Source: an uncultured Bacteroidota bacterium
GTDB lineage: Bacteria; Bacteroidota; Bacteroidia; NS11-12g; UBA9320
Length of the DNA stretch: 64,000 nucleotides
Direction of reading: 5' to 3'
NCBI GenBank assembly: GCA_937124965.1
Contig: CAKZLB010000036.1
Coordinates: 186,001-250,000 of the forward strand
Shown here: one piece after another, positions 1 through 64,000 of the stretch
Position numbering within the stretch: position 1 is the stretch's first letter
How the letters are laid out: each line of letters starts with the position of its first letter
Translations under genes and position numbers: made by a program
The notes under the pieces: generated by a model
Seen by the model: the letters and a program-made list of their open reading frames with translations, nothing else
Databases searched by the model: none
What the model was told of the DNA's origin: nothing

Positions 1-464
1 TGAAAAAAGAACGGAATTACGATGATGTAATTTACATGTCGCCTGATGGAGAACGATTCAATCAATCAATGGCCAACACCATGTCTTTAAAAGAAAACTT
101 CATCCTTCTCTGTGGACATTACAAAGGTATTGATGAGCGAATAAGAGAGCATTTTGTCACTCGTGACATCTCTGTAGGAGACTTTGTACTTACAGGTGGT
201 GAATTGGCCGCAGCAATTATTGCGGATGCTGTCGTTCGTTTATTGCCAGGTGTTATATCAGACGAAACTTCGGCACTTACCGATAGTTTTCAAGATGGTT
301 TGTTAGCTCCTCCAATTTATACACGTCCAGCGGAATTTAATGGATGGAAGGTTCCAGATGTTTTGTTATCTGGGCATTTTGCCGAAATAGAAAAATGGAA
401 TGATACAATGGCCATTAAACGTACAGAAGAAAGGCGTCCAGATTTATTAGCTGGTGATGATTGA
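1..464 (+). CDS. trmD: tRNA (guanine-N1-)-methyltransferase, C-terminal part
   Basis: The frame is open from base 3 at the left edge, so the gene begins outside the window and only its last ~153 codons are present. TrmD methylates G37 of tRNAs next to the anticodon using S-adenosylmethionine. The visible part contains [19 protein letters not shown], which is the family's knotted SAM-binding segment, followed by RLLPGVI and the C-terminal helical region that contacts tRNA. The in-frame ATG at 36 falls inside the conserved domain and is not the true start. The gene converges on the ubiA-family gene with only 15 bases between the two stops. Identification is from motif recognition. Confidence 0.93.
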
Positions 465-479
465 ATCACGCATTCATTC

Positions 480-1337
480 CTAAAAAAACAACATAGCTAA
501 CATACCTGTAGCCATTATGTATTTCGTAAGACTACTCAATTTTCCAAAATCTTCTTTACTCTCTGCTATGTATAGTTTCACTGTAAGCACTAAAAGTGGA
601 ACAAAAATGCACACAACCTGATAACCAATAAACACTCCTTTCAGAGGCATTGTAAATCGACCTAACACCCATGAATTAAGCAAGTTACCATAGATGATCA
701 TCGTGAATACAACGGTCATAATCACAATCATTTTGCTTTGATTTTGACCTACTAACACTGGAAACGTTTTATAGCCAGTAGCTTTATCACCGGAAATATC
801 TTCAATATCTTTTATAATTTCTCTGATGTACGTAAGTAATGCAGCTAATCCTGCGTACAACACAATCATTTTTTTGTTCTGAAACTGAAAAAGCATAAAC
901 ACTGCGATAATGCTGAAAGCTGCTAACGCGCTAACAAAGATATTTCCAATAAGAGGCAACCTCTTCAAAATCAATGAATAAATAATTAATCCGATAATTA
1001 TAATTGCGTACCAAAAGAAGAGCTTTGAGCTTAGTATGAAGAAAATCAGTAATGCCAACGCATTAAATAAGAGGTAAACGAGCCAGAACCCTATCGACGA
1101 CCAACTATCAATATACACCTTGTTTGGTTTGTTAATACGATCAGCATTTTTGTCGATGTAGTCATTAAAAAGATAGCCTCCCGCCGTGACCAAAATTGAG
1201 CCTAAGATTAATAACGCTAGTGCCCATCGAAAAATTGGCTCTTGCGCGTTTCGTAAATCAAGATAAAAGTAGGTGATAGCTTGTAAACAGGCTATAATAA
1301 GAAGGTTTATTGGTCTAAAAACCAGAAGTGACTTCAA
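480..1337 (-). CDS. UbiA-family prenyltransferase
   Basis: This is a 285-residue polytopic membrane protein of the UbiA superfamily, which transfers isoprenoid chains to acceptors such as quinone precursors, porphyrins or glycerol phosphate. The first aspartate-rich motif NDYIDKNADRINKP lies at residues 58-71. The second, REIIKDIEDISGD, lies at about 172-184; both bind the Mg-diphosphate of the prenyl donor. About eight to nine hydrophobic segments fill the rest. It is the last gene of a probable ruvX-def-ubiA operon, starting 5 bases after def. Homologues in Bacteroidota are often labelled geranylgeranylglycerol-phosphate geranylgeranyltransferase. The acceptor cannot be read from the sequence. 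Confidence 0.85.
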   Translation of the reverse strand: MKSLLVFRPINLLIIACLQAITYFYLDLRNAQEPIFRWALALLILGSILVTAGGYLFNDYIDKNADRINKPNKVYIDSWSSIGFWLVYLLFNALALLIFFILSSKLFFWYAIIIIGLIIYSLILKRLPLIGNIFVSALAAFSIIAVFMLFQFQNKKMIVLYAGLAALLTYIREIIKDIEDISGDKATGYKTFPVLVGQNQSKMIVIMTVVFTMIIYGNLLNSWVLGRFTMPLKGVFIGYQVVCIFVPLLVLTVKLYIAESKEDFGKLSSLTKYIMATGMLAMLFF

Positions 1338-1342
1338 TCAGA

Positions 1343-1894
1343 TTATTTTTTAGGAAATTTCATTCGATAGTCTACTGAAATATTTCCACGAGTGATGTCG
1401 TTCAGTTTTCCTTTCATCAACCTGCGTTTTAATGGAGTGATATGATCGATAAACAAAATTCCTTCAATATGATCGTACTCATGTTGAATCACACGAGCTG
1501 TCATTCCATCAAAATCTTCAATTTGTGTCAAAAAGTTCTCATCATGGTATTTGATCTTGATTTTACTTCTCCGTTCAACGTTCTCTCGTATATGTGGAAT
1601 ACTCAAACACCCCTCTTCAAAAGTCCATGGATCATCGTATTCGTCCATCATTTCAGGATTAATAAAAACTCGACGTATTCCATCTTTTTCATTATCGTAC
1701 ATATGTGTACTATCCACAACAAACATTCGAATACCTAAACCGATTTGTGGAGCCGCTAATCCAACTCCATTAGACTGGTCCATGGTTCGAAGCATATTGT
1801 TAATCAGCTCAACTAAGTCAGGATAATCATGACCTATTGGTATGCACTTTTTTCGTAAAACTGGGTCGCCATAGGCTCTTATTGGGAGTATCAT
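1343..1894 (-). CDS. def: Peptide deformylase
   Basis: The 183-residue protein removes the formyl group from the N-terminal methionine of new proteins. All three metalloenzyme motifs are present: GVGLAAPQ at 43-50, EEGCLSIP at 93-100 with the metal ligand C96, and HEYDH at 138-142 with the two histidine ligands and catalytic Glu. Length is normal for the family. The start overlaps the end of ruvX by 4 bases (ATGA type), which implies co-transcription and coupling. Its functional partner fmt lies about 30 kb away in this window (32211), so the two are not clustered as in Proteobacteria. Confidence 0.97.
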   Translation of the reverse strand: MILPIRAYGDPVLRKKCIPIGHDYPDLVELINNMLRTMDQSNGVGLAAPQIGLGIRMFVVDSTHMYDNEKDGIRRVFINPEMMDEYDDPWTFEEGCLSIPHIRENVERRSKIKIKYHDENFLTQIEDFDGMTARVIQHEYDHIEGILFIDHITPLKRRLMKGKLNDITRGNISVDYRMKFPKK

Positions 1895-2304
1895 CTAACG
1901 TTTTGTAAATAGTCTTGCAAAATTAAGCTTGCACTTGTGGAATCCAAGAGGGATTTGTCTCTTCGTTTTTTCTTTTTAACACCGCTGTCAATTAACGCTT
2001 GCATAGCCATTTTGGATGTGTAGCGCTCATCACATCTCTTGATAGGCATATTGGGAAGCTTTTTATTCAGTTCTTGGATAAATTTTAGAATCTCTTTCTC
2101 GACGTCAGATAATTCTCCTGACATTCTAAATGGTTGTCCAACTACAATTGTATCAACATCTTCTTTTGAGCAGAAATTAAAAATAAAATCCACCGCTTCT
2201 TTGTTTGGCACAGTCGTAAGTGGACTAGCTATTATTTGCAAAGGGTCTGTTGAAGCGATGCCTACCCTTTTCATTCCAAAATCTATTGCAATTATTCTAC
2301 CCAA
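1891..2304 (-). CDS. ruvX: Putative pre-16S rRNA nuclease / Holliday-junction resolvase-like
   Basis: This 137-residue RNase H-fold protein of the YqgF family opens with RIIAIDFGMKRVGIASTD, where the first catalytic Asp sits on strand 1. It continues with IVVGQP and ends with DERYTSKMA and DSTSASLILQDYL, the usual family landmarks. YqgF matures the 5' end of 16S rRNA in E. coli; Holliday-junction resolvase activity was the older assignment. The only start before an upstream in-frame TAA is TTG at 2304-2302, so it uses a rare start codon. It heads the ruvX-def-ubiA operon. Confidence 0.9.
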   Translation of the reverse strand: MGRIIAIDFGMKRVGIASTDPLQIIASPLTTVPNKEAVDFIFNFCSKEDVDTIVVGQPFRMSGELSDVEKEILKFIQELNKKLPNMPIKRCDERYTSKMAMQALIDSGVKKKKRRDKSLLDSTSASLILQDYLQNVR

Positions 2305-2417
2305 AAGTTTTTAATTAGTTACGCAAGATAGTTACAACCGTGCTTTTAAAAAATATACTTAACCCAAGCTCAAAATTGAACTCAGGAATTAAACCAAAGC
2401 TGGTTTGATCCTTCATG

Positions 2418-3962
2418 TTACTTCTTCTTTTTTTCGGCATCTATCTCTTCAATTGCTTTGATTGCTTCTGGTCGAGGCGGATATATTTTAGAAATAACTA
2501 CACCTACTATCATAGCGATTGCAAATGAAGGAGCTAATACATCTAATGCAACAAAGTATTCGCCATAAACTGGTAGTTCCTTTAACACGAAGTTGAATAC
2601 TATGACCGATAGAAATCCAGCTACCATAGAAGCAATTGCCCCTCTTTCTGAATAGCCTTTCCAAAATAAGGTGAGTATAATAACCGGGCAAAAAGTTGCA
2701 GCTATTCCGGACCAACCAAAAATTATGACCCAAAATACTTGCCTATCAGGTGAAACGTAGTTAAGTATAATTGCAATTATTAAGGCAGTAAACGCCATAG
2801 TTATAGTTGCAGCTCTTGAAAGTTTGGTTAGGCTTTCATCCTTTATATCTGGTCTAAAAATCTTTTGGTAAAAGTCACGTGTTAAAGCACTTGATGCTAA
2901 AATTAAGAGTGAATCTATTGTTGACATTATCGCGGACAAGACAATTGCAACAAAAATGGCGACTAGTAAAGTTGGTAGAAAGGTTTCTGTAATCATGCTC
3001 AACACATCTTGGCCATTGTTTCCTAGCACCGCTTCTGGATCTTGTCCCTCTGACGTAAAGTATATCCTAGCCAATATACCAATTGTCACAGCAGCGGCGT
3101 CTGTTAACAAGGTAAATATCATGGCCACCCATTTCCCTTTGTCAATTTCAGCTTCACTCTTAATTGACATAAAGCGCACATATACTTGAGGTGATCCTAG
3201 AAAACCCAATCCAATCATCGATAGGCCTAATATAGTTGCAAGGTTCATCCAGCCGTCAGAACTTCTACCCATTATTTGTGTAAGTGTTGGATCAATAGCG
3301 TTGAGACCGGCAGTAACACCAGCACCCTGATCCATAGAGAACCATACTACAATTGGTAGCAAAACCAATCCGAAAAACATCAATAAACCTTGAAATAAAT
3401 CTGACCAAACTGCTGCGACAAACCCTCCAATAAAAATGTATGCCAGAACAATAAAAAACCCAATCAAAGCTCCGAGTTTATAATCTATTCCTAACATTGA
3501 TTCGAAAGCTACTCCCGTAACATCAATTTGAGACGCAACATATATCACTATAAATACAGCTAATACTGACGCCGCAATGGTTCTAAGCGTGTGCGTTGTC
3601 GATTTAAAGTGACTTTCCAAATAGTCTGGTATTGTAATCGCTTTAAACGTATCAGAACGTTTCTTAAATCGTTTGGCCATAAACTGCCAAGAGATAAATA
3701 CCCCTAATAACTCACCAACAACTACCCAGTATCCTGAGTAACCAGCTATCGCTCCCATTCCTGTAAGTCCAATTAACAACCATCCAGATTCTCCAGTTGC
3801 ACGTGCTGAAAAGGCTACCGCCCAAAAACCCATGTTCTTCCCTCCTACATAATAATCACTCATACCTTTTATACGGCGTGAGGCAAGTATGCCAATTAGA
3901 AATAAAATACCTACATAAACTGCTAAAACAGTTATTTTGATAATCAAATCTGGATCCTTCAT
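2418..3962 (-). CDS. putP: Sodium/solute symporter, proline type (SSS family)
   Basis: A 514-residue membrane protein with about 13 hydrophobic segments and the sodium:solute symporter family pattern: SARATGESGWLLIGLTGMG in the second helix, GGFVAAVWSDLFQGLLMF in the middle and FWVIIFGWSGIAATFCPVII toward the end. These are closest to PutP-type sodium/proline transporters. It would import proline, as a nutrient or as an osmolyte. It is divergent from the cysteine dioxygenase gene across a 274-base gap. This is notable because proline and taurine are both compatible solutes. Substrate is inferred from family similarity; other SSS members carry pantothenate or sugars. Confidence 0.85.
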   Translation of the reverse strand: MKDPDLIIKITVLAVYVGILFLIGILASRRIKGMSDYYVGGKNMGFWAVAFSARATGESGWLLIGLTGMGAIAGYSGYWVVVGELLGVFISWQFMAKRFKKRSDTFKAITIPDYLESHFKSTTHTLRTIAASVLAVFIVIYVASQIDVTGVAFESMLGIDYKLGALIGFFIVLAYIFIGGFVAAVWSDLFQGLLMFFGLVLLPIVVWFSMDQGAGVTAGLNAIDPTLTQIMGRSSDGWMNLATILGLSMIGLGFLGSPQVYVRFMSIKSEAEIDKGKWVAMIFTLLTDAAAVTIGILARIYFTSEGQDPEAVLGNNGQDVLSMITETFLPTLLVAIFVAIVLSAIMSTIDSLLILASSALTRDFYQKIFRPDIKDESLTKLSRAATITMAFTALIIAIILNYVSPDRQVFWVIIFGWSGIAATFCPVIILTLFWKGYSERGAIASMVAGFLSVIVFNFVLKELPVYGEYFVALDVLAPSFAIAMIVGVVISKIYPPRPEAIKAIEEIDAEKKKK

Positions 3963-4236
3963 GTTTTTAAATATTATAAATCTCCTACCTTATCGTACAA
4001 CTCTATTAATAGTCATCGAATACTAAAATCAAGGAAGATGCAAAATGCTTAAAAAATGCCGTTATCTAGTGATTTATGTACAATATTTGACTTCAAGCCA
4101 TTCAAAAACATTAAAATTCACTATTTTCGCATAATCAACCAGAATATTCTAGTCTAATATTTGTTCAATAAAATGTTTGGGCACTCTTAGCTTCAAACAT
4201 TTTTTCACAACAAATTAAGAGACAAAAGGACAAGAT

Positions 4237-4761
4237 TTGAATTTTACCATAAACACTGTATTGAATGATTTAGTCAACACGCTTGATGAGGCAGAGAGGG
4301 TGACGATTAATGAAATAATGCAATCATCATTTTTACCAGCCAACGTTTTCGAAAAATATTGTTCATGGTCTGACGACTGCTATACACGAAACTGTATAGT
4401 CAATAACGAAAAATTTGAATTAATCCTGTTATGTTGGCAGCCCGGACAAATTACCCCAATTCATGATCATGGTGGTCAAGAATGTTGGGTTAAGGTTATT
4501 CAAGGTTCCTTCAAAGAAAACATATACACGCTTGATCATTCAGGCGAATTAATACTTAAAGAATCGACAATTGCTTCTGTAAACGACTGCACATATATGG
4601 ATGACCATATAGGTTACCATAGTTTAGAAAACGTTTCAAAAGGAAAGAGCATGTCGCTTCATCTATACTCAAAACCAATACAAACTTGTAATCTATACGA
4701 TTCAGAAACACGTAAGTTTATGAGTAAAGAGATGGTTTACGATACCATTTTTGATAGTTAA
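4237..4761 (+). CDS. Cysteine dioxygenase, type I
   Basis: The 174-residue cupin oxidises L-cysteine to cysteine sulfinate with a non-haem iron. The three-histidine iron site is visible as H76 and H78 (in PIHDHGGQECW) and H128 (in GYHSLENVS). C83 lies five residues after H78 and Y144 lies in LHLYSKP. These match the Cys93-Tyr157 pair that forms the thioether cofactor in mammalian enzymes; many bacterial homologues have Gly at the Cys position. Translation probably starts at TTG 4237, six bases after an AGGA-like stretch, since no in-frame ATG gives a full-length cupin. The next gene begins 4 bases after its stop. Confidence 0.9.
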   Translation: MNFTINTVLNDLVNTLDEAERVTINEIMQSSFLPANVFEKYCSWSDDCYTRNCIVNNEKFELILLCWQPGQITPIHDHGGQECWVKVIQGSFKENIYTLDHSGELILKESTIASVNDCTYMDDHIGYHSLENVSKGKSMSLHLYSKPIQTCNLYDSETRKFMSKEMVYDTIFDS

Positions 4762-4765
4762 CTTT

Positions 4766-6178
4766 ATGAGCATGTCTGATATACAAAGTGATTTATCCTT
4801 ATTCAACGAATTAGTTGAGGTTCTTTTAAACGAAGAACAAAAACACCCAGTAGCAGAGCGAATTGAAGCGAAAAAGCTTTATGACGTGATGGATCTTTCG
4901 TTGAATAACGAACCAATGGTAGATGATGCGTTTAAGAATACTCTTAAGGATGTTTTAGTTGCTACCCCAAAAACCGCAACAAATTTGTTTTTCAATCAAC
5001 TTTTTGGTGGAAGGCAAGGAAAAGCCATTTTAGGAGATTTATTAGCGGTAATGCTAAACAACAGCATGTATACGTATAAAGTTGCTGGACCTCAAGTCGG
5101 TATTGAGCAAGAAATCATCCGTAAATCTTGCGATTTAGTTGGTTACGGACCTCAAAGCAACGGCACCTTCCCAACTGGTGGCTCAATGAGTAACTATATG
5201 GCCTTGGTCATGGCACGTGATGCTAAAGACCCAAATTGCAGATTAGACGGAATGACAAAACCACTGATTGTCTATACCTCAAAACTATCTCATTACTCTA
5301 ACTCTAAGAACACTAGTTTTGCCGGCATAGGTCGCAACAACATCCGTTATATAGAAGCAGATTCAAAAGGTAGAATGAATCCTGAAAAGCTGGAGGAACA
5401 AATTAAAGAAGATTTACACGACGGATTTATACCAACCTACGTGAACGCAACGGCTGGAACCACAGTTTTAGGTGCTTTTGACCCGATTGACAAGATTGCC
5501 GATATTACTGAAAAGTATAACATTTGGCTCCATGTTGATGGAGCATACTCTGGAAGTGTAATCTTCAGTAAGAAGTATAAACACTTGGTTAATGGAATTG
5601 AACGATCTAACTCGTTTAGTTACAATGCCCACAAAATGCTTGGCACTCCTTTAACATGTTCTGTAATACTGGTTAACAACAAGCGACATCTACACGAGTC
5701 TTTTAGCAATAAGGCTGACTATTTGTATCAAACGGATGGAGACGATTTCAACTTAGGTAAAACATCATTTCAATGCGGTCGACGAAATGATGCTTTAAAA
5801 TTCTGGACACTTTGGAAATCGGTAGGGACTATAGGCTTAGAAAGTATTGTCGACCATCAATTTGATTTGGCAGATGTGGCGCGAGAATATATCAAAAGTA
5901 ATGACGATTATACTTTGTATAGTTTTGATGAGTCAATTTCAGTATGTTTTAATTATAAAAACATCGACCCTAAAAAACTATGTACTGCACTCTATAAAGC
6001 ACAAGAAACAGTTGTTGGATTTGGGTCCTTCAATGGAACAACGTTTATTCGATTTGTTACAATCAATGCGAACAACTCCCCAGAAGACATTATAAACTTC
6101 TTTGATGTTTTGGAAAAATTTGTTGCCGAAAATCCTTCCCTAAAAAAGATAGGTGAAGAAGTTGAAGAGGGTGTGTAA
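4766..6178 (+). CDS. Group II PLP decarboxylase, probable cysteine sulfinate decarboxylase
   Basis: A fold-type I PLP enzyme of the glutamate/cysteine-sulfinate/aspartate decarboxylase family, about 470 residues. The N-terminal FFNQLFGG segment, TGGSMSNY, the HVDGAYSG cofactor-aspartate motif and SYNAHKMLGTPLTCS with the Schiff-base Lys are all typical. So is QCGRRNDALKFWTLWK near residue 335. The resemblance is stronger to animal CSAD/GAD than to bacterial GadB. Together with the upstream cysteine dioxygenase it would give hypotaurine (and then taurine) from cysteine. I chose ATG 4766; ATG 4772 is equally possible, while the TTG at 4751 lies inside the dioxygenase. Glutamate or aspartate decarboxylation is the alternative if the pairing misleads. 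Confidence 0.82.
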   Translation: MSMSDIQSDLSLFNELVEVLLNEEQKHPVAERIEAKKLYDVMDLSLNNEPMVDDAFKNTLKDVLVATPKTATNLFFNQLFGGRQGKAILGDLLAVMLNNSMYTYKVAGPQVGIEQEIIRKSCDLVGYGPQSNGTFPTGGSMSNYMALVMARDAKDPNCRLDGMTKPLIVYTSKLSHYSNSKNTSFAGIGRNNIRYIEADSKGRMNPEKLEEQIKEDLHDGFIPTYVNATAGTTVLGAFDPIDKIADITEKYNIWLHVDGAYSGSVIFSKKYKHLVNGIERSNSFSYNAHKMLGTPLTCSVILVNNKRHLHESFSNKADYLYQTDGDDFNLGKTSFQCGRRNDALKFWTLWKSVGTIGLESIVDHQFDLADVAREYIKSNDDYTLYSFDESISVCFNYKNIDPKKLCTALYKAQETVVGFGSFNGTTFIRFVTINANNSPEDIINFFDVLEKFVAENPSLKKIGEEVEEGV

Positions 6179-6227
6179 ATAAATACTAATAGAAGAATAC
6201 AACCAATTTATTTTTAGATAGTTAAGG

Positions 6228-6641
6228 TTAAAGAACATCTTCATCCAAAATATCTATTCTTTTAGTTCTGTTAGAGTACGCAACTAATTTTGTAGCAGAA
6301 ATAACATCGTGAAAACCTCGTTGCGTCCCAAACAAGTACGACAAACAATCAATTGTAACAAACAATCTACTGAACGATCTAAAAAGTGTATTTGTGAATG
6401 AAGGTTTGTTTCCATCTTTGCGCACAACCGCGGTTTTGGTGATGTACTGCCCTATAGTTTGACCAAAAAAAGTTTCGAGAATAACGTAGTAGGCAAAGGC
6501 GATTGCCCAAAATGCCAGAGGAATGATAGACCACGTATCAAAAACCACTGTTAAAACATTCCATGCTATGACTAACATGCCATAGTCTATAAGGAAATTA
6601 GAGAGTCTCGTAGCTTTATCAATTTGGCTCATATGTGTCAA
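6228..6641 (-). CDS. RDD-family membrane protein
   Basis: A 137-residue protein with hydrophobic segments near residues 17-38, 40-60 and possibly a third. It carries the RDD pattern: ATRLSNFLIDYGMLVI at the N-terminus and ETFFGQTIGQYITKTAVVRKDG after the second segment, then FRSFSRLF. RDD proteins are small inner-membrane proteins of largely unknown function; some have been linked to sodium/proton antiport. It stands alone, convergent with the decarboxylase gene and followed on its own strand by hipA's 3' end region. No specific function can be given. Confidence 0.8.
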   Translation of the reverse strand: MTHMSQIDKATRLSNFLIDYGMLVIAWNVLTVVFDTWSIIPLAFWAIAFAYYVILETFFGQTIGQYITKTAVVRKDGNKPSFTNTLFRSFSRLFVTIDCLSYLFGTQRGFHDVISATKLVAYSNRTKRIDILDEDVL

Positions 6642-6711
6642 AAAGACAATATTAAAAATATTTGTTTATTCGATAACTATCTTTGAATTCATTTAGTAAA
6701 TCTGGACTAAG

Positions 6712-8013
6712 CTAAAACACATTTAAATGACCGTTAATTCGCTCAGCTAAATCCGGTCTAACTCCAGCAAGAGAGGCGTATTTTTTCCAATTAGCAATTA
6801 CCTTATTCATTTCTTGAATAATTATTTTTCCTTTTTTAATGTTGTTATCATTAGCAATGGCCATTAAGTCTTCTACTGATATTTTCAGTCGTTTGTTATT
6901 TACACTCAACGTTTGCTGACTTACCCAATGATTGGTGGAATCAAATGAAAAACATAAGTCATAAGCCGGTGCTAACTGCCATTTTCCATCCTTTTTTAAC
7001 ATAAATGAAAAATTCTTTGTGTGATCATCATAATTAGTTGCAAGAACATTAAAAACCATTCGACGAAACATCTGCTCAGCATCAGCATAAGTAAGTCTCA
7101 GTATTCGCATAGTTTGAAAGATCTGCTCATAACTATACCCATACATGTCGTTAAAATCAAAATGTTGCAACCCGCAAAGCGTTTGAATATGATGCTTTAT
7201 ATTTCCTTCACGATCAAAACGCTTGGTCATGAAATGCGCTCTACCATTTTCCTCTAAGAGTTGGCTTTTGTTGATGTTTATCTTGCAGTTTTGAGCCATC
7301 AGGTAATATGCATACTCCACTCGTCCCCATCCTGAACTCTCACCAAATTGTTCTCCACTTACTCCGTCAAGCTTGAGTAGCCAATGTTCAAATCCACTAG
7401 GTACATTTCCCTGTCCGGAACGAACTTCTTTTGTTTTTGGGTTAAATGCAATAACTGCCTTTGGACGAGCACCACCTGCTGAAGTCCCTATTTTAAGAAT
7501 GTCCAACATTGACTTCTCGTCGTCTTTGGTCAAATGTGTGAGAAACGACTCTCGTTCGTGAAGCATTTTTTGAGCTATATCTACAAGACGATCTAGCTCT
7601 AATGAAAATGTTCTAACTCCTGTTGTGATAGTTGCAGGATTAAATTCTAATGCTCCCATCCCTCTAGTTCCGATAAAACATAGTTTTTCAACAGGATTCA
7701 TACTATTCTCAGGCCTTCCTTGTTGGGCCAACCATATATTAATCAGTTTGTTCCCATATTTATCTGGTAGTGCATCTGATAAAAACCCTGGTAATCCTTT
7801 AAAGGTGTCTTCCGTTTCATTGCGTCCTTTTCGTAGCTCAGGAAAACTATAGATTTGTGTTCCATGAGCTATTGGCAGTTTTATTGGAGACAAATCCCAT
7901 CCCTTTTGAATAAACTTTGAGTCGTATTGAAAATAACCTAACTGCTTTTCATCATCCCAGCGGATTGCACCAACCATCAAACCCCATATCCTAATTTCTG
8001 CAACGTCTACCAT
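6712..8013 (-). CDS. hipA: HipA-like serine/threonine protein kinase (toxin)
   Basis: At 433 residues this is a full-length HipA kinase, the type II toxin that phosphorylates glutamyl-tRNA synthetase in E. coli. It has the N-terminal HipA domain (about 1-110) and then the kinase lobe. The flexible Gly-rich loop GTSAGGARPKAV is at 176-187 and carries the Ser that is auto-phosphorylated in E. coli HipA. The catalytic segment NYDDHTKNF is at 327-335 with D330, and the metal-binding YDLCFS starts at 351. All key residues look intact. Its start overlaps the end of the hipB-like gene by 7 bases, antitoxin first, as in classic hipBA operons. The actual target is unknown. Confidence 0.9.
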   Translation of the reverse strand: MVDVAEIRIWGLMVGAIRWDDEKQLGYFQYDSKFIQKGWDLSPIKLPIAHGTQIYSFPELRKGRNETEDTFKGLPGFLSDALPDKYGNKLINIWLAQQGRPENSMNPVEKLCFIGTRGMGALEFNPATITTGVRTFSLELDRLVDIAQKMLHERESFLTHLTKDDEKSMLDILKIGTSAGGARPKAVIAFNPKTKEVRSGQGNVPSGFEHWLLKLDGVSGEQFGESSGWGRVEYAYYLMAQNCKININKSQLLEENGRAHFMTKRFDREGNIKHHIQTLCGLQHFDFNDMYGYSYEQIFQTMRILRLTYADAEQMFRRMVFNVLATNYDDHTKNFSFMLKKDGKWQLAPAYDLCFSFDSTNHWVSQQTLSVNNKRLKISVEDLMAIANDNNIKKGKIIIQEMNKVIANWKKYASLAGVRPDLAERINGHLNVF

Positions 8014-8360
8014 CCTAAATCTTCCTTATTAGGCACCCTATTCTTTTTAGGAGAAGCCTGCTTTCGCTGCTTTATTTTCATCTTGGCGTATTCGATTGGA
8101 CTAATTTGACTCTCAATTTTAAACACCTCCATAATGTATAACAAGTCGAGCACCCTCAACACTTGAATCAAACTGTCTATCCGAACCTTTTCTCCTCTTT
8201 CGAGTAAACTTAGCGTCGAACGACTAATTCCAGCAGAAGAAGCCACTTCATTTTGTGATTTATTTTGATTTAAACGATGATGCTTTATGAAATTCCCTAT
8301 CGTTTCTATAATGGACTTATCTGACATTCCCACCCATCTGTTGTATGATTTATCATTCAT
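8007..8360 (-). CDS. hipB: HipB-like XRE-family antitoxin/regulator
   Basis: A 117-residue protein with one Cro/C1-type helix-turn-helix at about residues 22-75: IGNFIKHHRLNQNKSQNEVA, then SSAGISRSTLSLLERGE, then a dimer-type helix IDSLIQVLRVLDLL. The tail is long and basic (KIKQRKQASPKKNRVP), unusual for HipB, and ends inside the hipA start. It should neutralise HipA and repress the operon. Four copies of a motif related to ATGAATGACAAATCAT surround the promoter; one copy contains this gene's own ATG and first codons. Confidence 0.88.
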   Translation of the reverse strand: MNDKSYNRWVGMSDKSIIETIGNFIKHHRLNQNKSQNEVASSAGISRSTLSLLERGEKVRIDSLIQVLRVLDLLYIMEVFKIESQISPIEYAKMKIKQRKQASPKKNRVPNKEDLGW

Positions 8361-8492
8361 AATTGTCGTAAGTATAACTATACGTATTATTTGTCATACA
8401 AAAATACAAAGAATATTTATTTTGAGGTTAAAATTGTGAATGACAAATCAGTCACAATTACACACAAAACACATATATGAATGACAAATCAT
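8345..8492. promoter_or_regulatory. Four-copy operator array and promoter of hipBA
   Basis: A motif related to ATGAATGACAAATCAT occurs four times. Two copies are on the minus strand, at 8345-8360 (one mismatch, covering the hipB ATG) and 8389-8400 (TGTATGACAAAT). Two are on the plus strand, at 8437-8450 and 8477-8492. Centre spacings are about 42, 49 and 41 bases, near four helical turns, so paired HipB dimers could sit on one face. A -7 element TATTTTTG on the minus strand (8399-8406) touches the second copy. The third copy lies inside a perfect inverted repeat ATTGTGA-N12-TCACAAT (8433-8458). Autoregulation is inferred; binding is not shown. Confidence 0.7.
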
Positions 8493-8587
8493 ACTAATGT
8501 TAAAGATGATGTATTCATAAAGTAAAAATGAAGAGAATTTCAAATATATTTTAAGTCAAATCGAAAACTCTCTAACTATATAACCTT

Positions 8588-8792
8588 ATGCCAATTATCG
8601 TAAATCTAGACGTGATGTTAGCTAAACGCAAAATAAAACTAAAGGTTTTTCTGAGCAAATAGGAGTTATTACTCTTAACCTGTCTATCTTGAAATCGGGA
8701 AAGTGAAAGCAATTCGCTTTTCGACAATGGAAGTTATTCGTAAGACACTCTAATATCTAACGGCTAACTTACTAGAGTGTGAAGACACATAG
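8588..8792 (+). pseudogene. Decayed small Cro/C1-type HTH regulator (YozG/YdcN-like)
   Basis: The DNA still spells a recognisable family of ~68-residue helix-turn-helix proteins, but broken. From ATG 8588 it reads MPIIVNLDVMLAKRKIKLK. After a frameshift an NLSILKSGK piece appears. After another shift, starting near 8700, the frame reads KVKAIRFSTMEVIRKTL, then a TAA at 8751, then YLTANLLECEDT to a TAG at 8792. Members of this family normally run uninterrupted from VNLDVMLAKRKM through LSILKTGK and KAIRFSTLE to a terminal NDLLEYE-like end. At least two frameshifts and several stops are needed to explain the sequence, so it cannot be functional as a single protein. Confidence 0.8.
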
Positions 8793-8821
8793 ATTAAACT
8801 TCTATTCAAATTGAATCTTCT

Positions 8822-9316
8822 CTAAAACTGAGAGGCAACAAATTCCTTTAGTTTTCCTTTCTTCTTTCGTTTAATCATTTTTTCAATGTCAGACTGTTTT
8901 CCTAACGTTGACTTGTTTTTTTCATACAGTTCAATCATCGCCTCAACACCTGCTAGAGCACACAGCACATTGTCATCTGAATAATCATTTTCAAGACTGT
9001 ACTTAGTCCATCCGCCCATAAAAATAAGTAAACATTCAGCGCAATCTGTTGGTGTAAGACCAGAAACTAACTGGATGGACACCGTTGGGCTACCACTCAC
9101 CCATATAAACAAGAACGCGTTTACTTCTTTTCGTTTTGCTGGATTCTGCGTTATTGGTGTATTTTGTAGCCATTCTATTGCATCTATTACTAGAGGCTCT
9201 GTTCCTTTATAATCTTCATCCGTCTCTAGTTTTAAATCTTCAGGAATTTCAATGTCTTGAGCAAAAAGGTTTGAACTGCAAATCAATAGAAAACAGAAGG
9301 TCATTAGTTTATACAT
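8822..9316 (-). CDS. Secreted hypothetical protein
   Basis: The 164-residue product starts with a clear signal peptide (MYKLMTFCFLLICSSNLFAQ, cleavage likely after Ala19). The mature part has PLVIDAIEWLQNTPI, a hydrophobic FLFIWVSGSPTVSIQL stretch, two nearby cysteines in PTDCAECLLIFMGGWTKY, and a basic C-terminus KRKKKGKLKEFV. I do not recognise a named domain. It looks like a conserved Bacteroidota protein family acting in the periplasm. It stands alone between an HTH pseudogene and an unrelated divergent gene. Confidence 0.7.
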   Translation of the reverse strand: MYKLMTFCFLLICSSNLFAQDIEIPEDLKLETDEDYKGTEPLVIDAIEWLQNTPITQNPAKRKEVNAFLFIWVSGSPTVSIQLVSGLTPTDCAECLLIFMGGWTKYSLENDYSDDNVLCALAGVEAMIELYEKNKSTLGKQSDIEKMIKRKKKGKLKEFVASQF

Positions 9317-9547
9317 ACTTTAGATATTAAATTAAGAGTTTTAGTTTGTTGCGCTCTAATTTACAACAGAACGAACTATTTCATGCCAAATAAATTTAAA
9401 TCGTCACTTTAGCCGGAAAAAACAGTCAATAAAAAATGAAACATATCAGGAAATACTTGATAAATGGACGATTAAAATTTGTCTCTAAATCGATTATCAT
9501 AAACAGTATTAATCAGTAATTTTGACAATATTAGAAATTGAAAAACT

Positions 9548-9940
9548 ATGGACTATCAAGACGTTTTTGTTGAATTTTGGGAACACGTAAAAGAAAGTGC
9601 AAAAGCAGATCGATTTGCAAAATTAACAATGGCAAAAACCATTGGTAAACCAAATTTGAGAAATATATTTCTTCGGCCAGCCCAAACTTCAGAAGGTTTT
9701 AGGGTATTACTTAAACTGCGATATCGTTCAAGAGAAACTGAAGATGAGGAAACCGAAGTTACCTTAGACGAGGCATATGAAGTTGTAAAATCACACCTTA
9801 GAAAATCATTTTTTTCAGTCGTTTTATTTACAACCACAAAGGACATAAGCTTCAAGATTAATAAAAAAGGCGCTGGAAGCATCACAGAATCAGCACCAAC
9901 ATTTAATGAAGTACGGTTGGCTCAAAAGGACGATGAGTAA
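9548..9940 (+). CDS. Conserved hypothetical cytoplasmic protein
   Basis: A 130-residue soluble protein without signal or membrane segments. It has an N-terminal helix-rich part (VFVEFWEHVKESAKADRF), a basic middle (TMAKTIGKPNLRNIFLRPAQ) and an acidic stretch (RSRETEDEETEVTLDEAYE). A beta-rich end follows, with FFSVVLFTTTKDISFKINKK. The start ATG 9548 is the only reasonable one. A codon pattern and length typical of a real gene support it; the opposite-strand frame over the same DNA is a shadow. I do not recognise the family and propose no function. Confidence 0.65.
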   Translation: MDYQDVFVEFWEHVKESAKADRFAKLTMAKTIGKPNLRNIFLRPAQTSEGFRVLLKLRYRSRETEDEETEVTLDEAYEVVKSHLRKSFFSVVLFTTTKDISFKINKKGAGSITESAPTFNEVRLAQKDDE

Positions 9941-10170
9941 GTGATCTGTTTTAATGTATCCAATACAAAGGGTTGGCGTAAACGTAACTAACGGAAAAGA
10001 GTGAAAATTTAAAGAGTAATAGTTAATGATTTTGACAATGTTTAATAAACATCCTCAAAAGTAATTCAATCAGGAGGCACCTATGACTTCAAACCTAATA
10101 CACCAAAAGTGGACCTGAAAGACAATGCATGTAATTTCTATGGAAACTTATGTCATTGAATAATTGGCAA
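9941..10170. other. Non-coding stretch, nothing recognised
   Basis: Between the end of the hypothetical gene and the acetyltransferase remnant I see no open frame of useful length, no hairpin with a T-run and no repeat. Some of it may be the eroded N-terminal half of the adjacent acetyltransferase remnant, but no motif supports that. Confidence 0.5.
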
Positions 10171-10481
10171 ATACCAGGGACGTGTAGCGTTTAGTCTGAT
10201 CAAATTGACTGAGTGAACGACATTGTGAATTGCAGTTGTATGGTAGGCCCAAGTGCTCAAAGGAAAGGAATCGATGAAAACTTTGCGAACACTCACTTGA
10301 CATTCCTGAACAAAACATAATTGATGGTATTTATAGTATTTATTTTTATATAGTCGAATGCTCAAACAAAGGAGATATTGAGTTTTGGGAGAAATACGGT
10401 TTTGAAACCAATTCTGTCTCAAGCAATTTCACCTATCCGAAACCAGTCACTCTTTCAACGCTCAAGCGTTCATTACCCTAA
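10171..10481 (+). pseudogene. Remnant of a GNAT-type acetyltransferase
   Basis: In one frame the stretch from about 10225 reads VNCSCMVGPSAQRKGIDENF. This matches the acetyl-CoA pyrophosphate-binding motif of GNAT enzymes (V-x-P-x-x-Q-R-K-G-I-G). In another frame, from 10356, it reads ECSNKGDIEFWEKYGFETN and then TYPKPVTLSTLKRSLP to a TAA at 10481. The former is a typical GNAT C-terminal 'yekyGF' segment. The pieces are in order but out of frame, with stops between, and the N-terminal half is not identifiable. The remnant's end overlaps the arsG stop region on the other strand by 9 bases. Confidence 0.5.
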
Positions 10482-11182
10482 AACACCGGTAAAGATTAAG
10501 ACGTAATACACTCCAGTTATTATAAAAACAACACCAGCCACAGTTCTCATCACTTTTTCTATTTTAGATATTTTGGAATAAAAGACTCCCACTTTTCCTG
10601 CCGTAAAGGCTAATAAATAGGTAAAAAGAATAACGGGTAAACCCGTTCCAAAAGCAAATACAATTGGTAAATACAGTCCATCTGCCGATGCTATTGTGAT
10701 AGGAATTAACATTCCGAAAAACAGTGCTCCGCTGTAAGGACAAAATGCCAATGCGAAAATTATACCTATCAAAAACGAACCTAAAAGCCCTTTATCCTTA
10801 AACTTATCGGTGAGTTTTTCTTTAAGGTTAGATTTCCCAATAAGATTCAATTTGATAATATTGAGCATAATCAATCCAATAATAATCAACAAAGGACCTA
10901 AGTATTTCTCGCCATTCTGATTAAAAAAACGTGCGATATGAAACTTACTGGCACCTAAATATAACAGTACGCCAATTGCAGTATAACTAAATCCTCTTCC
11001 TAACGAATAAAGTAATCCACTCAAAAATACTTTACGTTTACTTGAAATGTTTTTAGAAATAAACGCTGTTGCAGTTATGCTGGTAGCCAAAGGGCATGGA
11101 CTAATTGCTGTCATCAGTCCGAGTAAAATGCCGATAAAATCGGAATGTTATAATTCTCTAAAAGCGATTGTAAGAATTCCAT
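10473..11182 (-). pseudogene. arsG: ArsG-like permease (CcdA/DsbD-type) with a 5' frameshift
   Basis: The long open frame (10473-11114, 213 residues, about six membrane helices) matches the ArsG permease family, proposed to export aromatic aminobenzylarsenicals. Landmarks are MTAISPCPLATSITATAF, GLLYSLGRGFSYT, ALAFCPYSGALFFGML and TGVYYVLIF. It begins inside the first membrane helix. The missing start lies upstream in another frame: ATG at 11182, directly after the arsF stop, reads MEFLQSLLENYNIPILSAF. One extra base in the A-run at 11125-11128 would join this to LLGLMTAISPCPLAT. So either one base was lost by mutation, or the sequence has an error and the gene is intact. It is the last gene of the ars operon. 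Confidence 0.75.
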
Positions 11183-11656
11183 TTAGAGATTCTTTAATTC
11201 TGAATCAATTTTGGCTTTTAATTCTGTTGAAAAGGCTTCTTTATCATTGCCTTTCATAAAAGCAAAATCCGTTAGATTTATTTGAGTTTCCTTTCCCTTG
11301 TTTATAACGTTCAGAATCAAAGATGTTCCAGATGCTTCAAATTTTTCCGCAATGCTCTCGTTTTCCTCTTCATCGATATTAATCACCTTAAATGTAATTT
11401 TATCATCTTTCAATTCATTTGAAAAATAAGTGTTTAGAGTGTATTTGGTATTGGCTTCTATTGCATTGCATGTCATACATCGATGGGTAGAATGAAAATC
11501 TAAAACCTCAATTTTCGATATGGATGAATCAATTGAAGCGGGAGTCGTTGTATCTTGATTGGTGCAGGATCCAAGAATTAAACTAAACACGATTACGGAT
11601 AAGTGTTTTAAGTGTCTACTCATTTTTGATATTTGAAAGTTGTTTTTGTGATTCAT
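11183..11656 (-). CDS. arsF: ArsF-like thioredoxin-fold lipoprotein
   Basis: The product belongs to the family named nitrophenyl compound nitroreductase subunit ArsF, which lies beside ArsE/ArsG in organoarsenical loci. A lipoprotein signal is visible (SVIVFSLILGSC, lipobox LGSC), so it would be anchored in the envelope. After a short linker the domain starts with EVLDFHSTHRCMTCNAIE, with a C-x-x-C pair (CMTC), then KVINIDEEEN and a thioredoxin-like TSLILNV strand. The ATG at 11623 (MSRHLKHL) directly precedes the signal and is a more likely start than 11656. Its stop is immediately followed by the ATG of the frameshifted arsG. Confidence 0.78.
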   Translation of the reverse strand: MNHKNNFQISKMSRHLKHLSVIVFSLILGSCTNQDTTTPASIDSSISKIEVLDFHSTHRCMTCNAIEANTKYTLNTYFSNELKDDKITFKVINIDEEENESIAEKFEASGTSLILNVINKGKETQINLTDFAFMKGNDKEAFSTELKAKIDSELKNL

Positions 11657-11685
11657 TGTTTTGATGTATTTACTGATTGCGTTTT

Positions 11686-12663
11686 TTATAAAATGAAGTT
11701 AAAAAGGTACCCTGAAACGATTATACACAGTGTAACGACACCAAAAAATATGGCAATAAGTTTTAATGTCATCACTTTTTTTAGCAACATTGCTTCTGGT
11801 AATGAAAGTCCTACAACTCCCATCATAAATGCAATGGCAGTGCCTAAAGGAATTCCTTTTGCAACCAACACTTGAACTACAGGTAATATGCCTGATGCAT
11901 TTGAATACATTGGCACTGCCAGAATAGTTGCAATCGGTACGGCAAAAAGATTGTCTTCATCCATGTATTGCTCAAAAAATCCTTCAGGAATATAGCCATG
12001 CATCAATCCTCCTATTGCAATACCAATAAGTACATATGGAATTATCCCTTTTAGTATTTTCTGTACCTCAGCCCAAATAATGGGCAAGCGTTGTTTAAAT
12101 GTTTGTTTCTCTGCTTGAAACACGTCTTGTTCGCGTTGAGCACTAACTAACACTTCTTTTACCCATGGAGTTAATAAGGGCTCTAATTTTAGCTTTTGTA
12201 GGATTGCGCCAGAAATTGTACCCAATAGTACACCGCTAACGACATATATAATGGTTGTTTTAATTCCAAATAATCCTACAAAAAGTCCTATGGCTACCTC
12301 ATTGACTAACGGTGAAGTGATCAAAAATGAAAAGGTTACTCCTAAAGGAATACCTCCTCTAACAAAACCAATAAATAATGGTACTGAAGAGCACGAGCAG
12401 AATGGCGTTACCACACCGAATAGACTTGCCATTAAATACTCTATGCCATATAGTTTGTTTCTCGACAAGTAATTTTTCACTTTGTCAATGGGAAAATAGC
12501 TATTGACAATTCCCATTAAAAAGATAACGACAAAGAGTAAGATTAATATTTTTGTGGTATCGTAAATAAAGAAGTTTAGGGCTTCTGCAAGGTGTTGCTC
12601 TTTAGCCAACCCCAGAACTCCGTATACAAACCAATCCGCCATGTTCTGTATCCAGTCAAACAT
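11686..12663 (-). CDS. arsP: ArsP-type permease (organoarsenical efflux)
   Basis: A 325-residue protein with about eight membrane segments in two halves separated by a charged loop (residues ~165-195). The signature TPFCSCSSVPLFIGFVRGG, followed by TFSFLITSPLVNE, is the conserved Cys-rich loop of the ArsP_1/DUF318 permeases; characterised ArsP exports trivalent organoarsenicals such as MAs(III) and roxarsone(III). The second half repeats the pattern with LAVPMYSNASGILPVVQVL. The gene overlaps the end of the osmC-like gene by 8 bases and belongs to the arsR operon. Substrate is inferred from family and context. Confidence 0.85.
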   Translation of the reverse strand: MFDWIQNMADWFVYGVLGLAKEQHLAEALNFFIYDTTKILILLFVVIFLMGIVNSYFPIDKVKNYLSRNKLYGIEYLMASLFGVVTPFCSCSSVPLFIGFVRGGIPLGVTFSFLITSPLVNEVAIGLFVGLFGIKTTIIYVVSGVLLGTISGAILQKLKLEPLLTPWVKEVLVSAQREQDVFQAEKQTFKQRLPIIWAEVQKILKGIIPYVLIGIAIGGLMHGYIPEGFFEQYMDEDNLFAVPIATILAVPMYSNASGILPVVQVLVAKGIPLGTAIAFMMGVVGLSLPEAMLLKKVMTLKLIAIFFGVVTLCIIVSGYLFNFIL

Positions 12664-13063
12664 CGTCCATAGTACTTATGGTCCCAGAAATGTTACATGT
12701 CTGTTGCACAGTGTTGTAGATTGTACCATGTTTTTCAATATTCTTTTTGAGTAAACCCAAATTCAATTTTTTATCGCAACTTACTATAGTTAAGTCATAT
12801 AAAATGTTGTCCATGCGGGGTGGGTTTTCAAGTCGAATAGCTTCAACGTTAATGGTTGCTTTGGAATACTTGAATTTCATTATACCTGAGAACCGCTCGA
12901 CATTTTTTAGAATACACGAAGCAAATGATCCTAAAAATAATTCAGCTGGGTTTGGCAACGTTTCGAATTAGTTTGCTGTTGTACCAAAGTCTATCGTTGA
13001 ACTCTTTATCTGAACCTCTGCAGCTTGTTTTGAGATTGGTGAAGCTTTGATTTGATAATTCAT
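12656..13063 (-). pseudogene. OsmC-family protein with an in-frame stop
   Basis: From ATG 13063 the frame reads MNYQIKASPISKQAAEVQ and then KSSTIDFGTTAN. It then meets a TAA at 12970-12968 and continues in the same frame with FETLPNPAELFLGSFASC, KNVERFSG and QTCNISGTI. This is one continuous OsmC/Ohr domain, including the reactive Cys in GSFASC and the second Cys in VQQTC, cut after 34 codons by a stop. The reported open part (12958-12656) would need TTG as start and would lack the first strand of the fold. OsmC proteins reduce organic peroxides; here, one may handle redox stress beside arsenical resistance. A single nonsense mutation, a sequencing error or re-initiation are all possible. Confidence 0.75.
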
Positions 13064-13076
13064 GAAAACAATTTAG

Positions 13077-13313
13077 TTAGGTTAAAAGCTCCAATACTTC
13101 ACTTTTTGAAGGTATTCTACCCTTTATTGTGATGACATTGTCTATTACCAGTGCCGGAGTACTTAAGACACTGTAGTTCATAATTTCCATTATGTCTTCA
13201 ACTTTTTCAATGGTTGCATCTAAATTGTTTTCTAAAACTACGCCCTTTACAACACCGGTCATGGATTGACACTTTGGGCAACCTGTACCTAGAATTTTAA
13301 TTACTTTAGTCAT
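13077..13313 (-). CDS. arsE: Small thioredoxin-like protein (ArsE / redox-active disulfide protein 2)
   Basis: The 78-residue protein has a single minimal thioredoxin fold: IKILGTGCPKCQSM with the active-site C-P-K-C at 12-15, then the cis-Pro region VLSTPALVIDNVI and the final helix SKSEVLELL. Proteins of this size and motif accompany ArsP-type permeases and the arsEFG genes, where they are thought to reduce or shuttle arsenicals. It lies between arsR and the osmC-like gene, with a second ArsR-like operator 14 bases upstream of its start. Confidence 0.85.
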   Translation of the reverse strand: MTKVIKILGTGCPKCQSMTGVVKGVVLENNLDATIEKVEDIMEIMNYSVLSTPALVIDNVITIKGRIPSKSEVLELLT

Positions 13314-13329
13314 ACTATTATTTATTGTC

Positions 13330-13347
13330 TATCGCCAATAGACGATG
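13330..13347. promoter_or_regulatory. Second ArsR-type operator, between arsR and arsE
   Basis: TATCGCCAATAGACGATG matches the operator at the arsR start (13677-13694) at 14 of 18 positions, including both TATCG / CGAT arms. It also lies within an inverted repeat GTCTAT-N5-ATAGAC (13327-13343). Its place just upstream of arsE suggests that ArsR also controls the operon internally. Inference from similarity only. Confidence 0.5.
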
Positions 13348-13364
13348 TGTTTATTAAAAAAAAA

Positions 13365-13670
13365 TCAATCAAAAAACTGCTGAAACAATACTTTAGCAGT
13401 TTTCCAGTTTTCTTGATTAATGCAATACTTAATTTTCGGCGGTTTTAATTCACCTTGTATCAAACCTGCATCTTTTAATTCCTTTAAATGTTGCGAAACT
13501 GTTGATTGTGAAATGGGTAACACATCAACTAAATCTCCGGTAAAACAACACGATTGGTTTTCGAGATGCTTTAAAATAGCAATGCGCGTAGGATGAGCCA
13601 GTGCCTTGGCATACTTAGCCAGTGCTTCAGTATTTTCCTGATACTCTATCTGTTCTAAACTCCTATTCAT
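13365..13670 (-). CDS. arsR: ArsR-family metalloid-responsive repressor
   Basis: A small winged-helix repressor (about 101 residues from ATG 13670): [20 protein letters not shown], then [17 protein letters not shown], then the recognition helix [17 protein letters not shown] and the wing [12 protein letters not shown]. The paired cysteines SCC just before the GDL helix are in the position of the arsenite-binding cysteines of other ArsR proteins. The reading frame extends up to 13703, but the operator palindrome and -7 box lie in that extension, so ATG 13670 is the better start. It leads the operon arsR-arsE-osmC-arsP-arsF-arsG. Confidence 0.88.
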
Positions 13671-13676
13671 ATTGCT

Positions 13677-13694
13677 TATCGCAAATGTACGATA
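13677..13694. promoter_or_regulatory. arsR promoter -7 box inside an ArsR operator palindrome
   Basis: The plus strand reads TATCG-CAAATGTA-CGATA, a perfect 5-base inverted repeat. On the minus strand the 8-base centre is TACATTTG, an exact match to the Bacteroidota -7 element TAnnTTTG. It lies 7 bases upstream of the chosen arsR ATG. A dimer on the two arms would cover the promoter core. No good -33 element is evident at the usual distance. Confidence 0.7.
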
Positions 13695-13998
13695 GATATT
13701 CAAACGAGTATATGATTAATATCACATTTCAGTTTAACATTCGAGGACTTCAACCCCTACTTATGCAGTAGAAGTTTGCCATGATAGTTGAAAGCTCCAT
13801 AGATATGGGATTCCCAGGATTTAGCATACCACCTCTATCGTTAATTACTAAGGAATAACAGTGTAGTGTGAACATATTAGAAGGAATTTCTGCTCGTAAT
13901 AATTATTATATTGCATTTAATTCATTGGTGTCACAGCTGTTCGTTCTATTGATTTCATAAACATTTATCATCGATGAATTATCTAGCTTTGTTGCCAA

Positions 13999-14967
13999 AT
14001 GTCAACTGGTTTCGAAAAGTACTTACTTGATGTCACGAATGCTTCTGATTGCACAGAGGTTCTAAAAATTCAATCACTATGGAGCGGTTACGGAAAAATA
14101 TCGCGATACGAATTACAGAATTCTACGTTTCAAACTGTTGTAGTCAAAAGTATTAAACTCAACGAACTAACAAATCATCCTAGAGGATGGAACACAGCTA
14201 CTTCTCACAATCGAAAAGTTCGCTCCTATGAAGTAGAAACTCATTGGTATACGCATTGGAATCATCGTTGTAACGATTCGTGCCGAGTTCCACACTTCGT
14301 TGGCTCCTATTCCGAGGGTAGAAATCAATGGATAATATTGGAGGATTTAAATCATTTATTCCCAGTTCGTAAGATACAAGTTAGCGTTTCTGAGGTAAAA
14401 CTTTGTTTGAAGTGGTTAGCTAACTTTCATGCATTATTTCTAAATCACAAACCCGAAGGACTTTGGCCCATCGGAACGTATTGGCACCTTGAAACACGAC
14501 CTGACGAGTTCAATCAATTGCAGAACCTAGACCTGAAGGCTAAAGCACATAAACTAGATCGGATGCTCAACGATTGTACTTTTCAAACCATCGTTCATGG
14601 TGATGCCAAACTTGCAAATTTTTGTTTTTCAGGCGATGGAACTTCTGTTGCTGGAGTTGACTTTCAATATGTAGGCGGAGGTTGCGGGATGAAAGATGTA
14701 GTGTATTTAATTGGGAGCTGTTTTTCTAGTGACGAATGTGAGTTATACGAGCACGAATTGTTGGAATTCTACTTTAGTGAATTACAAAAAGCAGTTGCAG
14801 CTCAGTCAATGGAAATCGAATTTGCAGCATTAGAAATGGAATGGCGGAACCTCTACCCAATTGCAGTGACAGACTTTACTCGATTCATGTTGGGCTGGAT
14901 GCCGACACATCAAAAAGTCAACAACTACCACTTAAAACATATGCAGTCTGTTTTAACAAAGTTGTAG
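13999..14967 (+). CDS. Small-molecule kinase, ecdysteroid kinase-like/APH fold
   Basis: A 322-residue protein of the aminoglycoside/choline-kinase superfamily. It has WIILEDLN at about 111-118 and the catalytic Brenner motif HGDAKLANF at 200-208 (D202, N207). The metal-binding segment is GVDFQYVGGGCGMKDVVYL, with D221. The 'F-Q-Y-V-G-G-G-G-x-x-D' continuation resembles the EcKinase/DUF1679-type proteins rather than antibiotic kinases. Substrate unknown. A TAGCTTTG box at 13984-13991 sits just upstream of the ATG, giving a very short leader. It converges on the outer-membrane-type gene with 17 bases between them. Confidence 0.72.
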   Translation: MSTGFEKYLLDVTNASDCTEVLKIQSLWSGYGKISRYELQNSTFQTVVVKSIKLNELTNHPRGWNTATSHNRKVRSYEVETHWYTHWNHRCNDSCRVPHFVGSYSEGRNQWIILEDLNHLFPVRKIQVSVSEVKLCLKWLANFHALFLNHKPEGLWPIGTYWHLETRPDEFNQLQNLDLKAKAHKLDRMLNDCTFQTIVHGDAKLANFCFSGDGTSVAGVDFQYVGGGCGMKDVVYLIGSCFSSDECELYEHELLEFYFSELQKAVAAQSMEIEFAALEMEWRNLYPIAVTDFTRFMLGWMPTHQKVNNYHLKHMQSVLTKL

Positions 14968-14984
14968 TTTTCGAGTGTTCCGAA

Positions 14985-15863
14985 TTAAAACGTTGGAAAC
15001 TGGTACACAAAACCAGCTGTTACCGTTGCAAAGTGCAACCAGTTTTTGACATAACCATCGCCGGGCCCTGGATCATCATCAGACGTACCAACTGCTCCAC
15101 CGCCTAAATATCGAACGTTTAAGAATGCGTTCACTTCGTTTGAAACTTTTAAACCCTGACGAATACTTGCATCTAAAATCGCTCCAACTACCTCATTGTC
15201 ACTTCCATTTAGGTAGCTAATTGGTGCATAAAACCCATCAGCTTCAAATTCGGTATACGTTTTTTTATTCAGGCTATATCGTGTACGAAACTTCAAAACA
15301 GGTACGGGACCAATATCTCTGTTAGAGCGAAACAAGCTTCCATCAGTTGATTCAAATGCTATAGTCGCGTTTCTGATTTGCAATGAGCCACCAAAAGCAA
15401 AATTGAACTTCTCATCATCTGGCCTAAATTCTTTCATGTAACTTAGACGAAAAAACGGGAAATTATAAAGGAAATTTACACCTGTGCCTGCTGGAAAAGT
15501 TAATTCGTCAACAACCAAATCTCGACTTAAAAGAGCCGTAGACTCGAGTCGTAAAGGTTGATACAAAAACGTCCATATGTGCTTTTTATTAACTGCTAAT
15601 TCGAGCGACATTCTATTAACTGGAAACAATACATCTTGTCCTCCGTCTTTCACATAGTTTATATACGTTCCTGCATTACTGAACTGAACATTGTGTTTTA
15701 AAACAGCTAAAAAGCCAAGTTCTGCAACTCCGCTAAATTGCAAACTGTTCTCTGTTGAGTCCTTTTTTTGAGTAGTGTTTCCTGCAAAACTCAATACACT
15801 AATAAGTAAAAACGTGAGTGTTAAATAGAAGCTCTTCTGTAAGCCTTCGACGATAAATTTCAT
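14985..15863 (-). CDS. Outer-membrane beta-barrel-like hypothetical protein
   Basis: The 292-residue product has a signal peptide (basic start, hydrophobic FYLTLTFLLISVLSFAG) and a mature part made of alternating short beta-strands with turns. There are many aromatic residues at strand ends and a C-terminal aromatic FVYQFPTF, as in outer-membrane barrels. Near the end is an acidic turn SDDDPGPGDGY that could bind calcium. No named family recognised. It is monocistronic, with the aminotransferase gene 137 bases upstream on the same strand. Confidence 0.65.
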   Translation of the reverse strand: MKFIVEGLQKSFYLTLTFLLISVLSFAGNTTQKKDSTENSLQFSGVAELGFLAVLKHNVQFSNAGTYINYVKDGGQDVLFPVNRMSLELAVNKKHIWTFLYQPLRLESTALLSRDLVVDELTFPAGTGVNFLYNFPFFRLSYMKEFRPDDEKFNFAFGGSLQIRNATIAFESTDGSLFRSNRDIGPVPVLKFRTRYSLNKKTYTEFEADGFYAPISYLNGSDNEVVGAILDASIRQGLKVSNEVNAFLNVRYLGGGAVGTSDDDPGPGDGYVKNWLHFATVTAGFVYQFPTF

Positions 15864-16000
15864 AATTACTTGTGTAACAGTTACGAGTTAATTATGTTCA
15901 AAAACTTCTAAAAGATTAAGGTTCAATAAACAAAGATGCTTCATTGTGATTGAAATAACTATCGTAATGCAAATCGCTTAAATCCAAGACAATCATTTTC

Positions 16001-17263
16001 TTAACTCGCAAGTTTTTTCAAACCATTAACCAATAGGTCTAACTCTTCTGTAGATGTAAATACATTAGGAGTAATACGACAACCTTTTACATTAGCATTA
16101 TCGATAGCTACTGTGTAAATGCTAAATTCATTCAACAACCTTTCAGCCAAAACACTCGGCTTTATCCCTTTTATCCCAACATTAGCTATTGCACATGCAC
16201 GATTCGAGTCAGTTGGTGTATTAACAATAATATTAGGAATTTCTCTCACTTGTTTTGTCCAATACTCTTGTAAATATCGCAAGCGCATTTCTTTCCTTTC
16301 TCCTCCAAGAATATTGTAATAATCGACCGCCGCTTCAATACTTAAATCGTGATAAACAGGTATTGTCCCTGTGTGATTTAATCTGGCGATATCACCAGGC
16401 TCTTTAGGGTCTTCTGCAAACAACGGCCACAAGTTGTCGATTTCAGAATCTGCAACCCATAAAAGTCCAGTTCCGAGTGGCACAGCCAACCATTTGTGTA
16501 AACTCGACCCATAGTAGTCGCATTCTAAGTCATTAATATCAAATTCAAAATGACCAATACAGTGAGCTCCATCTACCATCACTTTTACGCCGTGTTTGTG
16601 TGCCATTGCGCAAATCTTCTTAACGGGTAATATTTGCCCAGTTATGTTAATCATGTGGCAAACCATCAACAATTTGGTTCTATCAGTGATTGCGTTTTCG
16701 TATAGCTTAACAATTTCATCGTCTGATTTTGGGTGATTCGGAATAGAGATAATTTTGTTAGTTGTTCCAAACCTATTTGAGATCTGGCCAAACATGTTTT
16801 TCATTGCTCCATAGTCTTGCTCTGCAAAAACCGCTTCGTCTCCTTTTTGCCAATTCATACCTTTGATAACCATGTTTAATGACTCCGTTGTATTCCTGGT
16901 AAGAATTACGTTTTTAGGATTTGCTTTTATTACCTGTGCAACTTTGGCTACCATTCTTGCTTTGTTCTCCCACTGCACAGTTCGCATGTAATGCGCTCCT
17001 TCATAATTAACTAGCTCAATTTGCTTTTTAAGTGCGTCTAAAGTTGGGGTTGGAATAATATTGTAATATCCATTTTCGAGATTGATATACTCCGGTTTAA
17101 GCTTATAATCTTGTCGGACTTTAAGCCAAAAGTCTTCGTTTTTCACAAGTACTTCTGGATCAAACTGCCACATTTCTGAAGTATTGTTTGCTAAAATACT
17201 ACCATAAAAAGGCGTTCCTAGAATAGCTAATGAAGCCTTTTTAATAAACTCTCGCTTTTTCAT
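16001..17263 (-). CDS. Exported class V aminotransferase-like PLP enzyme
   Basis: A 420-residue fold-type I PLP enzyme related to isopenicillin N epimerase and cysteine desulfurase-like proteins. Cofactor residues visible: TRNTTESLN (phosphate loop) at about 122-130, MVDGAHCIGHF with D231, and SSLHKW with the Schiff-base K257. The start MKKREFIKKASLAILGT is a Tat-type signal with a KR pair in place of RR, followed by GSILA, so the folded holoenzyme is probably exported. The reaction is unknown; epimerase, lyase and desulfurase activities all occur in this family. It lies 35 bases after the next gene upstream (17299-17715) and may be co-transcribed with it. Confidence 0.82.
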   Translation of the reverse strand: MKKREFIKKASLAILGTPFYGSILANNTSEMWQFDPEVLVKNEDFWLKVRQDYKLKPEYINLENGYYNIIPTPTLDALKKQIELVNYEGAHYMRTVQWENKARMVAKVAQVIKANPKNVILTRNTTESLNMVIKGMNWQKGDEAVFAEQDYGAMKNMFGQISNRFGTTNKIISIPNHPKSDDEIVKLYENAITDRTKLLMVCHMINITGQILPVKKICAMAHKHGVKVMVDGAHCIGHFEFDINDLECDYYGSSLHKWLAVPLGTGLLWVADSEIDNLWPLFAEDPKEPGDIARLNHTGTIPVYHDLSIEAAVDYYNILGGERKEMRLRYLQEYWTKQVREIPNIIVNTPTDSNRACAIANVGIKGIKPSVLAERLLNEFSIYTVAIDNANVKGCRITPNVFTSTEELDLLVNGLKKLAS

Positions 17264-17298
17264 TCTTAAATCAATTACCGCTTAACCTCTGCTCTTTG

Positions 17299-17715
17299 TT
17301 AATCGCCTGCCCAAGTTTCATAATGCTCTGAACCATGAAAAGCAACATGCCATGCAAAGTCTGCACTTTCAGTCACACCTACCACAAAGTTCCACTCGTT
17401 TTTTTTCCATGGCTTGTTGGTTTCGTAATCCATTCCAAACCAAATACTTGGATTATCTGCAACTTTTTGAAACTCCTCTACTGAAATGTTTTCATAAGTA
17501 ACTATTTCCTTTTTTACTTTTTCTACAATTTCATCCCAGTTTGCAGCAATCGAATTTAGAGTTGCCAGTTGTTCTTCAAATATTTCTCTATCGGGATGTT
17601 CTGTATCGACTTTTGTGTCGATATTGATAGCAACCTCTTTCCTATTAAAAAACAAACCAGATGCTTCTAACACCCATGTATACGAGTCGTACGTAAAACT
17701 ATTCTTATCAAACAT
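17299..17715 (-). CDS. Hypothetical protein
   Basis: A 138-residue soluble, acidic protein without a signal. It begins with a beta-rich part (SFTYDSYTWVLEASGLFF, then VAINIDTKVD). A helical section follows (EEQLATLNSIAANWDEIVEK), and it ends with aromatic residues around WFGMDYETNKPWKKNEWNF and SEHYETWAGD. The helix after the beta part, with spacing of Q-x-x-x-L-x-x-I, recalls small immunity-type or DUF6985-like proteins, but this is not a firm match. Context gives no clear role beyond possible co-transcription with the exported aminotransferase. Confidence 0.6.
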   Translation of the reverse strand: MFDKNSFTYDSYTWVLEASGLFFNRKEVAINIDTKVDTEHPDREIFEEQLATLNSIAANWDEIVEKVKKEIVTYENISVEEFQKVADNPSIWFGMDYETNKPWKKNEWNFVVGVTESADFAWHVAFHGSEHYETWAGD

Positions 17716-17828
17716 GGTTCAATTTCTCTTCTATTTTACATTTTATGAATGCAAGATATTAAAAAGAAAAATATAGACATGAGACTTCCATTATTGCTCA
17801 CAGATAAAACAAATAAAAACCATAAGAC

Positions 17829-18365
17829 TCAGACCTTGCGATGCAGAAACCCTTTTGCGATTTTATCTACAACTTCATGATTCATGCCCCATGACATATA
17901 TACTTCCATGGCCCATCGTTCAATCAGACCTTTAAATTCAATAGAGTTTGACTCATTGCTCTTAATCTCACTCGATGTGATTTCACCTCTGTGTAATGGC
18001 TCAGGAGGCAACAAATACTCGTCACCATTGTGAATTTTGTAAGCATTTAAAAAATCACTCAACTTAGGAGAAAGTTGATATGTCCAAAACACCTTGTACG
18101 TAAAGATTAAATGGAGCCTAGTCAAGTGAAAATGATTGCTCCATCTACCGTGTATTTCTGGATGTTGTAGGGTATGTGCATCTACAATAAAGAATCGATA
18201 TTGGTGATTATTTGGTTTTGAAAAATCAACACCTTGAAAGCTTAGACTAAATATTTCCACACACTCATGAATACCTCTTGTAGTTTGCGCACCGCAGAAC
18301 TGACAACTACCAAAATCATGGAGTTCGAAACCATTTTTATGGGCAATGTCTCGGTAGTCTTGCAT
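17829..18365 (-). CDS. DUF5946-like hypothetical protein
   Basis: The 178-residue protein has a Cys pair near the N-terminus (SCQFCGAQTTRGIHECVE), then YRFFIVDAHTLQHPEIHGRW and HFHLTRLHLIF. The Cys-rich opening followed by a 'VDAYxxQHP' segment is the pattern I associate with DUF5946 proteins, which may bind a metal through the Cys and His residues. Function unknown. The gene stands alone, 50 bases downstream of the TonB-C-like gene on the same strand. Confidence 0.62.
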   Translation of the reverse strand: MQDYRDIAHKNGFELHDFGSCQFCGAQTTRGIHECVEIFSLSFQGVDFSKPNNHQYRFFIVDAHTLQHPEIHGRWSNHFHLTRLHLIFTYKVFWTYQLSPKLSDFLNAYKIHNGDEYLLPPEPLHRGEITSSEIKSNESNSIEFKGLIERWAMEVYMSWGMNHEVVDKIAKGFLHRKV

Positions 18366-18415
18366 TGTGTCAAGTATAGATTTGTTTTTGCAAAATATCT
18401 TTTTGGTCTTTTCAA

Positions 18416-18868
18416 TTATTCCACTTTTTGTGCAAAGCGTACTGGGACAATAAGACGTGTTCTTGCTGGTTTCTCACAACGTATACCTGGTTTCCAAGCC
18501 GGCATTTGCTTCAATATTTTTGTGGCGAGTTTATCATAATCACAACTACCATGAACGTCGTTCATACATTTAAACGTTGAAACACCGCCATCACGTTCAA
18601 TCACAAATGACATAAAGACCGTCACTTTTTCGGCAACTGTATCGCAATATTCTGGAATAAAAGCACGTGCTTTTATAAACTCATATAATTCCGCTTCACC
18701 ACCTGGAAACACTGGCTTCTCCTGAGTTTCATACCACTCCACGATTTCTGTTGAATCGCAGCGGACCTCCTCTGGCACAGGATCAATTCTATTGCTTTTA
18801 ATTATTTGAGCATTCAGTAAAACCGAAACACACATAATCATAAAGAGCATTATTTTAACTTTTTTCAT
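18416..18868 (-). CDS. TonB C-terminal domain protein, secreted
   Basis: From ATG 18868 the product has a signal peptide (MKKVKIMLFMIMCVSVLLNA). After a linker comes a TonB-C domain: EKPVFPGGEAELYEFIKAR, VTVFMSFVIERDGGVS, KILKQMPAWKPG and RTRLIVPVRF. This is the repeat unit seen in many Bacteroidota 'energy transducer TonB' proteins. There is no membrane anchor or proline-rich spacer, so this is probably a periplasmic TonB-C protein and not a working energy transducer. The frame extends five codons upstream, but the KK-type signal start fits better. The substrate or partner is not evident. Confidence 0.75.
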   Translation of the reverse strand: MKKVKIMLFMIMCVSVLLNAQIIKSNRIDPVPEEVRCDSTEIVEWYETQEKPVFPGGEAELYEFIKARAFIPEYCDTVAEKVTVFMSFVIERDGGVSTFKCMNDVHGSCDYDKLATKILKQMPAWKPGIRCEKPARTRLIVPVRFAQKVE

Positions 18869-18904
18869 ATCATTTAGGTTCAAAAAATTTCAGATTCAAG
18901 TTTG

Positions 18905-19693
18905 TCAACTTACTTTCGAAAATAACAGTTTGATTTTTTTATAAATTTTCAGCGAAAGGTGCGTCATCAGTGCAGGAAGTGTGTAAGCATGTTTGTACGA
19001 AATTGACTTTTCACCAGCTCTATTAGTCAACTTGTTTGCCCATACCCAATTTGAAGCCTCTTGAATCTCGAAACGACTGTAGTCAGGATGCTGCATTACT
19101 AAAAGCTCAAATATTTCCTTAATATGTGGTGTTTCGCGCTCCTCAACAGAAAGATTTCTATGAGTGACACCATCTGTTTGATCGCGTTTCTTGTCCGCTT
19201 GCGCGTATGTCCAATTATAATCATCCCACAGTATCCAACCATTGTCTTTTAACAATTTATCAGATAAAAAAAATGAACTACTATCAATGGTCCAATTTTT
19301 CGGTCCATCAATTATTATTAAATCATATTTCGGAACACATTTATTTTTTTCGTTGTTTGAGCACGTCTTAATTTCATTATGTAAAAACCAATTATAACCT
19401 GTTTGCATTCTGTGTATTTCAACGTATTCAGTTAATTTTAAGTTCGTTAACTGCTCTTCAATACCAGGTTGAAACACATCCTTCGTCTCCTTCAAGTCAA
19501 CGCTCGTAAGTTTCCCTAAACCTAATTCGTCTAGCGCTGCAGCTATATAACAACTTGCTGTTCCATGCGCAAAACCAAGTTCTAAAATATTTTCAACCTT
19601 ATTTTCTACGATAAAGTCATATAATTTTTTTGCGTTAATATCTGATATAAAAGGAACACCTTTAAGTTTTTGTTGTACTTGGTTAAACTTCAT
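18905..19693 (-). CDS. Class I SAM-dependent methyltransferase
   Basis: A 263-residue methyltransferase of the Methyltransf_24 type: ENILELGFAHGTASCYIA forms the SAM-binding motif I, TSVDLKE the acidic strand 2 end, and YDLIIIDGPKNW the motif II with Asp. NGWILWDDYNWT follows as the next strand. The C-terminal end is basic. The open frame runs upstream through the tRNA-Leu gene, where it reads MAELVDALVSNT, a well-known artefact; the real start is ATG 19693. Acceptor unknown; such enzymes often modify surface sugars or lipids, and a paralogue-like gene lies at 27040. Confidence 0.78.
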   Translation of the reverse strand: MKFNQVQQKLKGVPFISDINAKKLYDFIVENKVENILELGFAHGTASCYIAAALDELGLGKLTSVDLKETKDVFQPGIEEQLTNLKLTEYVEIHRMQTGYNWFLHNEIKTCSNNEKNKCVPKYDLIIIDGPKNWTIDSSSFFLSDKLLKDNGWILWDDYNWTYAQADKKRDQTDGVTHRNLSVEERETPHIKEIFELLVMQHPDYSRFEIQEASNWVWANKLTNRAGEKSISYKHAYTLPALMTHLSLKIYKKIKLLFSKVS

Positions 19694-19806
19694 TCTAAAG
19701 TCAGTTAATACTCGATCGGGGGCAATGGAAACGTATCTATTTTCAAAGTTAACGGAGTTTTCGATGAAGCAATGGACGTTCGTTTCTCGATACGAAGTTA
19801 TTGTAT

Positions 19807-19842
19807 AAAAAAAATCCCCCGCAGTCACCATAACTACGAGGG
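19807..19842 (-). terminator. Rho-independent terminator after tRNA-Leu
   Basis: On the minus strand CCCTCGTAGT and ACTGCGGGGG pair over ten positions (with G-U pairs) around a 7-base loop, followed by ATTTTTTTT. It lies 15 bases downstream of the tRNA-Leu 3' end. Confidence 0.8.
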
Positions 19843-19857
19843 CATTTTTGTGTGAAG

Positions 19858-19939
19858 TACCCAGGGCCGGGCTCGAACCGGCACGTCCGAAGACATTGGT
19901 GTTTGAGACCAACGCGTCTACCAATTCCGCCACCTGGGC
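19858..19939 (-). tRNA. tRNA-Leu (anticodon CAA)
   Basis: An 82-base cloverleaf on the minus strand: acceptor GCCCAGG pairing with CCTGGGT (terminal G-U) and discriminator A. The D-arm contains GGTAGACGC, the anticodon stem TTGGT/ACCAA encloses CTCAAAC with anticodon CAA, and a long variable arm and T-arm GCCGGTTCGAGCCCGGC complete it. CCA is not encoded. It reads UUG leucine codons. Confidence 0.95.
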
Positions 19940-19962
19940 ATTTTTTGATTTGGTAGTCCTTT

Positions 19963-20484
19963 TTAAAGGCGTGCAAATTTATCTATTGAATCTCGTAATC
20001 GCAACAGATATTTTCGTTCTAAATACGATTTCTTTATTTCTTCAAGCAGCTCCTGATTTTTAGACGAATCAAACGCTGCTAATTTTTCGTTAAGTTCAGC
20101 ATCAAACGACTTCTCAAGGGCATCAAATTCGACAGAAAGTGTGCTCAAAGTAGTTGAATCATCGGTCATACCTGCTTCCATAATGCGTTCATTCCAATCC
20201 ATCATTTCCATTAAAAATGTAGGAGGAAGTTTATCATCGGTTGATATCGGAGACCCAAGTAATTCAAGCACGTATTTAATGCGTTCATAATTATTCGACA
20301 AAACGTTGTATGCTTGATTATTGAATGACGTGGCCATTAACGCTTGTTCATATGCCTCATCCTCTCCAGCAGCAAAATCTGGATGATTTTGTCTCGATAT
20401 AACCAGATACTTTTTTCTTACTGATTCTAAATCAAGTTGAAATTGAACCGGCAAATCAAAGTGGTCAAAATAATTCTGTTCCAC
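19963..20484 (-). CDS. hscB: Co-chaperone HscB (Fe-S cluster assembly J-protein)
   Basis: The 173-residue protein has an N-terminal J-domain, with YFDHFDLP at the start and the HPD tripeptide at residues 34-36 in RQNHPDFAAG. The HscB C-terminal helical domain follows, with PPTFLMEMMDWNERI as the IscU-binding segment. HscB delivers IscU to the Hsp70 HscA. The start is GTG at 20484, sharing its G with the last base of the rseP stop codon (TAGTG), so translation is likely coupled. The promoter of the downstream tRNA-Leu lies inside its last 15 codons. Confidence 0.88.
   Translation of the reverse strand: MEQNYFDHFDLPVQFQLDLESVRKKYLVISRQNHPDFAAGEDEAYEQALMATSFNNQAYNVLSNNYERIKYVLELLGSPISTDDKLPPTFLMEMMDWNERIMEAGMTDDSTTLSTLSVEFDALEKSFDAELNEKLAAFDSSKNQELLEEIKKSYLERKYLLRLRDSIDKFARL
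19974..20004 (-). promoter_or_regulatory. Promoter of tRNA-Leu
   Basis: Minus-strand TTG (20004-20002), a 20-base spacer and TAAATTTG (19981-19974), matching the Bacteroidota -33/-7 consensus TTG...TAnnTTTG. The -7 box lies 34 bases upstream of the tRNA's first base. It is embedded in the 3' end of hscB. Confidence 0.75.
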
Positions 20485-21815
20485 TATAGATTGAAGTTTG
20501 TTTTAATAATTTGCCATAAGTCGTTACCCATGGTTAGAGCCATTAGAGTCAACAACAAGCCCATACCAATATACTGTGCAATCAAAAGCACTTTTTGTGG
20601 TGCAGGTTTTCCAACAATCATTTCATAAATAAGAAACATCATGTGACCTCCGTCCAAAGCAGGAATTGGAAGCGCATTCATAAACGCTAGAGCAAGGGAA
20701 ATAAGAGCTGTCATACGCCAAAATCTTTCCCAATTCCAAACACCTCCAAAAAAAGAAGCCATACCAATAACACTTTTCACCTCCTTAACAGGAATGTCAC
20801 CTTGAGCCATTTTTACCAACCCTATTGCATTGTAATAAACTCCTTCCCAGCTGCCTTTCAACGCATATTTGGTAGCTTGTCCAAGTGTATATGGCTTCTG
20901 GTCATTTTCATATCGTAAAATTTTAGGTTTAAAACCTAGCTTTCCAAGCGTATCTACACTTGAAGTTACTGTATTAAGCAATTCGTCTCTAAAGAAGTCA
21001 ATAGTGACCTTTTGTCCTTTATTTTCACCTAACATCTTCGTTAGGTGAGTAAAGCTTTTTATTCTAACATTGTTGATTCTATAAAAAACATCACCCATTA
21101 TTAGGCCACTATTAGCCGCATTAGTACCCACTTCAGGATGTTCAGCAATCATTATTGTGCTTTCACAATCGATGAATCGACCAGATTTTTTTGACAGTTG
21201 TTTAAATAAATTGTCTGGAATATCTATGGTCACCTGTTCTCCTGCTCTTTCAACCACCATTACTCCACCAAACACCGCTTCAAAAGACACGTAGTCATCA
21301 AATCGATCATAGGTATTTCCATTAAGTGAAATTAACTTGTCACCATTTTTAAATCCAATTTCTTCAGCAAGCTCTCCTATTACTATTCCATCTTGATTCA
21401 CAACATCGATAGGCACATATGATTTTTCAAATGATTTTAAAACCAAAACAGTAAATAGAAAACCAAGAATTAAATTCATTACAATTCCACCAATCATAAC
21501 AATAAAGCGTTGATAGGCTGGTTTGCTTCTAAACTCCCAAGGTTGTGGTTCAGTCTCCAATTGTTCTGTATCTACGGATTCATCAATCATCCCAGCGATC
21601 TTGACATAACCTCCGATCGGCAACCATCCAATTCCGTATTCAGTATAACCTTTCTTAAAACTCCATAATTTTTTGCCCCAAGCATCAAAGAATAGATAAA
21701 ACTTTTCTACTCGGATTCCGAACAATCTCGCTGCCAAGTAATGCCCTAATTCATGGAATGTTACTAAGATAGCCAACGCTAATATCAGCTGTCCGGCCAT
21801 AATTAATCCTGCCAT
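20484..21815 (-). CDS. rseP: Site-2 protease RseP, inner-membrane zinc metalloprotease
   Basis: A 443-residue intramembrane protease. The zinc site HELGH is at 21-25 in the first helix and the second active-site segment NALPIPALDGGH near 388-399. Two PDZ-like regions lie between (about 125-290), with conserved GDKLISLNG. The middle helix GGIVMNLILGFLFTVL follows the PDZ-preceding loop. RseP cleaves anti-sigma factors and remnant signal peptides. It precedes hscB with a one-base overlap. Confidence 0.95.
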   Translation of the reverse strand: MAGLIMAGQLILALAILVTFHELGHYLAARLFGIRVEKFYLFFDAWGKKLWSFKKGYTEYGIGWLPIGGYVKIAGMIDESVDTEQLETEPQPWEFRSKPAYQRFIVMIGGIVMNLILGFLFTVLVLKSFEKSYVPIDVVNQDGIVIGELAEEIGFKNGDKLISLNGNTYDRFDDYVSFEAVFGGVMVVERAGEQVTIDIPDNLFKQLSKKSGRFIDCESTIMIAEHPEVGTNAANSGLIMGDVFYRINNVRIKSFTHLTKMLGENKGQKVTIDFFRDELLNTVTSSVDTLGKLGFKPKILRYENDQKPYTLGQATKYALKGSWEGVYYNAIGLVKMAQGDIPVKEVKSVIGMASFFGGVWNWERFWRMTALISLALAFMNALPIPALDGGHMMFLIYEMIVGKPAPQKVLLIAQYIGMGLLLTLMALTMGNDLWQIIKTNFNL

Positions 21816-21952
21816 ATTTTATCTATTTCTAATGTTAAATGTTGACTGCGAAAATACAACCGATTAATTCCTATAGAAACCATGTTCTGACAGAATGGTA
21901 TTTTTTGTGGACAACCACAAAAATTAAAATCTCAAAAAACTATTCAATTTTT

Positions 21953-21985
21953 TTTGATGAAAAGAACACAAAAGTTTTAGCTTTG
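21953..21985 (+). promoter_or_regulatory. Promoter of tRNA-Cys
   Basis: TTTG at 21953-21956, a 21-base spacer and TAGCTTTG at 21978-21985, an exact fit to the Bacteroidota -33/-7 pattern. The tRNA begins 20 bases further on. Confidence 0.8.
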
Positions 21986-22004
21986 CAGCTCGTTAAAAAA
22001 GAAT

Positions 22005-22075
22005 GGTCTCGTGGCCGAGTGGCTAGGCAGAGCTCTGCAAAAGCTTCCACAGCGGTTCGAATCCGCTCGAGACCT
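22005..22075 (+). tRNA. tRNA-Cys (anticodon GCA)
   Basis: A 71-base cloverleaf: acceptor GGTCTCG/CGAGACC with discriminator T (U73, the main cysteine identity base). The D-arm is GCC/GGC, the anticodon stem GAGCT/AGCTT encloses CTGCAAA with anticodon GCA, and the T-arm is AGCGG-TTCGAAT-CCGCT. CCA is not encoded. Confidence 0.95.
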
Positions 22076-22080
22076 CAACT

Positions 22081-22114
22081 AAAGCCATTTGTCAGTCGAC
22101 AGATGGCTTTTTTA
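22081..22114 (+). terminator. Rho-independent terminator after tRNA-Cys
   Basis: AAAGCCATTTGTC pairs with GACAGATGGCTTT (13 pairs including one G-U) around a 4-base loop, followed by TTTTTTATTT-like T-run. It begins 6 bases after the tRNA. Confidence 0.85.
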
Positions 22115-22121
22115 TTTAAGA

Positions 22122-23264
22122 CTACTTCTTTAAGCGTAGTACAACGATTTCATTGCTTAAGTATATCACCTTCCAAATCGACTGACCAAATTGCAAATAG
22201 TCGTTTCCAATACCTTTCCATTTGCTGTAATGAGGCTCAGGTTCTGAACGGCTCCCACAAGTAACAGCCCTTGTTTGACGCAACTGATCACCAAAATAAA
22301 AAGTATTACCATTAAAGGATGTTGTATCCGATAACTTAGTCAATGTTAATATAGTCGTCAACCCAGAACAAAAATCAGGAGTCATACTTTCGATAGAATA
22401 TCGTTGTAAATTAATCATCTCTACGGGCTTTTTTAATCCCAAAAGGTTAATCTGTTTAAAGTCGACTTGCTTTCCATCGCGGTATATATATGACGTTTCT
22501 TTTAACGTTGTATCGTCAATATAGCTAAACCAATGCCCTTCTCGTTGTAATTTATTATTTAAAAATCCAACATTTGGAAAACCGTTAGAATCAATAATAA
22601 CCCACTTTCCGTAAGGCTCAAAATGAAGCTTCGCCAGATAATTGCATTTAGAATTGGAAACCGTATTTTCCAAATTATTATAATATTCCGTTGTATCTAC
22701 TGAGTGGTTACTCAAAGTATCATCATAGAAAGCAGTATAATTTTCACCTTTGTCATTATAATATTCCGCTGAATAGTCTGAGTCGTCACTGAAAGCATCA
22801 TCATTGAAATCACCATAATCATCACTGTAGTCACCATATTCATCGTCATAATCACCACCATTAGATTCTGAAACATCATAAAAAGTTCCGCTAATACTGA
22901 AATTCTCTGCTTTTTCTAAATTAAACCGTAGCTTCCCACTTACTCTTAATTCGTCATCCACAAATAAGCTGTAAATTGTTAGCGAGTGGTTGAAATAAGT
23001 TAAAACGAGTCTTTCTGATGTATTGATGTCATAAATATGCTCCCTGTAGATTAGGCTATCACCTGCAAAATAATCCTTAGTAGAGGTCGATACATATTCC
23101 TGATTATCGGCACAAACCGTAAACTCCATGACTTCTTCGTCTTCCGCAAAAAAAAATGCACGCATGGCATAAATAGATTGCGCATTCGACTTAAATCCAG
23201 AAACAAAGACGAATAAAAACACTACAACTTTTATAGCAACACCCATTATAAACGAACGTGGCAT
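22122..23264 (-). CDS. Secreted hypothetical protein with acidic low-complexity insert
   Basis: A 380-residue exported protein; the signal peptide reads GVAIKVVVFLFVFVSGFKSNA. The first half looks like beta-rich extracytoplasmic sequence. Residues about 135-190 are almost only D, Y, S, E and G (for example DYDDEYGDYSDDYGDFND). The second half has a 'toxin-antitoxin/MORN-like' antigen-repeat flavour (NFPNVGFLNNKLQREGHW) but no firm domain. The acidic tract could bind calcium or be disordered. Co-oriented with the 23276 gene, whose stop is 12 bases upstream of this start. Confidence 0.65.
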   Translation of the reverse strand: MPRSFIMGVAIKVVVFLFVFVSGFKSNAQSIYAMRAFFFAEDEEVMEFTVCADNQEYVSTSTKDYFAGDSLIYREHIYDINTSERLVLTYFNHSLTIYSLFVDDELRVSGKLRFNLEKAENFSISGTFYDVSESNGGDYDDEYGDYSDDYGDFNDDAFSDDSDYSAEYYNDKGENYTAFYDDTLSNHSVDTTEYYNNLENTVSNSKCNYLAKLHFEPYGKWVIIDSNGFPNVGFLNNKLQREGHWFSYIDDTTLKETSYIYRDGKQVDFKQINLLGLKKPVEMINLQRYSIESMTPDFCSGLTTILTLTKLSDTTSFNGNTFYFGDQLRQTRAVTCGSRSEPEPHYSKWKGIGNDYLQFGQSIWKVIYLSNEIVVLRLKK

Positions 23265-23275
23265 ACCTGCAGTTA

Positions 23276-23950
23276 TTACTTCACCGGATACTTCAGCAAA
23301 TCTTCCTTTACCTTATTGACTGCTTTCTTTTGTTCTACGATTTCAGATTTCTTTTTTTCTTGATCTTTGGAATTTTGTTCGATATTTTTCTCGTTAGCAG
23401 CGATCGTTTCTTTAGCCCGCTTGATTTCTTTTTCATACCCTGAAAGATCTTTTTCCAGGTTACGCTGGTCTTTTTCTAACTTGTCGAGTTCTTTTTTGGC
23501 ATCTTCCAATCGTTCATTTACTATCTCAGATGCCAATTGTGTTGCGAACGTTTTTAGAATCCCTGAGAATTTGTCAGATTTTTTATCATTATCAGAAGGT
23601 GAAATATATCTACCATCGGCTAAAACAAATACGTTTAAATAAACTCCTTGGGGAGTCTCATTAAAATTTGAATACAATACTATTGCAGTGTCTGAAATTG
23701 ATGGCATCAAAACACGTTCAGTTATGATGTCATCTGACTTTTGGATATTGCTCGATTTGCCATCAAAACCTTTTAAATACTTTTCCCAAGCTTTTTGAAC
23801 TTCCTTTTCATTTGCCTCTGGAACCAAAATTTTAAACCCTTTCTGATTTCCCTGACTCATATTCATTGTAACTAATGTGGCACCTGAGACTTGAGCTTGC
23901 GCATAGACGAAACTCAAAATTGCCAATACACTGAAACATACTTTCTTCAT
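23276..23950 (-). CDS. Secreted hypothetical coiled-coil protein
   Basis: The 224-residue product has a signal peptide (MKKVCFSVLAILSFVYAQA). A small domain with GFKILVPEANEKEVQKAWEK at about 38-57 and LVLYSNF-type strands follows. From residue 135 to 215 there is one long charged coiled coil, with ARLEDAKKELDKLEKDQRN-type heptads. The middle domain pattern 'lxVxGxxkdevekAWxxylK' recurs in Bacteroidota periplasmic proteins, but I cannot name a function. It lies 12 bases before the acidic protein gene and directly after the HMG-CoA lyase gene, so all three may be co-transcribed. Confidence 0.68.
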   Translation of the reverse strand: MKKVCFSVLAILSFVYAQAQVSGATLVTMNMSQGNQKGFKILVPEANEKEVQKAWEKYLKGFDGKSSNIQKSDDIITERVLMPSISDTAIVLYSNFNETPQGVYLNVFVLADGRYISPSDNDKKSDKFSGILKTFATQLASEIVNERLEDAKKELDKLEKDQRNLEKDLSGYEKEIKRAKETIAANEKNIEQNSKDQEKKKSEIVEQKKAVNKVKEDLLKYPVK

Positions 23951-23959
23951 AATTTTTTG

Positions 23960-24802
23960 TTAAAATATCATATTTGCCACCAACATACTAGCTTCAAATG
24001 CCTCAATATTCATTTTATGATCGACATTATTGGCATTAAAAAACTGAACTAATTTTTCGGTTGGCATGTTACCAACAAGTTTGTCTTCTGCCATCGGACA
24101 TCCTCCATACCCTTTAATTGCACCATCAAAGCGTCTACATCCATTTCGCCACGCAGCTTCAACTTTTTCTTCCCAATCATCGGGTCTGGTATGAAAATGT
24201 GCTCCAAATTCTGCATTTGTAAAACTAGCGTTCAATTGCTTAAATACACTCTGAATACTTTCGCGATTAGAAATTCCAACGGTGTCACTAATTGAGAACG
24301 AATCAACGCCTATGTCTGCTATTTTGCCAACCCAATCTTCCACAATTCGAGCGCTCCACTCGTCTCCATAATTATTTCCGAAACCCATGGAAATGTATAT
24401 TACAACTTGTTTGTTGTGCTTACTGGATTCATCAACCAAATACTTCACAACATCCAAACTATCTTCAATAGACGAATTTGTATTTCGTTGTTGAAACGTT
24501 TCTGAAACAGAAAAAGGGAAGCCCAGATAATCAACTCGATTATGTTTAACGGCGTCATCAATTCCTCTTTTATTCGCCACTATTACCGAAAGTTTGGTCT
24601 CAGACGCTTCGATAGAGTCTAATAACTCTGCTGTATCTCGCATCTGTGGAATGGCTTTCGGTGAAACGAAACTACCACAATCAATTGTGTGATATCCAAC
24701 CTTCAACAAGGAGTTCAAATACTCTATTTTCTGTTTTGTTGGGACAAACCAACTTAAACCTTGCATCGCATCGCGAGGACATTCAATAATCTTTACACTC
24801 AT
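23960..24802 (-). CDS. mvaB: Hydroxymethylglutaryl-CoA lyase
   Basis: A 280-residue TIM-barrel enzyme of the HMG-CoA lyase family, splitting HMG-CoA to acetoacetate and acetyl-CoA in leucine and ketone-body catabolism. It shows IIECPRDAMQGL (the R-D-G-like start), DCGSFVSPKAIPQM, AHFHTRPDDW and GGCPMAEDKLVGNMPTEKL. These carry the metal-binding His-x-His and the catalytic Cys in GGCPMA. Close relatives with this motif set include other DRE-TIM lyases, so substrate assignment is likely but not certain. No leucine-degradation partner lies nearby. Confidence 0.85.
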   Translation of the reverse strand: MSVKIIECPRDAMQGLSWFVPTKQKIEYLNSLLKVGYHTIDCGSFVSPKAIPQMRDTAELLDSIEASETKLSVIVANKRGIDDAVKHNRVDYLGFPFSVSETFQQRNTNSSIEDSLDVVKYLVDESSKHNKQVVIYISMGFGNNYGDEWSARIVEDWVGKIADIGVDSFSISDTVGISNRESIQSVFKQLNASFTNAEFGAHFHTRPDDWEEKVEAAWRNGCRRFDGAIKGYGGCPMAEDKLVGNMPTEKLVQFFNANNVDHKMNIEAFEASMLVANMIF

Positions 24803-24913
24803 TTGATTTTAAGAAATTTTCAGCTAACAACCTATCATACAATCAATTAAAACTTTAACAAATCCTTTATTGATGGGCATTATCAGTGATTTTTCATATT
24901 ACAGGATTGCTGC

Positions 24914-24943
24914 TTGCTTTTCGATTCAAAAGTACCATTTTTG
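24914..24943 (+). promoter_or_regulatory. Probable promoter of the DUF349 gene
   Basis: TTG at 24914-24916, a 19-base spacer and CATTTTTG at 24936-24943, one mismatch from TAnnTTTG. It lies 31 bases before the ATG in the 172-base divergent gap with the HMG-CoA lyase gene. Confidence 0.5.
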
Positions 24944-24974
24944 CAGCTTTTAAAAGAGAAACAAGCAAAGAAAC

Positions 24975-27047
24975 ATGTCTCAAGAAGAGCTATCTAATTC
25001 AAAAATCGAATCAGGAGAAATTAATACTCCGAATTCGGATTTATCTACTGCACCAAAACATACAGAACAGGAAACACCATCTGCAGAAAATATTCCAGTT
25101 TCAGAAGGACAAGAAATTGTACAAAATGATGCGGAAGAGACCGAAACCGAAACGCCAGTTAAGGATACTGCGGTCGAATCGAGTGCTGACTCAACTGTTT
25201 CAGAATCACCCTCAAATGAAACAACTTCTGAAGATGATGACGACGGTGATGATAGTTCTGACAACGAAGTAGATTTAAACCTTGATTTAGAGTCGCTGAC
25301 AAAAGAGCAGTTAATCGACTTGTCTGTTGAAGCTACGCAAAAGCTTACAACCAGAGACGCATTCAATCGTCTAAAGCAAATTCGCTCAGTCTTTAATGAT
25401 TTATTGCGAACTGAGAAAAAGATTGCCCTTCAAAAACATATCGAAGAAGGCAATGATGCCGAAGGTTTTGAGTACAATGATGAAGCGATAAGAGAGCGCT
25501 TTAAAGAGATTTTCAATCTTGCTAAAAATGCTCGAATGGAAGAGCGTCAGCGGATTGAAGAGGAAAAGCTTAAGAATCTAAAGAAAAAAGAACAACTACT
25601 AACGCAGTTGCAAACTATTACCGAATCTGATGAAACGGAAAAAAGTTTAGACGACGTTAAAGCGATACAACAAGAATGGAAAAACATCCGAGTTTTACCA
25701 GCTGAAAAAGTCCAAGAGTTATGGGACAGGTATCATGTGTTACTTGATAAATTCTATGACAATCACTCCATAAACATTGAGTTAAAGGAACTAGATAGAA
25801 AGAAAAATCTTGAAGTAAAAATTGACCTTTGCAAAAAGGTAGATGAGTTGAGCACTGAAAACTCTCTCAAAAAGAGTTTCATTCTTTTAAATAAATACCA
25901 AGAAGAATTTAGAAATACAGGCCCTGTACCAAGAGAGTACAACAAAGAAATTTGGGACCGCTTTAGAGAAGCTTGTGATAAAGTATACGAGCAAAAACGC
26001 GCTGTATTTGATGCACTAGAAGGTGAACGAGTTAAAAATCTTGAATTAAAAGAAGTTCTTGTCGAGAAGGCTGGTCAGATTGCACTTATTGAACCTAAAA
26101 AAGTGAAAGAGTGGAAGGATAAAGCAGCCGAACTTGATGGGTTAATGGCCGAATGGAAAAAAATTGGGCAAGTTCCTAAGGCTAAAAATGAAGAAATCTG
26201 GAAAGCTTTCAGAAAGTCATTTAATACCTTTTACGATAATAAAAGCAATTACTTCAAACAGATAAATAATGAACGCAAAGCGAATTTAATTATCAAAGAA
26301 GACATTTGTAAGCGCGCTGAAGAAGTTAAAGATAACGAGGACTTTAAATTCGCAACAAATGAACTGAAGAAACTTCAGCGAGAGTGGAAAGAAGTTGGAC
26401 CAGTTCCAGATAAGGTTTCAAATGCTATTTGGAAAAGGTTCCGTGCTGCATGTGATGAGTTTTTCAACAAAAAGCAAGAAAAATTTGCAGGTAGAAAAGA
26501 AGAAGAGAACCAAAACTTCGATTTAAAAACGGCCCTTGTAGACAAACTGGAGGAACTTCTTAAAACTGATAATAAAGACACAATTCTAAATGATTTAAAA
26601 GCTATTCAGAAAGAATGGAATAGCATTGGTTTTGTGCCAATTAAAAAGAAAAAAGATTTAGAAAACAGTTATAGAAAAGCTTCTGATGCTGTGTTTAACA
26701 AGTTTAAACTTGATCGTCAAAGCATGAAGCAAGGTCAGATTAAAGATCATTATGCGAACCTTTCTCAACTTCCTTCAGGAAAGCAAAAATTGAAAGACGA
26801 AGAGTATAAGATTAAAAAGAAAATGACTTTCTTATCAAGTGAAATTGCAACACTTGAAAACAATATGGAGTTTTTTGGCCGCTCTAAAGGAGCTCAAAAG
26901 TTAAAAGATGAAATAGCTGCGAAAATCGAAAAAACGAAAGAACAACTTAACCGTTTAAAAGCAGAATTAAAGGTAATTAAGAACGTGAATGCTCCGAAAA
27001 AAGAAGAGCCTATCACAGAAAGTTCCGAAAACCAACCAAATGCATAA
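24975..27047 (+). CDS. DUF349 repeat protein
   Basis: A 690-residue cytoplasmic protein. The first ~110 residues are acidic and disordered (rich in E, S, T, D), followed by SLTKEQLIDLSVEA. Five DUF349 helical repeats then run from about 205 to 590, each with an E-W-x-x-x-G-x-V-P core: EWKNIRVLP, EFRNTGPVP, EWKKIGQVP, EWKEVGPVP and EWNSIGFVP, each with a following W-x-x-F/Y. A basic coiled coil ends the protein. DUF349 proteins are widespread in Bacteroidota; function is not established. A probable promoter lies at 24914-24943. The methyltransferase gene overlaps its end by 8 bases. Confidence 0.9.
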   Translation: MSQEELSNSKIESGEINTPNSDLSTAPKHTEQETPSAENIPVSEGQEIVQNDAEETETETPVKDTAVESSADSTVSESPSNETTSEDDDDGDDSSDNEVDLNLDLESLTKEQLIDLSVEATQKLTTRDAFNRLKQIRSVFNDLLRTEKKIALQKHIEEGNDAEGFEYNDEAIRERFKEIFNLAKNARMEERQRIEEEKLKNLKKKEQLLTQLQTITESDETEKSLDDVKAIQQEWKNIRVLPAEKVQELWDRYHVLLDKFYDNHSINIELKELDRKKNLEVKIDLCKKVDELSTENSLKKSFILLNKYQEEFRNTGPVPREYNKEIWDRFREACDKVYEQKRAVFDALEGERVKNLELKEVLVEKAGQIALIEPKKVKEWKDKAAELDGLMAEWKKIGQVPKAKNEEIWKAFRKSFNTFYDNKSNYFKQINNERKANLIIKEDICKRAEEVKDNEDFKFATNELKKLQREWKEVGPVPDKVSNAIWKRFRAACDEFFNKKQEKFAGRKEEENQNFDLKTALVDKLEELLKTDNKDTILNDLKAIQKEWNSIGFVPIKKKKDLENSYRKASDAVFNKFKLDRQSMKQGQIKDHYANLSQLPSGKQKLKDEEYKIKKKMTFLSSEIATLENNMEFFGRSKGAQKLKDEIAAKIEKTKEQLNRLKAELKVIKNVNAPKKEEPITESSENQPNA

Positions 27048-27825
27048 GCCATACGGTTTACTCAAGCGCATTTGGCTGTGGATTGTGTTTTGGGTAAATG
27101 CAAAACCATGGCAAACAATACACAGTCCATACATCTATAAACTTGTTGAAAAAATCAACAAGACACCGCTTGATCGATCGAAATTTCGCAGCGTCGAAAA
27201 TTTAAGAAGATCTTTGAGGGGAGATGACTCCACAGTAACGTTTAGTGACCTTGGTCAAAACGGCTTGAAACGTGAACGTAAAATTTCTGATATTGCAAAA
27301 ACGTCTGCAAAAAACCGTGTATTATGTTTTATCCTAGCAGAAATAATTGACTACGTAAAACCAGAAGTCGCAATCGAATTAGGAACCTCACTCGGTATCA
27401 GTTATGCGTATCAGGCGATTACCAGTCCAGAAACGACGTTTTATACGTTAGAAGGTTCTAAAGAAATAGCAGAATTAGCATCACAAAATTTAAATAGTCT
27501 TGGTCTATTTGCGAACATTAAAATTGGTCATTTTGATAATACATTACCGAGCGTATTGGAGGATCTTAAAACGATTGACTACGCTTTTGTAGACGGAAAT
27601 CATCAGTATGAGCCGACTGTTAATTATTTCGAACAATTAGTATCTCATTTAACACCAAATGGGTGTATCATTTTTGACGACATTTACTGGTCAAATGGAA
27701 TGCAACAAGCATGGAAGGAAATCATCAAAGATAAGCGTGTAACTTTAAGTGTTGATTGTTATCATTTTGGTTTGGTTTTCATCAGACCAGGCGTAGTAAA
27801 GCAGCACTTTAACGTCCGACTTTAA
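27040..27825 (+). CDS. Class I SAM-dependent methyltransferase (O-methyltransferase-like)
   Basis: From ATG 27040 the product has ~261 residues. EVAIELGTSLGISYAYQA-type sequence (AIELGTSLGISYAY) is motif I, FYTLEGSKE the ribose-binding acidic end, and IDYAFVDGNHQY the motif II with D and H. NGCIIFDDIYWSNGM follows. This is the Methyltransf_24 pattern, and it resembles the gene at 18905. The start used overlaps the DUF349 stop by 8 bases; the frame opens earlier (26989), but that part duplicates DUF349 coding DNA. It overlaps the DUF3524 gene tail-to-tail by 17 bases. Acceptor unknown. Confidence 0.78.
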   Translation: MHKPYGLLKRIWLWIVFWVNAKPWQTIHSPYIYKLVEKINKTPLDRSKFRSVENLRRSLRGDDSTVTFSDLGQNGLKRERKISDIAKTSAKNRVLCFILAEIIDYVKPEVAIELGTSLGISYAYQAITSPETTFYTLEGSKEIAELASQNLNSLGLFANIKIGHFDNTLPSVLEDLKTIDYAFVDGNHQYEPTVNYFEQLVSHLTPNGCIIFDDIYWSNGMQQAWKEIIKDKRVTLSVDCYHFGLVFIRPGVVKQHFNVRL

Positions 27826-28897
27826 GCAAACGTTGTTCATAAAGTTGAATTACAGCAGACCAACACAAGTCATCAACAGAATTATCTCGCGACTGCGGTG
27901 ATACAACCGTTTGTTTAAGAATCTCATAGAATTCATCATCCGAAGAATAGTAGTCAAACCTATTTCCATAGATACTTGAATAAGACAGTCGATTCGGCAT
28001 AATAGGTGTTACTTGACAAAAAATTGCCTCAAGAACACTCAAACCAAAAAACTCTTGATTAGACGTTACTGGCAAGATGGTGGATTGCCACAGTGCTTTA
28101 ACATAGTCTGTTCGCGTATCAAAATAACCCCAATGCTTAATCTGGTTTGCCAGTTTACTTCTAGCTATCTTGAAAATCTCAGGTTGTTTTGAGTAAGTTT
28201 CACCACAAACAATTAAATCAAACGAAACTTCATCCTCAGAAAGTTTAAACAAAGCTTCAAAAAATGCTTCTGGGTTCTTGTCATATTCCCAACGATGATT
28301 CCATAAAATCGTTGGAACCTCAGCTTTGTCACTTTTGTGCATTTCCAATTCCTTTCTGTCATAACCGATTGGTAGAATGTGTGAACGAGATGAAATTCGT
28401 TTTAGTAAAGAAATGAGATATTTACTTTCTGGAAACGGGTGTAAAAAGGTTTCCATTTCACTAAGTAAAACGTCTCTATGAAAAGAGGAGTTAAACCAGA
28501 CCTCATCAGCACAAAGCATTGATTTAAAATTAATTAAGCCATAGTGTCGATCCCAATTCTTGTTTTTGTCTAGAGTTTGAAATGGGTAAACCACTTGGTT
28601 TTCGTGCATGTAAATCACGATTTTAGCTTCGCGATATTTGTCTACCAATAACGATTTGAAAAGAGGAACGTCAAGCATATCGGAAACCAAGAATAAGTCA
28701 TATTCTAGGTTGGATTCATTTACTTCTTTTGCTAAATATAGTGCCCCAGCACTCATCCTCCATTTCCAATGACGACCCGGCAAGGTGTATGATTTTGTTT
28801 TGAAGGATAAACGTTTTTCAAGTTGATCAACCCAATATTTATGTGAACCACCATAAAAAGGTTCCACGATTGCGATACTTAGCTCAGCTGTGATCAT
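27809..28897 (-). CDS. DUF3524 glycosyltransferase, tRNA-queuosine mannosyltransferase-like
   Basis: A 362-residue GT-B protein that starts with IAIVEPFYGGSHKYWVDQL and TLPGRHWKWRMSAGALYL, the DUF3524 signature also found at the N-terminus of animal GTDC1 (QTMAN). QTMAN adds mannose to queuosine-34 of tRNA-Asp. The C-terminal half has the GT1-type LWNHRWEYDKNPEAFFEAL and EFFGLSVLEAIFCQVTPIMP, where E contacts the donor sugar. A bacterial homologue may thus glycosylate queuosine or another small acceptor. Its ATG overlaps the mltG stop by 4 bases; its own end overlaps the convergent methyltransferase gene. Confidence 0.82.
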   Translation of the reverse strand: MITAELSIAIVEPFYGGSHKYWVDQLEKRLSFKTKSYTLPGRHWKWRMSAGALYLAKEVNESNLEYDLFLVSDMLDVPLFKSLLVDKYREAKIVIYMHENQVVYPFQTLDKNKNWDRHYGLINFKSMLCADEVWFNSSFHRDVLLSEMETFLHPFPESKYLISLLKRISSRSHILPIGYDRKELEMHKSDKAEVPTILWNHRWEYDKNPEAFFEALFKLSEDEVSFDLIVCGETYSKQPEIFKIARSKLANQIKHWGYFDTRTDYVKALWQSTILPVTSNQEFFGLSVLEAIFCQVTPIMPNRLSYSSIYGNRFDYYSSDDEFYEILKQTVVSPQSRDNSVDDLCWSAVIQLYEQRLLKVGR

Positions 28898-29919
28898 CGC
28901 ATGATGCCTCTTCGATTTAATTCTTGAGTATACGCTCTTCGATTACGTTCATGTTGTGCATTAGTTTTGGCAAAAGCGTGATAACCAGAAAAATCAGCCT
29001 TTGCACAGAAATACATGTACTCCGTGTTTGAGGCGTTTAATACAGCATCAATAGCTTTTGCGCTTGGCAACAAAACAGGACCAGGTGGCAGGCCAAGATT
29101 CTTGTAAGTATTGTAAGGGCTTTCGATTTCTAAATCAGCATAAAGTACTCGCTGGCGCCCCTCCTCTCCTATTAAATAACGAATCGTTGGATCGGCACCC
29201 AATGGCCAATCTTGTTGCAAACGGTTTAAATAGACACCTGCAATCTTAGGTAGTTCATCGCTCTTCATGGTTTCGGCATCAACAATACTAGCAAGAATTA
29301 TTACTTCATTTGGGGTTAAATCAATTCGAGCAGCTTTGTTCCTTCGCGCTTCATTCCAAAAACGCTTATGCTCATTAATGAATCTGTTGATAACAGTTTC
29401 TGCATCCGATGCCCAATTGAAGAAGTAAGTATTTGCGACAAACAAACACGGCCAATTTTCTTGGTTATAACCGATTGAATCCAAAAATGATTTGTTTGTC
29501 ATAAGTGTTTCCAAGTCAGTTGAATCAATCGCAAGGTTTTCGCTTATTTTTGGTAAAATCTGACTGCGTTTTAAGCTCCCATTTAATACCACCTTCACAT
29601 CAGTTGTTTGTCCTGATCGTAAATATTGAATAAGTTTTCGATTGCCGAATGAATCGGGTAGTTCATATAAACCTGGAATCACTTTATTTGGGAGATTCAT
29701 TTTTCTCGCAAGGAGATCAAACGACTTAAAATCAATTAGATACGGAAAAAGTTCAGTTGTCAGAGAATCATAGCTCCACCCCTTTTTTACATAGATAGAA
29801 TGTTTTCCATCCTCTGTGTTTATTAGATTGTCTTTATAAATATATGAATAACCTATTATCCCAACTACCACAGCAGCCAGAAGAATTAAGGCGAATAAAA
29901 CTCTTAGTACTTTTTTCAT
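28894..29919 (-). CDS. mltG: Endolytic murein transglycosylase
   Basis: A single-pass membrane lytic transglycosylase that cuts nascent glycan strands and sets their length. The start chosen, ATG 29919, gives MKKVLRVLFALILLAAVVVG as the membrane anchor and puts the catalytic Glu (in ASIVDAET) at residue 216, close to E218 of E. coli MltG. A LysM-like part lies before the YceG domain, and family segments YLNRLQQDWPLGADPT and SPYNTYKNLGLPPGP are present. The longer frame to 29967 would place extra residues before the anchor and is less likely. Its end overlaps the DUF3524 gene by 4 bases. Confidence 0.93.
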   Translation of the reverse strand: MKKVLRVLFALILLAAVVVGIIGYSYIYKDNLINTEDGKHSIYVKKGWSYDSLTTELFPYLIDFKSFDLLARKMNLPNKVIPGLYELPDSFGNRKLIQYLRSGQTTDVKVVLNGSLKRSQILPKISENLAIDSTDLETLMTNKSFLDSIGYNQENWPCLFVANTYFFNWASDAETVINRFINEHKRFWNEARRNKAARIDLTPNEVIILASIVDAETMKSDELPKIAGVYLNRLQQDWPLGADPTIRYLIGEEGRQRVLYADLEIESPYNTYKNLGLPPGPVLLPSAKAIDAVLNASNTEYMYFCAKADFSGYHAFAKTNAQHERNRRAYTQELNRRGIMR

Positions 29920-30166
29920 CAGATATGAGGCAAATATACAATCTTGAGTGTACGACGATAGAATCATTTTGATCGATTACCGATGGAGGTTAGGCTTTCC
30001 TATTCTGAACTAAGATTCAATCTTTAACAAAGCCGAAGAGTATAAAAACAACAGTAACAATGCCCAGAAATATATTATAAATTACAAAACCAATCACCGT
30101 TCATATTCTATGGATAATCCACTTATGCTTACAAATGGTTTAGTTGTAGATTTGCAGCAGAAAAAT

Positions 30167-30889
30167 ATGAAGATTGCATTAATTGGATACGGAAAAATGG
30201 GTAGAGCCATTGAAGACATAGCAACTAAGGTTGGGCACCAAGTTGTGCTAACCATTGATGACCCAGACTTCGATGCCGAGACACTAAAGAAAGCTGATGT
30301 CGCTATTGAATTTACTACTCCTCAAAGTGCCGTATCAAATATTAAAAAATGTGCGGACGCTGGAATTCCTATTGTAGTGGGAACTACGGCGTGGTATAAT
30401 GATTATAATGACGCATGTGATTACGTTTTATCAAAAAACTCAGGATTATTTACTGCCACCAATTTCAGTATTGGAGTGAATTTATTTTGGAGAATCACTG
30501 AAATGGCAGCAAAGCTTATCAACGACTACGATGAATATGATGCGTTTATAGACGAAGTTCACCACACGCAGAAACTTGATGCTCCAAGTGGTACGGCAAT
30601 AACTACCGCAGAAAAAGTGTTAGCCAATTTTGGTAGAAAAAATAATTGGGTTCATCATGAAAATGGCATTGGATCTAGTACAAATGAACTAGAATTGAGT
30701 GTTCGTTCGTTCAGAGAAGAAAATGTCCCTGGAACTCATACCGTTTCATTTAAGAGTGACATTGATACTATTGAAATTACGCACACTGCTCACAGCCGCA
30801 AAGGATTTGCTTCTGGAGCTCTAAGAGCAGCAGAATTTATGACCGGAAAGAGCGGTATTTATACAATGAAAGACTTACTTAACGAATAA
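30167..30889 (+). CDS. dapB: 4-hydroxy-tetrahydrodipicolinate reductase
   Basis: From ATG 30167 the enzyme has 240 residues. IALIGYGKMGRAIEDIA is the NAD(P)H fold, VGTTAWY and ATNFSIGVNLFW line the active site, and EVHHTQKLDAPSGTA is the family signature with the catalytic His and Lys. It makes tetrahydrodipicolinate for lysine and peptidoglycan diaminopimelate. A TAGATTTG box at 30147-30154, 13 bases before this ATG, indicates a short leader and excludes the upstream ATG at 30110, which would lie before the promoter. lepB and fmt follow closely on the same strand. Confidence 0.95.
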   Translation: MKIALIGYGKMGRAIEDIATKVGHQVVLTIDDPDFDAETLKKADVAIEFTTPQSAVSNIKKCADAGIPIVVGTTAWYNDYNDACDYVLSKNSGLFTATNFSIGVNLFWRITEMAAKLINDYDEYDAFIDEVHHTQKLDAPSGTAITTAEKVLANFGRKNNWVHHENGIGSSTNELELSVRSFREENVPGTHTVSFKSDIDTIEITHTAHSRKGFASGALRAAEFMTGKSGIYTMKDLLNE

Positions 30890-30894
30890 TATAA

Positions 30895-32211
30895 ATGGAT
30901 TTTAACCCTGTTGAAACGTTCAGAGATTTTAGACCACGAACAAAAATTGTTTTAATCGTATGGACGATATTAAACCTACTTGTCTTAGGCATATTACTGT
31001 TTGCAGCTAAGGCACCAGTTTTCGGGAGTATTATCTTCTTTTTAATTTGGGAGTTAGCCGTTTGGGGATACTATGTCTATCGGTATAAGTATCGTGAACA
31101 TCATAAATTTGGTGAATGGGTCGATGCTATCATGTTTGCTGTGATTGCTGCTACAGTAATACGAAGTATGTTTATTGAATTGTACCAGATTCCAACATCA
31201 TCAATGGAAAAATCATTGATGGTTGGTGATTTCTTATTTGTAAATAAAATGAGCTACGGAACTCGTCTTACAATGACACCAATTAGCTTTCCTTTTGCTC
31301 ATCATACCATGCCTTTAATTAACACTAAGGCGTATTCGGAAATGATAAAGTTTCCATACTACAGACTACCTGGTGTGGGAAAAATTAAAAATGGTGATGT
31401 AGTTGTATTTAACTGGCCTGCAGAGACCTTGGGTCGACCAGTTGACAAAAAAGAGAATTACATTAAGCGTTGTGTTGCCATTCCAGGTGATACTCTCTCG
31501 GTTGTAAAAGGAGTTGTGCATATAAATGGTGTTCCCGAGGATGTACCCCCAATGCGACAGTTTTCATACATCGTGCGAAAATCAACTGCTGGTAACTTGA
31601 AGAAAGAGTTTTTGTATGATAACGACATTACTGATTATCAAATTGAAAAAGATGCCAAGTTATATACCATGCAACTTAACGACGTAAATCGTGAAGTAGT
31701 TGAAAAATACACAGGTGTGATAGGCGTTGATACAATCTTACATGCTCGCGGTGTGAATGATGGAAATTTATTCCCGATAAATAAACAACATCAATGGAGT
31801 CGTGACTTTTATGGCCCGTTGTATATTCCTAAAAAAGGTGTTTCGGTTACGTTAAGTAAAGATAACTATGATTTATACGAACGTGTAATTAAGGAATACG
31901 AAAACCATCCAGAATTTGAAATGAGAAATAACAAATTCTATATGGGAACTGAAGAAATTACGGATTACACTTTTGAAATGGACTACTATTTCATGATGGG
32001 TGATAACAGACATTATAGTTATGACTCCAGATTTTGGGGTTTTGTGCCTGAAAATCATGTTGTAGGTAAGGCATGGTTCGTATTATGGTCTATTCGAAGT
32101 GAAAAAGGAACTGTCCGAAAAAAGAACCCAGATACTGGTAGAATAGAAGAATTTCAAACCTCTAAATTTGATGGGATTCGTTGGAACCGATGTTTGATGG
32201 GAATAAAATAA
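30895..32211 (+). CDS. lepB: Signal peptidase I
   Basis: The 438-residue membrane protease removes signal peptides from exported proteins. Two N-terminal hydrophobic segments (about 18-38 and 43-62) and a third near 78-90 precede the active site. Catalytic Ser is S103 in PTSSMEKSLMVGD and the Lys is K191 in NYIKRCVAIPGD. The C-terminal GDNRHYSYDSRFWG box is present at about 366-380. It is longer than E. coli LepB because of an insertion of roughly 100 residues between boxes D and E, as is common in Bacteroidota. It lies 5 bases after dapB and overlaps fmt by one base. Confidence 0.95.
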   Translation: MDFNPVETFRDFRPRTKIVLIVWTILNLLVLGILLFAAKAPVFGSIIFFLIWELAVWGYYVYRYKYREHHKFGEWVDAIMFAVIAATVIRSMFIELYQIPTSSMEKSLMVGDFLFVNKMSYGTRLTMTPISFPFAHHTMPLINTKAYSEMIKFPYYRLPGVGKIKNGDVVVFNWPAETLGRPVDKKENYIKRCVAIPGDTLSVVKGVVHINGVPEDVPPMRQFSYIVRKSTAGNLKKEFLYDNDITDYQIEKDAKLYTMQLNDVNREVVEKYTGVIGVDTILHARGVNDGNLFPINKQHQWSRDFYGPLYIPKKGVSVTLSKDNYDLYERVIKEYENHPEFEMRNNKFYMGTEEITDYTFEMDYYFMMGDNRHYSYDSRFWGFVPENHVVGKAWFVLWSIRSEKGTVRKKNPDTGRIEEFQTSKFDGIRWNRCLMGIK

Positions 32212-33137
32212 TGAACCGTTCAAATCTTCGTGTGGTGTTTATCGGAACACCCGAATTTTCAGTTCCTTCATTAGCCAAACTTGTAGATGCAGGATATAAT
32301 GTAGTTGGTGTAATCACTGCTCCGGACCGAAAAAGTGGTCGCGGAATGAAATTACAACAATCTGCAGTGAAACAGTTTGCGGTATCAAAAGATATACCCG
32401 TCCTCCAGCCTACAAATCTAAAAAATGAACTGTTTTTAGAGGAATTATCAGCACTAAATGCTGACATACAAGTGGTTATCGCCTTTAGAATGATGCCCGT
32501 CGCGGTGTGGAATATGCCAAGACTAGGCACTATTAATTTACATGCTTCATTACTTCCAAATTATCGAGGTGCAGCACCAATTAATTGGGCGATTATAAAT
32601 GGTGAGACCGAAACCGGGTTAACAACTTTTAAACTCAAACATGAAATTGACACTGGCGACATTTTACTGCAACACAAAATGCCAATCGAACCCACTGAAA
32701 ATGCGGGATCTCTTCATGATAGAATGATGATTAAAGGTGCTGAGCTAGTTTTAAAAACTATTGATGGTATCGCAGAAGGAACATTAAAAGAACTTCCTCA
32801 ACACATTAAAGATGAGCACAAAAAGGCACCAAAGATTTTTAAAGAAACCTGTGAAATTGATTGGACCTCGAGTGGACTGAGTATAATTAACCTAATTCGA
32901 GGCTTAAGCCCATACCCTACTGCACGAACACAGTTTCAGGATAAACTATTAAAAATCTACGATGCTGTATTTATTCCAGAAAATCATGAACGATATCCTG
33001 GAACATTTGATACCGATAAGAAGACTTACTTGAATTTTTACTCAAACGACGGAACTATAGAGGTCAAAGACGTGCAATTAGAAGGTCGACGACGAATGCC
33101 GATCGATGCGCTGCTTCGTGGAATAACTATAGATTAA
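32211..33137 (+). CDS. fmt: Methionyl-tRNA formyltransferase
   Basis: From ATG 32211, which shares one base with the lepB stop (TAATG), the enzyme has 308 residues. VVFIGTPEFSVPSLAKL is the start of the formyltransferase fold. INLHASLLPNYRGAAPINW holds the catalytic Asn and His with the SLLPxYRG signature, and EIDTGDIL holds the catalytic Asp. The C-terminal tRNA-binding OB domain follows (IRGLSPYPTA, then a beta-rich end). It formylates initiator Met-tRNA with 10-formyl-tetrahydrofolate. A paralogous formyltransferase acts in the polysaccharide locus at 48199. Confidence 0.96.
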   Translation: MNRSNLRVVFIGTPEFSVPSLAKLVDAGYNVVGVITAPDRKSGRGMKLQQSAVKQFAVSKDIPVLQPTNLKNELFLEELSALNADIQVVIAFRMMPVAVWNMPRLGTINLHASLLPNYRGAAPINWAIINGETETGLTTFKLKHEIDTGDILLQHKMPIEPTENAGSLHDRMMIKGAELVLKTIDGIAEGTLKELPQHIKDEHKKAPKIFKETCEIDWTSSGLSIINLIRGLSPYPTARTQFQDKLLKIYDAVFIPENHERYPGTFDTDKKTYLNFYSNDGTIEVKDVQLEGRRRMPIDALLRGITID

Positions 33138-33154
33138 TATTCTTAACTCAATTC

Positions 33155-33186
33155 TTGGAAAATGGCAAGATATCAAAGTATATTTG
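33155..33186 (+). promoter_or_regulatory. Promoter of tRNA-Arg
   Basis: TTG at 33155-33157, a 21-base spacer and TATATTTG at 33179-33186, an exact match to the Bacteroidota -7 element. The tRNA begins 14 bases later. Confidence 0.8.
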
Positions 33187-33199
33187 CCGTCCAATTTTT

Positions 33200-33273
33200 G
33201 CTCCCGTAGTTCAACTGGATAGAATATCGGATTTCGGCTCCGACGGTTAGGGGTTCGAATCCCTTCGGGTGCA
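33200..33273 (+). tRNA. tRNA-Arg (anticodon TCG)
   Basis: A 74-base cloverleaf with acceptor GCTCCCG and CGGGTGC, discriminator A, anticodon stem TCGGA/TCCGA around TTTCGGC (anticodon TCG), and T-arm AGGGG-TTCGAAT-CCCTT. The third acceptor pair is T3 against T70, a mismatch where most relatives have A-T. It should read CGA and other CGN arginine codons. CCA is not encoded. Confidence 0.92.
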
Positions 33274-33277
33274 CTTC

Positions 33278-33310
33278 AAAAGTCTTTGTTCGTTGAGCAA
33301 AGACTTTTTA
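33278..33310 (+). terminator. Rho-independent terminator after tRNA-Arg
   Basis: AAAAGTCTTTG pairs with CAAAGACTTTT over 11 bases around a 9-base loop, with the T-run forming part of the descending arm (ends TTTTTA). It begins 5 bases after the tRNA and faces the convergent GlcD-like gene. Confidence 0.8.
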
Positions 33311-33323
33311 GTTTAACCTTATT

Positions 33324-34706
33324 TTAATCAAATATTTTCCCTGGATTCATTATACCTAATGGGTCAAACGCTTTTTTTATTCCTCTCATTAAACTCAAAT
33401 GAGTGTCTGTCAAAACCTCATTCATGAATTTTTTCTGGACATAACCAATTCCATGCTCACCACTGATTGTACCCCCAAGTGCCTTACAAAGTCTGAATAT
33501 TTCCCTAATTCCGTTTTCTAAATGGGCACCATTCCACTCTTCATCGGTTAGATCATTTTTTAAGATATTAACATGAAGGTTACCGTCTCCCGCATGCCCA
33601 TAACAAACCGACTCAAAATTGTACCTCTTGCCAATTTCCTTTACACCGGCCATTAGTTCTGCTAGATGACTGCGTTTAACAACAGTATCCTGTTCTTTGT
33701 ATGTTGAATGATTTTTCACAACCTCACCAATACTTCGTCGAATCTTCCACCAAGCTTCTTTTTGCTCTGTTGAATCTGCAAATAGAACGTCAGAGACTCC
33801 ATGGTTTTCGAGCACCACTCCTATTTGTTCGCACCCTGCATATAATCGATCCATTTCGTTTCCATCTACCTCAATTAAAAGTGCGGCTTGACTGTTTTTC
33901 TCTAAGGGGCTTGACAAATTCAATTGGTCACAGGCTAAATCAATCCCTTTGCGCTCCATCAATTCTAACCCAGATGGAACAATCCCGGATTTCATGATAT
34001 CGCTCACTGCTTTGCATGCAGTTGTTGCTAAATCGACATTAGCCCATAACAACAAGTTATGTTTTGGTTTTGCAATCAATCGTACAACTACTTTTGTGAT
34101 TATTCCTAATGTTCCTTCACTGCCTAAAAACAATTGAGTGAGACTATAGCCGGTTGAATTTTTAAGAGTATTGGAACCTGTCCAAATAACCTCTCCATTA
34201 GGTAAAACGACTTCCAAATTTAAAATGTAATCTTTAGTCACCCCATATTTGACTGCTTTTGGACCTCCACTATTATGGGCGACATTTCCGCCTATAAAGC
34301 AAGAACCTTTGCTGGCTGGATCTGGTGGGTAAAACAAGTCGACACGTTCAACCGCGTGCCTAAGCACGTCGTTTATTACTCCACTTTCGACAGTAGCTTG
34401 CATATTAGCCTCATCAATATCAAGGATTTGATTGAACTTTTCCATCGACAAAAGAACTCCTTTTGCAATTGGCAAACTTGCACCGCTTAATCCCGTTCCA
34501 GCTCCTCTAGGAGTAACAATCACATGGTTTTGCGTACACCATTTCATTAAAGCACTTACCTGCTCAACGCTTGCTGGAGTAACTACTACATCAGGTTGAA
34601 AGACAAAATCTTCAGTCATATCTTGACCGTATTTCACCATATCCTCATTCGTTACCGATACGGTATCTGGACCTAGCAGGTCAATTAATTGTGCCTCAAT
34701 ATCCAC
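33324..34706 (-). CDS. FAD-linked oxidase, glycolate/D-lactate dehydrogenase (GlcD-like)
   Basis: A 460-residue flavoprotein with the FAD_binding_4 domain first: TPRGAGTGLSGASLPIAKG, then CFIGGNVAHNSGGPKAVKYG and FLGSEGTLGIITKV. The GlcD-type cap follows, ending in VCYGHAGDGNLHVNIL and GTISGEHGIGYVQKK with the conserved histidines for substrate and metal. Members oxidise glycolate, D-lactate or D-2-hydroxy acids. No glcE/glcF partners or separate iron-sulfur subunit lie nearby, which speaks for a single-polypeptide D-2-hydroxyacid dehydrogenase. Its stop faces the tRNA-Arg terminator. Confidence 0.85.
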   Translation of the reverse strand: MDIEAQLIDLLGPDTVSVTNEDMVKYGQDMTEDFVFQPDVVVTPASVEQVSALMKWCTQNHVIVTPRGAGTGLSGASLPIAKGVLLSMEKFNQILDIDEANMQATVESGVINDVLRHAVERVDLFYPPDPASKGSCFIGGNVAHNSGGPKAVKYGVTKDYILNLEVVLPNGEVIWTGSNTLKNSTGYSLTQLFLGSEGTLGIITKVVVRLIAKPKHNLLLWANVDLATTACKAVSDIMKSGIVPSGLELMERKGIDLACDQLNLSSPLEKNSQAALLIEVDGNEMDRLYAGCEQIGVVLENHGVSDVLFADSTEQKEAWWKIRRSIGEVVKNHSTYKEQDTVVKRSHLAELMAGVKEIGKRYNFESVCYGHAGDGNLHVNILKNDLTDEEWNGAHLENGIREIFRLCKALGGTISGEHGIGYVQKKFMNEVLTDTHLSLMRGIKKAFDPLGIMNPGKIFD

Positions 34707-34793
34707 TTTAAAAATAAATTTCAGTTAGGTTGTCGAATTAATTATTATCGCATCACAAAATAAGTAATATTGAATCAGAATAGTTTTAACAAT

Positions 34794-37031
34794 ATGAAAA
34801 AGCATTTTATTACCTTCTTACTGAGTGCGATTTGCGTCATTGCATTTGCACAAGACTCTTTAATTAAATCAAACACAAATCCACCCGAAGCAAAAATTGC
34901 CGTTCCAGAAAAAACACCAATCACATTAGAAACCATATGGGCAAGTGGGGAATTATACCCAAATATGATAAGTGGTTTCATCAATTTAAAAGATGGAAAA
35001 TCTTACTGTAAGATTGAACGTGATGCCGCAGGAAATACCTTAGTTGTTACCTACAAATACGAAACTGGTGAAAAAACAGGAACCCTAATTGACGGAAGTA
35101 AAATCGCGGCTGCAAATGGCATGCAGTATTTTGCCTTTAGACGATTTGAGTTGAGTAGCGATGAAACGAAAGCGTTAATACCGGTCAACACTGAATCAAT
35201 TTATCGTCATTCCAGTAGATCAAACTTTTTGATTTGGGAAAAGGCTACAAACAAATTGAGCAAAGTATCTGAAGACAAGGTTATGTACGCCACATTTAAC
35301 CCACAGGCAGATAAGGTTGCATATGTGTTTGAAAACAACCTATTTGTTAAAGATCTTATTAAAGGCAAAACGAAACAATTAACAAAAGACGGAAAGCAAA
35401 ACGAAATAATTAATGGAGCAGTTGATTGGGTGTATGAAGAGGAGTTTTCAATGGATCGTGGTTTTGAATGGAATGCTGACGGAACAAAACTAGCATACTA
35501 TCGCTTTGACGAAAGTTTAGTGAAGGAGTGGGATATGGAAATTTATGGGAATCTCTACCCAAACCATTCGAAGTTCAAATACCCAAAAGCAGGTGAAGCT
35601 AACTCTGTGGTAGATGTTTATATATCCAACCTTAAAAAAAGTACAAAGCTTGAAATTGGCTCAGAAAATGATCAATATATCCCTCGTATAAAGTGGTCTA
35701 AAAATCCAAATATTTTAACAATTCAACGTCTGAACAGACATCAAAATCATTGGGAATTTCTTGTAGTAAATGCTGATACAAAACAAGTAACTGTGAGTGT
35801 TGAAGAAGAAAGTAAGCACTACGTTGATATCACTGATGACATAATATTTTTAGAGGATAAAGAGCATTTCATTATTAAAAGTGAACGATCTGGTTTTTGG
35901 CATTTGTATATGCACAAAGTGGACGGCCCTCAAGTTGGAATAATAACTAAAGGTAATTGGGAAGTTGATCATCTTCTAGGTGTTGACGAAAAAAATGGAA
36001 AAGTGTACTTCACTTCGACCGAAGTTTCCTCCATGGAAAGACACGTTTATTCAATTGACATTAGTGGTAAAAACAAAAAACTACTAACTCCTGAGAAAGG
36101 AACACACAGTGCAGTCTTTAGCAACGATTTCTCGTATTTTTTTCACACGTACCAATCAGCTACGGTTCCTTTTGTTTACTCAATTCGAGATAACCAAGGT
36201 AAACTGGTAAGGACGCTTGAAGATAATGAGTCTTTCAAAAAGAAGTTAGACGGTTATGCGATAAGTCCTATTGAGTTTAAGACCATAACAGTTTCTCCGA
36301 ATGTTGAACTTAATTCATACACAATTAAGCCGTTAAATTTTGATCCTTCAAAAAAATACCCGTTGCTAATGTTTGTGTATGGTGGTCCAGGAAGTCAGCA
36401 AGTTAAGGACAACTGGCTTTGGAGCAATTACTTTTGGCACCAAATGCTTGCAAACCAGCATGGGTATATTATTGCTGTAGTGGACAATCGTGGCACTGGT
36501 GGAAAGGGAGCTGAATTTAAGAAAATGACCTATTTACAATTAGGTAAATACGAAACTGAAGATCAAATTGCCGCTGCAAAATATTTTGGAGCCATGCCTC
36601 ACATAGATGAAAGTAGAATTGGTATTTGGGGATGGAGCTACGGAGGATACATGAGTAGTTTATGCCTCACCAAAGGAGCTGATGTTTTTAAAACCGCAAT
36701 TGCCGTTGCACCAGTTACTAACTGGAGATACTACGATAATGTGTATACAGAGCGTTATATGAGAACTCCTTTGGAGAATGCTGACGGATATGATAATAAC
36801 TCACCAATAAATCACATCGATAAATTAAAAGGTAATTATTTAATTGTTCACGGAACAGGAGATGATAATGTGCATTTCCAAAACTCGGCAGAAATGGTGA
36901 ATAAAATGATTCATCAAAATATACCATTCGATTCAGAGTATTATCCGAATAAAAACCACGGTATTTCGGGAGGAAAAACTCGTTTACATTTATTTACGAG
37001 AATGACGAAGTATGTTTTAGAAAATCTGTAG
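34794..37031 (+). CDS. Dipeptidyl peptidase IV-type serine peptidase (S9B)
   Basis: From ATG 34794 (745 residues) the product has a signal peptide (FITFLLSAICVIAFAQD). An eight-bladed propeller carries the DPP IV glutamate motif in DWVYEEEFSMDR. The alpha/beta-hydrolase domain is at the C-terminus: catalytic S615 in GWSYGGYM, Asp in HGTGDDNVHF and His in KNHGI. It cleaves X-Pro dipeptides from peptide N-termini in the periplasm or outside. The TTG at 34770 also in frame would only add residues before the signal. The POT peptide symporter gene follows 54 bases later, giving a logical peptide-uptake pair. Confidence 0.93.
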   Translation: MKKHFITFLLSAICVIAFAQDSLIKSNTNPPEAKIAVPEKTPITLETIWASGELYPNMISGFINLKDGKSYCKIERDAAGNTLVVTYKYETGEKTGTLIDGSKIAAANGMQYFAFRRFELSSDETKALIPVNTESIYRHSSRSNFLIWEKATNKLSKVSEDKVMYATFNPQADKVAYVFENNLFVKDLIKGKTKQLTKDGKQNEIINGAVDWVYEEEFSMDRGFEWNADGTKLAYYRFDESLVKEWDMEIYGNLYPNHSKFKYPKAGEANSVVDVYISNLKKSTKLEIGSENDQYIPRIKWSKNPNILTIQRLNRHQNHWEFLVVNADTKQVTVSVEEESKHYVDITDDIIFLEDKEHFIIKSERSGFWHLYMHKVDGPQVGIITKGNWEVDHLLGVDEKNGKVYFTSTEVSSMERHVYSIDISGKNKKLLTPEKGTHSAVFSNDFSYFFHTYQSATVPFVYSIRDNQGKLVRTLEDNESFKKKLDGYAISPIEFKTITVSPNVELNSYTIKPLNFDPSKKYPLLMFVYGGPGSQQVKDNWLWSNYFWHQMLANQHGYIIAVVDNRGTGGKGAEFKKMTYLQLGKYETEDQIAAAKYFGAMPHIDESRIGIWGWSYGGYMSSLCLTKGADVFKTAIAVAPVTNWRYYDNVYTERYMRTPLENADGYDNNSPINHIDKLKGNYLIVHGTGDDNVHFQNSAEMVNKMIHQNIPFDSEYYPNKNHGISGGKTRLHLFTRMTKYVLENL

Positions 37032-37085
37032 TCTTGTTTTTCTAAAGACAAAATCTATTTTTACAAAAATTAAAAACAGAAATAT

Positions 37086-39083
37086 ATGAGCGAAGAAGTA
37101 CTAATGGAAGAGCACAAAGACGATGGTCTTCCGGAATACACAAGTGGTCACCCGCAAGGGTTAATGACCTTGTTTTTCTCAGAAATGTGGGAACGTTTCT
37201 GTTACTACGGTATGCGTACCTTATTAACTTTATTCTTGGTTAAATCGTTGATGAAAGGTGATGCGCAAGCATCGTTAATTTATGGCGCATACACCGGTTT
37301 AGTTTATGCCGCTCCTATTTTGGGTGGTAAAATGGCTGATCGATTCCTTGGATATCGTTTTGCGGTTATGCTTGGAGCAATTCTTATGGCAATTGGAGAA
37401 TTTATTATTCTCGGAGGAACAGAACATCTGTTGTTTGTTGGTATGGGAGCCCTCATTATTGGAAACGGATATTTCAAGGCGAACATTTCTACAATCGTTG
37501 GAAAACTTTACAAAGACAACGACCCGCGAAGAGATTCTGGATTTACTATTTTTTACATTGGTATAAACTTAGGTGCTTTACTTGCAACCACAGTTGTGGC
37601 TTATGTCGGTGAGACCTATGGATTTAAATACGGATTTGGATTAGCTGGTATTGGTATGTTGGCTGGTTTAATCATTTTCTATACAGGTAGAAAAAACTAC
37701 GCTGCTTCTGAAGGTTTGGAAATTACTGAAGCAGGAAAGAAGAAAGTACTTGGGCCTTTAAATATGGCTCATTTGATTTCGATTGGTTCTCTTCTACTTA
37801 TCCCTCTTTGTTATGTACTGATTGTTAACAACAGTATATTAAACTACATTTTCTTAGGATTGTTTATTTATGTAGCAATCTCTTTGATTTCTGCAGGAGT
37901 AAAAGAAGATGCGATCGAGAAGACTAAAATATGGAGAGATCGAATGATTGCATTAGTCTTGTTTATGGTAATAAACATTGTCTTCTGGGCATGTTTCGAA
38001 CAAGCTGGAACTTCATTAACACTTTTTGCGGATAGAAACGTGAATCGAGAAATTTTTGGTTGGTTAATGCCTGCAAGCATGACTCAATTCTTTAATCCTT
38101 TATTCATTATAATCTTTGGATCCATTTTCTCATCGATGTGGGTTAAACTTTCCAAAATGGGTAAAAACCCTAACATTCCTATGAAGTTTGCTTTTGGTAT
38201 TCTTCAATTAGGACTTGGTTTCTTATTGACATACGTTGGTTATAAAATGTCTGATAACAATTTAGTACCAATGTTCATATTGATATTCTTGTACATGCTA
38301 CATACAACTGGGGAATTGTTTTTGTCCCCTATTGGCTTATCGATGGTAACTAAGCTATCACCTAAGAAAATGGCCGGAACGGCTATGGGTGCATGGTTCT
38401 TAAGTTTTGCTATTGCAAACTTATTAGGTGGTCAAATTGCTGCATTAACTGGCGGAGGTCACGGTGGTGATGAAGAAGTAGACAAGAGTAAATTTACATT
38501 ATCAACAACTGTCGCAGAAGCGTTAGAACTCAATGGAGAATCTGCGAAATTTGAAGATTGGCAACCATTCTATGAAGCTCCTGAAAGCCTAGGAATGGAG
38601 ACTAAGGATAAAAAAGACGTCGAGATTGCTAAAAACATTTCGTATCAGAAGTATTTTGATATTCAAGATTGGGTAAATCTAAGGGACAAACTAAAAGAGG
38701 GAGTTACCTTAAAAGAATGGGTTGACACCAGAGTAACCAAAGATACACTTAAGGAAGCTAGTGCGTGGTTAAATGCTGAAGCTTGGAACGCATTGAAAGC
38801 GAAATATGCAGCATATGTTGCTGCAGATTTTAAAGCAGGTGACGAAGCAGGAATAAGCATGGGTGATTGGAGTTATTTCGGTGGAGGAATTGAAAAGCTT
38901 GCTTCTGATGAATCGTTAAAACTGGATGTAGCTTTGGTTACTCAGAAAGACATCGTTCAGAAAAGTAGGTTAGAAAAATACGTAGATATATTCACAAAAA
39001 TTGGTTTTGTGTTATTGATTATCTCTCTAATAATTGCCCTATTGAGTAAGCCTCTCAAAAAGCTTATGCATGGAGTAGAGTAA
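37086..39083 (+). CDS. POT-family proton:peptide symporter with large loop insertion
   Basis: A 665-residue transporter of the PTR2/POT family: EMWERFCYYGMR has the E-x-x-E-R proton-coupling motif (E33, E36, R37), and FTIFYIGINLGALLA is the second signature. About 14 membrane segments are evident. Between the penultimate and last segments (about residues 460-632) is a hydrophilic insertion of roughly 170 residues, rich in Lys, Glu and Trp (DWVNLRDKLKEG, LKEWVDTRVTKDTLKEA), absent in typical ~500-residue POTs. It imports di- and tripeptides and is paired with the DPP IV gene. A clear terminator follows. Confidence 0.88.
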   Translation: MSEEVLMEEHKDDGLPEYTSGHPQGLMTLFFSEMWERFCYYGMRTLLTLFLVKSLMKGDAQASLIYGAYTGLVYAAPILGGKMADRFLGYRFAVMLGAILMAIGEFIILGGTEHLLFVGMGALIIGNGYFKANISTIVGKLYKDNDPRRDSGFTIFYIGINLGALLATTVVAYVGETYGFKYGFGLAGIGMLAGLIIFYTGRKNYAASEGLEITEAGKKKVLGPLNMAHLISIGSLLLIPLCYVLIVNNSILNYIFLGLFIYVAISLISAGVKEDAIEKTKIWRDRMIALVLFMVINIVFWACFEQAGTSLTLFADRNVNREIFGWLMPASMTQFFNPLFIIIFGSIFSSMWVKLSKMGKNPNIPMKFAFGILQLGLGFLLTYVGYKMSDNNLVPMFILIFLYMLHTTGELFLSPIGLSMVTKLSPKKMAGTAMGAWFLSFAIANLLGGQIAALTGGGHGGDEEVDKSKFTLSTTVAEALELNGESAKFEDWQPFYEAPESLGMETKDKKDVEIAKNISYQKYFDIQDWVNLRDKLKEGVTLKEWVDTRVTKDTLKEASAWLNAEAWNALKAKYAAYVAADFKAGDEAGISMGDWSYFGGGIEKLASDESLKLDVALVTQKDIVQKSRLEKYVDIFTKIGFVLLIISLIIALLSKPLKKLMHGVE

Positions 39084-39115
39084 TCGTATAAAACTCTTTA
39101 TAAAATTAGATCTAG

Positions 39116-39146
39116 AAACCGCTTGATATTCAGGCGGTTTTTTTTT
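39116..39146 (+). terminator. Rho-independent terminator after the peptide symporter
   Basis: AAACCGC pairs with GCGGTTT around TTGATATTCAG, followed by eight further T residues with TTTTTTTGTT. It separates the peptide genes from the polysaccharide locus. Confidence 0.85.
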
Positions 39147-39243
39147 GTTATTGTTTCATTATCAAATTAAAAAGAGTTTGCAACACATGTTCAAAAAATG
39201 GTCATATTGTGCAAGAAAACCGAAATGATAAAGTTAAATTTGC

Positions 39244-39281
39244 CGCCGCTGAACGGTCACATATATGTGACTGAAGTGGCG
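39244..39281. promoter_or_regulatory. Long two-tier palindrome upstream of the polysaccharide locus
   Basis: GTCACATATATGTGAC (39256-39271) is a perfect 16-base palindrome. It is framed by CGCCGCT (39244-39250) and AGTGGCG (39275-39281), which pair with one G-T. The unpaired bases between the tiers are GAACG and TGA. There is no T-run, so it is not a simple terminator. It lies 128 bases upstream of the first polysaccharide gene and may be an operator of a dimeric regulator or an RNA hairpin in a long leader. Confidence 0.5.
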
Positions 39282-39408
39282 AAGCTGTAATTAAATGATA
39301 TTAGAGGTAGCATTTAATAAGCTAATACGTTTGTTTTGCAAAAGTGTAATAGTAAAGTGAGTCAATGTAAAAATTACATTTGCTCAATAAAATAAAAAAT
39401 AGCTCATC
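39282..39408 (+). promoter_or_regulatory. Leader of the polysaccharide operon with candidate -7 boxes
   Basis: Two matches to TAnnTTTG lie here: TACGTTTG at 39326-39333 and TACATTTG at 39375-39382, the latter 27 bases before the GTG start. Neither has a convincing TTG at the usual -33 distance, so the promoter assignment is tentative. No open frame is present. Confidence 0.4.
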
Positions 39409-40158
39409 GTGAAGAAATTTTCAATATTTAGCCTTCTAATACTATTTCTTAGTTCAGGTTGTGGTACTCGATTTGTTTACTTTCAGCAAAAAAAAGAAAG
39501 TAGTAATTCTTACTCTAAAATAGAAGTTACTAAACCAGCTGACGTCAACACTCATATAATTCAAGAAGGAGATGTGATTGAAATTATGGTTCAGAGTGCT
39601 GATCCGAACATTGTTGATTTGTTTTCTCCTAAAGTTGACAAAGAGACTAATGAAATTTCGGGATTTCAGGTTAAAGGGAACGGACAACTATTCTTACCTT
39701 ATGTTGGAAGTATCTATGTTAAAGGAAAAACAATTAACGAAGCTCGAGTTGTAGTTTCTGACTCTTTGAGAAAGTATATATTGGATCCGATAGTTTCATT
39801 TAATCTTATCGGCTTTCAAATAAAGGTTCTAGGTGAAGTACAAAAACCTGGAATTATTGTAGTGCCATTTGATAGAGCAACTATACTCGATGGTTTAGCA
39901 TTATGTGGTGACTTAACTCAATATGGTAATCCTTTGAAAATAAAACTGATAAGAACTGAAGATGGTGTTACAACAAATCATTTTATAGATCTTTCAGACG
40001 TCGATGTTTTTAAAAATCCACACTTTCAATTGCGAAGCAACGACATCATTTATGTCGAAACGTTAAAGCGCCGATTTGCAAGGGAGAATGTGTCCTACTT
40101 GTCCGTATTCGCAGCATTAGTAAACACAATAGCAGTAATTTCACTGCGAGGCCGATAA
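39409..40158 (+). CDS. Wza-like polysaccharide export lipoprotein
   Basis: A 249-residue outer-membrane polysaccharide export protein. The start is GTG 39409. A lipoprotein signal ends in LFLSSGCG with lipid-attached C18. The Poly_export domain (about 48-150) includes IQEGDVIEIMVQSADP and GNGQLFLPYVGSIYVKG. An SLBB-type part begins at QIKVLGEVQKPG. The C-terminal hydrophobic YLSVFAALVNTIAVISL could span the outer membrane, as in Wza. It is the first gene of the locus and pairs with the Wzc-like gene 9 bases downstream. Confidence 0.9.
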   Translation: MKKFSIFSLLILFLSSGCGTRFVYFQQKKESSNSYSKIEVTKPADVNTHIIQEGDVIEIMVQSADPNIVDLFSPKVDKETNEISGFQVKGNGQLFLPYVGSIYVKGKTINEARVVVSDSLRKYILDPIVSFNLIGFQIKVLGEVQKPGIIVVPFDRATILDGLALCGDLTQYGNPLKIKLIRTEDGVTTNHFIDLSDVDVFKNPHFQLRSNDIIYVETLKRRFARENVSYLSVFAALVNTIAVISLRGR

Positions 40159-40167
40159 TCTCAAAGA

Positions 40168-42612
40168 ATGACTGAAGAAAATTTTATAGATAGAAATCAA
40201 GAAGAAAGTAGTTTTAGTATAAACTCTATAATTACTATCATCCGTGTATATTGGCATCTATTTGTTATATGCTTAATATTGGCTTTGATTGCTGGTTACG
40301 TTATAAACCGTTACACAAAACCTAGTTACTTGATTAAATCTCAGCTTTTATTAAGCAATGAAACTGAGGGTGCAGAAGGAATGGATATTTTAGGTGGATT
40401 GCCGGGCTCGGGTGCAAGTCCATGGGACCCAACATTTGTAAATGATAAAATCCAAATAATAAAATCTATTAACTTTATTGAACCGATAATCCGCGATTTA
40501 AAGTTTCAAGAGTGCTATTATGCTAAAGGAGATTTAAGAACGAGCGAACTCTATAACAATATCCCGTTCAAAGTACACTTTAAGATTAAAAATCCTGAAA
40601 TGATCGGTAGCTCTTTTGAAATAGAATTCGAAAAGACTACTGCTATTTTTAAAATCATCAACGGAAAAATGATGGGATTTGACGGAACCTTGAAGATGGG
40701 TGAAGTAGTAAACCACCCTTATTTTGATTTTAGTATTACACTTAATGACTCGAATATCAATGATGACTGGGATGAATTATCCAAAGTAGAATACATTTAT
40801 ACCTACAAAAGTCTTGAAAGTGTAACCAATCAATATGCTAGTTCTCTTGATGTTTCACCTATTGCTAAAACAAAAGCAATTGAACTGAGCATTGTATCTG
40901 AAAATAGAAATAAAGGAAAGGAATTCATTAACAAAATTGTCTCAACGTTTATCGAGAAAGGTTTGAACGATAAAAATGAATCAGCTCAAAAAAGTTTAGA
41001 ATTTATTGACAAAGAATTAGATAATTTAACGTCATCGTTAGACAGTATTGAGCATGATTTAGAGGAGTTTAAATCGAGAAAAGGTGTTGTATCACTTGAC
41101 GCACAAATAACTAAAAAGATTGAAAATTCTGCAGATTTAGAGGTACGTAAATACGAAAAAGAAATGTCGCTATTGAGCATTTCAAATTTAATAGAGTACT
41201 TAAAAACACACAAAGACTTATCTAATTTAGCACCTTCAACTGCTGGGATCCGAGAACCATTGCTTATACCTCTGTTAGACGATTTAAGTCAAGCATATAT
41301 TAATTATGAAGAAGTATCCAAGTTTTACACTGCAGAACACCCAAAGGTGATTCGTGCAAACGTTTTACTTGAAAACACGAAAGCTGCGCTAATAGAAAAT
41401 GCAAAAAATGTTAGTTTCGAAACGAAACAACAGTTAAGCGATATAAATAATAAAATTGCTAGCTTAAATAGGGAATTAAATCAAGTTCCAAATATTGAAA
41501 GACTTTATGGGAAATTACTAAGAAAAGGAAGTGTTCAAGAGAAGATATATATTCTATTATTAGAGAAAAAATTAGAATATGAAATTTCTAAGTCTGGAAA
41601 TAAAAGTGGATACTCTCTATTAAACAAAGCTACGGTAGAAAAAAAGACTAGCCCTCAATCGAAGCGAACATACATTTCCGCTTTACTCTTTGGATTACTG
41701 TTACCAGCGGCTTACATTTTCCTTAAAATTTTCCTTGACAATAAACTGAGAAGTAAGGAACAAATTGAGAAAAAAACAGATATTCCTTTCTTAGCAACAA
41801 TCCCTCATTCTAAGCAGGACACTCAATTGATATTTAATTCAAATTCGAAATCGATTATCGCAGAATCATTTCGAAATTTGCGTACGAGTATCAAATACAT
41901 GATTAAGGACAAGGATGAATGTCAAACCATTCTTATTACCTCTACGATTAGTGGTGAGGGCAAAACATTTTGTACCTTAAATGTTTCACATGTCTTAAGC
42001 TTAAATAACAAAAAAGTAGTGTTACTGGGTCTTGACCTTAGAAAACCTAAGCTTCACATTGAATTCGGTATTGATAATAAAAAAGGATTAAGTAATTATT
42101 TAATAGGTAAACTTCCATTAGAAGATGCAATTATTCCAACTGGAATAGAAAATATAGATATTATACCATCGGGTCCGTTACCTCCAAATCCTAGTGAGCT
42201 AATATTAAGTCAGGAGATGAAGGACTTGCTCACGACATTAAAAAAGACATACGATTATATTGTAATTGATACAGCACCTTTAGGACTTGTCACTGACGCA
42301 GTGGATTTAATGCCTCAAACAGACTTATGTATCTATGTAATGCGTGAAGGGTATACACATCTGTCTTCTGTAGATTTTATTGACGAAATGTATGCCAATA
42401 AGAGTTTCAATAAATTGGGTATAGTGCTGAATGATAGTACATTCTCATCGGCCAAATATGGTTACTTGGATTACGGGTACGGATATGGGTACGGATATGG
42501 GTACGGATATGGGTACGGCTATGGAAGTTCAAAGAGCTATGGCTATGGGTATTACGTAAATGACGCTGAACCAGAAAAATCTTGGTGGAGAAATATATTC
42601 AACAAAAAGTAG
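40168..42612 (+). CDS. Wzc-like polysaccharide co-polymerase and BY-kinase
   Basis: An 814-residue inner-membrane protein. The N-terminal Wzz domain is flanked by hydrophobic segments at about 29-50 and 508-528, with coiled-coil periplasmic sequence between. The cytoplasmic tyrosine kinase has Walker A STISGEGKTFCTLN (near 594), Walker A' LGLDLRKPKLH and Walker B YDYIVIDTAPLG. The C-terminal tail is almost pure Tyr-Gly (about residues 762-795), the autophosphorylation cluster. It controls chain length and export. The tail DNA contains three perfect 12-base tandem repeats (42481-42516). The kinase is fused to the Wzz domain as in Gram-negative Wzc. Confidence 0.92.
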   Translation: MTEENFIDRNQEESSFSINSIITIIRVYWHLFVICLILALIAGYVINRYTKPSYLIKSQLLLSNETEGAEGMDILGGLPGSGASPWDPTFVNDKIQIIKSINFIEPIIRDLKFQECYYAKGDLRTSELYNNIPFKVHFKIKNPEMIGSSFEIEFEKTTAIFKIINGKMMGFDGTLKMGEVVNHPYFDFSITLNDSNINDDWDELSKVEYIYTYKSLESVTNQYASSLDVSPIAKTKAIELSIVSENRNKGKEFINKIVSTFIEKGLNDKNESAQKSLEFIDKELDNLTSSLDSIEHDLEEFKSRKGVVSLDAQITKKIENSADLEVRKYEKEMSLLSISNLIEYLKTHKDLSNLAPSTAGIREPLLIPLLDDLSQAYINYEEVSKFYTAEHPKVIRANVLLENTKAALIENAKNVSFETKQQLSDINNKIASLNRELNQVPNIERLYGKLLRKGSVQEKIYILLLEKKLEYEISKSGNKSGYSLLNKATVEKKTSPQSKRTYISALLFGLLLPAAYIFLKIFLDNKLRSKEQIEKKTDIPFLATIPHSKQDTQLIFNSNSKSIIAESFRNLRTSIKYMIKDKDECQTILITSTISGEGKTFCTLNVSHVLSLNNKKVVLLGLDLRKPKLHIEFGIDNKKGLSNYLIGKLPLEDAIIPTGIENIDIIPSGPLPPNPSELILSQEMKDLLTTLKKTYDYIVIDTAPLGLVTDAVDLMPQTDLCIYVMREGYTHLSSVDFIDEMYANKSFNKLGIVLNDSTFSSAKYGYLDYGYGYGYGYGYGYGYGYGSSKSYGYGYYVNDAEPEKSWWRNIFNKK
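42481..42516 (+). repeat. 12-base tandem repeat encoding Tyr-Gly units
   Basis: GGATATGGGTAC occurs three times without change, each copy coding Gly-Tyr-Gly-Tyr. It is flanked by degenerate copies (42469-42480 before and GGCTATGGAAGT after). Copy number changes would keep frame and alter only the number of tyrosines in the kinase tail. Confidence 0.85.
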
Positions 42613-42698
42613 TCTAAAATTTAATCAAAACTTATATAGAAATCACAATGCGCACAGTAGTGTCATTAAATTGTTCCATTAATTAAAATTTATCAAAA

Positions 42699-43985
42699 GT
42701 GAATAGCAATGTAAAAATCGCCCTAATCGGGTTAGGATATGTCGGATTACCTTTAGCCGTTGAGTTTGCACGTAAGTTTCCAGTGGTTGGCTTCGATATT
42801 AACAAAGCAAGAATTGACGAGTTAAATAAGGGGGTTGACAGTACCTTAGAAGTTGATGAAGCAAATTTAAAGAGTGTTTTAGTATCAAGTTTAGAGGGTC
42901 AAGAAACTGGTTTAATATGCTCTGATGATCCTGAAATGATTAAATCATCAAATGTTTATATCATAACTGTACCTACTCCTGTAGACAAATATAACAAACC
43001 CGACCTGACACCATTAATTGGTGCAACTAAAGGTGTGGCAAAAGTTATGTCAATCGGAGATACTGTAATTTATGAATCAACGGTTTATCCCGGTGCTACA
43101 GAAGATGAGTGTGTGCCAATTTTAGAAAAAGAAAGCGGATTAGTTTTTAATAAAGACTTTTTTGTTGGTTATTCTCCAGAAAGAATAAATCCAGGAGATA
43201 AAGAGCATACGGTAACAAAAATTCTAAAGGTAACTAGCGGGTCCACACCTGAAATTGCAACGCTTGTCGATAACCTGTATAAAGAAATTATTGTTGCAGG
43301 AACACACCTAGCGCCTTCTATCAAAGTTGCAGAAGCGGCGAAAGTGATTGAAAATAGCCAAAGAGATATCAATATTGCTTTCGTTAATGAATTGGCAATG
43401 ATCTTTAACCGAATGAACATCGATACTCATGACGTACTAGAAGCTGCGGGTACAAAGTGGAACTTCTTACCTTTTAAACCTGGTTTAGTTGGTGGTCACT
43501 GTATCGGAGTAGATCCGTATTATTTGGCTCAAAAAGCAGAAGAAGTAGGATATCACCCTGAAATTATTTTAGCTGGTAGAAGATTAAACGACAGTATGGG
43601 AGCATACGTTGCCTCTGAAATGGTCAAGTTAATGATAAAAAAGGGTATGAGCGTAAAGGGGTCAAAAGCCCTAATGCTGGGAATCACTTTCAAAGAAAAC
43701 TGTCCAGATATACGAAATACTAGAGCAATTGACATAGTAAACGAATTGAATGAATACGGTGTTCAAACGTTTGTTTATGATCCTTTGGCATCTTCTGAAG
43801 AAGTTAAACACGAATATGGAATCGATATGTTAACGTCTAAACCGAATTTGAATGATTTTGATGCAATAGTGTTAGCCGTAAGCCATACAGAATTCTTGAC
43901 ATACGACCTTACAACTTCTCCGAATCGAATTATTTATGATGTGAAAGGTATCTTACCAAAAGATTCCGTGGATAGCAGAATGTAA
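42699..43985 (+). CDS. UDP-N-acetylhexosamine 6-dehydrogenase-like (TviB/WbpA type)
   Basis: A 428-residue nucleotide-sugar dehydrogenase: [20 protein letters not shown] is the NAD fold, and [19 protein letters not shown] and [16 protein letters not shown] follow. The catalytic Cys lies in [20 protein letters not shown] and the C-terminal domain starts near [20 protein letters not shown]. It oxidises C6 of a UDP-sugar to the acid; the closest pattern is that of TviB, acting on UDP-GlcNAc or UDP-GalNAc. Start is GTG 42699. The next gene, a uronate-type epimerase, would act on its product. A UDP-glucose dehydrogenase role is less likely but not excluded. Confidence 0.85.
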
Positions 43986-44025
43986 TTTGTTAAACACGAT
44001 CAAACAGTAAGAACAAAGACAAATA

Positions 44026-45081
44026 ATGGCGATACTTATAACAGGAACTGCTGGATTTATTGGATACCACCTATCAAATCGACTAATTGCAGAAGGTTTT
44101 GATGTGGTAGGATTGGACTGTATAAACGAATATTACGATGTAAATCTAAAATACGCTCGTTTAAAAACAGCCGGTATAAACAAAGAAGAAATCAAATATA
44201 ACAAACTGGTTCAAAGTGACATTCACAGCAACTATCGGTTTATCCAGTGTAAATTAGAGGACAAAGAATCAATTGACTCTCTTTTCGAAAGTCAAAAGTT
44301 TGAAATTGTTGTCAATTTAGCTGCACAGGCTGGCGTTCGATATTCGTTGACGAACCCATATACGTACTTGAGCAGTAACATAGATGGTTTTTTAAATATA
44401 TTGGAAGCTTGTAGGCACAACCCAGTAAAACATCTAGTTTACGCCTCAAGTTCTTCTGTTTATGGTTTAAATACAGACATTCCTTTTTCTGTAAAAGACA
44501 ACACGGATCACCCAATAAGCTTGTACGCAGCTAGTAAAAAAAGTAATGAGCTGATGGCTCACACATACAGTCATCTGTATAATATACCAACGACAGGCTT
44601 ACGATTCTTTACTGTTTATGGTCCATGGGGCCGTCCCGACATGGCATTGTTTATTTTTACGAAAGCCATTATGGAGAATAAACCGTTCGAGGTTTTTAAC
44701 AATGGAGATATGAGTCGTGATTTTACATATATCGACGATATTGTAGAAGGAATCACTCGATTAATGAAGAAACCACCAGTTAAAAATCCGAACTATAATC
44801 ACTCGGATCCTAATGCCGCTAAAAGTTCTTCTCCGTATCAAGTGTTTAATATAGGCAATAATGGACCTATTTCGTTGATGGAGTTTATAGAAGCTATTGA
44901 AAAAGCTACAGGTAAAGAAGGGATCAAAGATTTTCAACCAATTCAAGCAGGTGATGTACCAAGAACTTATGCAGACGTTGAAGATCTTTTCAACTACGTA
45001 AACTTCAGACCAGGTACACCCGTTGAAAAAGGAATTCAAAATTTCATCGATTGGTATACTGATTTTTACACTGTTTCTTAA
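44026..45081 (+). CDS. NAD-dependent UDP-uronate 4-epimerase (SDR family)
   Basis: A 351-residue extended SDR enzyme: ILITGTAGFIGYHLSNRL with the G-x-x-G-x-x-G motif, VVGLDCINEYYDVNLKYARL typical of UDP-glucuronate 4-epimerases, VYASSSSVYG, and the catalytic SLYAASKKSNELMAHTYSHL (Y-x-x-x-K). FFTVYGPWGRPDMALFIF matches the same group. It would epimerise UDP-GlcA or, given the TviB-like neighbour, UDP-HexNAcA (as TviC does). A 206-base gap with an inverted repeat separates it from neuB. Confidence 0.88.
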   Translation: MAILITGTAGFIGYHLSNRLIAEGFDVVGLDCINEYYDVNLKYARLKTAGINKEEIKYNKLVQSDIHSNYRFIQCKLEDKESIDSLFESQKFEIVVNLAAQAGVRYSLTNPYTYLSSNIDGFLNILEACRHNPVKHLVYASSSSVYGLNTDIPFSVKDNTDHPISLYAASKKSNELMAHTYSHLYNIPTTGLRFFTVYGPWGRPDMALFIFTKAIMENKPFEVFNNGDMSRDFTYIDDIVEGITRLMKKPPVKNPNYNHSDPNAAKSSSPYQVFNIGNNGPISLMEFIEAIEKATGKEGIKDFQPIQAGDVPRTYADVEDLFNYVNFRPGTPVEKGIQNFIDWYTDFYTVS

Positions 45082-45153
45082 GAATCTTCAAACCACATTC
45101 TGCTGAAGTAAGCAGGTGTTAAATTCAACTCACTTCTTAAAATGTTTGTATCG

Positions 45154-45180
45154 CGTGAGAATTCTGAATTGTATCTCACG
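45154..45180. other. Inverted repeat in the gap before neuB
   Basis: CGTGAGA (45154-45160) and TCTCACG (45174-45180) form a perfect 7-base inverted repeat around 13 bases, in the only sizeable gap (45082-45287) of the sugar-enzyme part of the locus. No T-run follows, so intrinsic termination is unlikely. It could be an operator or RNA hairpin. I see no coding potential in this gap. Confidence 0.45.
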
Positions 45181-45287
45181 ATTGCGACTGCATTGACCTA
45201 TCAAATCAACTTACATACATACTTAAGGTATTTTAGAATGATTTGATTTTCGCTAACTACCTATTAACTTTCGTTTTAAAATAACTC

Positions 45288-46286
45288 ATGACTTTTATTA
45301 TCGCTGAAATAGCTCAGGCACACGAAGGTAGCCTAGGCATTGCCCATAGTTACATTGATGCTTTAGCCAAAACAGGAGTTGATGCTGTAAAGTTTCAAAC
45401 TCATATAGCCGCTGCTGAAAGTAGTGAATATGAAGAGTTTAGAGTAAATTTTAGTTTTGAAGACAAGACGAGGTTCGACTATTGGCGTCGAATGGAATTC
45501 ACAGAAGAACAGTGGTTAGGATTAAAAAAACATTGTGAAGACCAAGGGATGGAGTTTATTTCATCCCCTTTTTCGATCCAAGCAGTAGAACTTTTGGAAC
45601 GCATTGGTGTAAAGAGATACAAAATTGGTTCTGGTGAAATGTCAAACTACTTGATGTTGCAAAAAATTGCAGAAACAGGAAAGCCAATAATTCTATCTTC
45701 TGGGATGAGCGACATGAAAGAACTTGATGATACGGTAGCTTTTTTAAGTAAATGGAATAACGAACTAAGTTTGTTACAATGCACAACTGCATATCCAACA
45801 CAGCCCAAAGAATGGGGCCTAAATATGATTCCAGTTCTAAAAGACAGGTACAAGTTTCCAATTGGATTCTCGGATCATTCTGCTAATATTTTTGCAGGTA
45901 TAGCGGCTGCAACATTAGGTGCAGACATTTTGGAGTTTCATGTTGTATTCAATCACTCAATGTTTGGACCTGACGCTAAAGCTTCTTTAACGATGGAACA
46001 AACTGCAATGCTGGTAGAAGGAGTTAGAAAAATTAACACATCACTGGATACAAGTTATAATAAAGATAGTATTGAAAAATATGACGCCCTGAAAGTTCTC
46101 TTTGGTAAAAGTTTAACCACTAAACACGCTGTAAAAAAGGGGCACACAGTTAGCATAAACGACTTGGAAACTTCCAAGCCAGGGAATAAAGGTATTTCTG
46201 CCAAACATTTTGAACAAATTATTGGAAAAAAGTGGGCGCATGATTTAACTTCACATCATTTTATTAACCAAAACGATTTAGAGTGA
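45288..46286 (+). CDS. neuB: NeuB-type nonulosonic acid synthase
   Basis: The 332-residue enzyme condenses phosphoenolpyruvate with an N-acetylmannosamine-type sugar to form a nonulosonic (sialic-type) acid. The TIM barrel starts IIAEIAQAHEGSLGIAHSYI, with AVKFQTHIAAAESS, FISSPFSIQAVELLE, YKIGSGEMSNYLML and ILSSGMSDMKELD. The SAF antifreeze-like domain at the C-terminus covers KSLTTKHAVKKGHTVSIN and ETSKPGNKGISAKHFEQ. Similar enzymes make Neu5Ac, legionaminate or pseudaminate. Since neither LegB/LegC nor PseB/PseC enzymes occur here, a NeuNAc-like product from ManNAc is the simplest reading. It overlaps neuC by 4 bases. Confidence 0.92.
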   Translation: MTFIIAEIAQAHEGSLGIAHSYIDALAKTGVDAVKFQTHIAAAESSEYEEFRVNFSFEDKTRFDYWRRMEFTEEQWLGLKKHCEDQGMEFISSPFSIQAVELLERIGVKRYKIGSGEMSNYLMLQKIAETGKPIILSSGMSDMKELDDTVAFLSKWNNELSLLQCTTAYPTQPKEWGLNMIPVLKDRYKFPIGFSDHSANIFAGIAAATLGADILEFHVVFNHSMFGPDAKASLTMEQTAMLVEGVRKINTSLDTSYNKDSIEKYDALKVLFGKSLTTKHAVKKGHTVSINDLETSKPGNKGISAKHFEQIIGKKWAHDLTSHHFINQNDLE

Positions 46287-47449
46287 ATAAAAAAAGGAAA
46301 ATAGCAGTAGTAATAACTGCAAGGCCAAGCTACAGTAGGATTAAAACTGCTCTACAGGCAATCAAAGATCATCCTGGTTTAGAACTACAATTGGTTGTAG
46401 CCGCTTCTGCCTTGTTGAACAGGTATGGCTCTGCAGTTAAGTATATTGAAAAAGATGGATTTGAAATTGAAGCTAAAGTTTTTAACGTACTTGAAGGTGA
46501 AAACCTGACAGCAGCTGCTAAAACAACTGGAATAGGTATTCTAGAACTTTCTACAGTTTTTGAAAACATCAAGCCAGACGTTGTAGTAACTGTTGCCGAC
46601 AGATTTGAAACCATGGCAACGGCGATTGCAGCCAGCTATATGAATATTCCACTTGTGCACATTCAAGGAGGAGAAGTCACAGGTAACATTGACGAAAAGG
46701 TGCGGCACGCAATAACAAAGCTGTCTGATTTACATTTGGTAGCTTCTCCAAAAGCATTGGAACGAGTAATCAAAATGGGTGAAAAACCTGAAACGGTAAT
46801 ACTAACTGGCTGTCCAAGTAACGATTTAGCAAATGAAGTTTTAAAAAATCCGTCACTAGATTTTGACCCGTTTGTAAAATATGGAGGTGTTGGTGCCGAT
46901 GTTAACCTAGAAGACGGGTATTTAGTAGTGATGCAACATCCTGTAACCAATGAATATGAGCTCAGTAGAAATCATATTGAAGAAACAATAAAAGCGGTAT
47001 CCAAAATTAATATGCCTACGTTATGGTTCTGGCCCAACGTAGACGCAGGTGCGGATGGAACTTCAAAAGGTTTGAGAATATTTAGAGAGAACAAACCAGA
47101 ATCAGCCAAGAAAATTCATTTCTTCAAGAATATGGAACCAGATGACTTTTTGAAGCTACTGAAGAACTCAAAATGTTTGATAGGAAATAGTTCAGTGGGT
47201 ATCAGGGAATGCGGATTTTTAGGGGTCCCAGTAGTTAATATTGGTACACGACAACAAGGAAGAGAGCGAAGTAAAAATGTTATTGACTGTGGTTACAATG
47301 AAGAAGAAATAGCACAATCAATAAACAGTCATCTTGAACATGGAAATTACACTTCTGACCCTATTTACGGAAATGGAGATGCCGGATTAAAAATAGCAGA
47401 TGCTATTTTGGCATGGAACCCAACGATAAACAAAATTCTTAATTATTAA
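46283..47449 (+). CDS. neuC: Hydrolysing UDP-GlcNAc 2-epimerase (NeuC type)
   Basis: A 388-residue GT-B-fold epimerase that would form ManNAc and UDP from UDP-GlcNAc (or the LegG equivalent from a trideoxy sugar). Landmarks: IAVVITARPSYSRIKTALQA, VTVADRFETMATAIAA, VHIQGGEVTGNIDEKVRHA, KLSDLHLVASPKALER, then MQHPVTNEYE and GNSSVGIRECGFLGVPVVN near the end. It starts with GTG at 46283, overlapping neuB by 4 bases (GTGA). Its stop overlaps the next ATG by one base. These overlaps indicate a translationally coupled unit. Confidence 0.92.
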   Translation: MNKKRKIAVVITARPSYSRIKTALQAIKDHPGLELQLVVAASALLNRYGSAVKYIEKDGFEIEAKVFNVLEGENLTAAAKTTGIGILELSTVFENIKPDVVVTVADRFETMATAIAASYMNIPLVHIQGGEVTGNIDEKVRHAITKLSDLHLVASPKALERVIKMGEKPETVILTGCPSNDLANEVLKNPSLDFDPFVKYGGVGADVNLEDGYLVVMQHPVTNEYELSRNHIEETIKAVSKINMPTLWFWPNVDAGADGTSKGLRIFRENKPESAKKIHFFKNMEPDDFLKLLKNSKCLIGNSSVGIRECGFLGVPVVNIGTRQQGRERSKNVIDCGYNEEEIAQSINSHLEHGNYTSDPIYGNGDAGLKIADAILAWNPTINKILNY

Positions 47450-48189
47450 TGATTGTAACATTAGACTCATTTCAATACGGGCGATTCACCGGAGAAAAAT
47501 TTGACAAAGATGAGGTCCTGCGTATCACAGAAAACCTGGATTACGCATTTTTTGCTTCTCTTGATGAAATAAATTCTGATTTTGGTGTAGAATCCATTGA
47601 AAAAACGAGCGCATGGATTAACATTCATGAAAACCCAGAGGATCAAATCGCAATTTGCAGCCCAACCTGCAGAAATGAAATAAGAAGAAGTTTTAAAATA
47701 GAGGACTTTACTATTGAAATTAATACAACTCCCCTCGAGGAGTTGTTTGCGTTTCATCTGCAATGTGAAAAAGAACGATCGTGGTTCCCAGTTCCACCCG
47801 AAGAACTTGCTGCTTCTGTAGTTGTATGTGTTAGATATCAAGATGAATTAATTGCAGGGATGTCTGCTTATTTTGAAAAAGACTTTTTAAGAGTTGGACG
47901 TATTTTTAGTAGAAGAAAATCAGAAAAGTACCAAGATCTCCGTCAAGTTGTATTTTCAAGTGCTTCTAGAAGAGTTGTTTATGAATTGACTAGAATTGCA
48001 TTAGAAAAAGGATACAAGTCTCTAGATTTAGGAGGAGTCGCAATTGATGACGCTGCAAAATCAGGTATTACAAAATTCAAAATGTCCTTTGGATCAGAAG
48101 TTAAGCCAATATATTTAGGTAGATTCCATGGCGAAAAACAAACTGAATTATTTGAGTATTGCTCAAAAAACGGTTTTGATTTAACGTAA
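47449..48189 (+). CDS. FemAB/GNAT-like acyltransferase in the nonulosonic acid cassette
   Basis: The 246-residue soluble protein shows the C-terminal half of a Fem/GNAT-fold acyltransferase: LIAGMSAYFEKDFLRVGRIF, VVYELTRIALEKGYKSLDLG and GVAIDDAAKSGITKFKMSFG, followed by VKPIYLGRFH. The 'DLGG...GI..FK..FG' pattern is that of FemAB-like N-acyltransferases that use aminoacyl-tRNA or acyl-CoA. The first ~120 residues are not recognised. Placed between neuC and the formyltransferase genes, it may transfer an acyl group to an amino group of the sugar. Start shares one base with the neuC stop (TAATG). Confidence 0.7.
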   Translation: MIVTLDSFQYGRFTGEKFDKDEVLRITENLDYAFFASLDEINSDFGVESIEKTSAWINIHENPEDQIAICSPTCRNEIRRSFKIEDFTIEINTTPLEELFAFHLQCEKERSWFPVPPEELAASVVVCVRYQDELIAGMSAYFEKDFLRVGRIFSRRKSEKYQDLRQVVFSSASRRVVYELTRIALEKGYKSLDLGGVAIDDAAKSGITKFKMSFGSEVKPIYLGRFHGEKQTELFEYCSKNGFDLT

Positions 48190-48198
48190 CAAACAGAA

Positions 48199-49164
48199 AT
48201 GATTCAAATCATCGGTCATAATGAAATTGTCCTTAACTTATGCAAAACGTTAAGAGCCAATAAAATACCATTTAAAGTTTTTAGTAACAAAAACGTTCTC
48301 GAAATAGGCGAAGAATATACTCAACTTGAAACTTTAGAGGAATTAAAGACAGAATTAAAAAAAAATATTGATTCTCTCATTATCTCAGCTGGTGCACCTT
48401 GGATTTTCACTACTGCTTTTTTAGAAACCTTTGAACCGACAGGGATATTTAACATCCATGGAACGCCCCTGCCACATGATAGAGGTGGTACTATTGTTTC
48501 ATGGCTTATTTTAAACCAAAAACGCATTGGTAATGCAATTATTCATAAAATAGTAAAGAATCCAGATGCTGGTCCTGTATTGATGACTAATGAATTCATT
48601 TATCCGTCTAGTTGTCATTTTCCAATTGATTATTTGAAGGAATACAATAGACAACAAGAGTTATTGGTAACTGAATTATGCCTCAATTGGAGTATAGGTA
48701 AAATAGATTTAACCAAAACTTCAGAGCAACCGCATTACCTTTCGACATATTGGCCTAGATTAAATGCAACTTTCAATGCGAGTATAGACTGGAATTGGAC
48801 CGGTGAAGAAATTGCATTGTTTATAAGAGCGTTCGACGAACCGTATAATGGTGCTCAAACCCTTTGGAGAGGTAAAACTATCTGGTTGAAAAATGCCTTT
48901 TTTCAAAAAGATGCAAATTATCACCCATTTCAATGGGGCATGGTATATCGTTATAGAGAACTGCGCGACACTTCTTATTTAGCGATTGCGGTAAATGCAG
49001 GTACTCTGTATGTAGAAACATGCCTTGATAATGACAAAAATAGTCTGATGAAAAAGATTAAAGAAGGCGATAGACTATACAACACAGACGAAAAATTATC
49101 CTCTTCCAAACAAAGAACAATAAAAACCAAAACTGGTTTTGGCACCCAAAATCAACTACAATGA
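48199..49164 (+). CDS. Formyltransferase-family enzyme, probable sugar N-formyltransferase
   Basis: The 321-residue protein has the formyltransferase fold with the catalytic triad in order: N85 and H87 in FNIHGTPLPHDRGG and D123 in NPDAGPVL. The N-terminal part is an atypical, shorter start (IQIIGHNEIVLNLCKTL), as in sugar N-formyltransferases rather than Fmt. There is a C-terminal OB-like part (WRGKTIWLKNAFF, then RYRELRDTSYLAIAVNAG). With 10-formyl-tetrahydrofolate it would formylate an amino sugar. Its stop overlaps the deacetylase start by 4 bases. A cytoplasmic housekeeping role is covered by fmt at 32211. Confidence 0.78.
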   Translation: MIQIIGHNEIVLNLCKTLRANKIPFKVFSNKNVLEIGEEYTQLETLEELKTELKKNIDSLIISAGAPWIFTTAFLETFEPTGIFNIHGTPLPHDRGGTIVSWLILNQKRIGNAIIHKIVKNPDAGPVLMTNEFIYPSSCHFPIDYLKEYNRQQELLVTELCLNWSIGKIDLTKTSEQPHYLSTYWPRLNATFNASIDWNWTGEEIALFIRAFDEPYNGAQTLWRGKTIWLKNAFFQKDANYHPFQWGMVYRYRELRDTSYLAIAVNAGTLYVETCLDNDKNSLMKKIKEGDRLYNTDEKLSSSKQRTIKTKTGFGTQNQLQ

Positions 49165-50075
49165 ATTTACTTATTGTAAACTTTCATTATTATGGTAATG
49201 AACAATACACCTCTGGCATCTACCCTGTTACTCCAGAGTTTTTTCAACGCCAAATAAGCACGTTAGCCAAAGAATATACGTTTATTAGTCAAGTTGAATT
49301 GGCTACGTATATACAAGAAAATAAGTACCCTGAAGGTAACTTTTGCTTAATAACATTTGACGATGGCCTGAAGCAGCAAATGCAGGTGTATAATTGGCTT
49401 TTAGAAAATAAAATACCAGCAATATTTTACGTTCCAACTAAGCCAATTACGGAATCTATTGTCCTAGACGTCCATAAGCTTCATTTTGTTAGAGCTTCTA
49501 TAGATGACACGGACTTAATAAAGTTGTTAAAAAAAGATACTGCTTATGACTATAGTATTGAAGATGCTAAAAAAGCAGAAGGGCAATATAAATATGATAA
49601 CGACCTTGCTCGAGAAATTAAATATCAGTTAAATTTCAAACTAAACGCTGAAGCCAAATCAGCTTTTATTAATTCCACTTTTAGTAGCTTATTCCCTAAC
49701 GAAGAAAAGTTTTCGCAAGACCTTTACATGAGTGAAGAGGATATCATAAAAATAGCTAAATCAAATATGCTTGGGTCTCATGGACACGAACATATCCCGT
49801 TAGCTCCAAGTCCAAAAGCTAAAAGTGATATCGTTAATTCCATCAAGTATTTAGAAAAACTCACCGATACTCCTGTTCTCTCGTTTTCGTACCCATATGG
49901 CAGTAAAGCCGCAGTTAACGATGAAATAACAGAACATTTTGCTGGATCGAATGTAGCGTTTGCGCTTACTATGTGGAGAGGAATCAATGATTTCAGTGGT
50001 TCCATTAACCCATTTCATCTACTTAGGGTTGATACAAATGATGCACCTGGTGGTAAAAATTATAAAGGGTTATAA
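49161..50075 (+). CDS. NodB-type deacetylase
   Basis: A 304-residue polysaccharide deacetylase-family protein: LIVNFHYYG at the N-terminus, CLITFDDGLKQQMQVYNWL with the metal/catalytic D67-D68 pair, and LGSHGHEHIPLA with the metal-binding His residues. FSYPYGSKAAVND and HLLRVDTNDAP follow. No signal peptide is seen, so it acts in the cytoplasm, on a small sugar or nucleotide-sugar and not on exported polymer. It overlaps the formyltransferase by 4 bases. In this setting it could expose the amino group that the formyl- or acyltransferase then modifies. Confidence 0.82.
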   Translation: MNLLIVNFHYYGNEQYTSGIYPVTPEFFQRQISTLAKEYTFISQVELATYIQENKYPEGNFCLITFDDGLKQQMQVYNWLLENKIPAIFYVPTKPITESIVLDVHKLHFVRASIDDTDLIKLLKKDTAYDYSIEDAKKAEGQYKYDNDLAREIKYQLNFKLNAEAKSAFINSTFSSLFPNEEKFSQDLYMSEEDIIKIAKSNMLGSHGHEHIPLAPSPKAKSDIVNSIKYLEKLTDTPVLSFSYPYGSKAAVNDEITEHFAGSNVAFALTMWRGINDFSGSINPFHLLRVDTNDAPGGKNYKGL

Positions 50076-50083
50076 AAGATAAA

Positions 50084-51025
50084 ATGCTCAAAATATTAAT
50101 AGCCGAAACAAAAGATTTCAGCGAAAAGGCAGTAAAAGCTTGTCAAGAATTTGCTGAAGTTGACTTAAGAGACATCGGAAATGATGATGTCGAAGATGCA
50201 CTTAATTCATACGACGTCTTTTGGTGTCGTTTAGGGTTTAAGTTAACGGCTGATAGAATTTTAGGAGCAGACAAGTGTAAATTTATTATTTGTCCGGTAA
50301 CGGGATTAGATCATATTGACTTAGTCGCGTGTGAACAAAAAGGAATTACTGTTATAAGTTTAAAAGGAGAAACTACATTTTTGAAGAAAGTTAGAGCCAC
50401 TGCAGAACTTACTTTGGCTTTAACGTTGGCTTTATTCAGAAACGTACCTAAAGCAGTACAATCCACTATAGAAGGTACATGGAACAGAGAGCCATTTAAA
50501 GGGATTGAAATTTTTGAAAAAAAAATTGGGATTCTTGGTTTTGGCAGACTGGGTCAAATTACTGCCGCCTATTTTAAAACAATGGGAGCTGATGTTTATG
50601 TATATGATGTAAAAGACATTAATACCAATGAGTTTACAGTCGTTTCCAGCATGAATGAACTGTTTGCAACTGTTGATGTGGTTTCAATTCATGTCAACTT
50701 AAATGCAGAAAACAAGCACTTAGTTAAAGCTGAACAAATAAACCAAATGAAACGTGGTGGGTATATTATAAATACTTCACGAGGTCAATTGGTACGCAGT
50801 AAAGATCTTGTCAGAGCATTAGAAGATGGACAATTGGCCGGTGCAGCAGTTGATGTTATTGAAGAAGAATTTAATCACCAAAGTGATCTCTTGTTATCGT
50901 ATTGCGCCAATCATCAAAATTTAATGATCACTCCTCACATCGGCGGTAATACCTATGAATCATTCGCTAAAACTGAATTGTATATGGTTGAAAAACTAAA
51001 GCAAAAACTGAATAAAGCACTATGA
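50084..51025 (+). CDS. D-2-hydroxyacid dehydrogenase (SerA-like)
   Basis: A 313-residue NAD-dependent dehydrogenase of the D-isomer-specific 2-hydroxyacid family. GILGFGRLGQITAAYFKTMG is the Rossmann dinucleotide motif and DVYVYDVKD the acidic NAD-binding strand. VSIHVNLNAENKHLV and GGYIINTSRGQLVRSKDLV carry the catalytic Arg, and the catalytic His lies in ITPHIGGNTYES. No ACT domain for serine feedback. It overlaps neuA by 4 bases. Inside the cassette it may make a hydroxy- or oxo-acid donor for sugar acylation, or oxidise the sugar. Canonical serine synthesis is less likely given the context. Confidence 0.8.
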   Translation: MLKILIAETKDFSEKAVKACQEFAEVDLRDIGNDDVEDALNSYDVFWCRLGFKLTADRILGADKCKFIICPVTGLDHIDLVACEQKGITVISLKGETTFLKKVRATAELTLALTLALFRNVPKAVQSTIEGTWNREPFKGIEIFEKKIGILGFGRLGQITAAYFKTMGADVYVYDVKDINTNEFTVVSSMNELFATVDVVSIHVNLNAENKHLVKAEQINQMKRGGYIINTSRGQLVRSKDLVRALEDGQLAGAAVDVIEEEFNHQSDLLLSYCANHQNLMITPHIGGNTYESFAKTELYMVEKLKQKLNKAL

Positions 51026-51723
51026 AAATATTAGCTATCATTCCAGCGAGGGAAGGCTCAAAGCGTGTGCCCCTAAAGAACTTTAGGCCGTTTGCAGAAA
51101 CTACCTTGCTTGATCTTGCCATACAGCAAGCGTTGAGTGCCACGTTAATTGATAAAATTGTCGTGAATTCAGATGCTCCACAAGTTAAAGAAATTGCTAA
51201 AAAATATGAGTCAGAAGGAATCGAATATTTGGAGCGTCCGAAAGAGTTAGCTACTGACGAGTCTCCTGCGATTGATTACATGTTGCAAACATTAGATCAC
51301 TATGAATCTAAAGGTCTATTCTATGACCTAGTTGTAATTATTCAAGCAAGCAGTCCTTTGAGAAATGGTAGCGACATTGATTCAACCATTCAGTTACTCC
51401 TTAACAATGAACAAGCAGATTCGGCTGTTAGCGTTGTTATGTTATCACACATGATTCATCCTCACAAGATGAAAACTATGAATGGTGATACACTACGACC
51501 TTGGTTAGTAGATGAAGGTCAAAAAACTTCTGCTCACGAGTTACCTGACATTTTTGTTAGAAATTGTGCAGTGTATGTTTTTAAGTCTGCACACCTGAAG
51601 AATGGAATTACTTACGGACCACAATCTTTAGGCTATGTAATGCCTGTCGAAACTTCAGTAGACATCAATGATATGATTGATTTTAAGTTCGCTGAATATT
51701 TATTCAAGGAAAAAAACACGTAG
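51022..51723 (+). CDS. neuA: CMP-nonulosonate cytidylyltransferase
   Basis: The 233-residue enzyme activates the nonulosonic acid as CMP-sugar. IIPAREGSKRVPLKNFRPF is the CTP-binding motif (A-R-x-G-S-K-x-x-x-x-K-N). KIVVNSDAPQVKEIAKKY, RPKELATDESPAIDYML and IIQASSPLRNGSDID are standard acylneuraminate cytidylyltransferase segments, and PVETSVDINDMIDFKFAEYL holds the conserved D-I-D. It closes the coupled run from neuB. Together with neuB and neuC this makes the CMP-activation of a sialic-type acid well supported. Confidence 0.93.
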   Translation: MKILAIIPAREGSKRVPLKNFRPFAETTLLDLAIQQALSATLIDKIVVNSDAPQVKEIAKKYESEGIEYLERPKELATDESPAIDYMLQTLDHYESKGLFYDLVVIIQASSPLRNGSDIDSTIQLLLNNEQADSAVSVVMLSHMIHPHKMKTMNGDTLRPWLVDEGQKTSAHELPDIFVRNCAVYVFKSAHLKNGITYGPQSLGYVMPVETSVDINDMIDFKFAEYLFKEKNT

Positions 51724-51738
51724 AATCGCTAGTTACAG

Positions 51739-53163
51739 ATGCTTCGAAATAAAATCAAAGACATTGTAAAAGATTCTTCCATTTATGGGCTAAGCAAAAT
51801 ATTAGGTCAAGCTGTTAGCTTTTTTCTAATCCCTTTATATACTACCTACCTTTCGCCCGAAGACTATGGTATTTTAAGCATTTTGGGCTTAGCGTCAGTA
51901 TCATTTGCAATTTTAATGACGTTTGGCATTGACTCAGCCACCTACAGATATGTAGGAATGAGTAAAGATGAAAACACACAGAAACAGTATATCACAAATG
52001 CTCAGATACTAACCCTAGCTTCGATACTGTTTTTTGTTTTGGTATTGGTAATATCTTCCAAACCTGTCAATGCCTTTACCTTAAATCCCAACAGTCCATT
52101 ACTTTATTTATTTATAGCAATAACCAATGCAGTTTTTTCTAGTATTTCTTCTGTTCCTAGAGCATTTTTAAGAATTAACAGAAAAGTCAAAGTTATCGCT
52201 ATATCAAGTCTAATTAATATTTTCACAACTATTGGTTCTACGTTGGTTTTTGTAGTTGTGTTAAAATTAGGTGTAGTTGGTGCATTGTTAGGAGGTTTAG
52301 TGGGAACAGTAACATCGTCCGTTTACATAGTTTCATTCACTAACATTCCTAAACTTTCACATTTCGATTGGAAATTATCCAAGGATCTGATTTACTATTG
52401 TTTACCTTCGCTCCCACATCAAATATTTTCATTTTCCATTCCATTGTATTCTCAGTGGTCGGTTAAGCAATTATTGTCTCTCGATGATCTTGGGCTTTAT
52501 GCAGTAGGACTAAAATTCACCTTGCCTTTAACACTGGTATTAGGGATGTTTCAACAAGCCTACGCCCCTTATAAGTTTCAAATATTAAAGGAGGATAAAG
52601 ACCCCAAAGCAACTTTTAGTAGCATAATGAATCTGTTCGTCATTGGGTTTGGCGTTGCTGTTTTATTTATTTCATTTTTTGGTGGAGAAATTTTGAAACT
52701 CATGACAGCGAGTTCATACCATGAAGCTGCAGTATTTGTTTTTTACATAGCCCTCATACCATTTGCACAAGGATTATACTTTATGTTATCTGCAGGATTG
52801 GAGTTTGCAAAAAGTCCAGTTTACAGACCCTTTATTAGTGGAGCTGGATTGCTCACGGTTCTGCTCTGTAACAAATGGCTTATATCCAATTATGGTGTTC
52901 CAGGTGCTGCAATATCAGTTGTGTTGTCTTGGCTGGTAATGGCAGTCGGACATTTTATCTATGCTTATAAACTTTATCCGATTAAATACAATTGGCTTTT
53001 GATTATTCCAGTAATAGTAGCGGTTCCAATGTTAGGTTATTTTATTAATGACCTATATCAAATTGGTTTAATGTTAAAGGCTTTAACATTCGCCGTGCTG
53101 CTTGGTATATTTGGGTTTATAACAAACAGGAAGTATAAATTATCTAGTTTGTTAAAACGATAA
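51739..53163 (+). CDS. Oligosaccharide flippase, Wzx-like
   Basis: A 474-residue polytopic protein with about 12-14 hydrophobic segments and the MOP/Wzx pattern: DIVKDSSIYGLSKILGQAV at the start, SFFLIPLYTTYLSPEDYGIL, and LGLYAVGLKFTLPLTLVLGM in the middle. The flippase moves undecaprenyl-linked repeat units to the periplasm, where the Wzy-like protein and the Wza/Wzc-like system would polymerise and export them. It lies 15 bases after neuA on the same strand. Flippases are poorly conserved, so substrate cannot be read. Confidence 0.9.
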   Translation: MLRNKIKDIVKDSSIYGLSKILGQAVSFFLIPLYTTYLSPEDYGILSILGLASVSFAILMTFGIDSATYRYVGMSKDENTQKQYITNAQILTLASILFFVLVLVISSKPVNAFTLNPNSPLLYLFIAITNAVFSSISSVPRAFLRINRKVKVIAISSLINIFTTIGSTLVFVVVLKLGVVGALLGGLVGTVTSSVYIVSFTNIPKLSHFDWKLSKDLIYYCLPSLPHQIFSFSIPLYSQWSVKQLLSLDDLGLYAVGLKFTLPLTLVLGMFQQAYAPYKFQILKEDKDPKATFSSIMNLFVIGFGVAVLFISFFGGEILKLMTASSYHEAAVFVFYIALIPFAQGLYFMLSAGLEFAKSPVYRPFISGAGLLTVLLCNKWLISNYGVPGAAISVVLSWLVMAVGHFIYAYKLYPIKYNWLLIIPVIVAVPMLGYFINDLYQIGLMLKALTFAVLLGIFGFITNRKYKLSSLLKR

Positions 53164-53182
53164 AATTTAAAAAATAGTTTTT

Positions 53183-54100
53183 ATGAAAATAGCTGAAAAT
53201 ATTCTTTACAGACTAGCAAAAGGTTGGAAATCACCCGTGGCCAAACAAAAAACTGAATTAGGGGAAAATCCAGACTCTGATGAATTTCATTTGAACTACG
53301 CAATGAAAAAACAGTTTTTAAGATGCAGTAGTACTGGGTTTCCGTATGACTTTTATCAGAAAAAAGTACTTGAAATAGGATGTGGTCATGGTGGAATATC
53401 CACGTTTCTAATAGTAAATGGTGCTAAAGAAGTGACAGGTATTGATCTGAATACGTTTCATTTAGATATAGCTAGAAAATTTAAGGCTAAGGTTGAACAA
53501 GACATGAATATTAAGCCAGAAAATGGTTTTAATCTTGAGTTTTTGGAAATGAATGCCTATGACATGAAGTTCGAACCGAATAGTTTCGATTTAATTATCG
53601 CTGATAATGTATTTGAACACTTTATGGATACAGCAAAAGTATTAGAACAGTCGTTCAATATATTGAAGCCTGGAGGACAATTAGTTATCCCAACCTTTAA
53701 TTCAATTTATAGTAAGTACGGAATACATTTAAAGCATGGCTTAAAAATGCCGTGGGCTAATGTTTTCTTTTCAGAAAAAACTATTTGCAATGTGATGATT
53801 CGCCTTGGAAAAGAGGACCCCTACGTTGCTAGCTCTTACCCAAGTTTGAAAAACAACCCACAAAAAATTAAAGATATTAGAAAGTACGGTGACTTGAACT
53901 CTATGACTCACAAACGATTTTGTGACGAGGTTGCCGCTGCTGGATTTAAAATGAAAAGATTTAAAATAAATCCTTCTTCAAAATCTCTCGTAAAGGAAGC
54001 GTTAAGGCTACTATACAGGTATAAGTGGGTGCAGAGATCTATGTTCTCGAATATTTTCTCAGTAAGTGCAGAGGCGGTTTTAGTTAAGCCTGTGAAGTAA
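53183..54100 (+). CDS. Class I SAM-dependent methyltransferase of the polysaccharide locus
   Basis: The 305-residue protein has the Methyltransf_11 pattern: KVLEIGCGHGGISTFLIVNG (motif I), EVTGIDLNTFHLDIA (acidic end), FDLIIADNVFEHFMD and LKPGGQLVIPTF. These are all in their usual order within residues ~60-170; the C-terminal half is specific and basic. It probably O- or N-methylates a sugar of the repeat unit. The gene starts 19 bases after the flippase gene. Confidence 0.82.
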   Translation: MKIAENILYRLAKGWKSPVAKQKTELGENPDSDEFHLNYAMKKQFLRCSSTGFPYDFYQKKVLEIGCGHGGISTFLIVNGAKEVTGIDLNTFHLDIARKFKAKVEQDMNIKPENGFNLEFLEMNAYDMKFEPNSFDLIIADNVFEHFMDTAKVLEQSFNILKPGGQLVIPTFNSIYSKYGIHLKHGLKMPWANVFFSEKTICNVMIRLGKEDPYVASSYPSLKNNPQKIKDIRKYGDLNSMTHKRFCDEVAAAGFKMKRFKINPSSKSLVKEALRLLYRYKWVQRSMFSNIFSVSAEAVLVKPVK

Positions 54101-54218
54101 CTTTTTAAAAGTATCAAACGTTAGTAGTTCGTCTCAAAACTAGTTAATGCATCGTAACCTTAACCTAATATTTTTATTGTTTCGGTCTAATACCAAAATT
54201 GGCTAATTAGTATAATAA

Positions 54219-55595
54219 ATGAAAACGTTAGCTAATGTATTCGAATATATTATTGAAGAGGTTAATGACTTAAAGAAAAACGGAGTTTCTTTTGTTTGGC
54301 AGAATATTGATTTAAGCGAGTTATTGATTTCAGATTTGATTTCCGCTGAAAGATCAATGCAACAAATAAACAGACTTAAGTTAAGTACTGTTTTAAAAAT
54401 GAAACTCAGCACTGTAAAGAAAAGATTCAGCTATAACTCAAAAAGTACACCTTTAAACGGTACCATTTTAGTATTCGTTAACGAGTTAAATCAATGGGAA
54501 AACATCGAACCCGTAGTTAATATCTTAATTACAAAGGGGATAAAAATAGACGTCATTAGTACAAAAGGAAATATTCTTAATACCCTTAATACTGATATTT
54601 CTAGTGTTAAGTATATCAAAGGATATCATTTCCCTGTTGGTCAACTCTTAAGAAATACGCGTAACCATAAAATGGTTACATTGATAAACAATAACATTCC
54701 AAAAATTTCATACCTATTTTCTGAATTCAACAAAATACTTTCAAACTCTAATTACAAATATGTAATGATTGGCAACGATATCACTTCTGATGGTAAATTA
54801 TTGTCAATTCTATCTAATCGAAAAAATATTCGTTCAGGTAGCATTCAACATGGAAGTATGAACAGAGTAAACCCAATAAATGGGTATAGTAGAGTAAATG
54901 ATTTTTTTGTTTTTGGAAAAACTTCAGCACGCGAGTTAGTATATTTAGGAATATCAAAAGACAATGTTGCAGTTAGTGGTTGGCCCATGCAGCAGCAATT
55001 TAAAAACAACCTCACTAAGGCAAAGTCAGCAAAAAGCGTTGTTCGAGGTGCCGACATTTTGGTGTGCTTAAGTGGTCCTGGACACAGTGTAAGCGAGACT
55101 CTTCATAATACTATTATTGAATTAATTGCAAGGCTTCAACGTGAGTTGGATTTAGACGTAATTGTTAAATTACACCCAAAAGATAAGAAAGAGTATTATA
55201 GTACTTTACTTGAAAACAAAACAACCATATACGACAACACTTCGCTATTAGAAATGAGCAGCTCTTTACTCGAATTATTCACTAAAGTAAATTGCACTAT
55301 AACGGTAGCAAGTACTGCCGCATTAGAGTCACTGTTGGCCGAAACACCTGTGGTTACAATTGATATTGATAAATCATTTAATGACGTGGATTACATTCAG
55401 GATGGTTTAACTTTTCATTCTACAAATTATACAGAACTAAAACAACAGTTCGAAAAAATATCTAATGGAAACAAGAGTGATTTGTGGTATGAAATGAAAA
55501 ATAAAATTGAGGATTATTATCATAAATATTTTGATGAGAACTATAATCCTAGTGGATACATTGCAAATAAAATATTAGAAGTATGTGCGGAATAG
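54219..55595 (+). CDS. Predicted GT-B glycosyl- or phosphotransferase
   Basis: The 458-residue soluble protein has a two-domain GT-B look. The N-terminal part is variable. From about 270 on come LVCLSGPGHSVSETLHNTII, VIVKLHPKDKKEYY and TITVASTAALESLLAETPVV. The 'KLHPKD...ASTAxLESLxxxTPV' segments are as in capsule sialyl-, polysialyl- or glycerol-phosphate transferases (Capsule_synth/CDP-glycerol type). In this locus it is a candidate for the sugar-transfer step from CMP-nonulosonate, but the donor is not shown. Its end overlaps the AsnB-like gene by 13 bases. Confidence 0.65.
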   Translation: MKTLANVFEYIIEEVNDLKKNGVSFVWQNIDLSELLISDLISAERSMQQINRLKLSTVLKMKLSTVKKRFSYNSKSTPLNGTILVFVNELNQWENIEPVVNILITKGIKIDVISTKGNILNTLNTDISSVKYIKGYHFPVGQLLRNTRNHKMVTLINNNIPKISYLFSEFNKILSNSNYKYVMIGNDITSDGKLLSILSNRKNIRSGSIQHGSMNRVNPINGYSRVNDFFVFGKTSARELVYLGISKDNVAVSGWPMQQQFKNNLTKAKSAKSVVRGADILVCLSGPGHSVSETLHNTIIELIARLQRELDLDVIVKLHPKDKKEYYSTLLENKTTIYDNTSLLEMSSSLLELFTKVNCTITVASTAALESLLAETPVVTIDIDKSFNDVDYIQDGLTFHSTNYTELKQQFEKISNGNKSDLWYEMKNKIEDYYHKYFDENYNPSGYIANKILEVCAE

Positions 55596-57469
55596 CTGGA
55601 GTAGTCGGGTCTAATATCTCTTCAAACATTGTGGCTAAAATGGTAGACTCTATAAAGCATAGAGGACCAGATGGTGATGGACATTTCGCTGATGAGAATG
55701 TACTTTTACTGCACACCCGCTTATCTATACTTGATGTAAGTAATAATGGTTCTCAGCCAATGTACTCGGCGGATGGTCGATATGTTATCATTTTCAATGG
55801 TGAAGTTTACAACCATATTGAATTACGCTCAAAATATTTAAAAGGCGAACGTTTCAATTCTGAAAGTGATACCGAAACTATTTTAAAACTATACATCAAG
55901 TTAGGCGAGAAATTCGTCTCCCTATTGAGAGGAATGTTTGCTTTCTCAATATATGATAAAAAGGAGAAAGTATTATTCGGAGCAAGAGATAGAATGGGCA
56001 TTAAACCGTTGTATTATAGTGTATTAAATCAAACACTTGTATTTGCTTCAGAAATATCAGCGATACGAGAATCTGGGGTAATACCAAATACAATTGAGAA
56101 AAAAGCGGTGCGACAACTATTTATGTATGGCTCAATTCAGTTTCCATACTCAATCGTAAAAAATGTATTTTCATTAGCACCTGCTCATAGTTTTCGATTT
56201 TGCAATGGGGAGTTAACAACAAAACCATATTGGGCTTTTCCTGAAAAAATTGATACCACAATATCTTTTGATTCGGCAAAAGACATGTTCAGAGAAAAGT
56301 ATGAAGACGCAGTATCTGCAAGGTTATTATCTGATCGAAAAGTTGGTGTATTTTTAAGCGCTGGCCTTGACAGTGTATCTATTTTAGCCGCTCTTAGTAA
56401 TTTAAACAAAAAAGAAGTCGATACATTTACTATTGGATTCACCGACTCACATAAAAAATTTACATCTGAAATTGATGGTGCGCGTTCACTTGCTTCACAT
56501 TTCGGATTCAATAATATATCAAAGTCTATTAATAGTTATGATATTGGTGAAGATGTCAGATACTTCATGAGCTTAATAGACCAGCCTTCAATTGATGGTT
56601 TTAACACGTATCTAGTATCCAAAGAAAGTAAGTCCATATTAACTGTTGCATTAAGCGGGCTTGGTGGCGATGAACTTATGTTCGGCTATCCAAGAAATGT
56701 TAATTTATACAATAAGCTAAGAACCAATTTCAAGCTACCTTCTTCCGTTAGTGATAAACTTCTTATAGACCAATTATATGGTTCAAAAAAGAATTTAACC
56801 AGAGATCGATTGTTAAAATATTGGGGGAATCCTAAAAATTTGAAATTGAACTACTGGGCTTCTCGTCTAATAAACTCTCCTTATAAAATAAACAACGAAC
56901 TGTTCGAACAAGAATCTTCAACTACAGTAGAAAGCGACCTTGAAGATTTTTATAAGTTTGATACACAAAACTACAAAGGCGACACTTTTAATACCATTAG
57001 CTATTATGAAATGCGCAGCTTCATGCTAAGTCAGCTGCTTCGCGACATGGATGTTGCATCCATGATACATGGTATTGAGACAAGATTTCCACTGATAGAT
57101 CACAACTTGGTTGAATTCCTATTTTCATTGCCTGCTCATTATAAATTCAGACCAACAAATAAAAATAAGGACAATAAAACTGGTAGTATGTCCTACAATG
57201 AAAGTGGTGTGAAGTACTTACTCTCGCAAAGTTATTCTGATGTTTTGCCTGACGGATTTCTAAATAATACGAAACAAGGGTTTCAATTACCCATTCATAA
57301 GTGGTTTCAAAATAGTATCGGTGAAAAACTAGCTGATGATTTATCAAGTGATAAACTGAAAGATCTAGAGTTTAACCCAAAAAAAATAAAAGAACTTCAA
57401 CAGACCTTAGTTGATGGGAACTTTACACCTAATCATTTTTTAATGAATATCTTAATCGCAACGATTTAG
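55583..57469 (+). CDS. asnB: AsnB-like glutamine-dependent amidotransferase
   Basis: A 628-residue class II amidotransferase/asparagine synthase. The catalytic Cys2 opens MCGIAGVVGS, and the glutaminase domain holds HRGPDGDGHF and FNGEVYNHIELR. The synthase domain has an ATP-pyrophosphatase loop VFLSAGLDSVSIL (SAGLDS in place of the usual SGGLDS) and LSGLGGDELMFGYPR. Such enzymes in surface-polysaccharide loci often amidate a uronic acid and do not make asparagine. The TviB-like dehydrogenase upstream would supply the acid. It overlaps the GT-B gene by 13 bases. Confidence 0.85.
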   Translation: MCGIAGVVGSNISSNIVAKMVDSIKHRGPDGDGHFADENVLLLHTRLSILDVSNNGSQPMYSADGRYVIIFNGEVYNHIELRSKYLKGERFNSESDTETILKLYIKLGEKFVSLLRGMFAFSIYDKKEKVLFGARDRMGIKPLYYSVLNQTLVFASEISAIRESGVIPNTIEKKAVRQLFMYGSIQFPYSIVKNVFSLAPAHSFRFCNGELTTKPYWAFPEKIDTTISFDSAKDMFREKYEDAVSARLLSDRKVGVFLSAGLDSVSILAALSNLNKKEVDTFTIGFTDSHKKFTSEIDGARSLASHFGFNNISKSINSYDIGEDVRYFMSLIDQPSIDGFNTYLVSKESKSILTVALSGLGGDELMFGYPRNVNLYNKLRTNFKLPSSVSDKLLIDQLYGSKKNLTRDRLLKYWGNPKNLKLNYWASRLINSPYKINNELFEQESSTTVESDLEDFYKFDTQNYKGDTFNTISYYEMRSFMLSQLLRDMDVASMIHGIETRFPLIDHNLVEFLFSLPAHYKFRPTNKNKDNKTGSMSYNESGVKYLLSQSYSDVLPDGFLNNTKQGFQLPIHKWFQNSIGEKLADDLSSDKLKDLEFNPKKIKELQQTLVDGNFTPNHFLMNILIATI

Positions 57470-57505
57470 TTAGATTAGGAATACTTAGATAAAGTACTTT
57501 CGTTC

Positions 57506-58696
57506 GTGAAAATGGTAAAACATAATATTGTCTTTGTACATCAAGATGCTTATATAACTGGCTCCGCAATTAGTTTGAGAAACCTGATTGATGGGCTAGA
57601 TAAGGACATTTTTAAAATATTTGTTGTGGCGCCAATTGACGGACCAGCAGTTAACATTTGGAAGGAGGTTGGCGCAACTGTACAGATATGTTTTTTCTAT
57701 ACATTTTGGACATCACCAGGACCTAAGTGTATTGGAAGATCAAATATTAAGCAATATAGATCACTACTTCCTAACCGAAAACTTCGACAAACTATCAAAG
57801 GGTTAAACCCGTCATTGGTTCACATTAACGACAAAGCAGCTTTACAGGCTGGAATAAGTTTACTTAATTCTGGAATTCCCGTTATACAGCACTCTAGAAG
57901 CGCATTTCATAACACAAAGTGTAAGATAAATAAATTTGTTAGCAGTAAAATAATTCCCCTTTACTCTGATGAAATAATAGCTATTTCGGAGGATGAAATA
58001 CAGGGGTTTGAGAAATCTAAAAACTTATCGGTAATCTATAACACTGTTAATTTTTCAGAAGTTGACACAGCAATTAATGAAAGTGAACGTCTAAGAAACG
58101 ATTTACAAATATCAGGTGATGAAATAGTAATAGGCATGGCTGAAAACATGAGTATTCATAAAGGCTTGTTAGATATTATTTCAATAATTGACAATTTCAC
58201 CTCTGAGCAACTCCAAAAAGTAAAGTTCCTACTTGTTGGGAAATTTTCGGAAATTGATAATTTATCATCTATCGGGGTCAACAAGTCTAGTAAAGAATAT
58301 ATTCTCGAGTTTATTGAAAAAAACAATTTACAAGATAAAGTCATTTTAACTGGGTTTCAACCAAAACCGTTACCCTACATAGCTGCCATGGATATAATCC
58401 TAGTATCTAAGTCTCACGGAGTATTAGGCCGGCAACCTATCGAAGCACAAGCCTTAGGAACAATGGTATTAGCAATAAATGGCCATAGTAAAAAAAGCAC
58501 ACTAGTTCAAAATAGTAAAGGTGGTTATTTAATGAATAGCATTGAAGAGTTAACGGAGAAGTTATTGCAACTAATAACGAATAAGGATAAAATTAAAGAA
58601 CATGGAGAAATGGGAAGGGAATATGCGAAATTGAACTTTGACATGATGGACTATGCGAAAAAAATTACAAATATTTATTTAAAGTATATAAACTAA
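57506..58696 (+). CDS. Glycosyltransferase family 4
   Basis: A 396-residue GT-B retaining glycosyltransferase with an N-terminal acceptor domain (ITGSAISLRNLIDGLDKDIF) and LVHINDKAALQAGISL. The GT1 donor domain follows: MAENMSIHKGLLDIISII, KVILTGFQPKPLPYIAAMDI, then LVSKSHGVLGRQPIEAQALG with the E-x7-E-like end. Start is GTG 57506 or the ATG two codons later. It adds one residue of the repeat unit; donor and acceptor cannot be read. It overlaps the next gene by one base. Confidence 0.85.
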   Translation: MKMVKHNIVFVHQDAYITGSAISLRNLIDGLDKDIFKIFVVAPIDGPAVNIWKEVGATVQICFFYTFWTSPGPKCIGRSNIKQYRSLLPNRKLRQTIKGLNPSLVHINDKAALQAGISLLNSGIPVIQHSRSAFHNTKCKINKFVSSKIIPLYSDEIIAISEDEIQGFEKSKNLSVIYNTVNFSEVDTAINESERLRNDLQISGDEIVIGMAENMSIHKGLLDIISIIDNFTSEQLQKVKFLLVGKFSEIDNLSSIGVNKSSKEYILEFIEKNNLQDKVILTGFQPKPLPYIAAMDIILVSKSHGVLGRQPIEAQALGTMVLAINGHSKKSTLVQNSKGGYLMNSIEELTEKLLQLITNKDKIKEHGEMGREYAKLNFDMMDYAKKITNIYLKYIN

Positions 58697-60306
58697 TGCA
58701 CACGCTAATACTTGCCGCAGGAAAAATTGACTACACAAGATTACCGTTTGGTATGCATCAAAGTAATGCAACTATTCCAGTAAATGGGAAGCCTGTGATT
58801 AGTTGGATTTTAGATGATTTAATAAAGAAAAATATAAAGGAAGTCAGCATAGTAATTCGAGAAGAGAATAAAAGGCTGAAACAACTTCTTGACAAGCACT
58901 ATAGCAATAGAATAGGCCTAAATATTATCCCAATTTCTAACCCCAAGTCTTTACTGTCCTCCATATTTGCGGGTATCGAAAATATTGATGTTGGAGCAGT
59001 TCAACTAATTTTGGGAGATACACTTATTTATGATTCTTACTCAAACATGAGTGATACTATTTATGTATCCCCTGTTTCTAATTCCTCAAATTGGTGCACT
59101 GCACAAGTTAACGATAGTGGTGAATTAGTGGCGTTAATTGACAAAAAAAATCTAGAGGGCGATGACCATATTGCTTTGTGCGGATACTATTGTTTATCAG
59201 ACGTATCGTTATTAAAGCAAATAGTACTTGAGTCTTTAAAGAATGAAGATAAAGAGTTGAGTGCAGTGCTTTTAAGGTACCATAAAACAAAAAAGGTCAG
59301 CCTTAAGCACGTTGAAAATTGGTTCGATTTTGGACATTTAGAAAGCTTTATACAATCTCGTAAGTCATTATTACGGCCTCGACATTTTAATTCGCTAGTA
59401 ATCAATCCTATACTTAATACCTTAACCAAGTATAGTGAGAAAAATGATAAACTGTTAGATGAATTAAATTGGTACAAATTGTTACCAGAAGACATTCAAG
59501 CATTAACACCAAGAATATTTAACCAAAAAGATAGTGGAAGTGGTATAACTATTACACAAGAGTTTTATGGATATCCAACGTTGTCTGAGTTGTTTGTTTA
59601 TGGAGATTTAAGTGTATCTGTTTGGGAGTCAATTATTGACTATCTGATGCAAATACACCAACTATTGAAAAGTCGTACAAAGATTGACGAAGTAGAATCG
59701 TGTAGAACAATGTACGACTTAAAAACTAAAGAGCGCATAGATAGCCTGTTGCAACAAAATAGTTTTTGGCAAGATCTTTTTAAACATGACGAAATAATTA
59801 TTAATAATTCATCTTACGAGAACGTTTCGAGCTTAATTGAAAAACTCGGTGTTAAAATTGAAAAAATTTGCAGCAAGAAAGAATTGTCGATAATTCATGG
59901 AGATTTTTGTATGTCGAACATCTTGTATGATTTAAACAACCAAATTGTACGATTAATTGATCCAAGAGGAAGTTTTGGACAGAAAGGTATTTATGGCGAC
60001 AGTAGGTACGATATAGCAAAGTTGCGTCATAGTATCGTTGGTAATTATGACTATATAGTAGGAGATTTGTTTACAGTTCAACATTCTGAAAATGAATTTC
60101 AGTATGGTATGTTTGAAGATGACAAAGACGCCGTTTTGAAAAAATATTTTGATAAAGTAATCCAACAACAAGGTTACTCAATAGAAGAAATAAAACTAAT
60201 TGAAGGGTTGCTATTTATCAGCATGATTCCTTACCATGTAGATCATTTTGATAGACAGAAAATGATGTTTATCAGAGGAATAGAAATATTAAATGAATTA
60301 GTATAA
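58696..60306 (+). CDS. Fused nucleotidyltransferase and choline kinase-like protein
   Basis: A 536-residue two-domain protein. Residues ~1-235 are a nucleotidyltransferase: HTLILAAGKIDYTRLPFGM (a modified L-A-A-G-x-x-x-R-x loop), TIPVNGKPVISWILDD and VQLILGDTLIYDSY. Residues ~250-536 are a small-molecule kinase of the APH/choline-kinase fold: IIHGDFCMSNILYD (Brenner motif near 400) and LIDPRGSFGQKGIYGD (metal-binding near 424), then RYDIAKLRHS. The natural reading is phosphorylation of a small alcohol or sugar and transfer to a nucleotide by one polypeptide. It abuts a HAD gene and a second nucleotidyltransferase. Confidence 0.78.
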   Translation: MHTLILAAGKIDYTRLPFGMHQSNATIPVNGKPVISWILDDLIKKNIKEVSIVIREENKRLKQLLDKHYSNRIGLNIIPISNPKSLLSSIFAGIENIDVGAVQLILGDTLIYDSYSNMSDTIYVSPVSNSSNWCTAQVNDSGELVALIDKKNLEGDDHIALCGYYCLSDVSLLKQIVLESLKNEDKELSAVLLRYHKTKKVSLKHVENWFDFGHLESFIQSRKSLLRPRHFNSLVINPILNTLTKYSEKNDKLLDELNWYKLLPEDIQALTPRIFNQKDSGSGITITQEFYGYPTLSELFVYGDLSVSVWESIIDYLMQIHQLLKSRTKIDEVESCRTMYDLKTKERIDSLLQQNSFWQDLFKHDEIIINNSSYENVSSLIEKLGVKIEKICSKKELSIIHGDFCMSNILYDLNNQIVRLIDPRGSFGQKGIYGDSRYDIAKLRHSIVGNYDYIVGDLFTVQHSENEFQYGMFEDDKDAVLKKYFDKVIQQQGYSIEEIKLIEGLLFISMIPYHVDHFDRQKMMFIRGIEILNELV

Positions 60307-60309
60307 AAT

Positions 60310-60672
60310 ATGAGAGTAGTAATAGACCTAGACGGCACAATATGTACGTTAAAAGAATCCAATGAGACGTATAGAGACGTAAAAGTAAAGCCAGGAGCGG
60401 TTGAGTTTTTAAAAGATCTAAAATCAAACGGTCACTATATCATTATTCAAACTGCCAGAAATATGGCTACCTGCGACAGTAATGTCGGAAAAGTTTTGAA
60501 AAACGTCGGAAAAATCACCTTAGAGTGGCTGGAAGATAACGATATAGTTTACGATGAAATCTTTTTCGGAAAACCAAACGGTGAACTGTATATAGATGAC
60601 CGTTCATTCCGCTTTTCAGACTGGAATGAAATGTCTATCCAACAAGTAGAAGCTCACGCAAGAAAAAAATGA
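60310..60672 (+). CDS. Small HAD-superfamily hydrolase
   Basis: A 120-residue HAD protein with the minimal core: VVIDLDGTIC (nucleophile D6 and D8), IIIQTARNMAT (motif II Thr), then FFGKPNGELYIDDRSFRF with the motif III Lys and motif IV DD. There is no cap domain, so it should act on a macromolecule or work in a complex, as in KdsC/CapB-type sugar phosphatases. It lies 3 bases after the fused kinase and overlaps the next gene by 4 bases. Confidence 0.82.
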   Translation: MRVVIDLDGTICTLKESNETYRDVKVKPGAVEFLKDLKSNGHYIIIQTARNMATCDSNVGKVLKNVGKITLEWLEDNDIVYDEIFFGKPNGELYIDDRSFRFSDWNEMSIQQVEAHARKK

Positions 60673-61391
60673 TAGTCGTAATACCAATGGCTGGAAGAGG
60701 AAGCCGATTTTCTAATGAGGGCTATAGCACGCCTAAGCCTTTGATAGAAGTCGACGGTAAGCCGATGATTTATCACGCGTATCGATCAATAGAGAAGGTT
60801 GCATTCAGAAAATTGATTTTTATTGCATTACGAGAACATGAGGCTGAATACCAAGTAAGTGAAGTTTTAAAGAAACATATACCTGTCGAATTTGAATTAA
60901 TTCTGATTGATGAAGTTACGGAGGGCCAGCTTTGCACTGTTTTACTATCGTCGTCATATTTCCAATCTGGAGAAGGCTTGCTAATTGCTGCTTCCGATTC
61001 CTATATCAAGAGCGATATCCATTCAGAAATTCTCTCAAACAAATTGGACGGAATTATTTCAGTATGCAATCTAGAAGGAAGCCGATGGAGTTTTGCAAAA
61101 ACCAATGAAGCAGGGAATGTCATAGAAGTTGCCGAAAAAGTTAGAATATCTGACCATGCCAGCACTGGAATCTATTATTTCACAGACTCTTTGCTTTTTG
61201 AAAAAGAAGCTATAAAAATGATTGAAGACAAGGAGACTACTAAAGGTGAATATTACATCATGCCTTTGTACAATAAACTTATACAAAAAGGATTAAATAT
61301 TGGGCTTTCTCACGCCTCAGAAATGTGGGATATGGGAACCCCAGAAGCTAAAGATCTCTTTGAAAAACACTTAAGAGAAAGTAACATATAA
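60669..61391 (+). CDS. Sugar-phosphate nucleotidyltransferase-like protein
   Basis: A 240-residue GT-A fold nucleotidyltransferase: VVIPMAGRGSRFSNEGYSTP with the G-x-G-x-R-F loop, KPLIEVDGKPMIYHAY, GEGLLIAASDSYI with the metal-binding Asp, and STGIYYFTDSLL. STPKPLIEVDG is the NTP_transferase signature. It overlaps the HAD gene by 4 bases. Sugar and nucleotide cannot be read. It could duplicate or complement the first domain of the fused protein. Confidence 0.8.
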   Translation: MIVVIPMAGRGSRFSNEGYSTPKPLIEVDGKPMIYHAYRSIEKVAFRKLIFIALREHEAEYQVSEVLKKHIPVEFELILIDEVTEGQLCTVLLSSSYFQSGEGLLIAASDSYIKSDIHSEILSNKLDGIISVCNLEGSRWSFAKTNEAGNVIEVAEKVRISDHASTGIYYFTDSLLFEKEAIKMIEDKETTKGEYYIMPLYNKLIQKGLNIGLSHASEMWDMGTPEAKDLFEKHLRESNI

Positions 61392-61615
61392 AAAACTTAA
61401 ATAAACCAAAACGAAGGAAACTATCTACTTAGCAATTAGCTTATTTTTTGATCGATAAGAAGTCCAAAATAGATGGAGAGCAGGCTTCCTTCTATACTTT
61501 ATACAAATTAAGATTGAAATGCTCCCATGTTTACACCAGCTCATCACACGAGTGTATTGCGCTACAGGAAACAAACCTTTAACCTCAAATCACTTATAAA
61601 CTTTAATAGATATAT

Positions 61616-62677
61616 ATGAGTACTACCAACCAGTCACTTTTAAGCATATGTATACCTAATTATAACTATGCAAAATACATTGACATTACATTTGATAGTT
61701 TAAATAAGCAGACTAACACAAATTTTAGCATCAATGTCGTGGACAATGCAAGTACTGATGAATCGCTTGATGTTATAAAGAAATGGTCTGAAATATTCAC
61801 AAACTTTGAATTTAAAGTTAACCCTTGTAATGTTGGGTTTGCCGGTAATTTAGATAAAGTGGCATCAATGAAATCTGCACCGTACAAAATAATGATTTCA
61901 TCAGATGATGTGGTTCTGCCAGAGATGACGGAGGTATATGAAACCTTTATTACAAACAGGTTAAAAAATGATCCAAATGAAGATTTCATTTTTGGTTCGG
62001 TTCCATTAATGATTGATGGAGAAGGAGCTTTTGTTCGAGAGATGAACGCTGATTCTAAATTATGGTTTACAAGCGATATAGACAGCAAAATCAGTGAACA
62101 AATGGGTTTCAATGTTTACAAAGTTTCTAGCTCTGACATGTTAAAAAGATGCTTGAAACATTTTAGAACTCCAATGCACTTTATTACTACTTGTTACTCT
62201 GAAAAAACGTATAATAGCGTAGGTGGTTATGGCGGAGGGAGACTATATAATCCAGATAAATGGTTTAGCTGGAAAGCCTTGTCAGGTACAGATTTTATTT
62301 ATTTTCTAGAAAAACCTCTTTTTGAATACAGATGGCATAATTCGAATCAACAAGCTTTAGAAAAAGAAGCAGGCGTCCTCAAATATTGGTATGACGAGTA
62401 TCGTAATTCATTTGAAGTAGATGCTAGTATTTTGAATAAAGCTGGATTGTCAAAAAATGAAGTTCTAGATTCATACAATGAAAGTATTATGAAAGGCATT
62501 TATCGGGCATTGAAGAACAACGAAAAATTTACAGCTGTTCGATTAATGAATTGGGGAAGCGCTTGTTATCCAAATCAGTTTAAGAGAATGAAGTACTATA
62601 GAATATTTAAATTGTTAATTGCTCTGATGCCTGTAAGTAGTCTTTTACTAAAATTAGTAAACCCTAAAAGCAAGTAA
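61616..62677 (+). CDS. Glycosyltransferase family 2
   Basis: A 353-residue inverting GT-A transferase: LLSICIPNYNYAKYIDITFD, VVDNASTDESLDVIKKW, NVGFAGNLDKVASM and KIMISSDDVVLPE with the D-x-D-like metal site. The remainder is specific, ending in a hydrophobic IALMPVSSLLLKLV that may touch the membrane. It follows a 224-base gap in which I see no gene or hairpin. Confidence 0.88.
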   Translation: MSTTNQSLLSICIPNYNYAKYIDITFDSLNKQTNTNFSINVVDNASTDESLDVIKKWSEIFTNFEFKVNPCNVGFAGNLDKVASMKSAPYKIMISSDDVVLPEMTEVYETFITNRLKNDPNEDFIFGSVPLMIDGEGAFVREMNADSKLWFTSDIDSKISEQMGFNVYKVSSSDMLKRCLKHFRTPMHFITTCYSEKTYNSVGGYGGGRLYNPDKWFSWKALSGTDFIYFLEKPLFEYRWHNSNQQALEKEAGVLKYWYDEYRNSFEVDASILNKAGLSKNEVLDSYNESIMKGIYRALKNNEKFTAVRLMNWGSACYPNQFKRMKYYRIFKLLIALMPVSSLLLKLVNPKSK

Positions 62678-62820
62678 ATTTATTCAAAGGTGTTGTCAAA
62701 ATGATAAACTTTGATTTAAATATTGATTAAAGATACAAGACAAAGCATAGTTACAATACTGAACCACCTGCAACAGAAAGACAGGCTTTAAAGTAATTAC
62801 TATTAGATATACCATTTGAC

Positions 62821-64000
62821 ATGGATACTAAACAATCAAATTATAGAACCACTAAACTTGAAAATTATAATTTCAAGTATATAAACTGGATGGCTTTGTT
62901 TATGGCTTTTCCAGCTATCCTAATAGCTGGACTAAATATTTCAGTTTTTGTGTTTTTTATGATTTGGTATAAGTTCTCTAAATCAACACCTCTATTCAAA
63001 TTTAAGAACAAAGCCACGCTGCTACCAATGCTATTTGGTGTTGGTGCTATTCTTTCAGTAATATTTATTGATTCATCAGGTGATGCATCGGTATTAAGAG
63101 GTTTAGTCGTACTGCCCAATTATCTTTATTGGTGTTTGCTTGTGGTTATGCTTATTGACTTACGCAAATACATCCATCTTGAAAAGGTTAGTCGGTATAC
63201 TGCTATAGGAGTTATTATAACTATTGTCTATTACTTATCCCAAGGCTTTTTACCTAACATGAGGTTCATACTCAATGTTGTTTCACCAAATAGTTTTGCC
63301 TTTATTTTAATATGTTTTGCAACGCCTTGTTTCATTTATCTCGCGAAAGTGAAGAAAAACAAGCTATTTGCGTATGTTTTCTTAATCTCAACTGTAATGA
63401 TTCTAATTACAGATGGTAGAAGAGCAGGAACAATGCTGGTACTAGTACCGTCAATTTTGGCTCTAGTATATACCAAGATTAAAGTCAAAAAGCTATTAAT
63501 TGGAATAGTCTTTTTTTCATCAGCCTTTTTTGCATTACAAACTGACATAGCTGAAAGAACTATAAAACCATTAAACCCACGGATTTACATGTTGTTATAC
63601 CAAACTTCTGACATTGCAACACAAGATTTTTCATTTTTAGTCCGTAAGTTACAAGTAGAAAAGGGCCTTATCATTTTTGACGAAAACCCTATGACAGGTA
63701 TAGGTTTAAACAATTTTAATAATTATAAAGTTGAGTATATTGGAGATTTCGAGGGGTCTGAACTTGTTATGGAAAAAGACGACATGAATAATAAAAGTGC
63801 CCACAACTCCTATGTGAGTATTCTCTCTGAAGGAGGATTGGTTCTATTAGTTCCGCTGCTTTTGTTATTTCTATATAATATATACCATTTTATAGCTAAG
63901 TATAATTACAGAAAGCAAATAGAAAACGCATATTACTGGTCATTTTTAGGAATGTGTATACACCTTTATTTCATTACGGCTATTGTGAATGTATACGCTT
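62821..64000 (+). CDS. O-antigen ligase/polymerase-like membrane protein, 5' part
   Basis: Open from ATG 62821 to the right edge, so the gene is partial (at least 393 codons). It has repeated hydrophobic segments (LVVMLIDL, IGVIITIVYYL, YVFLISTVMILI). The Wzy_C-type region contains TGIGLNNFNNYKV and, later, KSAHNSYVSILSEGGLVLL, followed by a membrane segment. The 'HNxYLxxLxExG' segment is the best-known hallmark of O-antigen ligases and related polymerases. In this locus it is probably the Wzy-type polymerase, but ligase is equally possible from sequence. Confidence 0.82.
   Translation, partial: MDTKQSNYRTTKLENYNFKYINWMALFMAFPAILIAGLNISVFVFFMIWYKFSKSTPLFKFKNKATLLPMLFGVGAILSVIFIDSSGDASVLRGLVVLPNYLYWCLLVVMLIDLRKYIHLEKVSRYTAIGVIITIVYYLSQGFLPNMRFILNVVSPNSFAFILICFATPCFIYLAKVKKNKLFAYVFLISTVMILITDGRRAGTMLVLVPSILALVYTKIKVKKLLIGIVFFSSAFFALQTDIAERTIKPLNPRIYMLLYQTSDIATQDFSFLVRKLQVEKGLIIFDENPMTGIGLNNFNNYKVEYIGDFEGSELVMEKDDMNNKSAHNSYVSILSEGGLVLLVPLLLLFLYNIYHFIAKYNYRKQIENAYYWSFLGMCIHLYFITAIVNVYA

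Follow-up and report, generated by a model that had tools for sequence, protein, structure and literature searches.

A conserved neu cassette that may remodel a free nonulosonic acid before its CMP activation

The standard route to N-acetylneuraminic acid (Neu5Ac) uses NeuC, NeuB and NeuA. In the DNA of an uncultured Bacteroidota bacterium analyzed here (the window, 64,000 nucleotides in its whole length), the cassette adds four enzymes between NeuC and NeuA: a FemAB-like protein, a formyltransferase, a NodB-type deacetylase and a D-2-hydroxyacid dehydrogenase (HADH). This raises the question of what these enzymes do to the sugar. We propose, with a probability of about 0.4, that the cassette remodels the free nonulosonic acid after it is made and before it is activated, in the exact order of transfer from tRNA followed by formylation. 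In more general terms, removal of the N5-acetyl group from the nonulosonic acid in the cytoplasm, followed by some kind of re-acylation, appears fairly probable.

Gene set, packing and conservation

The positions given for the neu block in a sequence-only reading were all confirmed, and profile searches placed every gene but the FemAB-like one over the cut-off of its Pfam or TIGRFAM family (NeuB by PF03102; Table 1). The close packing that it described, with most neighbors overlapping by 1 or 4 bases and gaps of at most 9, was found as well: the junctions from neuB to neuA are −4, −1, +9, −4, +8 and −4 bases, four of the six being overlaps. The Wza-, Wzc- and Wzx-type neighbors mark the region as a predicted surface polysaccharide locus. 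It is long, with many sugar genes around the cassette, and the pair of Ugd and nucleotide-sugar epimerase is also present upstream in locus L022.

Table 1. Genes of the cassette and its neighbors
Gene	Position	Strand	Assignment	Basis or remark
Wza/Wzc-like genes	39409-42612		upstream of neu block	names from reading of sequences
Ugd	42699-43985	+	just upstream of neuB	
nucleotide-sugar epimerase	44026-45081	+	just upstream of neuB	
neuB	45288-46286	+	nonulosonate synthase	PF03102 232 bits; TIGR03569 303.3 bits
neuC	46283-47449	+	hydrolysing UDP-GlcNAc 2-epimerase	TIGR03568 385.2 bits (cut-off 235.9)
FemAB-like	47449-48189	+	N-acyltransferase, probably aminoacyl-tRNA-dependent	PF02388 18 bits
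formyltransferase	48199-49164	+	amine N-formyltransferase, Fmt/ArnA type	PF00551 and PF02911 over cut-off
NodB	49161-50075	+	NodB/CE4-type de-N-acetylase without signal-like N-terminus	PF01522 (Polysacc_deac_1) over cut-off
HADH	50084-51025	+	D-2-hydroxyacid dehydrogenase	PF02826 (2-Hacid_dh_C) 164 bits
neuA	51022-51723	+	neuA-like CMP transferase without carboxylate-binding Arg	CTP_transf_3 71 bits
Wzx-type flippase	51739-53163	+	directly 3' of neuA	name from reading of sequence

The order neuB-neuC-FemAB-formyltransferase-NodB-HADH-neuA is common to the window and three further loci and is always tightly packed, although the neuB of L027, a 5.4-kb contig beginning inside neuC, lies off the contig and that of L028 is truncated by the contig end. 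Two of these four loci come from metagenome-assembled genomes and one is the 5.4-kb contig. The recurrence of identical genes in identical order and tight packing in three other loci indicates that the cassette is more than a chance arrangement. Scattering of the four genes away from neu, named beforehand as what would speak against the proposal, was not observed for the full set, which sits with neuC and neuA at 4/4 loci that carry it. Single members do occur elsewhere, namely NodB relatives in L023-L026 and HADH relatives in L026 and L047-L050. Among the cassettes, the NodB (100/100) and HADH (99/99) trees back conflicting quartets; genes have been exchanged one by one between loci, yet the set remained whole.

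The phage search with the formyltransferase gave no match and viral contigs a single distant relative (L037). Plasmids yielded 20 formyltransferase matches, each below 60% identity, and no FemAB-like match; in the two plasmid neighborhoods inspected (L012, L013), neu genes were absent from the annotation. A full-text literature search for the gene set returned no description of it.

The putative acyl-exchange module

In Pfam, the FemAB-like protein reached only 18 bits against a cut-off of 24, so that the earlier call of a FemAB/GNAT-like enzyme was weak by sequence; structure comparison bore it out. The predicted model (pLDDT 84) has a GNAT-type Fem fold, and its Foldseek ranks 1 to 25 are all Fem- or MprF-type enzymes with an established or presumed dependence on aminoacyl-tRNA, Sbb17/Sba18 being on top (best E 7.5e-14). 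The profile search against the PDB gave E 7e-7 to Sbb17. Structure comparison resulted in Z values of 19.5 for FemX (rmsd 2.5, 162 aligned) and 19.4 for Sba18 and Sbb17 (rmsd 4.5 and 4.3; 209 and 210 aligned). A pair F210-K211, invariant in 4/4 cassettes, aligns with the F-K of Sbb17, Sba18, FemA and S. aureus FemX. FemXWv lies outside this alignment; in the account of PMC12945691 the catalytic lysine of such a pair is K305 in FemXWv, and the pair itself is F328-K329 in DhpH-C. An acetyl-CoA motif is absent in 4/4 cassettes. The model thus points to what is probably an aminoacyl-tRNA-dependent N-acyltransferase. Fold and F-K pair are shared with the Orf11/Sbb17-type enzymes of streptothricin-like antibiotics, where the accepted substrate is an amino sugar: Sbb17/Sba18 were solved with streptothrisamine, and the related Orf11 is described as glycylating the streptothrisamine amino sugar from Gly-tRNA (PMC12945691). 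The protein of the window is shorter (246 aa) and 16-18% identical to Sbb17/Sba18 in Foldseek, and an amino sugar as its substrate is what we infer. tRNA genes, a possible clue to the amino acid, are absent near the cassette; three tRNAs sit at 19.9, 22.0 and 33.2 kb.

Close relatives of the FemAB-like protein were found only beside NodB and formyltransferase, in the window and in G567, among 395 genomes of the class with at most three candidates scored per genome; 395 genomes of the phylum gave three distant matches (E 9e-12 to 6e-11). L027 and L028 were retrieved via the formyltransferase and are therefore no test of this restricted company.

NodB carries the CE4 metal motif of D-D and H-x-x-x-H (D67/D68, H207/H211), with T[FI]DDG and SHGxxH in 4/4 cassettes. 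Its description as a deacetylase without signal agrees with a hydrophobicity scan of the first 60 residues, in which a signal-like stretch is absent (best 19-residue mean 0.34). The formyltransferase has the N-x-H...D triad of ArnA/WlaRD-type sugar N-formyltransferases, at N85, H87 and D123 as had been read from the sequence, and the motif is kept in 4/4 cassettes. Confusion with the housekeeping fmt is unlikely, as a better-matching gene, probably fmt, lies at 32181-33137. In a tree with nine relatives the cassette formyltransferases form a clade (support 97/96). Of 10 formyltransferase loci outside the cassettes, nine have an aminotransferase gene nearby and none has a NodB relative, which suggests that NodB would supply the amine where the aminotransferase is missing. 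The pseudaminic-type loci L030, L034 and L036 have a homologous formyltransferase (35-39% identical to that of the window over the best segment) and aminotransferase genes, whereas relatives of NodB, FemAB-like and HADH are absent at E 1e-5.

In the proposed pathway, NeuC and NeuB would make N-acetylneuraminic acid in the ordinary manner. NodB would remove the N5-acetyl group of free Neu5Ac in the cytoplasm, the FemAB-like protein would transfer an amino acid from aminoacyl-tRNA onto the freed amine, and the formyltransferase would cap the new alpha-amine to give N5-(N-formyl-aminoacyl)neuraminic acid. HADH would alter the same molecule, plausibly at its 2-keto-acid end, before a specialized NeuA provides the CMP donor for the surface polysaccharide. 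If true, tRNA-dependent aminoacylation would join the chemistry of sialic-acid-like sugars.

A possible, if somewhat unlikely, route is direct formylation to 5-N-formylneuraminic acid after NodB has freed N5, while the FemAB-like protein would have another target, perhaps as an O-aminoacyltransferase. Its structural matches include MprF-type enzymes, whose acceptor is the hydroxyl of a lipid, and the NodB relatives of L023, L024 and L025, paired with another, shorter formyltransferase in the absence of FemAB, fit such a route. On a Halorussus plasmid, neuB and neuC flank a PIG-L-type deacetylase gene, with two formyltransferase genes adjoining. PMC6388019 lists N-formyl among the groups that occur naturally at C5/C7 of these sugars, and the nearest known product is the 5-N-formyl-legionaminic acid of Halorubrum sp. 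PV6, reported from its glycans in PMC6137143, the sole nonulosonic acid paper from one full-text search as judged by titles and starts of abstracts. That organism has, as here, NeuB-, NeuC- and NeuA-type genes (LegI, LegG, LegF) near a predicted formyltransferase gene. Unlike the cassette, it also has LegB, LegC and LegH, a distinction taken from the published description rather than from gene alignment; the word "deacetylase" is absent from the main text, and the description of the pathway there names no FemAB-like or HADH genes. Direct formylation, however, leaves the FemAB-like gene of 4/4 cassettes without a role at N5, and L052 pairs a distant FemAB-like gene with a distant NodB relative, with no formyltransferase in view. 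The exchange proposed above, if true, would provide a route for cytoplasmic N5-acyl replacement, a step left unaddressed in that description of the 5-N-formyl-legionaminic acid pathway.

NeuA, HADH and the remaining alternatives

NeuC matches TIGR03568, and NeuB stays below the equivalog cut-off of TIGR03569 (399.65) while showing the wider PF03102 and SAF domains. Cassette NeuBs are 48-66% and NeuCs 59-73% identical to those of module-free loci, and cassette NeuC and NeuB are about as close to plain-locus enzymes as to each other. Identities within cassettes versus between cassette and plain loci are 57 vs 56 for NeuB, 72 vs 67 for NeuC and 66 vs 31 for NeuA; the biosynthetic paths therefore seem to part after NeuB. 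The likeness of NeuB and NeuC to plain loci rests on these identities and on loci lacking HADH, which form no clade for NeuB (p 0.0012) or NeuC (p 0.0225) and do so for NeuA. Monophyly of the cassettes was not rejected for NeuC (AU p 0.486) and was borderline for NeuB (p 0.057, from three cassette rows of which one is partial).

NeuA is the oddest enzyme of the set, which the sequence-only reading had missed. In NmCSS, R165 is described as binding the C1 carboxylate (PMC2901514, PMC6580227). Scored at either position equal to NmCSS 164/165 in an alignment with 1EYR, the arginine is retained in 0/5 sequences (four cassettes and G206) versus 38/39 others; the motif reads SAHELP or AAHELP in 4/4 cassettes and AEHELP in G206, RRQDLP in the others. 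Of the metal-binding pair (NmCSS D209, D211) the second aspartate is replaced, giving D-I-N in 5/5, whereas the third residue of D-I-D is aspartate in 38/39 others, many of these with N at the first. The wider family CTP_transf_3 is matched. A compensating arginine was not identified, nor were NeuA columns fixed differently by the presence of HADH. The cassette NeuA clade has support of 93/97, short of the tool's full mark. Since the arginine touches C1 and is also lost in G206, where the module is absent, N5 chemistry does not explain its loss. If such a NeuA is active as proposed, the rule that CMP-sialate synthetases require this arginine is broken.

A cassette-specific NeuA also speaks against the three-gene module acting on a different N-acetyl sugar of the same polysaccharide, its position in the neu operon being incidental. 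The locus is rich in other sugar genes, and NodB relatives without neu genes in view exist (L023 and, beside an HADH relative, L026; contigs of ~5 kb each), but the module is placed between neuC and HADH-neuA at 4/4 loci, and a link to nonulosonates is frequent in its formyltransferase family (6/10 other loci have a NeuB relative). We consider this reading improbable.

The HADH nucleotide motif GxGRxG and the catalytic R, E and H of D-2-hydroxyacid dehydrogenases are intact in 4/4 cassettes. Its closest relatives adjoin neuB-neuC-neuA in 4/4 loci without FemAB-like, formyltransferase and NodB genes, which associates HADH with neuBCA and not with the acylation genes. The earlier interpretation had the N-acetyl group removed in the cytoplasm and replaced by formyl or another acyl group, which we retain as a proposal, and the dehydrogenase either modifying the sugar or making a hydroxyacid. 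Intact motifs and co-localized genes agree with a hydroxyacid that the acyltransferase would put on the sugar, but we give this little credence: HADH occurs without the module at those four loci (where an unlinked acyltransferase is possible), and the FemAB-like protein, without acetyl-CoA motif, resembles aminoacyl-tRNA-dependent enzymes. In the ArnA/ArnD lipid A path the formyl group is transient, added and then removed; a similar cycle is very improbable here, for although the formyltransferase adjoins a CE4-type hydrolase, the NodB model matches the N-deacetylases PplD, IcaB and PgaB (E <3e-6), with ArnD no higher than rank 40 (E 0.63), and its NCBIfam matches comprise IcaB, PgaB and, weakly, chorismate mutase, ArnD not among them, leaving a deformylase identity unsupported.

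The most far-reaching form of our proposal is a sialic acid altered at N5 and at C1/C2, aminoacylated from tRNA, formyl-capped like initiator methionine, and activated by a NeuA that dropped its carboxylate grip because the dehydrogenase changed that end; this combination is rather doubtful. The cassette proteins are small and without evident membrane anchors, which makes them amenable to in vitro work.

A legionaminic or pseudaminic skeleton was considered and is not favored: the PseB model TIGR03589 is unmatched over cut-off in the own genome (one 641-aa CapD-like match lies below). The genome holds two DegT-type genes, of which the nearer belongs to this long locus and follows neuA at ~23 kb. 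In L022, the flippase is closely followed by DegT-, PseB- and GNAT-type genes, so that an aminotransferase is available there.

Arrangement and distribution of the cassette

The sequence-only reading had proposed a coupled block running from neuC to neuA, with neuB at its flank, and this observation holds: all seven genes lie as described there, and the set occurs in the same order at three further loci. The best reading is a pathway that remodels a nonulosonic acid after NeuB and before NeuA, with a putative new N5 group and a putative step by the D-2-hydroxyacid dehydrogenase (HADH). In the window, neighbouring genes overlap at four of the six junctions and are nowhere more than 9 bases apart. 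Formyltransferase, NodB and HADH keep their motifs here and in the three other cassettes. The cassette sits in a surface polysaccharide locus that extends beyond the end of the window: it is preceded by genes for Wza- and Wzc-like proteins, for Ugd and for an epimerase, and followed by a flippase gene, glycosyltransferase genes and an asparagine-synthase-like gene.

The cassette is known from four loci: the window, L022 (genome G567, of the same class but a different family), L027 and L028. The two latter came from a scan of named genomes with the formyltransferase, which gave ten relatives, two of them cassettes; the two named carriers are Bacteroidota, which suggests this phylum for the window as well. 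With the formyltransferase as query, 4 of 147 related genomes matched at E 1e-10, namely the window itself plus three others with weak matches (28-34% identity), and at E 1e-20 the window and G325 matched among 395 genomes of the phylum. When the FemAB-like protein and NodB were joined in one query, 6 of 395 class genomes gave a match, but the FemAB-like part was matched only in the window and G567; up to three candidates were scored per genome. The order neuC, FemAB-like gene, formyltransferase, NodB, HADH, neuA is common to all four cassettes. Upstream of neuC, neuB is present in three of them, though truncated in L028, where the contig ends; in L027 it lies off the contig.

The trees of NeuC, the FemAB-like protein and NodB paired the window with L028 (support 99-100). 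The HADH tree conflicted with these in pairing L027 with L028 (99/99), and the formyltransferase quartet gave no resolved pairing. In agreement with this conflict, the window and L027 are 30% identical in the FemAB-like protein and 76% in the formyltransferase. Single genes seem to have been exchanged among cassettes while set and order were retained, which points to one function.

Acyl donor and origin of the amine

The structure model of the FemAB-like protein (pLDDT 84) matched best to Sbb17 and Sba18, the streptothricin-type Fem-like enzymes, and Sbb17 also came first by sequence profile (E 7e-7). In VIA-align, S. aureus FemX reached a Z score of 19.5 and Sba18 and Sbb17 19.4 each; among plain GNAT entries the highest scores were those of 2HQY (14.4, function unknown), 7Q3A (14.2) and VipF (13.4). 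An F-K pair is invariant in all four cassette proteins and an acetyl-CoA motif is absent from all four. The first 25 Foldseek ranks were occupied by enzymes of the Fem, MprF or phosphatidylglycerol synthase type, for which use of aminoacyl-tRNA is established or presumed; VipF, at rank 26, was the highest-ranked enzyme that uses acyl-CoA. Likeness in fold is no proof of the donor.

Ten loci outside the cassettes that carry a formyltransferase relative (L008, L029-L037) were scanned. A NeuB relative was present in six and a DegT- or GSAM-type aminotransferase in nine, so that the amine at these loci could come from the aminotransferase; PseG-, PseI- or PseB-type genes were seen in three, some below cut-off, and relatives of NodB, HADH or the FemAB-like protein in none. 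The seven-gene cassette contains no aminotransferase gene, and NodB is therefore the likely source of its amine. A counterpoint is found in L022, where DegT- and PseB-type genes lie just past the flippase. Outside the cassettes, a shorter formyltransferase adjoins three of the four NodB relatives (L023-L026), and in a further locus, L052, a distant FemAB-like gene is paired with a distant NodB relative.

The Halorussus plasmid L057 carries a row of genes that may encode an independent way of making N5-formylated sugars. One of its formyltransferases is on the opposite strand, and its PIG-L-type deacetylase stands between neuB and neuC. In Halorubrum, 5-N-formyl-legionaminic acid is known, and the word deacetylase is absent from the main text of the paper describing it (PMC6137143). 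Taken together, these facts favour deacetylation followed by acylation, and they fit a formyl group either on the amine of the sugar or on an attached amino acid.

HADH core and divergence of NeuA

A profile of the four HADHs (E 1e-60) matched 5 of 395 genomes of the phylum: the window, G206, G333, G169 and G165. In the four others HADH adjoins neuA and shares a run with a neuB, neuC and neuA that match those of the window in kind, and no relatives of the FemAB-like, formyltransferase or NodB genes were found in the 17.5-18 kb read at each HADH locus. This type of NeuC (E 1e-90) is present in 8 of 188 genomes; besides the window, G165, G169 and G206 carry it with HADH and G195, G218, G226 and G245 without. 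In all four of the latter (loci L066, L067, L068 and L069) an asparagine-synthase-like gene adjoins neuA. Since the three-gene module was found in none of the seven other carriers, the trio FemAB-formyltransferase-NodB is best regarded as an inserted module within a neuBC-HADH-neuA core.

Compared with neuBCA loci lacking the module (plain loci), cassette NeuB and NeuC are about as near to the plain proteins as to one another, whereas cassette NeuA is not. Identity among cassettes and between cassettes and plain loci was 57 vs 56% for NeuB (3 cassette and 7 plain rows), 72 vs 67% for NeuC and 66 vs 31% for NeuA (4 and 8 rows each). HADH was intermediate (59 vs 39%, with 40% among plain loci; 4 and 4 rows). 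In the NeuA tree the loci without HADH form one side of a starred branch (100/99), a grouping rejected on the NeuB (p 0.0012) and NeuC (p 0.0225) trees.

In the alignment to N. meningitidis NeuA, the window enzyme has Ala171 in place of R165. From docking, R165 is reported to form a salt bridge to the Neu5Ac carboxylate, and R165A to be inactive (PMC2901514); the equivalent Arg is termed catalytic in PMC6580227. We surveyed 45 NeuA-like rows, including 30 of the 38 places of one set. Five rows, the cassettes and G206, have no Arg at either candidate position; Arg is kept at one of the two in 38 of the 39 others that have letters at these positions, which L103 lacks. In the metal motif, the same five have Asn as third residue, where 38 of 39 others have Asp. 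The sole other row without Arg, L104, has a distant 2-hydroxyacid dehydrogenase gene adjacent and no NeuB match at its locus.

HADH is adjacent in 6 of 6 rows without Arg, five of them from one lineage, vs 3 of 38 with Arg (Fisher p 1.2e-5 uncorrected, 0.008 with relatives collapsed; sampling began from the cassette). Adjacency was judged within 1.5 kb for rows of the 38-place set and in longer stretches for the remainder. The link is not strict, because three HADH loci retain Arg. Judged from sequence, Arg loss and HADH adjacency suggest that the sugar may be changed at a second site, its C1-C2 end. The run in L111, in which no NeuB match was found, would be a second pairing of a CMP-transferase with a 2-hydroxyacid dehydrogenase.

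Coordinates of features in the window and at the loci compared
Locus	Position	Feature
Window	54219-55595	Gene weakly matching surface carbohydrate/capsule families; candidate transferase of the nonulosonic acid, from sequence
Window	55583-57469	Asparagine-synthase-like gene
L009 (G114)	7922-10324	Formyltransferase between two genes resembling polysaccharide deacetylases (by eye only)
L024	1593-3927	Adjacent genes for a NodB relative, a short formyltransferase and a NeuA-like protein in which RRQEL is intact
L026 (G780)	1-5160	5.2-kb contig: HADH and NodB relatives at opposite ends, glycosyltransferase-like genes between; no neu gene in view
L047 (G206)	13649-14569	Gene for a BshB-like deacetylase of PIG-L type, farther along the locus than neuB-neuC-HADH-neuA (Arg lost)
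L057 (Halorussus plasmid)	5837-13258	neuA-like, SDR, Gfo/Idh, two formyltransferases, neuB, PIG-L-type deacetylase, neuC
L111 (G014)	8209-11163	Cyclase-like gene (by eye), NeuA-like gene without Arg pair, distant 2-hydroxyacid dehydrogenase, SDR-like gene; one overlapping run
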